Of a DNA stretch of 46,400 nucleotides, positions 1-46,400 are shown piece after piece (position 1 is the stretch's first letter; every line of letters begins with the position of its first letter). The position numbers were made by a program, and so were the translations under genes. Source of the stretch: Candidatus Hydrogenedens sp. (GTDB lineage Bacteria; Hydrogenedentota; Hydrogenedentia; Hydrogenedentales; CAITNO01). The notes under the pieces were generated by a model. It was not told where the DNA came from. It saw only the letters and a list, made by a program, of their open reading frames with translations, and ran no database searches. The stretch is taken from NCBI GenBank assembly GCA_012522755.1, contig JAAYJV010000059.1, positions 1-46,400 of the forward strand. The letters run 5' to 3'.

Positions 1-165
1 ACGGCTTCGCCTTCAATAACGGCTTCGCCTTCAATAACGGCTTCACCTTCAATAACGGCTTCGCCTTCAATAACGGCTTCGCCTTCAATGACGGCTTCGC
101 CTTCGATCACGGCTTCACCTTCTACAGGTTCAACTTCACCCTCACTTTCACCGGAGCAGTTTTCA
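1..165 (-). repeat. EGEAVI linker running off the window edge
   Basis: An 18-bp in-frame repeat encoding E-G-E-A-V-I that starts in the protein after a SEGEVEPV segment and continues past position 1. At least seven units are visible. More protein domains or a C-terminal sorting signal must lie outside the window. Confidence 0.9.
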
Positions 166-3100
166 ATAAATACGCCTAAATAGTCATAAGCCGTATTGCC
201 TGCACCATCTTCTGCCCAGTACAACAGCAAATACAAACCATTCGTGCTGAGCCAGGCAGTCTCGTCCCACCCGAACTCATCTACAAGTGTAGAATTACCT
301 TCTGAATCAACCAAATATATATCGAGAGATACGGGGACAGAACCTTCGCAATAGTCTATGGCCTCTACACTGGCGGGACCAACAACAGCCCAATCGGATC
401 CGCAGTCAACCGTATAAACCCAAAGGTCTGGCTCTATTTCTTCAGCATAAGCGGCATTGTGCTCTATGATAAGCTCTGGCGCGGTAACATCTGGATCACA
501 ATCGTCGTCACCTTCGCCCTCCACAGGTTCAACTTCACCTTCGACAAAGTCCTCGCCTTCGATAAGCTCTTCACCTTCGATCACGGCTTCACCTTCGACA
601 AAGTCCTCGCCTTCGATAAGCTCTTCACCTTCGACAAAGTCCTCGCCTTCGATAAGCTCTTCACCTTCGATGACGGCTTCACCTTCGATGACGGCTTCAC
701 CTTCAATGACGGCTTCACCTTCAATGACGGCTTCACCTTCAATGACGGCTTCACCTTCAATGACGGCTTCACCTTCAATGACGGCTTCACCTTCGATGAC
801 GGCTTCACCTTCGATGACGGGTTCGCCTTCAGCTTCGCCATCGCCATTGTACACCTCTACGTAAGCATAATCTTCATTTTCAACAAGATCACCATTGGGA
901 GTTTTGCCGGCAACCGTTGCAGTATTCAGCACATAACCAGCATCAAGATCCACCTGTGTCACATTATAGGTCGCTGTCAGACTGTTATCCGAGGCACCGG
1001 GAGCAAAACTGGCAATGGTGCCCACAAGGCCTCCCATGAGCGGATCGGTAACTACAATGTCTTCAAGAGTCACATTGCCCGTGTTCTCCACCTTGAAGGT
1101 GTAGACAATCTCATCGCCCACGGCAGAATAGGCAGTACGATCAGTCGTCTTTGTCAGGGCAATCTGGGGAGTCTGAACCGCCGTGACAGTCACACTACCG
1201 GTATTTGTTACGTCATTCCCGTCGGGAGCTTTACCCACCGCCGTCGCAGTGTTTTCAATGTAACCGCGATCAAGATCGCTTTGGACAACCGTGTAGGCCA
1301 CTGTCAAACTGCTATCCGTAGCACCGGGAGTAAGGCTGGCGATTGTGTCTACAAATCCTCCCGTAACCGGATCATTCACAGCAATGTCTTCAACCGTCAC
1401 ATTGCCCGTGTTCTCCACCTCGAAGGCGTAGGTGATTTCATCGCCCACGGCTGCGTAGGACACTCTGTCGGCCGTCTTTGTCAGAGCAAGCCCGGGATTC
1501 TGAACCGCCGCGACAACCACGGTATTGGAATCAGCGGTCACAGCGTTCCCGTCGGGATCCTGCCCCGACACTGTGGCCGTGTTCACAATTTCGCCCGCGT
1601 CAAGGTCCGCTTGGACAACCGTGTAGATCACTGTCAAAGTGTTATCCGTAACACCAGGCGCAAGGCTGGCGATGGTGTTTGCCGGATCGCCGGTTATCGG
1701 ATCGCTCACGGAAATGTCGTAGACCGTCACATTGCCCGTGTTCTCAACCTCGAAAGTGTAGGTGATCTCATCGCCCACGGCAGAATAGGTAGTACGGTCG
1801 ACCGTCTTTGTCAGGGCAAGTCCGGGAGTCTGAATCGTCGTGACAGTCACTATATTGGAATCGGCGGTCACATCGTTCCCGTCGGGACCCTGACCCGCCG
1901 CCGTTGCGGTGTTTTCAATGTAACCGCGATCAAGATCGGCCTGAACAACCGTGTAGGTCACTGTCAGACTATTATCCGCAGCACCGGGAGTAAGGCTGGC
2001 GATGGTGCCCGCGAGACCTCCCGCAAGCGCATCGGTAACGACAATGTCTTCAAGGATCACATTGCCTGTGTTCTCCAACGTAAAGATGTAGACGATCTCA
2101 TCACCCACAGCAGCGTAGGACGCTCTGTCGGCCATCTTCGTCAGGGCAAGCCCGGGAGTCTGAACCGCCGTGACAGTCACTATATTGGAATCATCGGTCA
2201 CAGTGTTTCCGTCGGGATCCTGACCCGTCGCCGTTGCGGTGTTTTCAATGTAACCGCGATCAAGATCGGCCTGAACAACCGTGTAGGCCACTGCCAAAGT
2301 ATTATCGATGGCACTCGGCGTAAGGCTGGCGATGCTGCCTGTCGGATCACCGGTGATCGGATCGCTCACGGAAATGTCGTAGACCGTCACGTTGCCCGTG
2401 TTCTCAACCTCGAAAGTGTATCTGATCTCATCGCCCACTTCTGAGTAGCTGGACACATCTGCCGTCTTCGTCAGGGCAAGTCCGGGAGTCTGAACCGCCG
2501 TGACTGTCACAGTATTGGAATCGGCGATCATGTCGTTCCCCTCGGGATCCTGACCCGACACCGTCGCGGTGTTTTCGATGTAGCCGCGATCCAGGTCGGC
2601 CTGGGCAACTGTGTAGGTCACGGTCAGAGTGTCATCTGTATCACCCGGCGCAAGACTGGCGATACTGCCCACAAGGTCTCCCGTAAGCAGATCATTCACG
2701 GCAATGTCTTCAAGGGTCACGTTGCCCGTGTTCTCCACCGTAAAGGTGTACGTGATCTCATCGCCCTCTTCTGAGAACGTCGTACGATTGGCCGTCTTCT
2801 TCAAAGTGATCGCGGGATTCTGGATCGCCGTGACAGTCACGGTATTGGAATCAGCGGTCACATCGTTTCCGTCAGGAGTTTTTCCCATCGCGATTGCGAT
2901 GTTTTCTACACTGCCTGCATCAAGGTCCGCCAGTACCACTATATAGGTCGCTGTCAAACTGTTATGCGAGTCTCCGGGAGCAAGGCTGGCGATGGTGCCC
3001 ACGATCCCCCCTGTAAGCGGATCGGTAACGGAAATGTCATAGACCGTCACGTTGCCCGTGTTCTCCACCTCGAAAGTGTAGATGATCTCATCGCCCACGG

Positions 3101-6100
3101 CAGCGTAGGACGCTCGGTCGGCCGTCTTCGTCAGGGTAAGCCCGGAAGTCTGAACCGCCTCAACAGTCACACTGTCGGTATCTGTTACGTCATTCCCGTC
3201 GGGATCCTGACCCGACACTGTGGCGATGTTCACAATTTCGCCCGCGTCAAGGTCGGCCTGAACAACCGTATAGGTCACTGTCAGACTGTTGTCCGCAGCA
3301 CCAGGCACAAGGCTGGCGATTGTGCCCACAAGACCTCCCGTAAGCGGATCGCTCACGGCAATGTCTTCAAGGGTCACATTGCCCGTGTTCTCCACCGTAA
3401 AGGTGTACGTGATCTCTTCCCCCGCGGAGGAGTAAGTCGGCACATCGGCCGTCTTTGTCAGGGTAAGCGCAGAAACAACAGTAAAACACTCATAAGCACC
3501 CATGTCGAAGCCTGAACCGTTCGGACGGTGACGGCCCAGGATATCAAAGGAGGGAGCCCCCTCAGAGGTGCCCGTATCAACGCAGGGCGAATTGTACGAT
3601 AACTCCAGATTACCGGGAGCAGCCACAAACAAAGGATCTGCATCAATATTGCCTGTCCCTTCATAGCCGTCCTGAATGCAGCTGTAGGAAACAGTTACAT
3701 CACTATCTGCTCCATTATTGATCTGACCCGGTGAGTTCTCCCAGAGAATACAGTTGATCACCGTCGATGAGGAATTGTTGTTGTACATGCCGACACCGTT
3801 AGCAGAAATATTCGTGGAAGCACTATTTTTCACAAAAGTACAGTTAATCACTGTCGGTGAGGAGTTTTTGTTGTACATGCCGACACCGTTAGCAGTAAAA
3901 CTATCGTCAGCACTATTTTTCACAAAAATGCAGTTGGTCACCGCCGGTGAGGAATTGTTGTTGTACATGCCAACACCGTGAGCAGAAATACTATCGTGAA
4001 CACTATTTTCTCTAAAAGCGCAGTTGGTCACCGTCGGTGAGGAATTATCGTTGTACATCCCGCCACCGTATGCCTGACTCAAAACACCTTTGCCAGCAGC
4101 AATATTTTCCACAAAAGTACAGTTAATCACTGTCGGTGAGGAATTGTTGTTATACATCCCGCCACCGTATTGTGCATAGCCACGGGTAATGGTAAAGCCG
4201 TCCAGGGTCGTATCATTGGCTCCATTGACACAGCGCCACAGGCCTTCCCCATCAATTGCGGTAAAGTGATTTTGCACGTCCCTTTCTTCAAAAAAACTTT
4301 CCGTCCCTGCAAAACCGCCGTATAGGGCAACACCCTCTCTCATGGTCAGTACGGGATCGCCGGTGCCGGTGTAAGTGCCTGCTGCGATCCACAGCTCACC
4401 GCCACCAGCGTCATGAACAGTATCCACAGCAAGCTGCAGGTCAGAATAGGCATTTTCCCAGCTTGTGCCGTCAGGATCGGATGCAGTGCTGGCGACATTC
4501 ACATAATAGACAACTGGCTGAAAATGGGCCACAACTGTTTTGTCATCATCCATGAGAAGGGGCACCGAGCTGTTTTCACCGGAAAGATCACCGCTCCAAT
4601 GGCTGAAGGAAGCACCATAATTCCCGTAAGCACTCAGCTGAACGGTATCTCCTCGGTTATAAACATGGCTTCCTGCAGGCGGCTCTGTTCGTCCGAAAAC
4701 AGGAGGATAACATTGGATTGTCAAAGTACATTCATCTACAGGCTCTTCACCTTCTACAGGCTCTTCACCTTCTACAGGCTCTTCACCTTCAACAGGCTCT
4801 TCACCTTCAACTGACTCTTCACCTTCTACAGGCTCTTCACCTTCTACAGGCTCTTCACCTTCTACAGGCTCTTCACCTTCTACGGGCTCTTCTCCTTCTA
4901 CAGGCTCTTCTCCTTCAACTAACTCTTCGCCTTCTATAGGCTCTTCGCCTTCAACAGACTCTTCACCTTCAACAGACTCTTCGCCTTCAACAGGCTCTTC
5001 ACCTTCGTCGTCCCCGTCATAGTATTCATAAGCACCCATGTCAAAGCCGTTGCCATTAGGGCGAGGCCGTCCCAGAATATCCGTATCCGGTGCGCCGTCA
5101 GGAGTTCCCGCATCAATGCAGGGTGAATTGTAAGACAACTCCAGATTGTTTGGAGCAGCCACAAACAAAGGATCAGCAGCTATATTGCCGGTGCCTTCAT
5201 AACCGCCCCGGATACAGCTATAGTAAACAACGGGATTGCTGTCCGAGGAATTGTGAATTTCATGGGACATGTTCTCCCAGAAAATACAGTTCGTCAAGGT
5301 CGGCGAGGACCCCCACCAGTTACCCATCCCGCCGCCCCAGGAAGAGGAGGGAGTCGTATTCCCCGAAAAAGTACAGTTCGTCAACGTTGGAGAGGATGAA
5401 TTAGCGTTAAGTATGCCGCCTCCACTTGAAAACGCCGTATTTGACGTAAAACAGCAATTCGAGACCGTCGGAGAGGAATAAGAATTTCCCATTCCGCCGC
5501 CATCATGGGAAGCCCTATTTTCCGTAAAGCTGCAGTGGGTTACCATCGACGAGGAGTTGTCATAGTTATACATCCCGCCACCTGCCTTAGCCGTATTTCC
5601 CCTAAAGCTGCAGTTCGTTACCGTCGGAGAGGAATCCCAATTTCTCATCCCGCCGCCGGCGCCGCCCGCCATATTTCCAAAAAACGTGCAGTTGGTCACC
5701 ATAGGTGAGGAATAATGGTTCTCCATCCCGCCGCCTTGGCCGGGAGCCGTATTTCCCGTAAAAGTACAGTTAGTCAACGTTGGCGAGGATTCAAAATTAT
5801 ACATCCCGCCGCCGGACGCATCAGTCGTATTTTCCGCAAAGCTGCAGTTCGTCACCGTCGGCGAGGATTCAAGATTATACATCCCGCCGCCCTCGGCGGA
5901 AGAGTATCCTCGCTTAACGGTAAAGCCGTCCAGCAAAGCATTATCTGCACCAACGACGCAACGCCGCTCCTCTTCCCCGTCAATTACCGTTACATTCGTT
6001 TCGCAATCCCGCTGATCGCGCTCCGTTTCATTACCTGCAAAGCCGCCATAGAGAGCGACCCCTTCTTTCATGGTGAGTACGGGATTGCCGGTGCCGGTGT

Positions 6101-9100
6101 AGGTACCAGCGGCAACCCAGACTTCACCGCCGCCACTGGCAACCGCTGTATCCACGGCACACTGTAAATCAGGGAAGGCAGTCGTCCAGCTGCGCCCATC
6201 CGGGTTGGGAGCAATACTGGCGGCATTCACATAATAAACAATCTCTCCTTCGCCTTCACCTTCCCCTTCATCCTCTCCTTCACTTTCGCCTTCGATGAGG
6301 GCCTCGCCTTCAATTACAGGTTCACCTTCAAAAACAGGTTCTCCCTCAACTACAGGTTCTCCTTCGATCACGGGTTCTCCTTCAAAAACAGGCTCACCTT
6401 CAATGACGGGTTCTCCTTCAAAAACAGGCTCACCTTCAACGACGGGTTCTCCCTCAACAACGGGTTCTCCCTCAACGACGGGTTCTCCCTCAACGACGGG
6501 TTCTCCCTCAACGACGGGTTCTCCCTCAACAACGGGTTCTCCTTCAACAACGGGTTCTCCCTCAACAACGGGTTCTCCTTCAACAACAGGCTCACCTTCA
6601 ACAACGGGTTCTCCTTCAAAAACAGGCTCACCTTCAACGACGGGTTCTCCCTCAACGACGGGTTCTCCTTCAAAAACAGGCTCACCTTCAACGACGGGTT
6701 CTCCTTCTAAAACAGGCTCACCTTCGATCACGATTTCACCTTCAAAAACAGGTTCACCCTCAACTGGCTCTTCCCCGGCGAAGCCACTCAGGTTGACGAG
6801 AACAGACGGAGTATTTCGGTCGCTGCTGAGAATTTGAACCTGGCTCGTGTAAGCACCATCACGGAAGGGTGTAAACACGACATCGAATACAACAGACTCT
6901 CCGGGAGCAAGCTTACAGGGCAATTCAGGAAAGTCCTCCAGGAAAAATCCAGGGTGGGCGTTAAGCAGAGCAGCTTCCAGATTCAAACGTCCACCGGCAG
7001 ATACCAAGTACTCCCACTGTGACAGTGGTGTCACATTGTCCAGAAGTAAAGCCTTTACTTCTTCTCCGCCAGCATGGGGATTTGCAGACAGAAGCAATGC
7101 CGCCGCTCCGGTCACATAGGGCGCAGCCAAGGAAGTCCCACTGTCATAAGCGTATCCACTCCCGGGAATTGTGCTCAGGATATCAGTACCAGGCGCTGCA
7201 AGATGAACTGAAGCAAAACCATAATTGCTGAAAGAAGATCTGTTGTCCCTGTTGTCGGAACTTGCAACAGCGATAACATTGGCACAGGTATAATTAGATG
7301 GATAATGGGGAGTGGTATCATTGTTTGTGCTGTCATTACCGGCGGCGGCCACAAACAGTTGTCCGGCTTCTGCAGCCGTTTCAATCATGGCTCTGAGAGC
7401 AGCGTTTTCCGCTCCGCCCCCCCAGGAATTGTTTGTAAGCTGTGCTCCGTGGTCAATGGCATATTCCAAAGCAGAAATGGCATCAACGGTCCAACCTGTG
7501 CCGTCGGAATCCAGGAATTTAAGTGCCATGAGTTTTACAGTCCAATTCACCCCTGCAACGCCAATACCGTTATTGCCAACGGCGCCAATGATGCCTGCAC
7601 AGAGCGTTCCGTGACTGTGGTCATCCATGGGATTGTTACTGGTTACCCGGCCGTCACCATCGGTCCAACAGGCTCCATGAATATCTCCGAAGATCGGCGA
7701 TGGATTGACCCACATATTATCCGCCAGATCCTCATGATTATAATCTATCCCTGTGTCAATGACGGCAACAATCACTTCGCTGTTTCCCGTGTGAATATCC
7801 CAGGCGTTCAAGGCGCCTATATCCGCACCAGGCGTACCGCCACTCTGACCCGTATTGTGCAATCCCCACAATACATTGAATCTGGGATCATCAGGCATTT
7901 TATTGATGTGGCAGACATAGTTGGGACAGGCATAAAGCACCCCGGGCTGCCGTTCATAAGCCGCAATTGCCTCTTCCAAATTGGTTCCCGCAGAAAATTC
8001 AACAACATCTGCATCAATACGATGGTACTGATGGAGCATTTGTGCATTCATGGCCTTATGCACGGCGGCTTTGTCAGTGCTTTTAACTGCGGAGTCAAAG
8101 CCGACAATCAGCTGGTCGGCCTTATGTTGTTTCGTCAGATCCGGTGGGAACGATATATTCTTTCCGCTATGGATACGCTTTGTTTTTTTACTGTCATGCT
8201 GGTTTCCTGCACTCCTGATCATCTCCAACCCGGTAATTTCCAGATCGTATGTGGGACATGTATTCTGAACAGTGATCTGCTCGCACCGAGACGAGCCGAG
8301 AGCAAGGGTTCCAAAGGGCATGTTCAAGTCATCAGCAGGGTCTATGGAATCTTCCACCCGGATGGTACCGGGTATGGGAAGCACTGTCAGAGTCCCCGTA
8401 CCCAAAACAGAATTGCCGCTGTCCTGATTGATAAAACTGAAATCAAAAGGATAGATATCCGCTGAAAGGGTGTCTGCGATACTGTTGTTCAGTTCCAGAG
8501 TCACTTCCACTGAAGTCCTGGCGGACAAAGTACCGGCAGGGGGATTTGCCGTGATGAATGAAGGTAATGCTGCTGTGCTCCAAGTCAACACAGAATTGCT
8601 TTGGTTGTGCACCGTATATGTCTTTGAGTCAGGCGAGAAAGGCCCGCCTTCATAGCCCCGGGATATAAATTCCTCTTCCGGAGATACCTGCATAGGATCA
8701 TCGGGAACAAAAGTGACCTGGTCCACCCAACCACAGTCAGAACCGCGGTTGACAGAATAATCCTTTGCGTACACCCAACTGATAACACTTCCCTCATCCA
8801 CCTCTAAAGACACAAAACTCCAGTCTCTTTCGCCAGAAATAGCACTCTCACTGCGACCATCGACAGAAAAAGTCAGCCAATCATAATTTGACTCAGATGA
8901 CACACGCCACCAGAAACTGAGCAAACCGGATTGCGGACAAGTGAAAGACAGTCTGGAGTTCTGGTTATGGGAAATACAGCCGCTGCGGGCCGCATCCTCA
9001 CCATCATGGGATTCTCCCTGTTTACCAATCCAGGACATATCTCCACCCGTCTCCCAGAAAAGATCCTCATTATCCAGGGCTTCACTTAAATCAACATCGG

Positions 9101-12100
9101 CAACACAACTTTCATCAAAATCAATTCTTAATTGATAGGTTCCCCTCTCATTCCTGTAACCGGCTATACGGATATAATAAGGTATTCCAGCGGTCAGATG
9201 GATAAAAAGCTCCGAAGCACAGCTGTGCCCGAAAGAGCAATTGCCATCATCGTTACACGCCACTTCTATGAGATTATCGCAATCGCCTGTGAAAACGGAC
9301 AATGATGTATCAAAATCACTGCCGCATAAAGATATCTCATACTCTCCATCATATTGAGGTTCAAAGACATACCATACGTCCGCATGATCTCCGTGCGTAC
9401 AGGAACTGATATCCGTGCCTGTGGCTCCAACGGTTGAACCCGTTACTGTCACACGCGGCACAACTTGTATGGCATCTTCACAAAGATCATTTTCCAACAA
9501 TTCCCCTTCGCCTTCCACCGGCTCTTCGCCCTGATCCGTGGCAGAACCACTGAGGTTTACGAGAACGGTCGGGGTATTTCGATCGCTGCTGAGAATTTGA
9601 ACCCGGCTCGTGAAAGATCCGGAAATTTGTGGCCTGAACACGACATCGAAGACCAGGGATTCTCCGGGAGCAAGTCTATAGGGCAATTCAGGCAAATCTT
9701 CGAATAAAAATCCAGGTTGGGCGTTGAGCAGAGCAGCTTCCAGATTCAGGCGACCACCTGTAGCGACAAGGGTTTTCCATTGTGGTAATGGTGTCACATT
9801 ATCCAGAAGAATTGCTTTCACTTCTTCGCGACCCGCACAGGGGTTTACCGCCATGAACAATGCAGCCGCTCCGGCCACATGGGGCGCCGCCATGGATGTC
9901 CCGCTCTTATAGGCATAACCGTTTCCGGGGATTGTGCTCAGGATATCAGTACCAGGCGCTGCAAGATCTACGGAGGCAACACCATAATTGCTGAAAGAAG
10001 ACCTGTTATCCCTGTTATTGCTACTGGCAACCGCGATAATATTGGGACAGGTATAATTGGAGGGATAATGAGGCCTGGTATCATTATTTGTGCTGTCATT
10101 ACCGGCGGCGGCGATAAACAGTTGTCCCGCATCAGCCGCGGTTTCAATCATGGCTTCGAGCGCAGGATTGCCCGTATCTCCTCCCCAGGAATTGCTTGTA
10201 AGGTGTGCTCCGTGATCAATGGCATATTCCAAGGCGGCAATGGCATCCGCGTCTGTACCGCTCCCATTGGACCTCAAAAATTTGAGTGCCATAAGTTTCA
10301 CATCCCAGTTCACTCCTGCAACGCCGATACCGTTGTTGCCAACGGCACCAATGGTGCCCGCACAGTGTGTTCCGTGACTGTGGTCATCCATGGGGTTGCC
10401 ACTGGTTACCCGGCCGTTGCCATCGGTCCAACGGGCCCCGTGAACATCTCCGAAGGTCGGCGATGGATTGACCCACATATTGTCGGCCAAGTCTTCGTGA
10501 TTATAATCTATCCCTGTATCAATGACAGCGACGATGATTTCACTGTTTCCCGTGTGAATATCCCAGGCGTTCAAGGCGCCTATATCCGCCCCGGGTGTGC
10601 CAGAGCTCTGACCCGTGTTGTGCAATCCCCACAATGCACTGAATCTGGGATCATCAGGTGTTTTATTGATGGTATAAACATAGTTCGGACAGGCATACAG
10701 CACACCGGGCTGCTGTTCATATGACGCAATTGCCTCTTCCAGATTGGTTCCCGCAGAGAATTCAACGACATCGGCATCAATACGGTGATACTGATGGAGC
10801 ATCTGCGCATTCATGGCCTTATGCACAGCGGCTTTGTCTGTGCTTTTGACTGCTGAGTCAAAGCCGATAATCAGCTGGTCCGCTTCATGTTGTTTCGTCA
10901 AATCCGGTCGGTACGGTACATCATTTCCACTATCAGTACGCGTTAATACTTTACTGTCATTTTGGCTGAGCCAGGATCCGATCATCTCCAAACTGGTAAT
11001 TTCCAGATCGTGTGCGGGACAGATATTCTGAATCGTGACCTGCTCGCGCCGAGACGAGCCAAGGGCAAGAGTTCCGAAGGGCATGTTCAAGTCATCAACA
11101 GGGTCTATGGAGTCTTCCACCCGGATAATGCCGGGTATGGGAAGCACTGTCAGAGTCCCCGTACCCAAAACAGAATTGCCACTGTCCTGATTGATAAAAC
11201 TGAAATCAAAAGGATAATTGTCCGCTGAAAGGGTATCTGCGACACTGTTGTTCAGATCAAGAGTCACTTCCACTGAAGCAAGGGCCTCCAGTGTTCCGGA
11301 AGCGGGAGTTGCCATAATAAATCCGGGCAATGTTCCTGTCGACCAAGTCAGAACCGCATCGCCCTGGTTGAACAAAGTATATGTCTTTGAGTCTGGCGAA
11401 AAGGGTCCGCCTTCATAACCCCCGGAAATAAATTCCTCCTCAGGAAAGATCTGTAAATCATCATCGGGAACAAAGGCAACTTCGTCCACCCAACCGCAAT
11501 CAGAACCTCTGCTGACAGAATAATCCTTTGTATACTCCCAACTGATGATTGAGCCCTTGTCCACTCGTAACGATTGAAAAATCCAATCCTTTTCACCGGA
11601 AATAGAGCTCTCACTGCGACCATCGACAGAAAAAGTCAGCCAATCATAATTTGACTCAGATGACACGCGCCACCAGAAACTCAACAGACCGGACCGGGGA
11701 GAAGTGAAAGACAGTCTGGAGTTCTGGTTGTGGGAAATACAGCCACTGCGGGCCGCATCTTCACCATCATGGGATACATCCTGTTTACCAATCCAGGACA
11801 GATTTCCACCCGTCTCCCAGAAAAGATTTTCATTGTCCAGGGCTTCACTTAAATCAACATCGGCAACACAACTTTCATCAAAATCAATTCTTAATTGATA
11901 CCACCCCATATCATCCCGATAGCCGGCTATGCGGATATAATAGGGTATGCCGGCAACCAGATCGATAAAAAGCTCCGAAGCATAGATATTTCCCGGATCG
12001 TCTTCGCCGTCGGAACTGTAACTGCTGCTATACCCGCAATTACCATCGTCATTACAGGCAACTTCCGTCAGATTGTCACAATCGCCTGTGAAGACAGATA

Positions 12101-13730
12101 ATGATGTATCAAAATCACTGCCGCATAAAGATATCTCATGCTCTCCATCATATTGAGGCTCAAATAAAAACCATACGTCCGCATTGTCCTCGTAAGTACA
12201 GGAACTGATATCAATACCCGTGGCTCCAACGGTCGAGCCTGTTACTGTCACACCTGTCACAACCTCTATGGCATTTTCACAAAGGTCATTTTCTACGAGT
12301 CCTCCTTCCCCTTCCACCGGCTCTTCGTATTCCCCTTCCACCGGCTCTTCGTATTCCCCTTCATAAGGATATTCACCTTGCGGATCGGAACCGTCCATGC
12401 CCGTCACCCCTGAATTGACAGGATCAAGCCAATTACTCAAACGGGTGGAAGCGCTTCCTCCGCCCTCCCAGCTCTTCCAGACCTTTCCATACCAGTCGGA
12501 GCTGTTGTTGGAACAAGACGCATATCCGCCATGAAGCTGCCCCACTATCCGATGAGTTTGGGAATCCCAAAGCCCCGATCCGGAAGAACCCGGCTCCGTA
12601 GTACCGCTGTTCCATGCAACAACGCGCCAGTGGTTTGCATCTGTATAGATGGATGTTCCTAAATAGCTCGTGCTTTGTAAAGGAGTATTGTCAAAGCTGA
12701 TCGCCTTTTCATCGGCATTGGGGTGATGGATGGCAACGGATTCCAATACGCCTGCATTAGAACGATCCCATCCGGCATAGTACACATCGAAGGAAGGTGA
12801 CGGACTCTGTGCAAGTTCCAAGAGTGTGAAATCCGATGCATTATGGGTAGCGCGCAAGATGGCACCGCTCTGATATTGGTTCAGAAAACCACCGCCCAGC
12901 TGCCCGCAAGTCGGAGATTCATAATTCCAATAGACAACAACGGATGAAGCATCGGATTCACTGCTTACACAATGATGGGCTGTAAGAAAATAATTCCTGA
13001 AGTCCGCCCGAGTGTTCATAATAAGTGTACCCGTACAGGCATAACCACCGCCGTATGTGTAACGGGCTACACTGCGAATCTCATCACGCCAGTCATCAGC
13101 AACCGGACAGATTACATCGTTATTGCAACTCCCTTGCATAATACCGACGAAACCCCGGGCGAAAAGATCACGATATCCACTTCCCACAACACCAACGGTC
13201 AAGGAAAATTCCTTCACTTCGACTTGTAGCATCCTCGCCTCCAAAAGAAGAAATTCCCCGGGAAGAACAGGGGTCCACAACTGGCGTGTCGGGCCATTAT
13301 CAGAGAAAGTATAGGCCTCCAGTTCATGGTTCTTATCCACGGAAGATACCATCAAACTGGCACTTTTGGGTAAATAAAAATCCGTAAACCCTATGTTGAT
13401 ATCTGTGGCACCGGGTGCGTTGACGTAGAGATGCCAGACCGCCCATTCCCGATCAAAAGGTTCCCAGATACCGTACTCTTCGCATGACGCCTCGGTATGA
13501 AAGGGTTCTGCGAACTGAAAGACCTTCTCCGCCACAGGATCGAAGCTTTTGTCTCTGGCCAGAAGACTCTTCTGATCAATCCCGGGGACTTCCAGAATCG
13601 GGATGCCCGCACCGGGAACCCATTCGTCAGCCATTGCATGGGAGGCGACCATCAGCAGAAGGGTTACCATGAGAAAAAAGGATGAAACAACAAAACAATC
13701 TGAACTTTTTATCAATGACTTTAGCATCAT
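1..13730 (-). CDS. Giant secreted multidomain protease/adhesin-like protein (3' end beyond window)
   Basis: One open frame of at least 4576 codons runs from ATG 13730 (ATG 13727 follows directly) to position 1 with no stop seen; it is partial at the C-terminus. GGGAG lies 8 nt before the start. Order by approximate residue: signal peptide 1-34 (cleavage after A-M-A); lysyl-endopeptidase-like S1 protease 210-437 (H253, D300, S383); short EGEYEEPV linker; first PPC-like, MAM-like and S8 block 478-1340 (D1071, H1119, S1279); second copy to about 2315 (D1992, H2040, S2200); EGEPVV linker 2317-2495; beta-helix 2497-2900; EEPVEG linker 2907-3000; InlB-like repeat; beta-helix 3075-3415; eight DUF11-type repeats to about 4285; EGEAVI linker; Ig/HYR-like domain 4412-4525; EGEAVI linker. 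It is probably exported and surface-attached or released, degrading proteins outside the cell; the attachment signal is not in view. Family calls are from motifs; function is inferred. Confidence 0.93.
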   Translation of the reverse strand, partial: MMLKSLIKSSDCFVVSSFFLMVTLLLMVASHAMADEWVPGAGIPILEVPGIDQKSLLARDKSFDPVAEKVFQFAEPFHTEASCEEYGIWEPFDREWAVWHLYVNAPGATDINIGFTDFYLPKSASLMVSSVDKNHELEAYTFSDNGPTRQLWTPVLPGEFLLLEARMLQVEVKEFSLTVGVVGSGYRDLFARGFVGIMQGSCNNDVICPVADDWRDEIRSVARYTYGGGYACTGTLIMNTRADFRNYFLTAHHCVSSESDASSVVVYWNYESPTCGQLGGGFLNQYQSGAILRATHNASDFTLLELAQSPSPSFDVYYAGWDRSNAGVLESVAIHHPNADEKAISFDNTPLQSTSYLGTSIYTDANHWRVVAWNSGTTEPGSSGSGLWDSQTHRIVGQLHGGYASCSNNSSDWYGKVWKSWEGGGSASTRLSNWLDPVNSGVTGMDGSDPQGEYPYEGEYEEPVEGEYEEPVEGEGGLVENDLCENAIEVVTGVTVTGSTVGATGIDISSCTYEDNADVWFLFEPQYDGEHEISLCGSDFDTSLSVFTGDCDNLTEVACNDDGNCGYSSSYSSDGEDDPGNIYASELFIDLVAGIPYYIRIAGYRDDMGWYQLRIDFDESCVADVDLSEALDNENLFWETGGNLSWIGKQDVSHDGEDAARSGCISHNQNSRLSFTSPRSGLLSFWWRVSSESNYDWLTFSVDGRSESSISGEKDWIFQSLRVDKGSIISWEYTKDYSVSRGSDCGWVDEVAFVPDDDLQIFPEEEFISGGYEGGPFSPDSKTYTLFNQGDAVLTWSTGTLPGFIMATPASGTLEALASVEVTLDLNNSVADTLSADNYPFDFSFINQDSGNSVLGTGTLTVLPIPGIIRVEDSIDPVDDLNMPFGTLALGSSRREQVTIQNICPAHDLEITSLEMIGSWLSQNDSKVLTRTDSGNDVPYRPDLTKQHEADQLIIGFDSAVKSTDKAAVHKAMNAQMLHQYHRIDADVVEFSAGTNLEEAIASYEQQPGVLYACPNYVYTINKTPDDPRFSALWGLHNTGQSSGTPGADIGALNAWDIHTGNSEIIVAVIDTGIDYNHEDLADNMWVNPSPTFGDVHGARWTDGNGRVTSGNPMDDHSHGTHCAGTIGAVGNNGIGVAGVNWDVKLMALKFLRSNGSGTDADAIAALEYAIDHGAHLTSNSWGGDTGNPALEAMIETAADAGQLFIAAAGNDSTNNDTRPHYPSNYTCPNIIAVASSNNRDNRSSFSNYGVASVDLAAPGTDILSTIPGNGYAYKSGTSMAAPHVAGAAALFMAVNPCAGREEVKAILLDNVTPLPQWKTLVATGGRLNLEAALLNAQPGFLFEDLPELPYRLAPGESLVFDVVFRPQISGSFTSRVQILSSDRNTPTVLVNLSGSATDQGEEPVEGEGELLENDLCEDAIQVVPRVTVTGSTVGATGTDISSCTHGDHADVWYVFEPQYDGEYEISLCGSDFDTSLSVFTGDCDNLIEVACNDDGNCSFGHSCASELFIHLTAGIPYYIRIAGYRNERGTYQLRIDFDESCVADVDLSEALDNEDLFWETGGDMSWIGKQGESHDGEDAARSGCISHNQNSRLSFTCPQSGLLSFWWRVSSESNYDWLTFSVDGRSESAISGERDWSFVSLEVDEGSVISWVYAKDYSVNRGSDCGWVDQVTFVPDDPMQVSPEEEFISRGYEGGPFSPDSKTYTVHNQSNSVLTWSTAALPSFITANPPAGTLSARTSVEVTLELNNSIADTLSADIYPFDFSFINQDSGNSVLGTGTLTVLPIPGTIRVEDSIDPADDLNMPFGTLALGSSRCEQITVQNTCPTYDLEITGLEMIRSAGNQHDSKKTKRIHSGKNISFPPDLTKQHKADQLIVGFDSAVKSTDKAAVHKAMNAQMLHQYHRIDADVVEFSAGTNLEEAIAAYERQPGVLYACPNYVCHINKMPDDPRFNVLWGLHNTGQSGGTPGADIGALNAWDIHTGNSEVIVAVIDTGIDYNHEDLADNMWVNPSPIFGDIHGACWTDGDGRVTSNNPMDDHSHGTLCAGIIGAVGNNGIGVAGVNWTVKLMALKFLDSDGTGWTVDAISALEYAIDHGAQLTNNSWGGGAENAALRAMIETAAEAGQLFVAAAGNDSTNNDTTPHYPSNYTCANVIAVASSDNRDNRSSFSNYGFASVHLAAPGTDILSTIPGSGYAYDSGTSLAAPYVTGAAALLLSANPHAGGEEVKALLLDNVTPLSQWEYLVSAGGRLNLEAALLNAHPGFFLEDFPELPCKLAPGESVVFDVVFTPFRDGAYTSQVQILSSDRNTPSVLVNLSGFAGEEPVEGEPVFEGEIVIEGEPVLEGEPVVEGEPVFEGEPVVEGEPVVEGEPVFEGEPVVEGEPVVEGEPVVEGEPVVEGEPVVEGEPVVEGEPVVEGEPVVEGEPVVEGEPVVEGEPVFEGEPVIEGEPVFEGEPVIEGEPVVEGEPVFEGEPVIEGEALIEGESEGEDEGEGEGEGEIVYYVNAASIAPNPDGRSWTTAFPDLQCAVDTAVASGGGEVWVAAGTYTGTGNPVLTMKEGVALYGGFAGNETERDQRDCETNVTVIDGEEERRCVVGADNALLDGFTVKRGYSSAEGGGMYNLESSPTVTNCSFAENTTDASGGGMYNFESSPTLTNCTFTGNTAPGQGGGMENHYSSPMVTNCTFFGNMAGGAGGGMRNWDSSPTVTNCSFRGNTAKAGGGMYNYDNSSSMVTHCSFTENRASHDGGGMGNSYSSPTVSNCCFTSNTAFSSGGGILNANSSSPTLTNCTFSGNTTPSSSWGGGMGNWWGSSPTLTNCIFWENMSHEIHNSSDSNPVVYYSCIRGGYEGTGNIAADPLFVAAPNNLELSYNSPCIDAGTPDGAPDTDILGRPRPNGNGFDMGAYEYYDGDDEGEEPVEGEESVEGEESVEGEEPIEGEELVEGEEPVEGEEPVEGEEPVEGEEPVEGEEPVEGEESVEGEEPVEGEEPVEGEEPVEGEEPVDECTLTIQCYPPVFGRTEPPAGSHVYNRGDTVQLSAYGNYGASFSHWSGDLSGENSSVPLLMDDDKTVVAHFQPVVYYVNVASTASDPDGTSWENAYSDLQLAVDTVHDAGGGELWIAAGTYTGTGDPVLTMREGVALYGGFAGTESFFEERDVQNHFTAIDGEGLWRCVNGANDTTLDGFTITRGYAQYGGGMYNNNSSPTVINCTFVENIAAGKGVLSQAYGGGMYNDNSSPTVTNCAFRENSVHDSISAHGVGMYNNNSSPAVTNCIFVKNSADDSFTANGVGMYNKNSSPTVINCTFVKNSASTNISANGVGMYNNNSSSTVINCILWENSPGQINNGADSDVTVSYSCIQDGYEGTGNIDADPLFVAAPGNLELSYNSPCVDTGTSEGAPSFDILGRHRPNGSGFDMGAYECFTVVSALTLTKTADVPTYSSAGEEITYTFTVENTGNVTLEDIAVSDPLTGGLVGTIASLVPGAADNSLTVTYTVVQADLDAGEIVNIATVSGQDPDGNDVTDTDSVTVEAVQTSGLTLTKTADRASYAAVGDEIIYTFEVENTGNVTVYDISVTDPLTGGIVGTIASLAPGDSHNSLTATYIVVLADLDAGSVENIAIAMGKTPDGNDVTADSNTVTVTAIQNPAITLKKTANRTTFSEEGDEITYTFTVENTGNVTLEDIAVNDLLTGDLVGSIASLAPGDTDDTLTVTYTVAQADLDRGYIENTATVSGQDPEGNDMIADSNTVTVTAVQTPGLALTKTADVSSYSEVGDEIRYTFEVENTGNVTVYDISVSDPITGDPTGSIASLTPSAIDNTLAVAYTVVQADLDRGYIENTATATGQDPDGNTVTDDSNIVTVTAVQTPGLALTKMADRASYAAVGDEIVYIFTLENTGNVILEDIVVTDALAGGLAGTIASLTPGAADNSLTVTYTVVQADLDRGYIENTATAAGQGPDGNDVTADSNIVTVTTIQTPGLALTKTVDRTTYSAVGDEITYTFEVENTGNVTVYDISVSDPITGDPANTIASLAPGVTDNTLTVIYTVVQADLDAGEIVNTATVSGQDPDGNAVTADSNTVVVAAVQNPGLALTKTADRVSYAAVGDEITYAFEVENTGNVTVEDIAVNDPVTGGFVDTIASLTPGATDSSLTVAYTVVQSDLDRGYIENTATAVGKAPDGNDVTNTGSVTVTAVQTPQIALTKTTDRTAYSAVGDEIVYTFKVENTGNVTLEDIVVTDPLMGGLVGTIASFAPGASDNSLTATYNVTQVDLDAGYVLNTATVAGKTPNGDLVENEDYAYVEVYNGDGEAEGEPVIEGEAVIEGEAVIEGEAVIEGEAVIEGEAVIEGEAVIEGEAVIEGEAVIEGEELIEGEDFVEGEELIEGEDFVEGEAVIEGEELIEGEDFVEGEVEPVEGEGDDDCDPDVTAPELIIEHNAAYAEEIEPDLWVYTVDCGSDWAVVGPASVEAIDYCEGSVPVSLDIYLVDSEGNSTLVDEFGWDETAWLSTNGLYLLLYWAEDGAGNTAYDYLGVFIENCSGESEGEVEPVEGEAVIEGEAVIEGEAVIEGEAVIEGEAVIEGEAVIEGEA
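166..519 (-). other. Ig/HYR-like domain of the giant protein
   Basis: About 115 residues between two EGEAVI linkers, beginning CDPDVTAPELIIEHN and ending YDYLGVFIEN, with several Cys. The opening TAPELII and the all-beta pattern with WAEDGAGNTAYDY resemble HYR/Ig-like domains of extracellular proteins. The assignment is by pattern only. Confidence 0.55.
520..835 (-). repeat. In-frame 18-bp minisatellite encoding EGEAVI / EGEELI / EGEDFV linker
   Basis: About 18 hexapeptides. A run of E-G-E-A-V-I units is followed in the protein direction by alternating E-G-E-E-L-I and E-G-E-D-F-V units (a 36-bp higher-order repeat) before the Ig/HYR-like domain. Confidence 0.9.
880..3480 (-). repeat. Eight tandem DUF11-type repeats (327-330 bp each)
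   Basis: Eight consecutive in-frame repeats of 109-110 codons. The shared element around FTVENTGNV recurs at 3388, 3061, 2731, 2401, 2071, 1741, 1411 and 1084, so spacing is 327 or 330 bp throughout. Each unit reads roughly LALTKTADRxSY, GDEITYTFEVENTGNVTV, IASLAPG, VVQADLDRGYIENTATV, DGNDVT. This is the DUF11/DUF7507-like Ig fold of bacterial surface proteins, usually a stalk. Very even length suggests ongoing homogenisation. Confidence 0.9.
3490..4732 (-). other. Divergent InlB-like repeat plus beta-helix domain 2
   Basis: Within the giant gene. A stretch of about 70 residues (GDTVQLSAYGN, FSHWSGD, KTVVAHF) has the pattern of divergent InlB B-repeats. A second beta-helix follows, built like the first: YYVNVAS start, ALYGGFAG cap, five turns of the form G(G/V)GMYNxNSSPTVINC, and a choice-of-anchor-Q-like end (DILGRHRP, DMGAYE). 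Confidence 0.82.
4733..5012 (-). repeat. In-frame 18-bp minisatellite encoding EEPVEG linker
   Basis: About 15 hexapeptides of E-E-P-V-E-G with E-E-S-V-E-G variants separate beta-helix 1 from the InlB-like repeat. The consensus differs from the other linkers of the same protein, so each array seems to have been homogenised separately. Confidence 0.9.
5030..6240 (-). other. Right-handed beta-helix domain 1 with choice-of-anchor-Q-like end
   Basis: Within the giant gene. It begins with YYVNAAS and continues with a conserved cap (GGEVWVAAGTYTG, ALYGGFAG). Eight turns of a roughly 26-residue repeat follow, each built as GGGMxN, SSPTVTNC, then F and N positions. It ends in a segment from DPLFV to DMGAYE that resembles choice-of-anchor Q proteins. 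Such helices often bind polysaccharide or serve as stalks; the role here is unknown. Confidence 0.85.
6243..6776 (-). repeat. In-frame 18-bp minisatellite encoding EGEPVV/EGEPVF linker
   Basis: About 28 hexapeptides of the form E-G-E-P-V-(V/F/I) separate the second S8 copy from the first beta-helix. The DNA period is 18 bp. Variants differ at the sixth residue and at wobble positions, as expected from slippage and unequal exchange. The linker is acidic and low in complexity, and probably acts as an extended spacer. The opposite strand stays open and gives spurious Ser/Pro/Thr-rich frames. Confidence 0.9.
6947..8122 (-). other. Subtilisin-like S8 protease domain, copy 2, with I9-like prodomain
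   Basis: Second copy within the giant gene. Each catalytic residue (D1992, H2040, S2200) lies exactly 921 residues after its counterpart in copy 1. The His motif reads HGTLCAG instead of HGTHCAG, and the Ser motif reads GTSLAAPYVTG instead of GTSMAAPHVAG. The triad and the AAAGND Asn are kept, but the second, normally conserved His of HGTH is Leu. It may be active with altered properties. Confidence 0.9.
9710..10885 (-). other. Subtilisin-like S8 protease domain, copy 1, with I9-like prodomain
   Basis: Domain within the giant gene. It opens with an inhibitor-I9-like segment (from LIIGFDSAV to CPNYV). The S8 core follows: AVIDTGID (D1071), HGTHCAG (H1119), AAAGND (oxyanion Asn) and GTSMAAPHVAG (S1279). 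The motifs are complete, so it should be an active subtilase. A beta-sandwich segment beginning near LAPGESLVFDV follows before the EEPVEGEG linker. Confidence 0.92.
12420..13100 (-). other. Lysyl-endopeptidase-like S1 serine protease domain
   Basis: Domain within the giant gene. Visible motifs are TAHHC (catalytic H253), ASDFTLLEL (D300) and EPGSSGSGLWD (nucleophile S383), plus VVYWNYESPTC, AIHHPNADEK, GQLHGG and RLSNWLDP. These match the Achromobacter lysyl endopeptidase (protease I) family closely in order and spacing, so cleavage after lysine is a reasonable guess. The 170 residues before it resemble the propeptide region of that family. All three catalytic residues are present. Confidence 0.88.
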
Positions 13731-13740
13731 ACCTAATTCT

Positions 13741-14279
13741 CCCATATTTATATGAAATTCAGAGAGTCATATTTTGATAATTATACGCACGCACACGACT
13801 TATTGCAAGTGATACGACGCTTCTATAAAACCGAATATGACAAAAAACAGTAATCCGCTTCTTAAAATATTTTTGTATAATATATGAAATGAAGTTTTTC
13901 CGGTTTCGTTTCTTCCCCACTCGCAAAAAATACCGGTCGTTCCCACGATTGGTTCAGAAAAAACGAACTTTATCCAGCCAAAAAAACAACAAGGAAAAGT
14001 CGACAGGAGGTGTTCTTTCGAGATCGACTTTCAGATATAAGGAAAAAGAAGGATATGAAAAAGACTACAAAGTTTTTTTTCATGTGCAGAGATACCGTTA
14101 TGATGTCGCTGTTCTTCAGCAAAATAATCAGACATTTTTAAAATATTCAATTAAGGAGTATCTTCAAGCTTCAATCTGAAAAAGCCTGTGTTTGCTTTGT
14201 CAGCCAATTATATTGATACAATACCTTTATCTGCTTCGTTTATTTTCTAATTTATTTAACCCATCGAGAGAGTGGTCCC
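13741..14279. other. AT-rich intergenic region between the giant gene and the 14.3-kb operon
   Basis: Noticeably richer in A/T than the flanking genes. It holds the minus-strand promoter described separately, a plus-strand TATAAT at 13876-13881 with no good -35 box, and a 28-codon frame at 14055 preceded by AAGG (start MKKTTKFFFM). An open frame at 13889-14179 is Lys/Arg/Phe-rich and unlike a conserved protein. I see nothing here that is clearly a gene. Confidence 0.5.
13780..13808 (-). promoter_or_regulatory. Sigma70-type promoter of the giant protease gene
   Basis: On the minus strand a TTGCAA (-35, 13808-13803) and a perfect TATAAT (-10, 13785-13780) are separated by 17 bp. Transcription would start near 13773, giving a leader of about 43 nt that contains the GGGAG ribosome site before ATG 13730. 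This supports the chosen start. Confidence 0.7.
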
Positions 14280-14528
14280 ATGAAAAGATATGCTTTTGTT
14301 TCCGTAGCATTGTTTCTGCTTGCGCTGAGCTTTCAGCCTGCAGCCCAAGCCTATCTGGATCCTTCTTCCGGATCCGTTCTGATTCAAATCATCCTGGGTG
14401 GCGTAGCCGGTTTTCTGGTGCTGCTGAAGATCTATTGGCGGCGTATCCGGCGTGCCTTGGGCCTGTACAAAGAACCGGCTGAGGAGAATACCGAGAGCGC
14501 AACAGCAGAGGAAAACAATGATGAATGA
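14280..14528 (+). CDS. Small single-pass membrane protein with YLDP motif
   Basis: 82 residues. A cleavable signal peptide (to about residue 24, ending A-Q-A) is followed by YLDPSSGS, a hydrophobic helix (about 33-50), a short basic stretch (WRRIRR) and an acidic tail (EEN, AEENNDE). Small proteins with an A-Y-L-D-P-G/S-x-G-S start after the signal peptide are widespread in bacteria and have no established function. Its stop codon overlaps the start of the downstream methyltransferase, so the two are translationally coupled. ATG 14280 follows a GAGAG stretch. No enzymatic residues are evident; an envelope accessory role is a guess. Confidence 0.8.
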   Translation: MKRYAFVSVALFLLALSFQPAAQAYLDPSSGSVLIQIILGGVAGFLVLLKIYWRRIRRALGLYKEPAEENTESATAEENNDE

Positions 14529-15936
14529 GGGCAAGTCTCACCGGGAATCAGGTTCCTTCCGTGATCGCAACAACCAGGTTTATGCGGTGGACGGGCGTAT
14601 CATCCGGGGTATTTCTTCGGCCGCTCGGGTTCATTGGGAAGCGCTTGAAAAAAGCAAGTTTTACAAGAATTATGCTTCCCGGGGACAAGTGATCCCCACA
14701 CAAGTCCTTGCGAAAGAAGAACTGCCAGCTTCTTTTTCGGATGAGGAAAAACACTGGGACAGTTTTCTGGAGCATGAACGGATTCCCTTTGTGAGCTATG
14801 CCTATGAATGGTGTTTCGGCATGCTCAAGGATGCGGCGCTTCTTCATCTGGATCTCATGGAATCGGCCCTGCGCGAGAAGATCATTTTAAAAGATGCCAC
14901 CGTCTTCAACATGCAATTCCAGGGACACAAAAGTGTCTTCATCGACTTGCCTTCTTTTGAAGTGTATGAACCCGGCATGCCCTGGGTTGGTTTTCGCCAG
15001 TTCTGTCAGCACTTCCTCTACCCCCTCATGCTGCAAAGTTATAAGGACATTTCATTCAAGAACTGGTTCAAAGGCAATATTGAGGGAATTACGCCTCAAG
15101 AATGCAACCAGATGCTTTCCTTTCGTGACAAGTTTCGAAAGGGTGTTTTCTCTCTGGTCTATCTTCAGTCCAAGCTGGTGGCGTCCCTGGGCGATTCCAA
15201 ACGCTCCATTGTTTCCGAGGCAGCGGACAGCGATTTCGGCCTGGAGATCATTCTCAGCAATGTCCGCAAGCTGAAGAAAGTCGTCCGTCAACTGGAATGG
15301 GCTCCGGCACGATCGGAATGGTCCGATTACACGAAAACCCACAGTTATAATGACGACTGTTTCGAACAGAAATGCAGCTTTGTCACCGAGGTTGTGAATG
15401 AACGCCAGCGGGGTCTCGCCTGGGATATTGGCTGCAATACCGGCCATTTTTCGCGTATCCTCGCCAAAAAGAGTGATTATGTTGTAGCTCTGGATATTGA
15501 CGAGTTGTCCATTCAACGGCTCTATGATTCGCTTAAAAAAGACGGGCCTGATCACATTCTCCCACTGGTCTTTGATCTGACCAACCCCTCCCCTCCCATC
15601 GGCTGGCGCTGCAAAGAACGGCATGCTCTGGAAGATCGGGGCAAACCGGAACTGATCCTCTGTCTGGCGCTGGTGCATCATCTGGTGATTACGGGCAATG
15701 TTCCTCTGGCTGAGGTCATGGACTGGCTCGCTTCTTTTGGAAGCGAAATCATCATTGAAATGCTGACGAAAGACGATGACATGGTTCAAAAGCTTTTGCT
15801 GAACCGGGTGGATCAATATCCCGAATTCACCATTGAAGGTTTTGAGTCCATCGCTGATGCCCATTTCACCGTGAAGAAAAAAGAAGAGATCATGCCCGGG
15901 AAACGATTCCTTTATCATCTTCAGCCCAGAGGATGA
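14518..15936 (+). CDS. NoeA-like class I SAM-dependent methyltransferase
   Basis: 472 residues from ATG 14518, chosen because GAGG sits 6 nt upstream and it overlaps the previous gene by 11 nt; the open frame extends further upstream but inside that gene. The N-terminal half contains FVSYAYEWCFGMLKDAALLHL and KSVFIDLPSFEVYEPG, typical of proteins annotated as nodulation NoeA-related or class I methyltransferases. The C-terminal half has SAM motif I (AWDIGCNTGHFS), an acidic ribose-binding end of strand 2 (VALDID) and a later LALVHHLV segment. The substrate is unknown. Members of this group often sit with the small YLDP membrane protein and sugar or surface genes. Soluble, cytoplasmic. Confidence 0.85.
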   Translation: MMNEGKSHRESGSFRDRNNQVYAVDGRIIRGISSAARVHWEALEKSKFYKNYASRGQVIPTQVLAKEELPASFSDEEKHWDSFLEHERIPFVSYAYEWCFGMLKDAALLHLDLMESALREKIILKDATVFNMQFQGHKSVFIDLPSFEVYEPGMPWVGFRQFCQHFLYPLMLQSYKDISFKNWFKGNIEGITPQECNQMLSFRDKFRKGVFSLVYLQSKLVASLGDSKRSIVSEAADSDFGLEIILSNVRKLKKVVRQLEWAPARSEWSDYTKTHSYNDDCFEQKCSFVTEVVNERQRGLAWDIGCNTGHFSRILAKKSDYVVALDIDELSIQRLYDSLKKDGPDHILPLVFDLTNPSPPIGWRCKERHALEDRGKPELILCLALVHHLVITGNVPLAEVMDWLASFGSEIIIEMLTKDDDMVQKLLLNRVDQYPEFTIEGFESIADAHFTVKKKEEIMPGKRFLYHLQPRG

Positions 15937-15958
15937 GGCTCATATTCTCCTCTTTTTT
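15928..15958 (+). terminator. Rho-independent terminator of the methyltransferase operon
   Basis: AGAGGA (15928-15933) pairs with TCCTCT (15948-15953), with an inner ATGAG/CTCAT pairing, followed by six T at 15953-15958. The stem begins inside the last codons of the methyltransferase. Confidence 0.65.
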
Positions 15959-16011
15959 CGCTACAGAGGGCACAGTGCAGCACAGCCGCAAGCAGATGAA
16001 CTTTTCTAATT

Positions 16012-16115
16012 GAACCACAGAAATCACGGAACGCACGGAAGAAACACATCTTTACCGAAGAGATGACACTGACACGACGTCTCTTGGAACCACAGATGGA
16101 CACTGATAAATTAAA
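16012..16115. repeat. Degenerate 'accacag' repeat remnants
   Basis: Two related pieces, aaccacagaaatcacgg near 16014 and gaaccacagatgg near 16087, resemble the short repeats seen again at 45967-46070. They are dispersed intergenic repeats without coding capacity. Confidence 0.45.
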
Positions 16116-16132
16116 GACCTTGGGTCGCGCAG

Positions 16133-16339
16133 CCTGGGAACGCCAATTTCCACATTGGCACACAGCGAGTTATGGCACCGATATTTTATAGACAATGATT
16201 CGGCAACAGGCCTTTTGCTGGCCACGAATTAAACAAAAAGCCTTTGTAAAGCCTGAGTCTTTGTTCTCCCGTCAAATGCATACATAAGTCATCGGCTTTT
16301 CCCGGGTGTCCTGCCAATGTGGAAATTGGCGTTCCCAGG
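16133..16339. repeat. 28-bp perfect inverted repeat flanking 151 bp
   Basis: The left arm at 16133-16160 (starts cctgggaacgcc) and the right arm at 16312-16339 are exact reverse complements over 28 bp; outside and inside the arms the match stops at once. The 151 bp between contain no gene. The layout resembles a small non-autonomous element or MITE remnant, but no target-site duplication is evident. The rest of 15959-16600 holds no recognisable gene. Confidence 0.8.
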
Positions 16340-16600
16340 AGTGACTCCCAAGGGCTTTCAGGATTCCCCAAGGCATTATCTGTCCATGATTCTCAGCACG
16401 TACATTATCGAATCAGTGGACAGAGATGACCAGATGCCCTCCTTCTTCTCTGTTTTTCTCTACAATTACAGAGCTGTCGGGTTGTGTGTGTTCCAGTGCT
16501 GCGTTGTCCATTTCTATCCGGGTTGTCTCTTGCCGTAGAATGTATCATGCCTTTGAAGGCCTACGATCCGTCGGAACAAACCCTGATACAGGAAAAAGAC

Positions 16601-18391
16601 ATGAAAAGCATCACCCCCACTCTCTCCCTTCTTATTTCCCTGATCTTCCTGGCCGCTTTCGCACAGTCGGGCATGGCCGAAACACTTACAGCCCAGTCTC
16701 TGGCCAGGTTGGAAGCGAAGCCCTCCCTCTGTGACGAGGTGCTGGACTTTGTTGTCTGTGCTGATCCGCAGCCGGGCGGGATGCTGGGAACACCGCAAGT
16801 GTTTCTGGACATGATTGAAGAGTGGAACATCCTCGAGCCTGATCTTGTCATGTGTGTAGGCGACATGATCATGGGCGGTCCTGCTGATGTGATCGATATG
16901 ATGTGGGATGAATTTCTGGGCAATCTTGGTCGGTTGCAGATCCCTTTTTTCCCGACAGCTGGAAACCACGATGTGAATCCGGAACCGGCTGTCATGCGTA
17001 CCTATGAAGAACGGGTCTCTCCTTTTTACTATTCCGTGGTACGGGGCAACAGTGAGTTTGTCGTTTTGAATACGGAAGAGCCGGGTAATCCTGACGGTTT
17101 TTCCGAGGCTCAGCGCAACTGGCTTCAGGAAACCCTGGCGGCCAGCACAGCACAACATATCTTCATCTTCCTGCATGTGCCTCTTTTCCGGGGCAACTGG
17201 GATCGGGACTGGCAGCATATGGAAGATCTCTTTGTTCAATATCCCGTCCGAGTTGTCTTCGCCGGGCATGAGCATCTGTATCGGGACTGGGGCGAGCATA
17301 AAGGTATCCGCTACGTCGTGGCTGGGAGTGCCGGTGGCGGTTTCCGCAGACCTGAGGAAGAAGGCGGCATGTTCTGTTATCTCTGGGTCAAAGTCCGGGG
17401 CGAAGAAGTCTCCTGGTCCGTTATCAAGCCCGGTGCCGTGCTGCCCAGTGATGTGGTTACAGAAACAGCCGTACAAGAACTGCATGCCCTGCAGGAAATT
17501 TTGAAGATTGAAGAAGTTGCAGTTCCCTGGGACAGCAGCCTGGATCAGGAGATTGAAGTCAGCCTGACCAATCCCTTCGCCGAAGAAATCGCCAGCAGCT
17601 TCAGTTGGACCATACCCGAAGGCTGGACGGTATCCCCGGAGACGCTGTCTTTTACGGTTGCCCCGGGCGAAACAGTCACACAAGGTTGCCACATCAAAAC
17701 AGAAGGCGCCTTCCGTTTTCCCAGTCCCACTCTGGAAGGGAAAGTGGAAGCGGAAGAGCTGATCCGCACACTGGAACTGAATCCTTCCATAGACGTCAAA
17801 GCGCAGGCTGCAGCTCCCTATGCATCAGAAAAAATCGTCTTCGATGGTGACTTGTCCGAATGGTCCGAGGCGATTCCCCTGCCCCTGCTCTATGGTCATA
17901 ATTATGATGTTACGGACACGGATGATTTGAAAGCCCAGGCCCGCATCATGTGGGACGAAGACAATCTTTATATCGCTGTGGAAGTGGAAGACAACGAGTT
18001 TTACCAGCCCAATTACGGCGATGTGGTCTGGATGGCGGACAGCCTGGAATTATGGCTGGAAGATTCCAACTGGAGTTTCAGCCTCACGAGCAACGGCCCG
18101 CAGGTCTTTCTTGATGAACGTCCGGACAAACATCTGGATGCCGTAGTGGATACGGTACATCTGGCTGTGAAGCAGGAGGGTCGTCACACTATTTATGAAG
18201 CGGCCTATCCGGCAGCGGAACTGCCCCAGATTGATTACAGTGCCGGTACGGTTCTGCGCTTTTCCATTCTTGTGAATGATCTGGATCCTTCAGGCCCCCT
18301 GGAAAAACGGCATTATGCGGAGCTGACCCCCGGAGCGGGAGCACACTTTGCCTGTGCCAAATATTTCATTACCCTCAGCCCTGAAAAATAA
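16601..18391 (+). CDS. Secreted metallophosphatase with C-terminal CBM9-like domain
   Basis: 596 residues from ATG 16601, which gives a clean signal peptide (MKSITPTLSLLISLIFL to A-M-A) and has AGGA upstream; the longer frame from 16484 would bury it. Calcineurin-like metal ligands are visible in order: VVCADPQ, VGDMIMGG, TAGNHDVN, FLHVPLF and FAGHEHLY. The first motif is DxQ rather than DxH, as in some class III-like phosphatases. A middle beta-sandwich (from WDSSLDQEIEVSL) resembles alpha-galactosidase NEW3-type domains. The C-terminal 190 residues (FDGDLSEW, LYIAVEVEDNEF, DSLELWL, RFSILVNDLD) match CBM9-like domains. It probably hydrolyses a phosphoester outside the cytoplasm while bound to glycans; the substrate is unknown. 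Confidence 0.9.
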   Translation: MKSITPTLSLLISLIFLAAFAQSGMAETLTAQSLARLEAKPSLCDEVLDFVVCADPQPGGMLGTPQVFLDMIEEWNILEPDLVMCVGDMIMGGPADVIDMMWDEFLGNLGRLQIPFFPTAGNHDVNPEPAVMRTYEERVSPFYYSVVRGNSEFVVLNTEEPGNPDGFSEAQRNWLQETLAASTAQHIFIFLHVPLFRGNWDRDWQHMEDLFVQYPVRVVFAGHEHLYRDWGEHKGIRYVVAGSAGGGFRRPEEEGGMFCYLWVKVRGEEVSWSVIKPGAVLPSDVVTETAVQELHALQEILKIEEVAVPWDSSLDQEIEVSLTNPFAEEIASSFSWTIPEGWTVSPETLSFTVAPGETVTQGCHIKTEGAFRFPSPTLEGKVEAEELIRTLELNPSIDVKAQAAAPYASEKIVFDGDLSEWSEAIPLPLLYGHNYDVTDTDDLKAQARIMWDEDNLYIAVEVEDNEFYQPNYGDVVWMADSLELWLEDSNWSFSLTSNGPQVFLDERPDKHLDAVVDTVHLAVKQEGRHTIYEAAYPAAELPQIDYSAGTVLRFSILVNDLDPSGPLEKRHYAELTPGAGAHFACAKYFITLSPEK

Positions 18392-18409
18392 AACCTGAAC
18401 AGTTGTGAT

Positions 18410-19081
18410 CTATTGGGTAGTGAGCATATAGGTCACTTCCACCTTTGCCGTACAGGCGATCTGTGCCGTTTCTCCGTACTGCTCTTCGGGATGCTGTTCC
18501 CAGGTGACTTCCAGTATCTCCACCTTTTCAATGGCGAAAATAGTGCTTTTCAGGGCATCTGAAATGGCTTCAGCATGGGGAAAGGCATTTTCCGTCGCCC
18601 GTGCGACCGCGTCCGCCTCCACGGTTGCGGCCTGGGCTGTGGAAAAGGAAGGCCCGTCGAGGGAAGCATTGAGTGTGGCCGCCAGATCCGTCATTTTATC
18701 GCAGAGAGCGGCCAGCAATTCTGCTCCTGAGGGCCCGTTGAAAGCGGCCATGGAAAATTGGAGGGCAATGGAAGAGCCCGCCAGACAGGAAGAACGAAGA
18801 ACCACAGGGCTCATATGGATATCTGCGGGTTGCAGCTCGCTCTCCCGAATCAGTGCGAGTGCCGCATGGCGATAAGCCTCACATCCGGCCACGGCCTCTG
18901 ACAATCTCTCACCACCGAATTCCCGCTTGAAAACAAATTCCACCTGGCTGGGTGTGGCCAGTTTTGTCGCCTCTCCTCTGTTGATAATCACGGGTGTTTC
19001 CAGCGCGTGAAGATCCGCACTGATCAGTACGCAAATAAAAAGTACAGGAAAGAGGATCCGAACAGATGAGAGGGCTTTCAT
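18410..19081 (-). CDS. Exported SIMPL/DUF541-like protein
   Basis: 223 residues from ATG 19081, with GGAG 11 nt upstream. The frame could also start at TTG 19108, next to the stop of the upstream gene, but ATG 19081 gives a better signal peptide (MKALSSVRILFPVLFICVLI, cleavage near A-D-L-H-A). The mature part begins with a strand-rich segment (VIINRGEATKLATPSQVEFVF) and ends with ARATENAFPHAEAISDALK and ACTAKVEVTYML, the layout of SIMPL/DUF541 proteins, which are periplasmic or outer-membrane proteins of poorly known role. It is the last gene of a lipoprotein / PIG-L / SIMPL-like operon. The assignment is by pattern, not by a catalytic motif. Confidence 0.72.
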   Translation of the reverse strand: MKALSSVRILFPVLFICVLISADLHALETPVIINRGEATKLATPSQVEFVFKREFGGERLSEAVAGCEAYRHAALALIRESELQPADIHMSPVVLRSSCLAGSSIALQFSMAAFNGPSGAELLAALCDKMTDLAATLNASLDGPSFSTAQAATVEADAVARATENAFPHAEAISDALKSTIFAIEKVEILEVTWEQHPEEQYGETAQIACTAKVEVTYMLTTQ

Positions 19082-19104
19082 GGGCAATGAATCTCCGCTT
19101 GATT

Positions 19105-19923
19105 TCAATCCAGCATGGGCGCAAAAAGTTCTTTAAGGCTTGAGACATCAGGCTGGCGACCATATTCACACACTTGAAAGATCTCGGCGAAACGGCAATT
19201 CTCCGCACGATCACCAGCCCACTGGCGCAATGCTTCCCGATGCAAATTTGCAGGAAGCTCCAGTTCCGGCGCGAAAAAGTCTTCAAGCCAGTCCAAACGG
19301 GCCTGCTCGCCAGCCGATACCGGTGGCACGTCTCCATCTTTCCCTTCCAACCAGGGCAGCCATTCATAAAACTGGGAATCCATGGCATCGAGGAGCTTCC
19401 ATTTCAGTGGCATCATCTCATCCACAGGCAGAGCGATGTCTGGACGAAAGGGCACAGGATATAAAAAGGGATCAAACAAATAGAGAAAGAGAGGATTGGC
19501 GCGCAAAGCCGGGGCATCAGGGCAAAAGTGGGGCACTGTAACCATAAAAGCCGCATCCTGCACGGCCTGAGCGGCATAGCGGTGATCCGGATGATAATCG
19601 TTTGGACGATGAGTGAAAACCACATCGGCTTCATAACGCCGGATGATACGAACGATCTCTTTACGCAGTTCCAGCGTCGGCATCAATTCGCCATCGTGGT
19701 AATCAAGCACCAGAGACTCATAGCCGCCGATACGGGCTGCGCGCCGGGTTTCTTCAATACGACGCTGTGCCAGCATTCCACCGCCCTGCATATGATGACC
19801 TATGTCCCCATTGGTCAGGGATACGGCCAGAACCCGGTGTCCCCGGGCGGCGAAACGGGTCATCACCGCGCCAGCGAATACTTCCGGATCATCTGGATGA
19901 GCGCCGAAACATACCAGATTCAT
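19105..19923 (-). CDS. PIG-L family zinc deacetylase
   Basis: 272 residues. The diagnostic AHPDD motif (zinc-binding His, catalytic Asp) is at residues 8-12. A second segment, THRPNDYHPDHR (about 104-115), supplies the further zinc-binding His. This is the LmbE/PIG-L fold, which removes N-acetyl groups from GlcNAc conjugates such as GlcNAc-PI, mycothiol or bacillithiol precursors. There is no signal peptide, so it is cytoplasmic. Its ATG overlaps the stop of the upstream lipoprotein gene (ATGA), so the two are coupled. It is longer than many bacillithiol deacetylases and the substrate cannot be read from sequence. Confidence 0.93.
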   Translation of the reverse strand: MNLVCFGAHPDDPEVFAGAVMTRFAARGHRVLAVSLTNGDIGHHMQGGGMLAQRRIEETRRAARIGGYESLVLDYHDGELMPTLELRKEIVRIIRRYEADVVFTHRPNDYHPDHRYAAQAVQDAAFMVTVPHFCPDAPALRANPLFLYLFDPFLYPVPFRPDIALPVDEMMPLKWKLLDAMDSQFYEWLPWLEGKDGDVPPVSAGEQARLDWLEDFFAPELELPANLHREALRQWAGDRAENCRFAEIFQVCEYGRQPDVSSLKELFAPMLD

Positions 19924-20597
19924 GGTGTTTGTTCCGATTTCTTGAAGTTGATCCGTACAGGATTACTCATGAGTGTCACCCGTTCGCCGGACTGGGCTGT
20001 CTTGGGATCGAGCAACTCTTCCGTGGTGCCTTCTTCCATGAGCCAGGCATCGGCCCGGGCATGAACCAGAAGGGTTTCCGGTATTTCATCCAGACCGGCC
20101 AGCACATCCACAGAAAATTGTCGGGGACGCTCTTGACCATCAGATCCCACAGGGTCCACACGGGCATCTTTTCCCATGACCCAGGCGGCACTTTCCTCTG
20201 TAATCTTCTGATCATCGCGAAAGGCATGAACACGGACCACTACAGGACGTTCTATAAAGGGACGCTGAGAATACAGGGTGAAACTGACAGGTAAACGTTC
20301 AGGAAAAGGCTCTTCCACGGTAATGGTCGCCATGGAGAGATTGCCCCGTTGCGTGTCCAGATATTCCGCACTCACGGTTGCAGAAGCTGCACCGGCGGCC
20401 AATTCTCCCCGGATCGTAATGCCGCTGTCCACATCGCCCAGGTCAATAGGGGGTGTGGCGGGAATGGCCATATCGGTGCTGATAAGCTCGCCAGCTCGGG
20501 GATCGGCCGCTATAGAAGGATCTTTTTCCGCATCACGTCCACCACAACCGACAACAGCCAGAGAAAAGACCATCGCAATAACCAGAAACTTTCTCAT
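19920..20597 (-). CDS. Lipoprotein of unknown function
   Basis: 225 residues. A lipoprotein signal peptide ends in AVVGC (lipobox Cys at residue 18), so the protein should be anchored in a membrane. The rest is beta-rich with several evenly spaced strands (TITVEEPFPERLPVSFTLY, RPVVVRVHAF, ETLLVHARADAWL) and no recognised motif. GGAG lies 7 nt before ATG 20597. First gene of a three-gene coupled operon with the PIG-L deacetylase and the SIMPL-like protein. Confidence 0.85.
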   Translation of the reverse strand: MRKFLVIAMVFSLAVVGCGGRDAEKDPSIAADPRAGELISTDMAIPATPPIDLGDVDSGITIRGELAAGAASATVSAEYLDTQRGNLSMATITVEEPFPERLPVSFTLYSQRPFIERPVVVRVHAFRDDQKITEESAAWVMGKDARVDPVGSDGQERPRQFSVDVLAGLDEIPETLLVHARADAWLMEEGTTEELLDPKTAQSGERVTLMSNPVRINFKKSEQTP

Positions 20598-20654
20598 AGA
20601 CTTGCTCCAGATAAAGTGTTACACTTGATGGGTTCATTTTATCACGGCACATGC

Positions 20655-20692
20655 GGAAAAGGAAAGAAAGGATTGACAGCCTTTCCTTTTCC
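20655..20692. other. 12-bp perfect inverted repeat between divergent genes
   Basis: GGAAAAGGAAAG (20655-20666) pairs exactly with CTTTCCTTTTCC (20681-20692) across a 14-nt loop that contains TTGACA. It lies upstream of the propeller gene at 20716 and behind the lipoprotein start at 20597. There is no following T-run, so it is not a typical terminator; it could be an operator or leader hairpin. Confidence 0.5.
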
Positions 20693-20715
20693 ATGATCCT
20701 GAGAAGGAAAAAAGA

Positions 20716-22230
20716 ATGACAACACTTCGGAGAATGCTCTTTTCTCCACTGCTCTGCTTTATACTGATCCTGCTGATACCCTCCGCAAAAGCGGCCGATC
20801 AGCCGCAATGGGGACAAAAACACAGCCGCAACCTGGTTTCTGATGAGCGCAATCTTCCTGTGAGTTTCGATCTGGAATCGGGAGCGAATGTTTTCTGGAC
20901 AGCTTCTCTGGGCGGTGGCTGTTACGGAAGTCCCATTGTGGCGGAAGGCTGTGTGTTTATCGGCGCCAATAACAGCGAGGCCCGTGACCCCCGCCATGAG
21001 GGAGACCGCGGAGCCCTCTATTGCCTGAAGGAAGAAGACGGTTCTTTCCGGTGGCAGCTGGTGGTGCCCCGTATCGGCGGCGATGATTTTCTGGACTGGC
21101 CCGATATCGGCATCTGTTCACCTCCAACGGTGGAACAGGGCCGGGTTTATACGATGACGAACCGTACTGAAGTCGTATGTCTGGATATTGCGGGAATGGC
21201 CGATGGAAATGACGGCTCCTATCAGATGGAAGGGCGGCATATGACTCCCGCAGATCAACCTGCTCTGGAGCCCGGCCCCCTGGATGCGGACATACTCTGG
21301 CTCTATGATCTTCGCAGTGAAGCGGGAGTATATCCCCATGATTCCCCCCATGCCTCGGCCCTTCTGGATGGCGATTTCCTTTATATCAACACCTGTAACG
21401 GTACGACCAACACCCACCGGGAAATCGGCAATCCCAATGCCCCGGCTCTGGTGGTTCTCAACAAACACACCGGAGAATTGGTGGCAACGGAAAAGGAATC
21501 AATCAGCCAGCTGACTTTTCATTCCACCTGGGCACCTCCTTCTCTGGGTGTTGTGGATGACAAGCGTCTCGTGTTCTTCGGCGGGCCCGATGGCGTCTGC
21601 TATGCCTTCCATGCTTTGCCACAGGATCCCGGCGCAGGAGTGAAGGCCCTGGAACTCTGCTGGCGCTTCGACTGTGACCCCACATCTCCCAAAAGCGATA
21701 TCTTTGACTATCTCAACAACAATAAAGAAGGTCCCAGCCTGATCATGAGCATGCCTGTCTTCGCTGGGGGCTCTCTCTATGTCACGGCTGGCGGGGATAT
21801 CTGGTGGGGCAAACGTCGCTCCTGGCTGAAATGTATTGATCCCACGGGCTTCGGTGATGTGACCCACAGCCATGAACGATGGGCCTATGAGATGCCTTAT
21901 CAATGCTGCTCCACACCGGCTGTAGCGGAAGGCCTGGTTTTTGTCACCGATGACGGCGGATATATCCATTGTGTTGATGCGGCCACCGGTGAGGGTTGCT
22001 GGACCCATAAATTCGGCCGCAAAATCTGGGGAAGCGCTCTGGTGGCTGACGGAAAAGTCTATGCAGCCGGGCGCAATGGAAACTTCGCTGTATTTGAGGC
22101 ATCCCGGGAAAAGAAAATACTCTTCGAGACACGTTTTCCTGATGAAATCAACGGAACACCAACGGCGGCCAATGGCACCCTTTATGTGGCCACCTTAAAG
22201 ACACTGTATGCTCTGAAGAAAGCGGACTGA
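20716..22230 (+). CDS. Secreted PQQ-type beta-propeller repeat protein
   Basis: 504 residues. Signal peptide 1-26 (ends A-K-A) is followed by PQWGQKHSRN, the common opening of PQQ-binding-like propellers (outer membrane assembly / quinoprotein-like repeats). Blade motifs with the GSPIV...GCVFIGA, ALLDGDFLYINT, TPAVAEGLVFVTDDGGYIHCVDAATGE and ALVADGKVYAAG patterns are visible. The metal and PQQ ligands of true alcohol dehydrogenases are not recognisable, so catalysis is doubtful. AGGA precedes ATG 20716. Transcribed alone; its stop is 2 nt from the convergent stop of the beta-CASP gene. Confidence 0.88.
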   Translation: MTTLRRMLFSPLLCFILILLIPSAKAADQPQWGQKHSRNLVSDERNLPVSFDLESGANVFWTASLGGGCYGSPIVAEGCVFIGANNSEARDPRHEGDRGALYCLKEEDGSFRWQLVVPRIGGDDFLDWPDIGICSPPTVEQGRVYTMTNRTEVVCLDIAGMADGNDGSYQMEGRHMTPADQPALEPGPLDADILWLYDLRSEAGVYPHDSPHASALLDGDFLYINTCNGTTNTHREIGNPNAPALVVLNKHTGELVATEKESISQLTFHSTWAPPSLGVVDDKRLVFFGGPDGVCYAFHALPQDPGAGVKALELCWRFDCDPTSPKSDIFDYLNNNKEGPSLIMSMPVFAGGSLYVTAGGDIWWGKRRSWLKCIDPTGFGDVTHSHERWAYEMPYQCCSTPAVAEGLVFVTDDGGYIHCVDAATGEGCWTHKFGRKIWGSALVADGKVYAAGRNGNFAVFEASREKKILFETRFPDEINGTPTAANGTLYVATLKTLYALKKAD

Positions 22231-22232
22231 TA

Positions 22233-23618
22233 TCACCAGTCAAAACGCCGGGGCTGGGCCTCTCGCATGATGGTAACGCCTCGGGCATCCTGTTCTTCCA
22301 GCCCTGACTTCAATGCCCGGAGGGCCTTGTTTTCGCCATGGACAAGAAGAATATTCTTGGGCCGTCTTTTGAAACGCCCTGCAAAAGCAAGCAATTCCTC
22401 ACGTCCCGCATGGGCACTGAAGCCATTGAGTGTTTTGACCTCTGCTCTCAAAGGACGTTTCACTCCGAATATTTTGATCTCAGGCTGTCGCTCCACAATA
22501 CGGCGTCCCAGTGTATTCTGTGCCTGAAAACCCACGATGACAATGGTATTTTTGGGATTTTCACAATTGTTTCTCAGATGGTGCAGAATACGGCCCACCT
22601 CGCACATCCCTGAAGCGGAAATGATGATACAAGGCTCTTTGATGCTGTTGATGCGCAGAGAATCGTCCATGTTCCGGATGTATTCAATCCGTTTCAGAAG
22701 AAAGGGATCGCCTCCTTCGCGCATGGTTTCCCGGAACTCTTCATCAAAACAGGCTGTATGATAGCGGAAGATTTCGGTGATGTTCACTGTAAGGGGGCTG
22801 TCGACAAAGACCGGTATTTCCGGAATGGTTCCGGCCATTTCCAAGCGTTTCAAGGCGTAAACCACTTCCTGTGCACGTTCCAGCGCAAAGCTGGGGATAA
22901 TCACTTTCCCCCCCCTGTTCACTGTACGGAGCACCACCTCGGCCAGTTTCTCCTCGTTCGTTTCAATGGGATCATGATCACGGTCGCCATAAGTGCTTTC
23001 CATCATGACGATATCAGCATCGTCGGGCTCCCAGGGGTCTTCCAGCAGAGGCATGTTTTTACGGCCTATATCACCGCTGAAGATAAAGCGTCTGTCCCTG
23101 TTCTTTTCTCTGAATTCCACTTCGATCATGGCGGAACCGAGAACATGACCGGCATCATGAAAGGTTACATAAATATCCGGCGCCACTTCGAAACGTTTCT
23201 CATAGGCATGGGTGACAAAATGCTGCATGGTCTTGTAGACATGCGTATCATTATAGAGAGGTGCAATAAAACTGCGGTGCTTTTTCTGCAGCCATTCAGC
23301 GTCACGTTTCTGGATAAAGGCACTGTCCAGGAGCATGACACTGCAGAGGTCATGCGTGGCCGGGGTGGAAAAGATGTCGCCCTGGTACCCCTGCTTGATC
23401 AGCAGAGGCAGAACACCGCTGTGATCAATATGGGCATGGCTCAGCACAACGGCATCGAGCGTGGATGGATCAAAGAGATACTCCCTGTTCTTCCGGTCCG
23501 CTTTTTCACGGGAGCCCTGAAACAAGCCGCAATCCAGGAGAATACGGTACCCATTGATTTCCAGAAGATGCTTGGATCCGGTTACATTTCCTGCAGCACC
23601 GAAAGAAGTGATTTTCAT
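22233..23618 (-). CDS. Beta-CASP metallo-beta-lactamase fold RNase
   Basis: 461 residues, normal length for the KH-less bacterial YsrI/CPSF73-like group. Metal motif 2 (SHAHIDHSG) is near residue 60, a further His motif (HDAGHVLGSAMIEV) and the Asp motif (FSGDIGRK) follow, then the beta-CASP part (SFALERAQEVVYAL, ISASGMCEVGRILHHL, GFQAQNTLGRRI) and the final HGE (LLVHGENKAL). Expected to be a zinc-dependent endo/exoribonuclease acting on RNA in the cytoplasm. Start: AGGAGG, 4 nt before ATG 23618. Divergent from the GT39-like gene, with an intergenic palindrome. Confidence 0.94.
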   Translation of the reverse strand: MKITSFGAAGNVTGSKHLLEINGYRILLDCGLFQGSREKADRKNREYLFDPSTLDAVVLSHAHIDHSGVLPLLIKQGYQGDIFSTPATHDLCSVMLLDSAFIQKRDAEWLQKKHRSFIAPLYNDTHVYKTMQHFVTHAYEKRFEVAPDIYVTFHDAGHVLGSAMIEVEFREKNRDRRFIFSGDIGRKNMPLLEDPWEPDDADIVMMESTYGDRDHDPIETNEEKLAEVVLRTVNRGGKVIIPSFALERAQEVVYALKRLEMAGTIPEIPVFVDSPLTVNITEIFRYHTACFDEEFRETMREGGDPFLLKRIEYIRNMDDSLRINSIKEPCIIISASGMCEVGRILHHLRNNCENPKNTIVIVGFQAQNTLGRRIVERQPEIKIFGVKRPLRAEVKTLNGFSAHAGREELLAFAGRFKRRPKNILLVHGENKALRALKSGLEEQDARGVTIMREAQPRRFDW

Positions 23619-23686
23619 GGTACCTCCTCAACACTGCATCTTTCAGCCGCACTGTTGGAACGGCCCGGGTACCCGATACAGTGGCA

Positions 23687-23741
23687 TTGAAACAAGAGTT
23701 TGTACAAACCATTATACGCCTTCACAACCGGCACACTTCAA
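23687..23741. promoter_or_regulatory. Divergent promoter region with 12-bp palindrome
   Basis: A perfect palindrome gtttgtacaaac occupies 23698-23709. On the plus strand TTGAAA (23687-23692) is 18-19 bp from ATTATAC (23711-23717), so the palindrome would lie in the spacer. On the minus strand TTGAAG (23741-23736) is 19 bp from TATAAT (23716-23711) and the palindrome covers the start site. This is a plausible operator for the beta-CASP and glycosyltransferase genes. Confidence 0.45.
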
Positions 23742-23857
23742 ACAATTCAGGAAGCAGCCAGTCGCTTTCCATCTCTTTGGCTTTGATTCAGCCCGGGGTG
23801 CGGGGTAAAATGAACAATCAACTTTCTGTCTTTTTTTGTGGCCAAGAGGAATTATTC

Positions 23858-26395
23858 ATGTCACATTCGCCCCAGCCCGGACCTGTTCCGGTCATTATTT
23901 CGCCCTCCGCCCAGCCGGGTGAAGCACCCCAGCAATGGATCGTCATGCCAGCACCGGCCGGTCAACCCGATCAGGGGAAGCCGAAAGAAAAAAGACTGGT
24001 TGCCTGGGCGCTCCTTCTTGCCACAATCCTGGTGCATACAGCCATCAATATTTTCTGGCTCCATACGGATGAGCATCTTATCCGACTGGATGAAGCCCAC
24101 CATATGAAACAGGCTCTGGCCTATCATGACACCTTTTTTGCTGAATCAGAAAAGGGCGCAGCCGAAGGGATCTTCTCAGCCCTCTCCATTGAGTCGCCCT
24201 ACCCGCCCCTGCTTCATATTGTCGGGGCGCTGTGCATCCGTTATCTCGGAGGCAGCCCCGATTCCGCAGCACTCACGGGGAGCATTGCTCTGGCACTGCT
24301 GTTGATCGCAGTCCATGTTCTTTGCCGCTTCGTTTTTTCGCCCAAGCACTCTTTTTTCGTGGCACTCCTTACCAGTCTGATTCCCATGGTTTACGGCTAT
24401 TCGCGCCTTATGATGCCCGACACTTTCATGGCCGCCTGGCTCCTCTGGTGTCTTGTGGCTCTCATCAAAACAGGCGCTTTCCACAAGCCCGGCTGGTCCG
24501 TTATCAGCGGATGCCTGGCTGCGCTGGCCCTCTTGTCCAAACAAAACGCTCTGATCTATCTGACACCTCTTCTGGCGGGCGCTTTTATCTGGGGCTTGAA
24601 AAAGACTTTTTCCGAAAGAAAGGAAAGCACAGGGGATGACGGATCTTTTCCCAGGGTCTTTTTGAATCTCTTCCTTTTCCTTTGCGCCTGCTTCGCTCTC
24701 TGTGGCTGGTGGTACGGGCGTCATGCCGATTATCTTTATGGCTGGTGGAGCAGCAGCACTATGGAAGAAAGCAGTTTTTTTCAGGCTCCTGTCGCCCGGC
24801 CTCTCTCCAGGATTCTGCCCGCAACAACAGCCGCCCCCGCCCTGATCGCTGATCCGGATTTGCCGCTTCCCTTTAAAGAACCGCTGATTGCTTCCGAAGA
24901 AGCCCTGCCGGATTTGATCGTATCAACTTTTTATGAACATGGTCTCCGCTATATGTTTTATGCGGTGAACAACGCTCTCATGCTTCCTCTGGCTGCAGTC
25001 TCGGCACTTGGGGTATTGGCTCTGCTTTTCAAAAGAAACAGGAATTTCCTTTCTTTTGTCCTCCTCTCATGGCTCGTTTCGCTATGGGTACTGCTCACGG
25101 GTGTATTTGCCCTCCACAGTCCCCGTTTTCTCTATCCCATGATGCCCGTCTTCGCCTTCTTTGCTTTTCTGGCACTCAACACCCTTTCCAACACACGTAT
25201 TTACCGCGCGGCCTGGGCTCTTGTTTTCATCATATTGTCGGTGCAGTTTGTGAATCTGAGTTTTCTTCCGCCAACACTCGCATTACGCCTGGAACTGCCG
25301 GTTTTTGAAGAAGAAGAGGCTGTGAGCAGCCGGGGTAATCAAGGGCTGGCTCTCATTGCAGATGAAATTCAGACAGGCCATTACCTCATTCATCCGCCCC
25401 ATCGTGAACAGCCCATTACGGGCAAAGTGGTGGCCGCCATGAAACACTGTGACAAAAATCTGAACGCTCCCGATCAGGCTGTGGCCTGGTATCAAGTGGT
25501 GTCCCGGGAGCCCTCGCTTCTGGCTCTGGATTTTCATACCAGAACTTTTCCCCGGCAGAAGTGGTTTGGCATCGGAGAAAGCGAAGAGACGGAAGAGCAG
25601 CTCCGTCCTCTGGCGGCAATCAGTGAAGAAGTGAGAGAGGCTGCTGATACCCTTCCGGAAATTTCAGGCGCAGAATTTGTAATTCTGGAGCACAGTGACG
25701 CAGAGGCATCGACAGAGAGACTGGAGACAGACGCAGCCTTTTTTATGCAACAGGGATTTTGGCCCGTCTTTTCAGAGGCTTTTACCCCATCAGCCATAAG
25801 TCCGGCAGGAGGCATCCTTCTTATGGTCAGGCAACCCATGCGCAGCCTGGAAGAATGCACTGATTTGTTTTCTCTCTATGATCTGCTGGATCGGGATGGA
25901 CGGGAATGGCTTCTCAGTGATGACGAACGCATGGAGGCGGAACAGCGTTATACAGGAGCCATACGCAGTTATACCACTTCCCGCCCCTTGAATAAAGGCA
26001 TTCATTTCCTCGGGATCCACCTGGCCCGTGCCACAAATGACTGTTATGTCATCCGGCTCATCATCCACGCCCGACAACAGCCTGAGGAAGGCTTGCGTGT
26101 CTGGCTTCGTGCTGTTCCGGAGTCCGCTTCCTCAGAATCAGATGATTCACTGCTCTCTCATGACCCCGGGAACTGGGATTTTGATCCACAGCCGCCGAGC
26201 GGCAAGTGGGGGCAAAACCAGGCACTGGTTCTTTCCAGGCCCGTCATTGTGCCCCAAGCCGGCTCTTTCCATCTGGAAATAGGGATCTATGATCCTGAAA
26301 AAGAAGACAGACCCGTCCCTGTACTGGAAACGGAGGTTTTGGATTTCTCAGAGGCCGACCCGCTGTATCTTTGCGGCAACGAAGAGCCGTTATAG
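23858..26395 (+). CDS. GT39/ArnT-like polyprenyl-phosphate-sugar glycosyltransferase, membrane
   Basis: 845 residues from ATG 23858 (AGAGGA 7 nt upstream; ATG 23810 is an alternative). A Pro-rich cytoplasmic N-terminus (about 45 residues) precedes a transmembrane helix and a periplasmic loop with HLIRLDEAHHMKQAL, where the acidic DE pair is the hallmark of GT-C glycosyltransferases (PMT/ArnT/PMT_2). About ten more hydrophobic helices follow, up to roughly residue 520. The last 320 residues are soluble and unusual for the family: a mixed domain and a beta-sandwich ending in DPLYLCGNEEPL. It probably transfers a sugar from a lipid carrier to protein or lipid on the outer face of the inner membrane. 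Its end overlaps the convergent RlpA-like gene by 6 bp. Confidence 0.85.
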   Translation: MSHSPQPGPVPVIISPSAQPGEAPQQWIVMPAPAGQPDQGKPKEKRLVAWALLLATILVHTAINIFWLHTDEHLIRLDEAHHMKQALAYHDTFFAESEKGAAEGIFSALSIESPYPPLLHIVGALCIRYLGGSPDSAALTGSIALALLLIAVHVLCRFVFSPKHSFFVALLTSLIPMVYGYSRLMMPDTFMAAWLLWCLVALIKTGAFHKPGWSVISGCLAALALLSKQNALIYLTPLLAGAFIWGLKKTFSERKESTGDDGSFPRVFLNLFLFLCACFALCGWWYGRHADYLYGWWSSSTMEESSFFQAPVARPLSRILPATTAAPALIADPDLPLPFKEPLIASEEALPDLIVSTFYEHGLRYMFYAVNNALMLPLAAVSALGVLALLFKRNRNFLSFVLLSWLVSLWVLLTGVFALHSPRFLYPMMPVFAFFAFLALNTLSNTRIYRAAWALVFIILSVQFVNLSFLPPTLALRLELPVFEEEEAVSSRGNQGLALIADEIQTGHYLIHPPHREQPITGKVVAAMKHCDKNLNAPDQAVAWYQVVSREPSLLALDFHTRTFPRQKWFGIGESEETEEQLRPLAAISEEVREAADTLPEISGAEFVILEHSDAEASTERLETDAAFFMQQGFWPVFSEAFTPSAISPAGGILLMVRQPMRSLEECTDLFSLYDLLDRDGREWLLSDDERMEAEQRYTGAIRSYTTSRPLNKGIHFLGIHLARATNDCYVIRLIIHARQQPEEGLRVWLRAVPESASSESDDSLLSHDPGNWDFDPQPPSGKWGQNQALVLSRPVIVPQAGSFHLEIGIYDPEKEDRPVPVLETEVLDFSEADPLYLCGNEEPL

Positions 26396-26755
26396 AGGCG
26401 GGTGGTCCAATGCGGGAGGTTCAGAGCCCAGATTATATACTTTTACCGGGAGTAAACCAGCTGAGGGATGCAATGCTTTCATGGCGCTTCTGGAGAGATC
26501 AATGACGCGGTTTTTTATAAAAGGTCCACGGTCGTTCAGACGGCAAACGACAGATCTTCCGTTTTCCGCCACGACAAGCACATAGTCTCCAAATTCGCCT
26601 GTACGCATGGCACAGGTCATCATGTTGTCGTTCAGCCGCTCACCGGAGGCTGTCATGGAACTGGTACCACGGACAGTGTAATAGGAAGCCAGCCCTTCAG
26701 CAACGGGCTGCATCGGCTGATGAGATAACAACACGAATGCGATAACGGTAAACAT
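26390..26755 (-). CDS. RlpA-like double-psi beta-barrel protein
   Basis: 121 residues, short for RlpA because no SPOR domain or long linker is present. A hydrophobic N-terminus (MFTVIAFVLLS) may be a weak signal peptide. The DPBB core shows GLASYYTVRGTSSMTASGE, MMTCAMRTGEFGDYVLV, CRLNDRGPF and RVIDLSRSAMKAL, the signature of the septal RlpA/Barwin fold, which in Pseudomonas cleaves glycan strands lacking stem peptides. The Asp of NDRGP is kept. AAGG lies close to ATG 26755. Convergent with and overlapping the glycosyltransferase end. Confidence 0.85.
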   Translation of the reverse strand: MFTVIAFVLLSHQPMQPVAEGLASYYTVRGTSSMTASGERLNDNMMTCAMRTGEFGDYVLVVAENGRSVVCRLNDRGPFIKNRVIDLSRSAMKALHPSAGLLPVKVYNLGSEPPALDHPPL

Positions 26756-27055
26756 ATACCTTGCTTGACTCCGCCTGACCGCTTTTCAGTATATCCGCAT
26801 CTGTACACAGTGCTTTTGTTTGTAATCAGAAGTGCTGGTACAGAGCACCCCTTCCTTCATACTGAAATTCAGCCCGGCTGTTTTATGCGGTCCTCAGCGC
26901 GCCCAATGCGCATGAAAAGTTGAATGTTCTTGCCAAAATAAAAGGATCCACACATTCGTTCAGCAAATACAGTTTGGGCAAGTATACAAAAAGAAAAACT
27001 TTGTTTCAACTTTTTTCCAATTTCCAAGCCCGTTGCCTTCCACCTTCCTTCTCAC
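26756..27055. other. Intergenic region upstream of the exporter operon
   Basis: About 300 bp between the RlpA-like gene and the exporter promoter. No open frame of note, repeat or structured RNA was recognised. Confidence 0.5.
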
Positions 27056-27110
27056 TTGACAGACAGCAGTGCAATCAGGTAAGATAGTAATTACTTACTT
27101 ACTTTTAGAA
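27056..27110 (+). promoter_or_regulatory. Promoter and likely TetR operator of the exporter operon
   Basis: TTGACA (27056-27061) and TAAGAT (27080-27085) are 18 bp apart. Directly after the -10 box comes a 10-bp palindrome AGTAATTACT (27086-27095) followed by tandem TTAC units (27091-27102). A regulator bound here would cover the start site. Since the first gene is a TetR-type repressor, autoregulation is likely. Confidence 0.6.
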
Positions 27111-27123
27111 GAAAGGATATGCC

Positions 27124-27732
27124 ATGTGTGCACATAGTAAACATCTCCCCGCCAAGGAACGGCGATTGGTAACAGTCAAGACCGTCGTCGAGTTGGCGGG
27201 AGAACAAAACCCAAGTGAAATCACCACAGCGGCCATTGCCGAACGCATGGGTTTGACCCAGGGTGCTCTCTTCCGCCATTTTGCCAATAAAGAAGCCATT
27301 TTACAGGCCGTTATGGAATGGGCCGGAGCACATTTGATGGCTCGCATCGAAAAAGCCGTTGCCAAACAGTCTCCCCCTTGTGCTGCTCTGGAGAGCATGT
27401 TTATGGCCCATGTAGATTTTATAGTAAAGCATCCCGGTATTCCCCGCATGCTCTTTGGAGAACTGCAAGGGTCCGAAGAAACGGCACCCAAACAAATGGC
27501 TCAAAAACTTATCAGTCGCTATGGGGCACTGCTCAACAATTTATTTGAAAAGGGGAAAAGTGACGGTGACATTGATCCTGATCTCGACAATGGGACAGCG
27601 GCCACGCTTTTCATCGGAACCATTCAAGGGCTGGTCATGCAATCACTTATAGATGGTGATGTGAGTCAGATGCAGACCAATGCGCCAAAAGTCTTCGCCA
27701 TCTATCTTCGTGGCATAAGGAGTACATCATGA
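27124..27732 (+). CDS. TetR/AcrR family transcriptional regulator
   Basis: 202 residues. The N-terminal helix-turn-helix reads EITTAAIAERMGLTQGALFRHFANKEAIL (about residues 33-62), followed by an all-helical ligand-binding domain with HPGIPRMLFGEL, typical of AcrR-type regulators. ATG 27124 has AAAGG 7 nt upstream; a nearby ATG at 27119 is out of frame. It overlaps the adaptor gene (ATGA), so regulator and pump are one transcript, and it probably represses its own promoter until an effector binds. Confidence 0.93.
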   Translation: MCAHSKHLPAKERRLVTVKTVVELAGEQNPSEITTAAIAERMGLTQGALFRHFANKEAILQAVMEWAGAHLMARIEKAVAKQSPPCAALESMFMAHVDFIVKHPGIPRMLFGELQGSEETAPKQMAQKLISRYGALLNNLFEKGKSDGDIDPDLDNGTAATLFIGTIQGLVMQSLIDGDVSQMQTNAPKVFAIYLRGIRSTS

Positions 27733-28880
27733 AAAGACTTCCTTTCCAGAAGCGTACTTTGGCACTCATAGCCATTCTTCTCCCTCTTCTGGCACTCTTT
27801 ATTCATGTGACCCTTCGATCCGGCCCCCTCGCACCTGTTTCTGTTGTGCTGGCTACAGTAGAAAATAAAAGCCTCTCCCCTTCCCTCTTTGGCATCGGAA
27901 CAGTTGAGGCCCGCTACACCTACAAGATAGGCCCTACCGCCGCCGGGCGGGTGAAAGTTCTGGAAGTGCAGGTGGGTGAGAATGTTGAGGCTGGGCAAGT
28001 ATTGGGTGAAATGGACCCTGTAGATCTTGATGAGCGTATCAAAGTTCAAGATGCCACCGTAAAGCGCGTGGAAGCGCAGTTGAAGGAAGCACAGACACGC
28101 AAAGAGTATGCCCAGACCCAAACTTTACGTTACGAACAATTACTCGAAGTGCGTTCCACCAGTGAGGAAGAACTGCTCAGTAAAAAACAGGACCTCCGGA
28201 TTGCAGAAGCAGGATTAACGGCAACGAGAGAAGAACTCGCACGCGTACGAGCCGAAAGAGAGGTCCTGGAATCACAACGAAAAGACTTGTTGCTGATCTC
28301 TCCAGTGGACGGTCTGGTGGTTTCTCGTGACGTTGAGCCGGGAACCACTGTGGTCGCCGGTCAGAGTGTTATAGAACTCATTGATCCAAGCTCCATCTGG
28401 GTTAATGTCCGCTTCGATCAGATCCGTGCGCATGGACTCCGTGTTGATTTACCGGCCCATATCCGATTGCGATCCCAGCCAGATCATATTCAGCCCGGAC
28501 ATGTTCTCAGAATTGAACCTCTGGCCGACGCTGTGACAGAAGAGATACTTGCCAAAGTTGTCTTTCAGCAAATCCCTGATCCTCTGCCGCCTATAGGCGA
28601 GCTGACGGAAATCACCCTTACTCTGCCCACCCTGGAAGAAGCACCTGTTGTTCCCAACGCAGCCATTCACCTCATAGATGGGCGCATGGGTGTTTGGCTG
28701 GTTACAGACGATGCCCTGCATTTTACACCCATTACTCCGGGCATTGCTGATTTGGATGGTCAGGTGCAGGTGCGAGATGGCCTCCAGGCTGGTGATCAAA
28801 TCGTTGTTTACAGTGAACATTCCTTGCACAATTACAGCCGAATCCAAGTCGTTGAAAACATTCCGGGAGTAATCTCATGA
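27729..28880 (+). CDS. HlyD/DevB-like periplasmic adaptor (membrane fusion protein)
   Basis: 383 residues. One N-terminal membrane helix (about 10-28), then the lipoyl half motif (YTYKIGPTAAGRVKVLEVQVGENVEAGQ), a coiled-coil hairpin (about 100-190, rich in E, K, Q and L), the second lipoyl half (LLISPVDGLVVSRDVEPGTTV) and a beta-barrel domain. This is the adaptor linking an inner-membrane ABC transporter to an outer-membrane factor. It overlaps both the TetR gene and the permease gene through ATGA junctions. Confidence 0.93.
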   Translation: MKRLPFQKRTLALIAILLPLLALFIHVTLRSGPLAPVSVVLATVENKSLSPSLFGIGTVEARYTYKIGPTAAGRVKVLEVQVGENVEAGQVLGEMDPVDLDERIKVQDATVKRVEAQLKEAQTRKEYAQTQTLRYEQLLEVRSTSEEELLSKKQDLRIAEAGLTATREELARVRAEREVLESQRKDLLLISPVDGLVVSRDVEPGTTVVAGQSVIELIDPSSIWVNVRFDQIRAHGLRVDLPAHIRLRSQPDHIQPGHVLRIEPLADAVTEEILAKVVFQQIPDPLPPIGELTEITLTLPTLEEAPVVPNAAIHLIDGRMGVWLVTDDALHFTPITPGIADLDGQVQVRDGLQAGDQIVVYSEHSLHNYSRIQVVENIPGVIS

Positions 28881-30082
28881 TCAGTCTGGCAGGACGCGAC
28901 ATCCTGCACTCCTGGGGAAAGTTTGTCTTTACCGGCATGGGACTTGGACTGCTCATCGGCATCACCCTGTCCATGGCTGGCATCTATCGGGGCATGGTGG
29001 ATGACGCCAAAGTATTACTGGACAACAGCGGTGCTGATCTCTGGGTCGTGCAGAAGGATACCCTGGGTCCTTACGCTGAGTCATCAAGTATTTACGATGA
29101 TATCTGGCGTGGAATTCGTGGTATGCCCGGTGTCGAAGAGGTTGCTAATATCACCTATCTGACCATGCAGGTTTTCAAAGGAGATCATGACGTACGTGCC
29201 ATGGTCACAGGAATCACACCCGGAGAAGTGGGAACCCCGGGCTGGCCTCTTTACCTGGTTGCAGGACGCCAGATCACCAGAAGTCATTACGAAGCCGTGG
29301 CTGACATAGCCACAGGGTTCAAACTTGGCGATCAAATTCGAATCCGACGCCATCATTACACGGTTACAGGTCTGACCAGGCGAATGGTTTCCTCCAATGG
29401 TGATCCCATGGTCTTCATTCCCCTGAAAGATGCGCAGGAAGCGCTTTTTCTGAAAGACAATGACGCCATCTGGGAGCAACGCCGACGGTCAGCGGGCACA
29501 CCGGCTTTCAATCGTCCAGGCCTTCCCGATCTGTTGGATTCTTTCATGGCCTCTCAAAGTACAAACCCTTTCGTCAACGCCGTTTTGGTACGGGTTGGGG
29601 CCGGTCACAGGCCTGAGGAAGTCGCCGCATCCATACGCCGCTGGAAGCGTCTGACTGTCTATACGCGTGCTCAGATGGAAGAAATCCTGGTTGGGAAGCT
29701 TATAGCTACTTCGGCCCGGCAAATCTTCATGTTTCTGGTGATTCTTTCCCTGGTGAGCTCGGCCATTGTTGCTTTCATTATCTACACCTTGACGCTCGGA
29801 AAAATTCGTGAAATTGCTGTCTTGAAACTGATCGGCACAAAAAACCGTACCATTGTGGGTCTCATCATACAGCAGTCCATCGCTTTGGGCATGATCGGTT
29901 TTGTAGTTGGCAAGATTTCAGCCACTTTGTTGATGGCACCGATCTTCCCCAAATATGTATTGTTGCTCCCCTTCGATTCTGTCATCGGTTTTTTCGTGGT
30001 CGTTGTGATTTGCATTCTGTCCAGTATTATCGCTATTCGTGCTGCCCTAAGCGTCGATCCGGCTGAAGCCATAGGAGGTTGA
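28877..30082 (+). CDS. DevC/MacB-like ABC transporter permease (FtsX fold)
   Basis: 401 residues. An N-terminal transmembrane helix (about 16-36) is followed by a periplasmic domain of about 230 residues (NSGADLWVVQKDTLGP, GVEEVANITY) and three C-terminal helices of the FtsX core (about 278-300, 330-350, 368-390), ending SVDPAEAIGG, the usual FtsX/DevC tail. Length and layout match DevC-type permeases. It works with the adaptor and the ATPase as an exporter. Start overlaps the adaptor stop. Confidence 0.92.
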   Translation: MISLAGRDILHSWGKFVFTGMGLGLLIGITLSMAGIYRGMVDDAKVLLDNSGADLWVVQKDTLGPYAESSSIYDDIWRGIRGMPGVEEVANITYLTMQVFKGDHDVRAMVTGITPGEVGTPGWPLYLVAGRQITRSHYEAVADIATGFKLGDQIRIRRHHYTVTGLTRRMVSSNGDPMVFIPLKDAQEALFLKDNDAIWEQRRRSAGTPAFNRPGLPDLLDSFMASQSTNPFVNAVLVRVGAGHRPEEVAASIRRWKRLTVYTRAQMEEILVGKLIATSARQIFMFLVILSLVSSAIVAFIIYTLTLGKIREIAVLKLIGTKNRTIVGLIIQQSIALGMIGFVVGKISATLLMAPIFPKYVLLLPFDSVIGFFVVVVICILSSIIAIRAALSVDPAEAIGG

Positions 30083-30083
30083 T

Positions 30084-30794
30084 ATGGTCAATAAAGGTAT
30101 TCGTATAGAAGGATTAAAAAAGACCTATGGCAGCGGCGATACAGCTGTTGAGGCCTTGAAATCAGTAGACATGTACGTTGCTCCGGGCGAAGTGGTGGGT
30201 CTCATAGGACCTTCAGGTTCGGGCAAGAGCACACTCCTGAAATGTCTGGGAGCGGTCATTGAGCCTACGGCCGGGAAAATGGTTCTCGGTGATGACGTCA
30301 TTTATGACGATGCCTGGAAAGTCAGAGACCTCCGCGCCTTGCGAAGAGATCGCATCGGTTTTGTGTTTCAGGCGCCCTACCTGATTCCCTTTCTCGACGT
30401 CACCGACAATGTCGCCCTGCTCCCCATGCTGGCAGGCGTGCGTAATGGCGATGCGCGCAAACGTGCCATGGAGTTATTCGAAGCGCTGGAAGTGGAACAT
30501 CGTGCCAAAGCCATGCCTTCGCAGCTTTCCGGAGGAGAACAGCAACGGGTGGCCATTGCCCGGGGATTGGTCAATCGTCCTCCGGTGATTCTTGCCGATG
30601 AACCGACAGCGCCTCTGGACAGTGATCGTGCTCTGGCTGTCATCCAGATACTCAATGATATGGCGAAAAAATACGAGACCGCCATTATTGTAGTGACCCA
30701 CGATGAAAAGATCATTCCGACTTTCAAACGCATTTATCACATCCGTGACGGCGTGACTTATGAAGAAGAAGGTGAAGGGCGTGCCATTGAATAA
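30084..30794 (+). CDS. ABC transporter ATP-binding protein (DevA/LolD/MacB type)
   Basis: 236 residues. Walker A is GPSGSGKST (about 43-51), the Q-loop is FVFQAPYLIPFLDV, the signature is LSGGEQQRVAIAR, Walker B is VILADEPTAPLDS and the H-loop is VVTHDEK. The Walker B segment has TAPLD where TAALD or TGNLD is usual, but catalytic E is kept. GGAGG lies 5 nt before ATG 30084, which is one base after the permease stop. It powers the permease; cytoplasmic. Confidence 0.95.
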   Translation: MVNKGIRIEGLKKTYGSGDTAVEALKSVDMYVAPGEVVGLIGPSGSGKSTLLKCLGAVIEPTAGKMVLGDDVIYDDAWKVRDLRALRRDRIGFVFQAPYLIPFLDVTDNVALLPMLAGVRNGDARKRAMELFEALEVEHRAKAMPSQLSGGEQQRVAIARGLVNRPPVILADEPTAPLDSDRALAVIQILNDMAKKYETAIIVVTHDEKIIPTFKRIYHIRDGVTYEEEGEGRAIE

Positions 30795-30842
30795 ACGCTA
30801 TCCAGATCAAACATTCAGAAATATTCCTCAAGGAATCTTGAT

Positions 30843-32345
30843 ATGAATAAAAAGAGAACAACTCCTTATTTTATTTTTCTTATTGCCGCTATTTTCCTAG
30901 CAGGCTGTGCAACGGGACCGGAATTCCAACGGCCTGCTCCGCCTCGTGTGGCCGACTATACGCCTACACCGGTGGACGATGCTTCCTCGACCCTCGCTGA
31001 TTCACAGACAATTATCCCAGGCGAAGGGCCGACACCTTATTGGTGGCGTTCGATGAATTGTCCTAAGCTGGAAACGCTCATCAACGAAGCCATGGAACGC
31101 AATCCCACACTCATGGCCGCTGAGGCTACCATGCACCAGGCACAGGAACTCTATGCGGCACAGGCAGGCCACACAAACTATCCGCAGATAGAAGGCGGCC
31201 TGAATCTGCAACGTCGCCGCTTCAATCCCGGAGCATTGGGACAGGGAGGAGAAGCGCGGGAGTTCAGCCTCTACAATGCAAGTATAGGCGTTCATTACAC
31301 CTTTGATCTGGCAGGAGGCAATCGCAGTGCGTTGGAAGCATTGGCCGCCCGGAGTGATTATCAGCTCTTCCAACTGGAAGCCGCCCGGTTGACGCTCATT
31401 GCGAATATCGTTACCACAGCCATCAGCCAGGCAAGCACACGCAAACAGATCGAAATCACAAACAGCATTTTGAGGGCCCAGGAAAAGCAACTTGAATTGA
31501 TGGAAGCATCTATTCTCCTGGGTCGTGGCGAGCCTGCCGATGCCCTGGCATTGCAGACACAGGTGGAGCAACGACGTGCCACCTTACCGCTCTTGCAAAA
31601 CCAATTGCAGGAAAGCGAACATTTGCTGGCTGTCCTCGTGGGCAAAGCGCCGGGACAAGCTCCCATGCCCTCCTTCAGCCTGGAAGATTTTACTTTGCCA
31701 TCCGAATTGCCCCTCTTGATCCCCTCTGAGCTGGTACGTTCCCGGCCTGATATTCTTGGTGCGGAAGCACTGCTTGAGGCCGCAAATGCGGACTACGGCG
31801 TTGCCGTATCGAAACTCTATCCTCAGTTCACTCTCGGTACCGATCTGGGATCGCAAGCCCTCACTGTGGGGAAATTATTCAACAGCTCTTCCGTTGTCTG
31901 GGATCTGGTGGGACAACTTACCCAGCCCTTATTCAACCCGGGCCTGCCAGCTGAAAAAAGAGCTGCTCTGGCCGCTTTTGATGCTGCAGCGGCAAATTAC
32001 CAGTATGTTGTTCTGGAAGCGATGCGCAATGTTGCTGATGTCTTGAGAGCTTTGGAAAACGATTCAAAACGGTTGGAGGCACTTTCCAATGCTGATCTGG
32101 CCTCTGAAAAGTCTTTAGAAACAACACAACGTCGTTATGCACTCGGAGCAAACAGCTATTTTGATGTGCTCAGTGCACAGCAATTACGGCTGCAAACTGA
32201 ACTTGATCTGGTAGAGGGACAAAGCAAAAGACTTTTTAACACAGTAGCTTTTTATCAAGCCATGGGTGGTGGGTTTTACGACTTCAGCGGAAGCTTGGAC
32301 GATTTGTCTGCGCCCCAAGAAAAGGAACAGACCCTTTTGCAGTAG
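30843..32345 (+). CDS. NodT-family outer-membrane efflux lipoprotein (TolC-like)
   Basis: 500 residues. Lipoprotein signal ends in FLAGC (Cys at about residue 22), followed by ATGPEFQRPAPP, the standard opening of NodT/OprM-type factors. Two helical repeats with coiled-coil character follow, the second containing RSRPDILGAEALLEAANADYGVAVSKLYPQ, highly characteristic of this family. It forms the outer-membrane channel of the pump. It lies 48 bp after the ATPase gene with AAGGA before ATG 30843. Confidence 0.94.
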   Translation: MNKKRTTPYFIFLIAAIFLAGCATGPEFQRPAPPRVADYTPTPVDDASSTLADSQTIIPGEGPTPYWWRSMNCPKLETLINEAMERNPTLMAAEATMHQAQELYAAQAGHTNYPQIEGGLNLQRRRFNPGALGQGGEAREFSLYNASIGVHYTFDLAGGNRSALEALAARSDYQLFQLEAARLTLIANIVTTAISQASTRKQIEITNSILRAQEKQLELMEASILLGRGEPADALALQTQVEQRRATLPLLQNQLQESEHLLAVLVGKAPGQAPMPSFSLEDFTLPSELPLLIPSELVRSRPDILGAEALLEAANADYGVAVSKLYPQFTLGTDLGSQALTVGKLFNSSSVVWDLVGQLTQPLFNPGLPAEKRAALAAFDAAAANYQYVVLEAMRNVADVLRALENDSKRLEALSNADLASEKSLETTQRRYALGANSYFDVLSAQQLRLQTELDLVEGQSKRLFNTVAFYQAMGGGFYDFSGSLDDLSAPQEKEQTLLQ

Positions 32346-32363
32346 GATGCCAGGTTGCGGCAA

Positions 32364-32393
32364 TTGAATAGAATTCGCTTTTGTCGTTACAAT
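32364..32393 (+). promoter_or_regulatory. Sigma70-type promoter of the GH38-like gene
   Basis: TTGAAT (32364-32369) and TACAAT (32388-32393) are 18 bp apart. The start site would be near 32400, which supports ATG 32434 as the true start and excludes the longer frame from 32392. Confidence 0.6.
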
Positions 32394-32433
32394 GGTTAAA
32401 ACTTACTTCAGAAATATAACGAAAGGACTTTTC

Positions 32434-35400
32434 ATGGGCATCCCCTATTCCCGTCTCCTGCTTTTGTTGAGCCTGCTTCTTCTGGCCATTCCGGCGCAGA
32501 CAGCAGAATTATGGCGCCTGGGCGCAACAGACAACGACTATGGCGAGTTCGCGCTGGCCGGTCAGCACGAAGATTTTCTCGCCACCTTCGCTCAGGGCGT
32601 GAACCTCACCATCAACACTGATAATCCCGCTGAGAACTGGCCTTTCATTCATCCCGGCCCGGAAGATCAATGGGCCGGCGGTCGTCCTCAAGTCTTCAAA
32701 CTTCACTTTGATATGGAGACCATTCCCGAGACGGGTTGTCGTTTTACCCTGGCTCTCACAGGGACTCACCCCAAAACGCCGCCACGGATCATGATTTCCG
32801 TCAATGGACATGCCGGTGAACAAATCCAGCTTGCGTCTGGAAAAACTGAAGAGGTTCTGCAGGACTCAAAAAAAGGAACCCCTTTCAGCCATTCCGTGGT
32901 TTTTCCATCCGATTGGCTGCGGACGGAAGGTAACTACATGGAAATCGCCACTCTGGCCGGTTCGTGGATGCTTTATGACAGTCTGCTGCTTGAGGATGGC
33001 GTCTCTCCCAAGCCGGAAATTACAGCCTTTACAGCGGAAAACACGCTTCTATTCAAAAATGTGCAGAAGAACCTTCGTCAGGCTGTGCGCATCCGTCTGA
33101 GTAATGCAGGTCTTGCCGGAAAAGCCACGCTCACACTGGCGGGCAATGAAGAAGTCAGCCAGGAGATCACCATCCCCCATGGCGACTCCACCATCATGTT
33201 TCTCGTGCCGCCCTTCGAGAAAAAAGAATGGCGACAGGTTGTGTTGAAAACGGAGAATCACGAGCGAATGGTCGGTTTTGATGCTGTTCCGGAACGGCAA
33301 TGGACTCTTTTCGTGGCACCCTCAGCCCACACGGACATCGGCTATACGGATCTTCAGGAAAAATGTATGGCTCTCCATGCGGACAATGCCCGCCTGGCAC
33401 TGGAAGAGATCAAGTCCAATCCTCTCTTCCGCTGGAATCTGGAGGTTTTCGCCCAATATGACTGGTTCAAAGAACATCATCCCGAACTGGTGGAAGAACT
33501 GGACGCGCAGATCCAGGAGGGAAAGATCGGTCTCACGGCTCTTTATCTGAACATGCTCACAGGGCTCTGTTCAGGCAGCGAAATGATGCGTCTTCTCGCT
33601 CCGGCACAGACGGCGGCCCGGCGTCTTGGGGTCCCTGTGAAGATGGCTTCCATGAATGACATCCCCGCCGCCACCGGCACGATGCCCATGTTCCTCAGCC
33701 AGGCCGGTGTACGCTATTTTGCCGAGGCCTTGAACAACGACCGGGGCCCCGTATTCCGTCATTGTGATGCGGAAATGAATCAGTCGCCCTTCTGGTGGGA
33801 AGCGCCCGACGGCTCACGGGTACTCACCATTTTCACGCGCACCTATTTCCAGGCCATGCAGATCAAACTACACGAAAGTGTGGCCGCCATGGAAGAATCG
33901 CTCCCGGCCTTTCTGAAAATTTTTGTCCGCGACGACTATCCGGGTGATGCGCTCTTTATCAACGGAGCCTACCTCGACAACTGGGGCATGGATCCCGTCT
34001 ACGGAAAAATTGCCGAAGAATGGAACCGCAACTGGGCATCTCCGAAGATCCGGTTGTCTACGGCATCGGAATATTTTGAATATATTGAAAAGAATTTCGC
34101 CCAGGATCTGCCCGTGTACAAAGGGTCTATGGGCGGTTTCTGGGAAGACGGCGCCGCATCAACAGCCAAAGAGACCTCTCAGGTCCGGTGGTCAAAGAAC
34201 CTGGTTTCCGCACTGGAAAAATGGGAAGCTCTGGCGGGACTCGCCGGAATGGCTGATACAAACAGTGCGGAGCATGAGGCACTCTGGAACAATATCATCT
34301 ACTTTGATGAGCACACCTGGGGCTCGGCCGTGAGCATTCGTGATCCAGAAAATCCGCAAAGTACCGGCCAGTGGGCACGGAAAGCAGCCTATTCTGATCG
34401 GGCTTATGAGGCAAGTTGCTCGGCTGCGAAAAACCGGGGACTGGCTGCCTTTGAGCATGTGGCCGACTTTTCCCAGCCCTCTGAGAATCAGGTACTCACT
34501 GTATTGAACTCTTTCAGCTGGGAAAGAAATGTTCCTGTCAGCCTGCCAGCCGGCGCGGCGGGAGGTTGCACAGTTGTCAAAGACCTGAAAAATGGAAGAA
34601 AGGCGGTTGTCCAGCGCACTGCTTCCGGCGGCCTGTATTTTCTGGCTGAAGAAATTCCTCCACTGGGCTGGCGCAGCTATGAACTCACAGCGGGTGATGC
34701 CCTGAATGGAAAGGCTCTGCTCAGCTCCTCTGATTCAGATCCGTACACTTTCTCCACGCCGCTCTTTTCATTCCATGTCAATCCTCAGACAGGCGGTCTG
34801 GACAGTCTGGTGAATCTGGAAACTGGCGAAGACTGGGTGGAGGCTTCCTCGGGCTACCATATGAATCAGTTTGTCCATGTGGCTGGCGGCCGGGCCGGCA
34901 TCGTTTATTCGGACCATCCGACCTTCAGCGATTTCACACTCTCCTCCCCCACTCAGGCCACAGTCTCCGTGCTGGAAAACGGGCCCTGTCGGGCTGTGCT
35001 GCAGATCAACAGCACGGGTGGCATGTCTCCCGTGGAAACACAGCTCATCATCCACGAAGATGGCACCCTGGACTTCATCAATACCATCCGTAAAACGGAG
35101 ACTCTGGAAAAAGAAGGCGGCTATTTTGCCTTTCCCTTCAATATGAATACGCCGGATCGCACGACAGCCCGCATGGAAGCACCTTATGGTATTTTTGCGG
35201 CCGATCAGGATTATATGCCCGGCGCCTGTCGCGAATGGCATACGGTGCAGCATTTTGCCTCTGTGGACAATGACCTTCGCTCCGCCTGTATCGCCGCACC
35301 GGACACCCCTCTCTTCACTGTGGGGGATATCAACCGCGGTTTATGGCCCAGCCGTCTGGGTGGCAACCGTCATATCCTTTTCGCCTATGTCTACAACAAT

Positions 35401-35841
35401 TACTGGCACACCAATTACAAAGCCTCTCAGGGTGGTGATCTCCGCTGTGCCTTTTCTCTGAATCTCAGTGAAAAGCCCTTTGACGAAACAGAGGCCACAC
35501 GCTTTGGCTGGTCGCGCTCTCTTGATCTGACACCGGGCGTGCGGAACTTCACTCTCGGCCAGGAAAAGCCGAAAAATCTTTCTTCCGGACTGGTCAGCTT
35601 GAGCGATAAATCTCTCATCGTCAGCGAGCTGCTCCGTCTTCCCGGAGAGAAAAAGGCACTGGTCCGCCTCTACAATCCCGGAGCGGTTGCTTCCCGCAGC
35701 ACATTGAAATTCCGTGGTGCCCCTATTCGCAAGATGTACAAGACGGATCTCTTAGGAGAGAATGGCGAAGAAATTCCGGCGCAGCTGGCCTTTACGGTTC
35801 CCGCCCGCAGCATCGTCACACTCGTTGTGGAAGGAAAATAA
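32434..35841 (+). CDS. Secreted GH38-like alpha-mannosidase family protein
   Basis: 1135 residues from ATG 32434 (AAAGGA 6 nt upstream, clean signal peptide ending QTAELW). The N-terminal 165 residues (WRLGATDNDYGEF, FTLALTGTHP, ISVNGH) resemble the carbohydrate-binding domain III of family 4 polysaccharide lyases. The catalytic part starts near residue 290 with APSAHTDIGYTD (metal ligands H299, D301) and contains MASMNDIPAATG, where D409 is the candidate nucleophile. Later segments (DEHTWGSA, VLNSFSWERNVPVSL, NPQTGGLDSLVN) match the C-terminal beta-sandwich part of GH38 enzymes. It likely removes alpha-mannose from exported or scavenged glycans. Single-gene transcript with its own promoter and terminator. 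Confidence 0.88.
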   Translation: MGIPYSRLLLLLSLLLLAIPAQTAELWRLGATDNDYGEFALAGQHEDFLATFAQGVNLTINTDNPAENWPFIHPGPEDQWAGGRPQVFKLHFDMETIPETGCRFTLALTGTHPKTPPRIMISVNGHAGEQIQLASGKTEEVLQDSKKGTPFSHSVVFPSDWLRTEGNYMEIATLAGSWMLYDSLLLEDGVSPKPEITAFTAENTLLFKNVQKNLRQAVRIRLSNAGLAGKATLTLAGNEEVSQEITIPHGDSTIMFLVPPFEKKEWRQVVLKTENHERMVGFDAVPERQWTLFVAPSAHTDIGYTDLQEKCMALHADNARLALEEIKSNPLFRWNLEVFAQYDWFKEHHPELVEELDAQIQEGKIGLTALYLNMLTGLCSGSEMMRLLAPAQTAARRLGVPVKMASMNDIPAATGTMPMFLSQAGVRYFAEALNNDRGPVFRHCDAEMNQSPFWWEAPDGSRVLTIFTRTYFQAMQIKLHESVAAMEESLPAFLKIFVRDDYPGDALFINGAYLDNWGMDPVYGKIAEEWNRNWASPKIRLSTASEYFEYIEKNFAQDLPVYKGSMGGFWEDGAASTAKETSQVRWSKNLVSALEKWEALAGLAGMADTNSAEHEALWNNIIYFDEHTWGSAVSIRDPENPQSTGQWARKAAYSDRAYEASCSAAKNRGLAAFEHVADFSQPSENQVLTVLNSFSWERNVPVSLPAGAAGGCTVVKDLKNGRKAVVQRTASGGLYFLAEEIPPLGWRSYELTAGDALNGKALLSSSDSDPYTFSTPLFSFHVNPQTGGLDSLVNLETGEDWVEASSGYHMNQFVHVAGGRAGIVYSDHPTFSDFTLSSPTQATVSVLENGPCRAVLQINSTGGMSPVETQLIIHEDGTLDFINTIRKTETLEKEGGYFAFPFNMNTPDRTTARMEAPYGIFAADQDYMPGACREWHTVQHFASVDNDLRSACIAAPDTPLFTVGDINRGLWPSRLGGNRHILFAYVYNNYWHTNYKASQGGDLRCAFSLNLSEKPFDETEATRFGWSRSLDLTPGVRNFTLGQEKPKNLSSGLVSLSDKSLIVSELLRLPGEKKALVRLYNPGAVASRSTLKFRGAPIRKMYKTDLLGENGEEIPAQLAFTVPARSIVTLVVEGK

Positions 35842-35874
35842 GAGGCGGCACTGCGCTTCCTCAACATCTGTCAG

Positions 35875-36699
35875 TCACGAACCCTCTGCAGGCTCATTCA
35901 CTTGCAGAGGGTTTTTATTTTCTTCTGAATCCCGCCCCGGGATCGGGGTCTGTGAGGGAATGAGAGCAGCAAAGGTCACCACAAAAAGAGTCAGTCCCCA
36001 GATGGAAATATGTTCAATAATCGCCTGAGACTGAACCTTTGCTGTTGCTTTCATTAAAGTATCCAGAGCCGATGTTGCGCCGGATTGAAAAAAAAGTCCC
36101 CACTGGACATGAATGCCGATGACAACAAAGACAGTGAGCACAATCAGAAAAGGCGGAAAAAAGACCAGATATCCCCAGCGACTGCTCACCTCCATGCGTT
36201 TGTGAAAAATCCGGTCTCTCACCAGCAATGAAGCATGCCAGATAGCGCCGATGGAAAAAAAGACGCCAATGGACACCGCCGTAATCCCGTGTATATCGGC
36301 CCAACGCCAGGCTCCCAGAAAGACAGTGCGGGAATAAGGAAAAAAACCGGTCAATGCAATGGCCAGAGATCCGGCAAGAAAGAAAATACTTCCCACCGTC
36401 GCTCTCCAGGAAGAAATGATTTTCATATGGCGGCGGATATAGAGCATGACCGGTGCCATGACAAATCCACAATAGACCATAGCCAGAGAAAAGAGCCAGA
36501 ACCATTGTGGATTGCAGCGTGCGTCAAAACAGCCCAGAGCGCTGAGCATGTTTCTGGTGATGGAATAATGATTGGCCGGCGGATATCCCAAACGCGCCAG
36601 AAGCACCAGACCCCAGAAGCCGCCTGTAAGAATCACCAGATGCCAGCGAATTTCTTTCGGCGTGTGATCGCCTTTCAGATAACGCAACATGCGCTTCAT
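35875..36699 (-). CDS. DUF998-like polytopic membrane protein
   Basis: 274 residues with about six hydrophobic helices. The segment NHYSITRNMLSALGC after the first helix, followed by NPQWFWLFSLAMVYCGFVMAP, resembles the S-x-x-R-N-x-x-S-x-L-G pattern of DUF998 proteins. The function of the family is not established. Its last codons form the stem of the convergent terminator. It is 42 bp downstream of the ceramidase-like gene in the same direction and is probably the last gene of a five-gene operon. Confidence 0.75.
   Translation of the reverse strand: MKRMLRYLKGDHTPKEIRWHLVILTGGFWGLVLLARLGYPPANHYSITRNMLSALGCFDARCNPQWFWLFSLAMVYCGFVMAPVMLYIRRHMKIISSWRATVGSIFFLAGSLAIALTGFFPYSRTVFLGAWRWADIHGITAVSIGVFFSIGAIWHASLLVRDRIFHKRMEVSSRWGYLVFFPPFLIVLTVFVVIGIHVQWGLFFQSGATSALDTLMKATAKVQSQAIIEHISIWGLTLFVVTFAALIPSQTPIPGRDSEENKNPLQVNEPAEGS
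35881..35916 (+). terminator. Rho-independent terminator of the GH38-like gene
   Basis: ACCCTCTGCA (35881-35890) pairs perfectly with TGCAGAGGGT (35903-35912), 12-nt loop, followed by five T. It lies inside the last codons of the convergent membrane-protein gene, so the same DNA is coding on the minus strand. Confidence 0.8.
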
Positions 36700-36741
36700 G
36701 GCTGCTCTCCCTTCCAGCCTTCCGCTCTGGAAGCCTTCCTG

Positions 36742-38166
36742 TTACCAGGCGGCCACCAGAGCCGGAGCGGGCTGATGCATGACGTCAACCATTTTTTCCA
36801 TCAGAGTTGTGAAAAAAGATTCCATATGAGGGCCGAGCCAGGACAGTTGCCCCGTCTCATAGCTCAATCTTCCCTTGTGATCAAAGAGCTCATGATAATA
36901 TTTATCGGGCGAAATATAGCCCGCATAATCGCCGGAAAAACCGGAGACCCATAGACTCAAGCCCTGCGCTTCTCCCCAGTCCTGCCAGTCGGCGGCAATC
37001 TCACCACTGAAATCGCCCGGCGTATTCACGAAAAGAACATCGCCCACTTTAACCGCGCCAACCCAGCCGCGATTGCTCAATCCGACGATATGGCGAACGA
37101 GGGGCGACAGGCGCCAGTTGGGACTGAAGAGCCGCACTTGCAGCGAAGGCAGTTCCATGGAAGCGCCCACACTGGCCACATCAGCCCGGTCAGTATAGTC
37201 CAAGTCAGCCTCTGTGGCATCCAGAACCAGTTCTGCCAGAGCATGACCCAGCAACTCACATTTCTCAAAATCGATTTCCGCCTGGGGCGCGCGGGGGCTC
37301 ATGCTGCCCACAGCTCCACCAAGATAAACCGCTGTGGCACCCGTTTTCTCTTCGAGCCTGCGCTGCAAGTAGCCGGGAAATTCCGCTGAGACTTCCATGG
37401 TGCTGCTGTTCAGAATGGTGGGATGGGCTGAAAAACGTGTCATGACACAGCGTTCGCCTCCTTCCTTCTCGATCATCATCCAGTTCAGAAGCGGATCCAC
37501 CCCGGCATCCCGGGTCCGGTTGCGGATATAGTCCGTCGCATCCACAGCACCCTGTGCGAATTTCGCAGGTGCCAGAGAGTTATAAGCGTCCAGAACAGCT
37601 TTCGTGAAAGCTTCGGCCAGAACTGGAGGCACGGCCGGATCATAGGGTCCGAAAGAAATGGAAGCTATGAGTCCCGGTGCGAAAGCACCCACACTGTTGT
37701 GGCTGTGACTGGCTGTGAAGAAAATATTCGATGCCTGAAGTGGTGTTTCCCGTGCCACAGCCTCCCGAACCAGATCAGCCACATTGGTGGGGATGAGCAG
37801 CATATCTGCGCCCACGATGACGGCTGTGTCTTCTCCATCACTGAAAGCAACCGCCTTCACAAATACATCATCATGAATCCCCGTGGAAGGAGCTCCTTCC
37901 CGGGCACTCAATCCAGCCAGAGGCACTCCTTTCGGCGGATTCAGATTGGCAACGCCCCAGCCGCACAAGAGTGCATCAGGCTGGTCAGTGAGCGTATTCA
38001 GAGTAGCGGCCTGGTCTATAAGCTGCAGGTTCCTGTTGAAATAAGCGGTGTTTTCAAAACTGGAAGTATAAGCGGGCCAAGGCCCGATAAAGGTTAAAAA
38101 GAGACCCGCGATCAGCAGGAAAACAACAAGAAGACCTGAAACAATTCTTTTGAACAAACGCATCAT
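36742..38166 (-). CDS. Neutral/alkaline ceramidase N-terminal family protein
   Basis: 474 residues from ATG 38166 (AAGGA upstream, tandem ATG). One N-terminal transmembrane helix (about 8-28) anchors a periplasmic enzyme domain. Diagnostic segments are LNPPKGVPLAGLSAREG, FSDGEDTAVIVGADML, FFTASHSHNSVGAF (metal-binding His pair) and FSAHPTILNSS, as in the neutral/alkaline non-lysosomal ceramidase N-terminal domain. The family contains true ceramidases but many bacterial members are uncharacterised. It lies directly downstream of a Cwh43-like gene, which makes a lipid-amide substrate more likely. Confidence 0.82.
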   Translation of the reverse strand: MMRLFKRIVSGLLVVFLLIAGLFLTFIGPWPAYTSSFENTAYFNRNLQLIDQAATLNTLTDQPDALLCGWGVANLNPPKGVPLAGLSAREGAPSTGIHDDVFVKAVAFSDGEDTAVIVGADMLLIPTNVADLVREAVARETPLQASNIFFTASHSHNSVGAFAPGLIASISFGPYDPAVPPVLAEAFTKAVLDAYNSLAPAKFAQGAVDATDYIRNRTRDAGVDPLLNWMMIEKEGGERCVMTRFSAHPTILNSSTMEVSAEFPGYLQRRLEEKTGATAVYLGGAVGSMSPRAPQAEIDFEKCELLGHALAELVLDATEADLDYTDRADVASVGASMELPSLQVRLFSPNWRLSPLVRHIVGLSNRGWVGAVKVGDVLFVNTPGDFSGEIAADWQDWGEAQGLSLWVSGFSGDYAGYISPDKYYHELFDHKGRLSYETGQLSWLGPHMESFFTTLMEKMVDVMHQPAPALVAAW

Positions 38167-38227
38167 CGAATCCTTCCAGCAGGCTGGGAGTTATTTTAAA
38201 GAGAAGACATTCTTATCAAAGAAGGTC

Positions 38228-40252
38228 TCAGAAAAGAGACTGGTCTTTTATGGCTGTGGTTTCATTTTTTTCTAAAAACAGTTCCTCCTCTTTCCACGTA
38301 ATCACAGCCCAGTGCAAGGGGTGATCACTGTGGGAATGAGAAGGCGGGATAAAATGACTTTCCAGAACCTCAACCGATTCTGTCACAAAAATGTGATCGA
38401 TATTCTTGTCAGGCATAACACTTCCACTGACTTTCTCCGCAGCCGTAGCAGGAAAATGGGAAGTCAGAAAATCACGATAGGCCTCCTGCAAAGTAAAGTT
38501 GAAGTCGCCCATTGCAATTGCCAGGGGATATCCTTTCTGCTTTTCCAATACTTGTAACACATGGGCCGTCATGGCTGCCTCACCACCGTCGGGATGATTG
38601 CAACTCACAGAGAGTTTTTTTCCTCCAATAGACAACAACACATGAAGCGTAGCGATTTCATCTCTGTCACTGAAGGTGTAAACGATCTCACCGCTGTGAA
38701 TGGGATAACGGGAAAGAAGAGCTGTTCCGAAGCTGCCGGAGATGGTGCCGGGACCATAGCAGACATAATACCCGAGCGTTTCGGCGAAATAACGTACAGG
38801 ATCAACGAAACCTCCGGAAATCCGCGCCGTGTCACTCTCCTGCAAAGCAATGATATCCAGATCGAGCGATTCCAGAAGCGCACATTGTTCTCTGTAACTG
38901 ATTTCTCCCGAAAGGTTGGAGCCCTGTTGAATGTTGTAAGTGCCTATGCGCAGGCTTTTTTTGTCTGACATTATTTCCGGGTGGATATAAACCATTTGAA
39001 CCAACTGAAGGCCAAAAGTGAAACCTGCCAGAAGAATAAATACAATGCGCCCTTGTATACCAAGCCGTTGACGGGTCAATACTTTTGCACCTTTCCTCCA
39101 GGGAAGCATCAAGCTGAGACCCATGAGAAGGAAGGGAAGATAAAAGTGGTTTCGTAATACGCTACCCCCCGGCACATAACCCCATACATTGATGATTATT
39201 GACAGCAAGGCCAGAGTCAGCAGAAAAAGAAAGGTGGGCACCACTCTTAAGAGAGCAGCTTGAGGATCAGGAAAGGTACAGCGTGCCTGAATCTGTCGAA
39301 TATTGACAGGGAGAACCAGGGCAACTATAAAGGAACAAATTAATAAGAAGTTTGGCGGCTCGTGTAGAGCTATCGTATTTACATCCGCAACAGTCGCAGG
39401 GAGTTGCGGGCGACCCAGAATGAGACAGGATACCAGAAGGCCTGCGAAAAGTGCATTGTAAATAATATTTCCTTTCCCCGAATGAAGTGACAGCTTTTCC
39501 GTATCAGTGAGAACCAGCCAAATCAGCAAGGCCGAAACATAATAGCGGCCTGGTACGTGAGCATCTTCGTACCCGAACCAGCAGACCAGTGTGTGTGGAA
39601 CAGTAAAAAAGAATACTACCAGAGCAAAATTGCCGAAAGCACTCAGTACGTCCATCCAACAGCCCGAGGACTCATTCTCCTGTTTTTCAGTCAGCTCCTC
39701 CTCACATTCTTGAGGGGCAAAATGTCTCCAGGTAAAATAAACAGCCATTGCCACAAGGGCTGCACAGGCCAGCACCGATGAACCATCCATGGATATATCC
39801 ACGGAATATCCCAGCGACCGCAAGAGAATATAGCTGAAAATACTCAGGATGAGTGCATAGCCTGCATCCCCCTGCAGATGCCTGTAAGGTTTGCTCAGCC
39901 AGGCAGCATAAAGAATGAGAAAGTTCGCTACGCCCAGTCCCGCCACAATGACCTGTATCCTGATGGGCAAAAAAGGACAGAGGAACCTCAAAAGAAGAAA
40001 GAGAAATACGCTTCCTTTCAGAAACAAACTTTCCTTCTTCTTCGGAACCACCAGAAAGACAAGGGCATAAAGAAAAAGGAGCAGCCCTGCTGTTTCCAGC
40101 CCCGGATCAAGCTTAATCAGACTCAAGCGGTATATACTTTCAATCCACCGACCGAAAAGCTGGAAAAAGAAAAGAAGCAGCAAAGCAAAATAGAAGGTCT
40201 TCTGATTCTTCTCTCTCAAGATATGTCTCTCATCGGATTTCGACAAAAGCAT
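38228..40252 (-). CDS. Multi-pass membrane protein with Cwh43-type EEP domain
   Basis: 674 residues. About 11-12 transmembrane helices fill the first 430 residues; the remaining 240 form an endonuclease/exonuclease/phosphatase domain. The segments GTYNIQQG, IIALQESDTARISGG, PVRYFAETLGYY, GTALLSRYPI, AIAMGDFNF and NIDHIF, then SHSHSDHP, closely follow the C-terminal domain of eukaryotic Cwh43/PGAP2IP, the protein involved in exchanging GPI lipid for ceramide in yeast. Metal and catalytic residues (N of YNIQ, E of LQE, D and N of GDFN, D and H of SDHP) are present. The catalytic domain would face the periplasm if the usual topology holds. ATG 40252 overlaps the stop of the upstream DUF4091 gene. 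Confidence 0.85.
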   Translation of the reverse strand: MLLSKSDERHILREKNQKTFYFALLLLFFFQLFGRWIESIYRLSLIKLDPGLETAGLLLFLYALVFLVVPKKKESLFLKGSVFLFLLLRFLCPFLPIRIQVIVAGLGVANFLILYAAWLSKPYRHLQGDAGYALILSIFSYILLRSLGYSVDISMDGSSVLACAALVAMAVYFTWRHFAPQECEEELTEKQENESSGCWMDVLSAFGNFALVVFFFTVPHTLVCWFGYEDAHVPGRYYVSALLIWLVLTDTEKLSLHSGKGNIIYNALFAGLLVSCLILGRPQLPATVADVNTIALHEPPNFLLICSFIVALVLPVNIRQIQARCTFPDPQAALLRVVPTFLFLLTLALLSIIINVWGYVPGGSVLRNHFYLPFLLMGLSLMLPWRKGAKVLTRQRLGIQGRIVFILLAGFTFGLQLVQMVYIHPEIMSDKKSLRIGTYNIQQGSNLSGEISYREQCALLESLDLDIIALQESDTARISGGFVDPVRYFAETLGYYVCYGPGTISGSFGTALLSRYPIHSGEIVYTFSDRDEIATLHVLLSIGGKKLSVSCNHPDGGEAAMTAHVLQVLEKQKGYPLAIAMGDFNFTLQEAYRDFLTSHFPATAAEKVSGSVMPDKNIDHIFVTESVEVLESHFIPPSHSHSDHPLHWAVITWKEEELFLEKNETTAIKDQSLF

Positions 40253-42612
40253 TACTCCTCTTCCAAAAGCATAATCCCTTCTTCAATCAAGGCATCCACT
40301 TCATGACGGGCCCGGACAAGCACTTCCGGATCCTGGCTGTATTCTGTCCAGGAACGGGTCACCTCTTCTTTCACCTGCAACACAAGCCTGGCTTTCTCAA
40401 GAAATGCGGCATGCTCTTCAACGGAGGCCCGTCCGGCAATCTCTTCCAGCATGGCCAGGGCTTCATAGTCTTCAATACCGTCACGCAAGTTTGCCATGCG
40501 CATACTCGCCAGAGGCTCCCGCTCCGGTCCGGGATACATGAGGATGCCATCGCTGTTAGTCTTGAATGAATAAGGGTTCCAGGGACGTTCAGGCCACTTG
40601 GGTCCTTCCGTATTCCAGTTTTCCTGGCCGTCATAAATATTGATGAGGTAATACAAAAAGCCGGTAATACCCTGTTGGTAATATTGCCAGGGCAGCATGC
40701 GCGGATCCACACCGGGAAAGTCGATGAAGAGATTCGCATAAGGCTTTCCCGGCCCGCACCAGACATAGGCCCAGACCTCATCTCCCGCCACCTGCCGTTC
40801 CCGAACGGTTTCCATCTTTTCTTTCGGCAGTTGCTGCGTCAGAGGCGTCCACACATTGATGAGGCCATAATGTTTTTCGTTGATGGGGTTGGCGCTTTCC
40901 CGTTTCAGCCAGGGAAACTCATCACGGAGCATGCTGAAAACACGCTGGATGGAGGGATCCACCTTGTTCACGGGATCCTCACGCATTTCAGATTCATCAA
41001 AGCCATGGACATACCAGCACATATCCGGCCAGTCCTTTTCCTGAATGAAAGTTTCCCAGGAACGGATCCACGCTTCCAGTTCCTCCATCTGACGATCGGC
41101 CACCTCAGGATCAGCAGAGAGAACATCCACATTGGTCAGGCAGGTGGCGTTCATTCCCCGTTCATAGCAATAGTCCATATGCTCCGCCGGAGGCATGACA
41201 CGGCTGCGCCCGTCCTTGATTCGCGAATAGATTTGTGTCGGACTGAGCCGGTGGGCCAGCAGAAAATCATAGAGCCTGTACCAATCTTCACGGCTGAGAA
41301 TATCTTCACATTCCGGAGTACTGTACAAAGGTCCATGGTTGGCTTTGTCAGTCAGGCCCAGGCGCGCTTTCACAGCCTCGGGGGCATACCACATTTCCCA
41401 GATACCGGGTGAAAAACAAAAGGCCGTCTTCAACTTTCCACGGAGAGGCAGCGAAAAATTACGTACCGTCAGGCTGAGGGGCACACACTGCTCCCCTTCG
41501 TCACAGCGAATGGTGATGATGCCCCGGTATTCCCCGGCCGGACAGCCGTCAGGCACGGAAACGGTGAACCACAGGGGCTGGACATAACCGGCTTCCACAT
41601 CCACTTTCCCGGCTGGCATGAGCACATCGGGCCACCACCAGCCCGCACGGCGTATGGAGGAGTTGGATTCACGGGTCTGTATATACCCCACAGGATTCCA
41701 GCTGACATACTCAGCGCCCAGACGGCCTTCCCCGCCGCTTTGCAGCAGGTCCGTGCAGGATGCCTCCAGCCCATGAAGAGCGTTGCCGGAAGGGATGACG
41801 ACAATCTGGAAACTCTCTGATTCTCTACCAGCCGCCGCAATAGCTGCAGAGCCGCCCAGAATACCTTGAAAATCGCCCGCTTCACGAAAAACCTTTTCCA
41901 TGGGACTGGTCACAGCTGTCAGAAACGCCGCTTTCTCGTCGGCTTCCACAGCCCGGAATTCCTCTATTCCGGACAGCTTGAGTTGTAGCGGATCCTCCGG
42001 TATGACTTTGCTGATCCGCAGCCATTTCCACAGACTTTCGCTGGCGGATTCTTCATAATCAGCCAGACAGATGCGACCCGATTTATACCCCTCATGCCAT
42101 ACGGGCACAGGGCTTGTCAGTTGTTTTTCGCCATTGATTTTCCAGTCGAAGACCTCATAGCGGTTGAAGTCGCAGGACATGACCACCTCTTCACCCCGCT
42201 TCAGCTCTGTCCCGGCTCTGTGTCGGGCGTTCAAGGTAGGACGTGTTCCCGTAAACTCCACCACGAAAGGGCCTTCCATATCGATGTGCTGGCCCCAGCC
42301 GCCGATGAGCAAAGGGGCTACGGCCCATTCAATCCGCAGCAGATAACCATCACGGGCCGAGGGGATATCTTCTTTGAGCACACTGCGTGCGCCGTGCATG
42401 GTCTTCCCTTCGGCACTGAGCGTATGCAAGCCGCCCTTCTCAAAAGCCGCCTCTCCCTCCGGCTTCCAGGCCTCTCGGTCAAAGGCATCATCCAGGCGAT
42501 ACTCCCAGATCACTTCCACCTTCTCCGCAAAGGACGACGAAGGCAACACGAGCATACACAGCAGAACTGCAAAACAAGTCGTAAAGGAAATCCTCTTCTC
42601 AGTCTTCATCAT
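40252..42612 (-). CDS. Secreted DUF4091 glycoside-hydrolase-like protein
   Basis: 786 residues from ATG 42612, the middle of three tandem ATGs, with GGAG 7 nt upstream; longer starts lie inside the previous gene. Signal peptide to about residue 30 (ends SSSFA). An N-terminal beta-sandwich (LDDAFDREAWKPEG) is followed by a barrel-like part with YVHGFDESEM, NVWTPLTQQLP and DEVWAYVWCGPGKPYAN. It ends with LMYPGPEREPLASMRMANLRDGIEDYEAL, the signature of DUF4091. DUF4091 proteins are regarded as glycoside-hydrolase-like but the substrate is unknown. Overlaps neighbours on both sides in a minus-strand operon. Confidence 0.87.
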   Translation of the reverse strand: MMKTEKRISFTTCFAVLLCMLVLPSSSFAEKVEVIWEYRLDDAFDREAWKPEGEAAFEKGGLHTLSAEGKTMHGARSVLKEDIPSARDGYLLRIEWAVAPLLIGGWGQHIDMEGPFVVEFTGTRPTLNARHRAGTELKRGEEVVMSCDFNRYEVFDWKINGEKQLTSPVPVWHEGYKSGRICLADYEESASESLWKWLRISKVIPEDPLQLKLSGIEEFRAVEADEKAAFLTAVTSPMEKVFREAGDFQGILGGSAAIAAAGRESESFQIVVIPSGNALHGLEASCTDLLQSGGEGRLGAEYVSWNPVGYIQTRESNSSIRRAGWWWPDVLMPAGKVDVEAGYVQPLWFTVSVPDGCPAGEYRGIITIRCDEGEQCVPLSLTVRNFSLPLRGKLKTAFCFSPGIWEMWYAPEAVKARLGLTDKANHGPLYSTPECEDILSREDWYRLYDFLLAHRLSPTQIYSRIKDGRSRVMPPAEHMDYCYERGMNATCLTNVDVLSADPEVADRQMEELEAWIRSWETFIQEKDWPDMCWYVHGFDESEMREDPVNKVDPSIQRVFSMLRDEFPWLKRESANPINEKHYGLINVWTPLTQQLPKEKMETVRERQVAGDEVWAYVWCGPGKPYANLFIDFPGVDPRMLPWQYYQQGITGFLYYLINIYDGQENWNTEGPKWPERPWNPYSFKTNSDGILMYPGPEREPLASMRMANLRDGIEDYEALAMLEEIAGRASVEEHAAFLEKARLVLQVKEEVTRSWTEYSQDPEVLVRARHEVDALIEEGIMLLEEE

Positions 42613-43627
42613 CATGAGTCTCCGTTTTTCTGAGATCAAAGCGCAAGGTAGCAAACAGCGCCGGATGATCCGAGGCATCCTGTTGCGGATCACCGTAAGA
42701 GTTGTAATCCATGATCCACTCACCGACACTCACTTCACCCGGTCCGGCCACCAGAATATGCTCTATGGCCTGATCATAGGCGGTGAAGCTTTCCCGTTCC
42801 GTATTTCTCTCGCCAGCCGTATAAAGCTGCATTTCCAGCGCCGGAGCCAGATCAGCAGCATTCGTGAAAACCTTCACCCCTTCCGTCCCGCTCAAGAGCT
42901 TTTCATAACGTTCCGCCCGGAGATCCGTATTGAAATCGCCTGTGAAAACAATGGGCAGTCGTTCCCCATGCTTCGCGAAATTGTCATACATGATGGGCGC
43001 TGTCGTATCTTTATTGAGCGAATTGTTGTCGAAATGAGAATTCATGAAAAGAAAGGTGAAGCCATTGCTTTTATCACGGAGACAGGCCCAACAGGCATAA
43101 CGGGGCATGCTCAGGCGCAACCACCCGAAGCCGAAGGGCAGGTTGTGTTTGGGGTTCAACCAGAACTGACCGGAGTCGAGCAGTTCAAAGCGTTCCTTCT
43201 TGAAAAAGAGTGCTGAGTCCGCATAGGTCCAGGGCCCGAAAGTGAAGGTGACCGTCTCATATTCTTCCGTATCGGCCAGAAGCTCTTCTATATCTTTCCA
43301 ACCGCCCAGCTCCTGGGACCCGAAAAGATCCGGATCATAATAGGCAATGAGCCGCCGCAGATAAGGCAGTCTTTCTTCCCAGGGCTGTTCCGGTTCACAG
43401 ATGCGACAGAGAATGTTGTAGCAGAGGACACGCAATTCACCGCTGGAACACTCTTCCTCACCGAAACAGTTTCGGGCCGGTTCATACCCTGAAGAATCAA
43501 AATAAGGGTCACGAATGGAATTGGTGAGCAATCCCAGCGTGTACTGGATCCCGTTATAATTCACATAGAAAAAGAGCAGTAAACAAATCAGCGTTATACG
43601 TATCAGATAACGCAGCACTTTACGCAT
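42599..43627 (-). CDS. Membrane-anchored endonuclease/exonuclease/phosphatase family protein
   Basis: 342 residues from ATG 43627 (GGGAG 10 nt upstream), which places an N-terminal helix (IRITLICLLLFFYV) at residues 8-21. EEP motifs follow: VLCYNILCR, DLFGSQELGG, LFMNSHFDNNS, IVFTGDFNTD, YDQAIEHILV and DASDHPALFATL. All catalytic elements (N, E, H, D-N and D-H) are present. Soluble bacterial EEP proteins include sphingomyelinases, nucleases and phosphodiesterases; the substrate is not deducible. First gene of the operon and overlapping the DUF4091 gene. Confidence 0.87.
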   Translation of the reverse strand: MRKVLRYLIRITLICLLLFFYVNYNGIQYTLGLLTNSIRDPYFDSSGYEPARNCFGEEECSSGELRVLCYNILCRICEPEQPWEERLPYLRRLIAYYDPDLFGSQELGGWKDIEELLADTEEYETVTFTFGPWTYADSALFFKKERFELLDSGQFWLNPKHNLPFGFGWLRLSMPRYACWACLRDKSNGFTFLFMNSHFDNNSLNKDTTAPIMYDNFAKHGERLPIVFTGDFNTDLRAERYEKLLSGTEGVKVFTNAADLAPALEMQLYTAGERNTERESFTAYDQAIEHILVAGPGEVSVGEWIMDYNSYGDPQQDASDHPALFATLRFDLRKTETHDDED

Positions 43628-43820
43628 GATAAAAGATCTCCCTGTTTTATTTTTCGTGGCAATGGCTGAAGCATGACCCGACACTCACTGCATACTACCA
43701 CCCTCCCCGCTTCCATTTAAACTATATCGCCCCCTGATTTTTATGCTACCATGGGTTTTTGATGCAGACCAGGGATCTGGAAGCATTTACAGTCCCCGGC
43801 AACGATAAGGAACATCTGTC

Positions 43821-44690
43821 ATGAAAAGAAGAACATTTCTGGAACTCACCGGTGCCGCACTGGCCGCAACAGCCTTTCCGGCAAAGGCACAAGATACCTG
43901 TGTTTCACTGAATACAATCGCCTATAATGTGCTCGCCTTCCGAGGCTTTCCCCGTACTGACGATAACAGGCATACCATAGGCGCCGCTCACAGCCGTCTT
44001 CCCGAAATCACGGCTGAAGCACTCAGAGTATTCAAGCCCGACCTCATCACCTTCAAAGAAGGTCCCTATGAAAAGAAAGTAAAACGTTTCGCTGATGCGC
44101 TGGGCATGAACTACGCCTTCTTCCCCGGAGGCTGGAAAGGCGACTACACCTATCCTGGCGGCTTTCCCGGAGCCGTCATCACACGCTATGAAATACTGTT
44201 CAGCGAGAACAGACCCACAGCGGGAGAGCCCCATCCCGACACTCTCTATACCCGCCATCTCGGCCGTGCGGTGTTGTCCACGCCCTTCGGGAAACTCCAT
44301 GTCATCACCACCCATTTCCACGCACACAAGGAAGAGGTGCGCATTGAAGAAGCCAAAAAGATCATTGAGCTCATCGACACGCTGCGCGATTCCGCACCCG
44401 TCCTGCTCCAGGGCGATCTGAACCATCGTCCCGAAGGGCCCGAATATAAACTGTGGGTCGATGCGGGTCTCGTCGATATCGGCCTGAAAATGGGCATAGG
44501 CGAGGAACCCACTTGCCCCACCACAGGCGGCCGTGCTCGAATCGACTATATCTGGGCGACTCCCGATCTGGCCGAAAAAGCCACTGGAGCCGCCGTCCTG
44601 AACAAACCGCCCTTCGTTCCTGACCCTGAAGACAAAACTTCTTTCGCTCTCAGTGATCATATGCCCGTTATGGCAAGCTTTTCAGGTTGA
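43821..44690 (+). CDS. Tat-exported endonuclease/exonuclease/phosphatase family protein
   Basis: 289 residues. The N-terminus MKRRTFLELTGAALAATAFPAKA has a twin-arginine motif (RRTFLEL) and an A-x-A cleavage site, so it should be exported folded. EEP motifs: LNTIAYNVLAFRG, DLITFKEG, VITTHFHAHKEE, LLQGDLNHRPEG, ARIDYIWATP and FALSDHMPVMASF. The usual Q/E-E motif is FKEG and the usual DFN is DLN. It is divergent from the EEP-led operon and followed 29 bp later by a TolB-like propeller gene. Substrate unknown. Confidence 0.87.
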   Translation: MKRRTFLELTGAALAATAFPAKAQDTCVSLNTIAYNVLAFRGFPRTDDNRHTIGAAHSRLPEITAEALRVFKPDLITFKEGPYEKKVKRFADALGMNYAFFPGGWKGDYTYPGGFPGAVITRYEILFSENRPTAGEPHPDTLYTRHLGRAVLSTPFGKLHVITTHFHAHKEEVRIEEAKKIIELIDTLRDSAPVLLQGDLNHRPEGPEYKLWVDAGLVDIGLKMGIGEEPTCPTTGGRARIDYIWATPDLAEKATGAAVLNKPPFVPDPEDKTSFALSDHMPVMASFSG

Positions 44691-44719
44691 TTCTTCTACC
44701 ATCGGAAAGGAAGTTTTTC

Positions 44720-45958
44720 ATGCGCTTTCAAACAAGCACAGTCCTCATTCTTTTTATCGCTTTGAGTCTGTCAGTCTCCGCCACGGCCGATACGAGCCTC
44801 TGCGAGGCGGAAGTCCCCTTCATGGCCCTGACGGAAGGACCTATGGCCCACTGGTTCGCTTATTACGATAAATTCCAGTTCGATCCCTCGGATCGTTATG
44901 TGCTCGCCATGGAAGTGGGCTTTGAAGACCGTGCGCCCCGGGCCGATGATGCCATTGTTCTCGGTATGATCGATCTTCAGGATGGGAATAAATGGATTCC
45001 CTTTGCAGAAACGACCGCCTGGTGCTGGCAACAGGGTGCCATGCTTCAATGGCTGCCCGGCTCCTCCGAAGAAGTGATCTATAATATCCGCACAGAATCA
45101 GACTATGCCTCCGTGATCCACAATGTATTCACGGGAGAAAAACGTCAGCTTCCCCGGCCCGTATATGCCGTGAATCCCGACGGAAAATCCGCTGTAGGGC
45201 TCAATTTCACCCGTCTGGGCGATACACGGCCCGGCTACGGATATAACGGCTTTGAAGATCCTCTTCATGAAGAACTGCATCCCGACTCGGAAGGCATTTA
45301 TCATCTGGATCTGACTACAGGTGAATCCAGGACCATCATCAACTTGAATCAGATCGCGCTGGGCTATGGCAACGAAACAACAGCCCTCGGAAAACACTGG
45401 TTCAATCATCTCTTGTACAACACCGACGGCAGCCGCTTCATCTTCCTTCATCGCTGGCACAAGGAAAACAGGAAAGGCCGCTTTACCCAGGGCTTCACAG
45501 CTGCACCCGATGGCAGCGATATCTTCTGCTTCAACGACAACGGCATGGTCTCTCATTTCATCTGGCGTGATGAAAAAGAGATTCTCGCCTGGTCAACGGA
45601 AAAAGAGACGGGCAATAAATTCCACCGTTACTTCGATCAAAGCGATCGTGTCGAGGTGGTGGCCCCGGAGGTGCTCATTCAGGACGGGCACTGCACCTGG
45701 TCGCCCTGCGGAAACTGGATTCTTACGGACACTTATCCCGACAAGGAAAGAAAACAGACGCTGCTGCTCTACCGACCTGCCGACGGGAAGCGCGTTGACC
45801 TCGGGCGTTTTTTCCAGGAGCGGGCGACGGAAGAACAATTGCGCTGTGATTTGCATCCCAGCTGGAACAGGGCTGGCACACAGATTTGCATCGATTCGTT
45901 GTGCTCCGGCCAGAGACAGGTGTATTTGCTGGATGTGGGTGCGGTAATTAGGAACTAG
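44720..45958 (+). CDS. Secreted TolB-like beta-propeller protein
   Basis: 412 residues from ATG 44720 (AAGGAAG upstream); signal peptide to about residue 22 (ends ATA). Propeller blades are visible as FDPSDRYVLAMEVGF, GAMLQWLPGSSEEVIYN, YNTDGSRFIFLHRW, CTWSPCGNWILTDTYPD and HPSWNRAGTQICIDS. Such proteins are often annotated as oligogalacturonate-lyase-like or TolB-like; the lyase residues cannot be confirmed here. Co-directional with the Tat-exported EEP gene, probably one transcript. Confidence 0.82.
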   Translation: MRFQTSTVLILFIALSLSVSATADTSLCEAEVPFMALTEGPMAHWFAYYDKFQFDPSDRYVLAMEVGFEDRAPRADDAIVLGMIDLQDGNKWIPFAETTAWCWQQGAMLQWLPGSSEEVIYNIRTESDYASVIHNVFTGEKRQLPRPVYAVNPDGKSAVGLNFTRLGDTRPGYGYNGFEDPLHEELHPDSEGIYHLDLTTGESRTIINLNQIALGYGNETTALGKHWFNHLLYNTDGSRFIFLHRWHKENRKGRFTQGFTAAPDGSDIFCFNDNGMVSHFIWRDEKEILAWSTEKETGNKFHRYFDQSDRVEVVAPEVLIQDGHCTWSPCGNWILTDTYPDKERKQTLLLYRPADGKRVDLGRFFQERATEEQLRCDLHPSWNRAGTQICIDSLCSGQRQVYLLDVGAVIRN

Positions 45959-45966
45959 GGATTTTT

Positions 45967-46070
45967 TAACCACAGAGGCACAGAGAAAAATTTCCACCAG
46001 GTCGCAGCTCGAGCACGAAGGTTCACGAAGAAGAGCTTTTTTTACCACAGAGACACAGAGGAAGAAGAGG
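45967..46070. repeat. Dispersed 'accacagag-cacagag' repeat copies
   Basis: Two related pieces, accacagaggcacagag (from 45970) and accacagagacacagagg (from 46045), resemble the remnants at 16012-16115. Such repeats are common intergenic fillers in environmental bacterial genomes. No coding capacity. Confidence 0.55.
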
Positions 46071-46133
46071 GAGAAGAGAAAGAAGAAAGGGACGAGGAAT
46101 GAGGGGCTAAGGACGAGAAGCGAGGGCACGTAG

Positions 46134-46153
46134 GGGCACGGCATGCCGTGCCC
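46134..46153. repeat. 20-bp perfect palindrome (REP-like)
   Basis: gggcacggcatgccgtgccc reads the same on both strands. It sits just upstream of the 89-bp tandem repeat and could form a cruciform or hairpin. Confidence 0.75.
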
Positions 46154-46169
46154 AGTCTGTCCACTCTGG

Positions 46170-46400
46170 CCATTCTGTGCCACCCGGGCGAAAGATTTTT
46201 CGCCCCTACCTGTGTTTAGTCGTAGCCCTTCCCGACACGTCCATTCTGTCCACTTGGTCCAACCCGTGCCACCCGGGCGAAAGATTTTTCGCCCCTACCT
46301 GTGTTTAGTCGTAGCCCTTCCCGACACGTCCATTCTGTCCACTTGGTCCAACCCGTGCCACCCGGGCGAAAGATTTTTCGCCCCTACCAGTGTTTAGTCG
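46170..46400. repeat. 89-bp tandem repeat with internal hairpin, running off the window
   Basis: The marker cacccgggcg recurs at 46181, 46270 and 46359, a strict 89-bp period, with the later units almost identical. Each unit holds GGGCGAAA and TTTCGCCC separated by 4 nt, an 8-bp stem hairpin. The array continues past 46400. The open frame across it is a by-product of the repeat. Confidence 0.88.

Follow-up and report, generated by a model that had tools for sequence, protein, structure and literature searches.

In the window, which is the whole stretch of 46,400 nucleotides that was analysed, a giant minus-strand gene encodes one S1 and two S8 serine-protease domains in a single chain, and profile comparisons showed that each S8 unit, made up of prodomain and protease, interrupts a beta-sandwich domain of the ASH (HYDIN) type at one place. 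From the sequence we infer a multi-enzyme protein of very large size, which is probably secreted and would present one lysine-type S1 protease and two subtilases socketed in ASH domains, the subtilases being cut at the prodomain junction yet held together. The probability of this reading is put at about 40%. If it is true, enzymes would be attached to long extracellular proteins by a natural plug and socket, in which a zymogen sits in an Ig-like loop and one site accepts different guests. This would also account for a self-cleaving protease remaining on its stalk despite the cut in its backbone, and would offer protein engineers an insertion-tolerant host.

Residue numbers start at the ATG at position 13730. 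The features are as follows.

3..13745 (-), open frame of the giant protein, 4581 aa, ATG start, cut off at the contig end
13626..13730 (-), signal-peptide-like N-terminus, residues 1-35 (by eye)
13137..13625 (-), N-terminal region of the S1 unit, residues 36-198, conserved among S1 relatives
12381..13136 (-), S1 domain of the Achromobacter protease I type, residues 199-450 (Pfam on the segment, PDB sequence match, triad)
12297..12380 (-), acidic linker A, residues 451-478
11130..12296 (-), front part of module A, residues 479-867, three domains, named PPC-like, GBD-like and BACON-like by eye
10974..11129 (-), N-terminal half of ASH domain A, residues 868-919 (joined-half score, ASH model)
10626..10898 (-), prodomain A, Fervidolysin type, residues 945-1035, mature S8 beginning at about 1024 (Pfam)
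9711..10625 (-), S8 domain A, residues 1036-1340 (Pfam, PDB match, structure model)
9537..9710 (-), C-terminal half of ASH domain A, residues 1341-1398 (joined-half score, ASH model)
9495..9536 (-), acidic linker B, residues 1399-1412
8367..9494 (-), front part of module B, residues 1413-1788, a copy of the module A front
8211..8366 (-), N-terminal half of ASH domain B, residues 1789-1840 (joined-half score, ASH model)
7863..8135 (-), prodomain B, residues 1866-1956 (Pfam)
6948..7862 (-), S8 domain B, residues 1957-2261 (Pfam)
6774..6947 (-), C-terminal half of ASH domain B, residues 2262-2319 (joined-half score, ASH model)
6243..6776 (-), acidic linker C with 18-bp repeats, residues 2319-2496
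5016..6242 (-), beta-helix 1 with choice-of-anchor-Q end, residues 2497-2905 (Pfam, NCBIfam)
4731..5015 (-), acidic linker D, residues 2906-3000
4515..4730 (-), InlB-B-repeat-like segment, residues 3001-3072 (PF18998 at 22.9 bits, just below the cut-off of 23.6)
3474..4514 (-), beta-helix 2, residues 3073-3419 (NCBIfam)
852..3473 (-), eight DUF11/DUF7507 repeats, residues 3420-4293 (Pfam, NCBIfam)
510..851 (-), acidic linker E, residues 4294-4407
156..509 (-), domain without Pfam match, residues 4408-4525, with relatives on contig C161
3..155 (-), acidic repeat F, residues 4526-4576, cut by the contig end

The Pfam scan of the whole protein returned two S8 domains (2.3e-110), two Fervidolysin-type prodomains, a beta-helix and DUF7507 in 8 stretches, and the DUF11 repeat model of NCBIfam also matched in 8 stretches. 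The frame and these profile matches confirm the preliminary description, which had reported one minus-strand frame joining S1, two S8 domains, beta-helices, eight DUF11-type repeats and acidic linkers. The beta-helices and the DUF11 repeats could plausibly form a stalk or serve in binding. The domains in the front part of the modules gave Pfam matches below the cut-off only (GBD_T9SS_assoc in the PPC-like domain and BACON_2 in the third one).

Giant proteins with beta-helices, DUF11 and EGE repeats were also seen on contigs C131, C160, C61, C192, C159, C113, C26 and C161 of the same genome (loci L133-L140), in which a beta-helix/DUF11/EGE-repeat query had 84 matches. The acidic-tailed proteins of this genome ended either in a GC[NG]C-membrane-RR arrangement (L137, L138, L142) or in a dockerin-like segment terminating in CW (L133, L134), both labelled by eye. 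The scanned members of both kinds had no NCBIfam match, and the dockerin-like one had no Pfam match; possibly these C-termini represent two unnamed sorting signals.

The three proteases and their processing

The S1 domain was missing among the 18 Pfam families listed for the whole protein. When the segment was scanned alone, Trypsin_2 (4.1e-9) and Trypsin were found above their cut-offs. The whole catalytic domain (residues 199-449) aligned with Achromobacter protease I, the lysyl endopeptidase (PDB 1arb, 4nsy; 1.4e-66), with the triad kept (H253/D300/S383, placed by motif). Among the residues which we take to form the lysine pocket of that enzyme, Asp225 and His210 are retained (D412 and H400), and Trp169 is replaced by Tyr356. 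The window S1 is predicted to be a Lys-type protease which, unlike Achromobacter protease I, shares its chain with S8 modules and a long stalk. The residue preceding GSCN is Met198 in the window and Lys in 22 of the 34 other S1 rows, that of contig C109 included. Because Met replaces the usual Lys here, the activation of the window S1 itself is in doubt and may differ. In the relatives L094 and L095, the frames start with a Cys-rich, somatomedin B-like segment where S1 would stand (PF01033, E 0.0027, below the cut-off; L094 scanned).

Both S8 domains matched the Pfam S8 family and were adjoined on the N-terminal side by a prodomain resembling Fervidolysin_NPro. Motif placement gave intact triads for the first (D1071/H1119/S1279, oxyanion Asn 1180) and the second copy (D1992/H2040/S2200, oxyanion Asn 2101), so that the earlier statement of intact catalytic triads in all three protease domains was borne out. 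The best S8 match was the subtilase of deseasin MCP-01 (PDB 3vv3), with about 315 residues aligned at 3.2e-87. Unlike in MCP-01, prodomain and S8 interrupt an ASH domain in the giant protein, and this occurs twice per chain.

Subtilases usually process themselves at the junction of prodomain and S8. In the giant protein this junction coincides with the start of mature MCP-01, and it is variable among relatives. Each S8 would mature by a cut at the junction, here within the socket. The ASH domain would hold the enzyme sideways on the rod and leave both ends of the chain free for further domains. The cut would sever the backbone, and the paired ASH halves would keep the S1 part and the part with S8 and stalk together. 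The S1 protease may help to mature S8. The whole could act as an extracellular protein-degrading machine, to which the stalk would lend reach or binding.

It is also conceivable that the prodomain is never cut. The nested unit of prodomain and S8 would then function without cleavage, and the ASH socket would do no more than position it. In some mycosins the unit of prodomain and protease works uncut, and the T7SS mycosin model was the best NCBIfam match of S8, though below its cut-off (239.9 vs 278.75). The conservation of both prodomain and S8 (dN/dS of the prodomain between modules A and B, 0.106) would suit an uncut unit as well. However, the junction sits where mature MCP-01 begins and varies among relatives as a cut linker would, and an uncut prodomain is considered rather unlikely.

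The preliminary description had favoured self-processing, that is a polyprotease which frees separate enzymes by cuts in the acidic linkers between the domains. Three intact triads in one chain and repeat linkers between the blocks are what such a protein would have. However, not a single Lys or Arg occurred in the 480 residues of the six acidic linkers, whereas the composition of the remaining protein would predict 7.6 Lys; this absence is partly trivial in few-letter repeats. A Lys-type S1 should not cut linkers without Lys or Arg. Other proteins of the same genome have similar acidic tails, and where examined their frames carried neither S1 nor S8. Release of the enzymes by linker cuts is unsupported by these data and appears improbable. 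In the socketed protein proposed here, the acidic linkers would serve as spacers that resist proteolysis rather than as sites of processing.

All three S1-fused copies, which read INK(T/M), carried Lys two residues ahead of the PDDP start of S8, and so did 1 of the 11 unfused S8 frames fitting the search pattern (L100). As the three fused copies descend from one ancestor, this lysine is a lead only. A depletion of lysine as a sign of co-evolution with S1 was rejected: the Lys fraction of the modules was 0.0206 and 0.0219 in the window and 0.0360 in C109, compared with 0.0202-0.0228 in three S1-free relatives.

Prodomain-S8 units within split ASH domains

The whole-protein Pfam scan gave ASH/HYDIN matches only in short stretches directly behind each S8. 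When the two halves flanking the protease were joined without it, nearly the whole ASH model (PF15780, cut-off 27) was matched, with 34.2 bits for ASH A and 38.6 bits for ASH B. The ASH A halves alone scored 13.3 and 17.8 bits. Since each of them falls below the Pfam cut-off, such domains are overlooked when giant proteins are read as simple successions of domains. In contrast to the ASH/HYDIN family itself, the domain is split here, with about 415 residues of prodomain and protease between its halves. The two joined ASH domains of L094 likewise exceeded the cut-off (33.0 and 35.1 bits). The S8 domains are present as first described but are not strung one after another with their neighbours: each interrupts an ASH domain, and both are copies of one module.

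An ASH model was trained on seven joined domains (two from the window, one from C109, two each from L094 and L095) and run over 606 frames. Beyond the training set, ten pairs of separated halves were found (three in L143, two in L097, and one each in L096, L100, L145, L147 and L149). The C-terminal half began at model position 46-54 of 113 in all ten, and the N-terminal halves ended at 40-64. The guest was S8 in L096 and a LamG-like domain in the other nine. Unsplit domains were matched as well, 11 in all (eight in L146, one each in L144, L147 and L148), and L040 gave one weak partial match. The numbers of split and unsplit domains do not give a frequency, because the loci were picked by matches to S8, S1 or ASH queries. 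In the 7674-aa frame of genome G027 (L103/L104, G027:C1, about 44545-67566), six C-terminal and two N-terminal halves were over the threshold and the remaining N-terminal halves were recognised by eye; this frame carries at least six interrupted ASH domains with several different inserts. A pattern search for ASH returned 2 stretches, neither of which matched the ASH model, and a search of viral contigs yielded no relative of the S8 module.

For a structure model, 25 rows were aligned. A pattern search for relatives had given 46 stretches, with 37 usable S8 rows besides L047, of which 22 were used together with L047 and the two window rows. AlphaFold2 returned a mean pLDDT of 76.4 and a pTM of 0.68, with values mostly of 72-88 in the prodomain, mostly above 90 in the S8 core and of about 36-65 per ten-residue block in the ASH halves. 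The predicted model supports the S8 fold; the sandwich is not settled by it.

The split could be a misreading, the S8 units merely adjoining two unrelated partial domains, as the whole-protein Pfam scan displays only the C-terminal part of ASH and the sandwich lacks confirmation from the structure model. However, joined halves exceeded the ASH cut-off in all four cases tested (A and B of the window and the two of L094), the ten pairs beyond the training set are split at one place, and unsplit copies exist, which makes a misreading very improbable.

Other guests and hosts

The 18 inserts other than prodomain-S8 fell into three families when compared by BLAST, 13 being LamG-like, two nidogen-like (both from G027) and three Rossmann-like; these names were given by eye. 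PF06439 was above its cut-off in 1 of 3 LamG-like members scanned, and the best PDB sequence match had an E value of 0.51. No Pfam match was obtained for the two nidogen-like members scanned. The Rossmann-like guest had no match in Pfam (one member), in NCBIfam (4 members) or among PDB sequences (best E 0.39). It was located as follows.

L094 ORF, residues 1050-1273, Rossmann-like domain
L095, residues 1065-1274, Rossmann-like domain
G027 protein, residues about 2420-2640, Rossmann-like domain
L102, residues about 1280-1470, Rossmann-like domain

Its hosts are the second ASH domain of L094 and L095 and a BACON-like domain in G027. A BACON profile of the window and its relatives matched only from position 21-32 of 99 onwards behind S8 (L097, L100, L102), and with the same late start behind the Rossmann-like guest (G027, L102, L143, L144, L148). 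The short pieces that precede the guests look like BACON starts by eye (L097, L100, L102, G027), and the S8 of G027 was assigned to its BACON host in the same way. BACON-like domains thus appear to be split like ASH. BACON-like pieces were also found behind nidogen-like inserts in G070 (via the record of L031), where S8 is N-terminal and un-nested, and in L071, L098, L099 and L101, S8 lies near the frame start without a detected host.

Both ASH and BACON-like hosts carry S8 and, in other cases, the Rossmann-like guest, so that host and guest may have been exchanged independently. It is a tentative and still doubtful generalisation that ASH and BACON-like beta-sandwiches are general sockets of giant secreted bacterial proteins, with a fixed loop taking unrelated plug-ins (subtilase with prodomain, Rossmann-like, LamG-like and nidogen-like domains). 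The socket would then also be the clamp for the subtilase, which could activate itself by cutting its chain and yet stay attached, and in this lineage a fused Lys-type S1 would have become its activator.

Duplication, origin of the fusion and integrity of the frame

Modules A and B were 82.3% identical over 2754 bp of DNA, and their identities to C109 were 73.6 and 73.4%, respectively. Over 908 codons, the amino acid identity between A and B was 0.817, with dN 0.111, dS 0.579 and dN/dS 0.191. The ratio was 0.157 for S8 alone and 0.202 between A and C109. Constraint between A and B was weakest in the linker from the ASH N-terminal half to the prodomain (dN/dS 0.62, 27 codons). Codon comparison showed that the block around S8 was tandemly duplicated and that both copies are under purifying selection; given the low dN/dS, both protease copies are apparently used.

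The window spans, from end to end, contig C22 of genome G000 (4.0 Mb, 199 contigs, estimated 95% complete). Among 941 frames from the fetched loci, 90 contained S1, 34 contained S8 and 2 contained both, namely the giant gene and a partial paralogue on contig C109 of the same genome (1454 aa, S1 and one ASH-nested S8 block); some of the loci had short flanks, so that a distant S8 could escape. Within this search the combination of S1 and S8 in one polypeptide was as unusual as had been supposed (2 of 90 S1 frames). The S1 search found a match in 49 of 60 relatives, the own genome included, and the S8-module search in 48 of 68 phylum genomes. When the lists were compared by eye, S1 and S8 occurred on one contig in G000 alone, 8 of the 68 phylum genomes lying outside the S1 search. 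Genome G001 of the same genus had no S8-module match and a weak S1 match only. In the 21 genomes behind the named S1 loci, no S8 match among those listed reached the ASH end of the query (best end 429 of 454).

S1 domains of the Achromobacter protease I type were present in 64 of 147 genomes from the class of G068 (the Thermoanaerobaculia record), with up to 58% identity, and S8 was found in the S1 frame in none of 15 stretches from this set, 13 of them around the longest S1 frames. In a tree of 64 S1 rows, a fully supported branch separated the window pair from 27 rows of its own phylum and placed it with rows from other groups. S1 was probably acquired from outside the phylum; this falls short of proof because the named rows had been retrieved using peptides of the window, a choice that favours close relatives. 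In a Lysobacterales genome (L047:2701-6761), an S8 frame directly adjoins a frame with an S1 of this type, the two being in different frames.

A survey of prokaryotic serine proteases (PMC2605481) describes S8 with PPC, CARDB, DUF11 and other partners; in the parts consulted, no combination of S1 and S8 is named, and the main text never mentions 'ASPM'. No account of the architecture was found in the open-access literature on domain insertion, on ASH, BACON and subtilase, on lysyl endopeptidase and subtilisin, on nested domains, or on the suspected phylum, Hydrogenedentota. The component families are known and the arrangement is new.

The frame has no internal stop across 4581 codons and is open at the contig end. 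As so long a frame carries highly significant domains and duplicated modules at a dN/dS of 0.19, it is real and more than chance. The longest exact repeat within the gene was 89 bp (none at 99), and a comparison of the gene with 12 further stretches fetched from the genome gave a common word of 25 bases, with none at the next tested length of 31. From these comparisons a mis-join inside the gene looks unlikely. That repeat linkers falsely joined separate genes is hardly credible: several 18-bp repeat linkers do lie inside the frame and the contig terminates in one, but the S1-S8 join is seen again on contig C109, the exact repeats in the gene stay below 99 bp, no 31-base word is common with the other stretches, and all joins are in frame. 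The part from beta-helix 1 to the contig end comes from the single contig C22.

Position 1 is an assembly end, and an 18-bp tandem repeat spans 1-122; the gene is truncated because the contig ends within this repeat. When the own genome was searched for a continuation past position 1 with a degenerate pattern of the end repeat, the pattern matched its own contig only. Contig C161, which carries relatives of the last domain, was rejected as the continuation, as it has its own start and a separate gene. At the opposite contig end, exact 123-bp repeat copies overlap in 46177-46388 and are the likely cause of the assembly break there. Elsewhere in the window (27124-35841 and 40252-42729), a TetR regulator, a MacB-type permease and an outer-membrane efflux protein are followed by a GH38-like gene and a GH123-like gene, the latter on the minus strand.

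Follow-up and report, generated by a model that had tools for sequence, protein, structure and literature searches.

Eukaryotic Cwh43/PGAP2IP remodels the lipid of GPI anchors. The role of its EEP domain was called vague in a study of 2023, where Cwh43, PGAP2IP, the GlcNAc-phosphodiesterases and an "Asgard/Chloroflexus group" formed one EEP cluster (PMC10704324). According to the same work, the Asgard/Chloroflexus group differs in size and domain organisation; no functional work on it was included (PMC10704324). Those members of the GlcNAc-6-phosphodiesterase family that have been characterised come from the Clostridia group and are short, secreted and made of a single domain. Alanine mutants of GlcNAc-PDase were assayed at six residues: N60, E89, D204, N206, D266 and H267 (PMC10704324). 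Herein, we describe a bacterial relative of these proteins, in which an EEP domain of the Cwh43/PGAP2IP subfamily follows a polytopic membrane part, along with the gene cluster that harbours it.

The Cwh43-like gene and its locus

The window, i.e., the whole stretch of 46,400 nucleotides that was analysed, represents contig C22 of a 4.0-Mb bacterial genome (95% complete), whose close relatives with titles are nearly all Candidatus Hydrogenedentota MAGs. Five ORFs lie on its minus strand, transcribed in the order EEP2, GH123/DUF4091, Cwh43-like, ceramidase-family and DUF998-like (Table 1), about where the original prediction had placed them. The overlaps and short gaps described there were also found: the Cwh43-like and GH123 genes share one base (40252), while 61 nt separate the Cwh43-like gene from the ceramidase-family gene and 42 nt separate the latter from the DUF998-like gene. 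For EEP2, the boundary given earlier coincides with the likely ATG, the longest ORF starting further upstream. The proposed operon thus stands as to its five genes, but it left out two plus-strand genes kept beside it, coding for EEP3 and the 423-aa exported protein. Gene order is preserved in another species of the genus (locus L039), which rules out an assembly artefact as the origin of the cluster. The block including EEP3, the 423-aa gene and GH38 is present in the sister species (G001) at 42% to 79% identity.

Table 1. Genes of the cluster and its flanks, with window coordinates
Feature	Coordinates	Strand	Remarks
GH38 alpha-mannosidase family protein	32392-35841	+	convergent neighbour; kept in sister species
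DUF998-like membrane protein	35875-36699	-	274 aa; ~6 membrane helices
Neutral-ceramidase-family protein (PF04734)	36742-38166	-	474 aa; N-terminal membrane anchor
Cwh43/PGAP2IP-like protein	38228-40252	-	674 aa; PF23226, PF03372
GH123 (DUF4091) glycosidase	40252-42729	-	signal peptide; likely ATG near 42615
EEP2	42599-43684	-	longest ORF from 43684; likely ATG 43627
EEP3, exported EEP protein	43821-44690	+	divergently transcribed; kept with cluster in sister species
423-aa exported protein	44687-45958	+	without Pfam family; kept in sister species

Two further elements of the window deserve mention. A plus-strand tripartite efflux operon (27124-32345), composed of genes for TetR, HlyD, a MacB-type permease, an ABC ATPase and an outer-membrane efflux protein, is located just before GH38, and a minus-strand ORF of 4581 aa (3-13745) is open at the contig end.

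In the Cwh43-like protein, about 12-13 membrane helices (aa 20-421) precede the EEP domain (aa 432-653). Its AlphaFold2 model (pTM 0.83) likewise showed a bundle of membrane helices besides the EEP domain. Foldseek comparison of this model with the PDB listed only EEP domains, to which the EEP domain of the model bears resemblance; searching the PDB with the protein as a single query gave no match.

Relationship to Cwh43/PGAP2IP

A contig scan with the single Cwh43-like sequence as the query returned nothing, while a scan of 84,980 genomes with an alignment of 17 Hydrogenedentota members succeeded; both alignments taken together hold 61 members. With sequence identities of approximately 26-34%, relatives spanning the whole length, membrane part included, turned up in Asgard archaea (Lokiarchaeota, Heimdallarchaeota, Hodarchaeum and Prometheoarchaeum) and in Chloroflexota, where most belong to Anaerolineae. 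On the full-length tree, members grouped mostly by phylum. Among 60 related genomes, 21 carried the gene, the window genome being counted.

Several loci of this family showed features of their own. In Heimdallarchaeota (L127 and L136), a single gene separates two Cwh43-like genes, which are thus nearly in tandem. A gene for a beta-lactamase-type serine hydrolase recurs near the Cwh43-like gene at eight loci (including L097, L107, L119, L122, L124, L130 and L132) of Heimdallarchaeota and Chloroflexota, directly adjoining it in several; this was not seen in Hydrogenedentota. Cwh43-like genes from records titled Verrucomicrobia (L070) and Nitrospiraceae (L067) fell among Hydrogenedentota members. 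Since the L067 protein is 100% identical to that of L050 (from G057, which belongs to the same order as the window), the title of the L067 record looks wrong.

The EEP domain belongs to the Cwh43/PGAP2IP subfamily, as originally predicted. It matched PF23226 (Exo_endo_phos_PGAP2IP) at 63.9 bits, with a cut-off of 27, and PF03372 at 62.1 bits. All 61 prokaryotic members of the two alignments matched PF23226, with 61-93 bits among the individually printed ones, against 36-54 bits or no match for the soluble EEPs of the phylum. Grouping with generic nucleases was not observed: generic EEPs from the same and related genomes either had no match to PF23226 or matched PF03372 with the higher score. 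For comparison with yeast, we used a sequence that we take to be Cwh43 on the strength of its length (953 aa) and its Pfam scores, with matches of 142-406 bits to Frag1, to the two 6TM domains and to the PGAP2IP-type EEP. The prokaryotic EEP profile recovered this yeast sequence at 70 bits (E 1e-19). On an EEP tree including yeast, the latter had no firm position, its branch measuring 4.57. On the EEP tree, the members linked to GH123 (the window protein, L039 and L040) had branches of 0.58-0.71, as compared with a median of 0.29, which suggests faster change after joining the cluster.

N440, E472, D583, N585, D643 and H644 of the window protein match the six GlcNAc-PDase metal-site residues, a correspondence made by motif and not by alignment. 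Together with H553, they are invariant in 61/61 prokaryotic members. Such conservation suggests that the prokaryotic Cwh43-like proteins may be working phosphodiesterases. In our alignment, yeast Cwh43 keeps the Glu (E719) and the catalytic His (H802, corresponding to H553), which are thus shared with the window protein, but differs at N440, D583 and H644, the alignment past H802 being uncertain. In the open-access literature, we found no study of residue H802.

In length, layout (two membrane units followed by EEP) and EEP subfamily, the window protein is like the C-terminal part of Cwh43, its length and layout being equal to those of yeast residues 280-909. The N-terminal Frag1/PGAP2 part of the yeast protein is missing from it. 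It could be argued that the membrane parts are nonetheless unrelated and that the prokaryotic proteins arose separately, by fusion of a PGAP2IP-type EEP domain with another polytopic domain. This would agree with the outcome of membrane-only comparisons: against the single yeast Cwh43, the HMMER search with a membrane-only profile was negative, and the hhalign score was not significant, falling within the shuffled range. For this reason, we do not claim homology from the membrane part alone. PF23022 (6TM_1st_PGAP2IP), the first 6TM family, had no match in the genome at E<=10 and was absent from the families listed for the two member alignments. However, two Chloroflexota members matched PF23021 (6TM_2nd_PGAP2IP) at the expected place, just ahead of the EEP domain: L129 at aa 320-376 (E 1.9e-4) and L135 at aa 194-391, where the match covers profile positions 4-177 of 181 (E 0.0041). 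Three further members matched in the same profile register, giving five prokaryotic members in all, each below the gathering score; the window protein itself had no PF23021 match. Moreover, full-length profile alignment to yeast Cwh43 scored 132.9 over 542 columns (108.5 for the EEP part alone), surpassing all 150 controls with hydropathy-preserving shuffling of the membrane part (at most 126.8 and 415 columns) and all 16 membrane rotations (at most 121.6). Overall, independent joining seems unlikely to us, and whole-length homology to Cwh43/PGAP2IP, with the membrane domain included, is likely, although not proven.

As for topology, the loop at 386-401, preceding the last helix, has a mean net charge of +2.1 over 61 sequences, while the N-terminus has +1.1. 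Judging by this positive loop and the positive-inside rule, the EEP domain is predicted to lie on the outer side of this membrane-embedded protein, facing away from the cytoplasm.

Glycan-related and ceramidase-family neighbours

The DUF4091 gene noted upstream of the Cwh43-like gene in the original prediction is now assigned to GH123_cat in Pfam (72 bits). Its catalytic DE pair, according to the motif as defined in PMC11087588, is found within GFDES (aa 578-579). The other upstream gene, correctly recognised as coding for an EEP protein, is EEP2, with one N-terminal membrane helix. Among solved structures, it is nearest to Bacteroides EEPs such as 3mpr and the mannosyl-6-phosphatase 4c1r (8.5e-22), from which EEP2 differs by its membrane anchor. 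Taken together, GH123, GH38 and the mannose-6-phosphatase-like EEP2 point to a possible extracytoplasmic role in which phosphodiesters on glycans or glycolipids would be cleaved. Conservation of this glycan context is limited to the genus, except that GH123 also adjoins the Cwh43-like gene in G008; elsewhere the neighbours are different and none is constant.

The assignment of the next downstream gene to the neutral-ceramidase family, with its metal-binding His pair, held up as well. The protein matched PF04734 at 46 bits, and a profile of the ceramidase-family paralogs of the genome matched the neutral ceramidase structure 2zws (1.1e-37) as well as 4wgk; used as a single query against the PDB, the protein gave no match. 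Compared with the 2zws site (H97, H204, E411, Y448 and the nucleophile Ser), it keeps the HxH, the second His, the Ser and the Tyr, with Asp in place of Glu411. Unlike true neutral ceramidases, it is devoid of the C-terminal domain, and its score on the NCBIfam neutral ceramidase model (29.9 bits) fails the cut-off of 1200. The family was present in 60/60 related genomes, with or without the Cwh43-like gene, in up to 18 copies per genome. Because of this universality, co-occurrence of the two families in genomes is uninformative; adjacency of the pair was limited to the genus, so that the lack of conserved pairing, which the original prediction had named as a refuting outcome, was largely borne out. 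The last gene of the operon was rightly described as DUF998-like: although the window protein has no Pfam match of its own, DUF998 was matched by 11/25 aligned family members (best 8e-11). This family occurs in 26/60 relatives with a distribution not matching that of the Cwh43-like gene, and a structure model of the window's protein had no match at E<=0.001.

Within 9 kb, the locus brings together GH123, a ceramidase-family gene and three genes for EEP proteins, an arrangement that might bring to mind the scavenging of exogenous sphingolipids or glycosphingolipids, where GH123 would trim GalNAc, an EEP protein would remove the phospho-headgroup and the ceramidase-family enzyme would split ceramide. 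The GH123 founder NgaP is a glycosphingolipid-degrading enzyme, and a missing serine palmitoyltransferase is no obstacle to such scavenging. However, the solved matches of EEP2 include no sphingomyelinase, the nearest ones being EEPs of the mannosyl-6-phosphatase type; every relative searched carries the ceramidase family, and the full cluster occurs in one genus only. We consider scavenging rather improbable.

The original prediction raised the idea of a pathway for remodelling a lipid anchor or a sphingolipid-like amide lipid, which would have the Cwh43-like and the ceramidase-family proteins act in turn on a lipid of the cell itself, and proposed to check the genome for serine palmitoyltransferase. 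No AOS-family enzyme (serine palmitoyltransferase, KBL, BioF; TIGR01825) was detected in the 95%-complete genome at E<=0.001, with 13/14 control genomes positive in the same search, nor in 10/13 other Hydrogenedentota carrying the Cwh43-like gene. Thus, in spite of the Cwh43 identity of the EEP protein, a zinc and catalytic site that is mostly preserved relative to neutral ceramidase, and the placement of both genes 61 nt apart on the same strand in an order kept in the sister species, a bacterial sphingolipid or lipid-remodelling pathway is very improbable, given the lack of this enzyme, the genus-only adjacency, the many-copy presence of the ceramidase family in every relative with no tie to the Cwh43-like gene, and the low NCBIfam score.

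Proposed function and significance

On balance, we lean towards the prokaryotic Cwh43-like protein being related to eukaryotic PGAP2IP over its whole length and equipped for catalysis, with a predicted role as a glycan or glycolipid phosphodiesterase on the outer face of the membrane. Two six-helix membrane units and one further helix would place the EEP domain outside the cytoplasmic membrane, where it would most likely hydrolyse a phosphodiester on a glycan or glycolipid by the metal-dependent EEP mechanism, for instance by removing a phospho-base or by splitting a sugar-phosphate-lipid bond. In the genus of the window, the gene would have joined a cluster whose genes code for exported glycan-processing proteins. 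The two downstream genes, ceramidase-family and DUF998-like, would belong to lineage-wide families, lie there by chance and probably serve other steps or substrates.

No open-access paper that we found deals with the membrane domain that these proteins share, with the metal site being intact in the membrane form or with the occurrence of the family in Hydrogenedentota. For GPI synthesis, a recent study inferred an Asgard origin, PGAP genes not being named (PMC12338589). Possible rather than probable, in our eyes, is a further step, namely that the prokaryotic family represents the stock of eukaryotic Cwh43/PGAP2IP. Early eukaryotes might have received an active outer-face glycolipid phosphodiesterase, present in Asgard archaea, by inheritance or acquisition. 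In yeast, it would then have been joined to the Frag1/PGAP2 part and, having lost most metal-site residues, have turned into a factor of GPI-lipid remodelling. The bacteria in question are not known to have a GPI system. The whole-length Asgard relative bears on the question of where the GPI machinery came from. The prokaryotic relatives of Cwh43/PGAP2IP with an intact metal site, which form a series from soluble to membrane proteins, offer enzymes that can be assayed.
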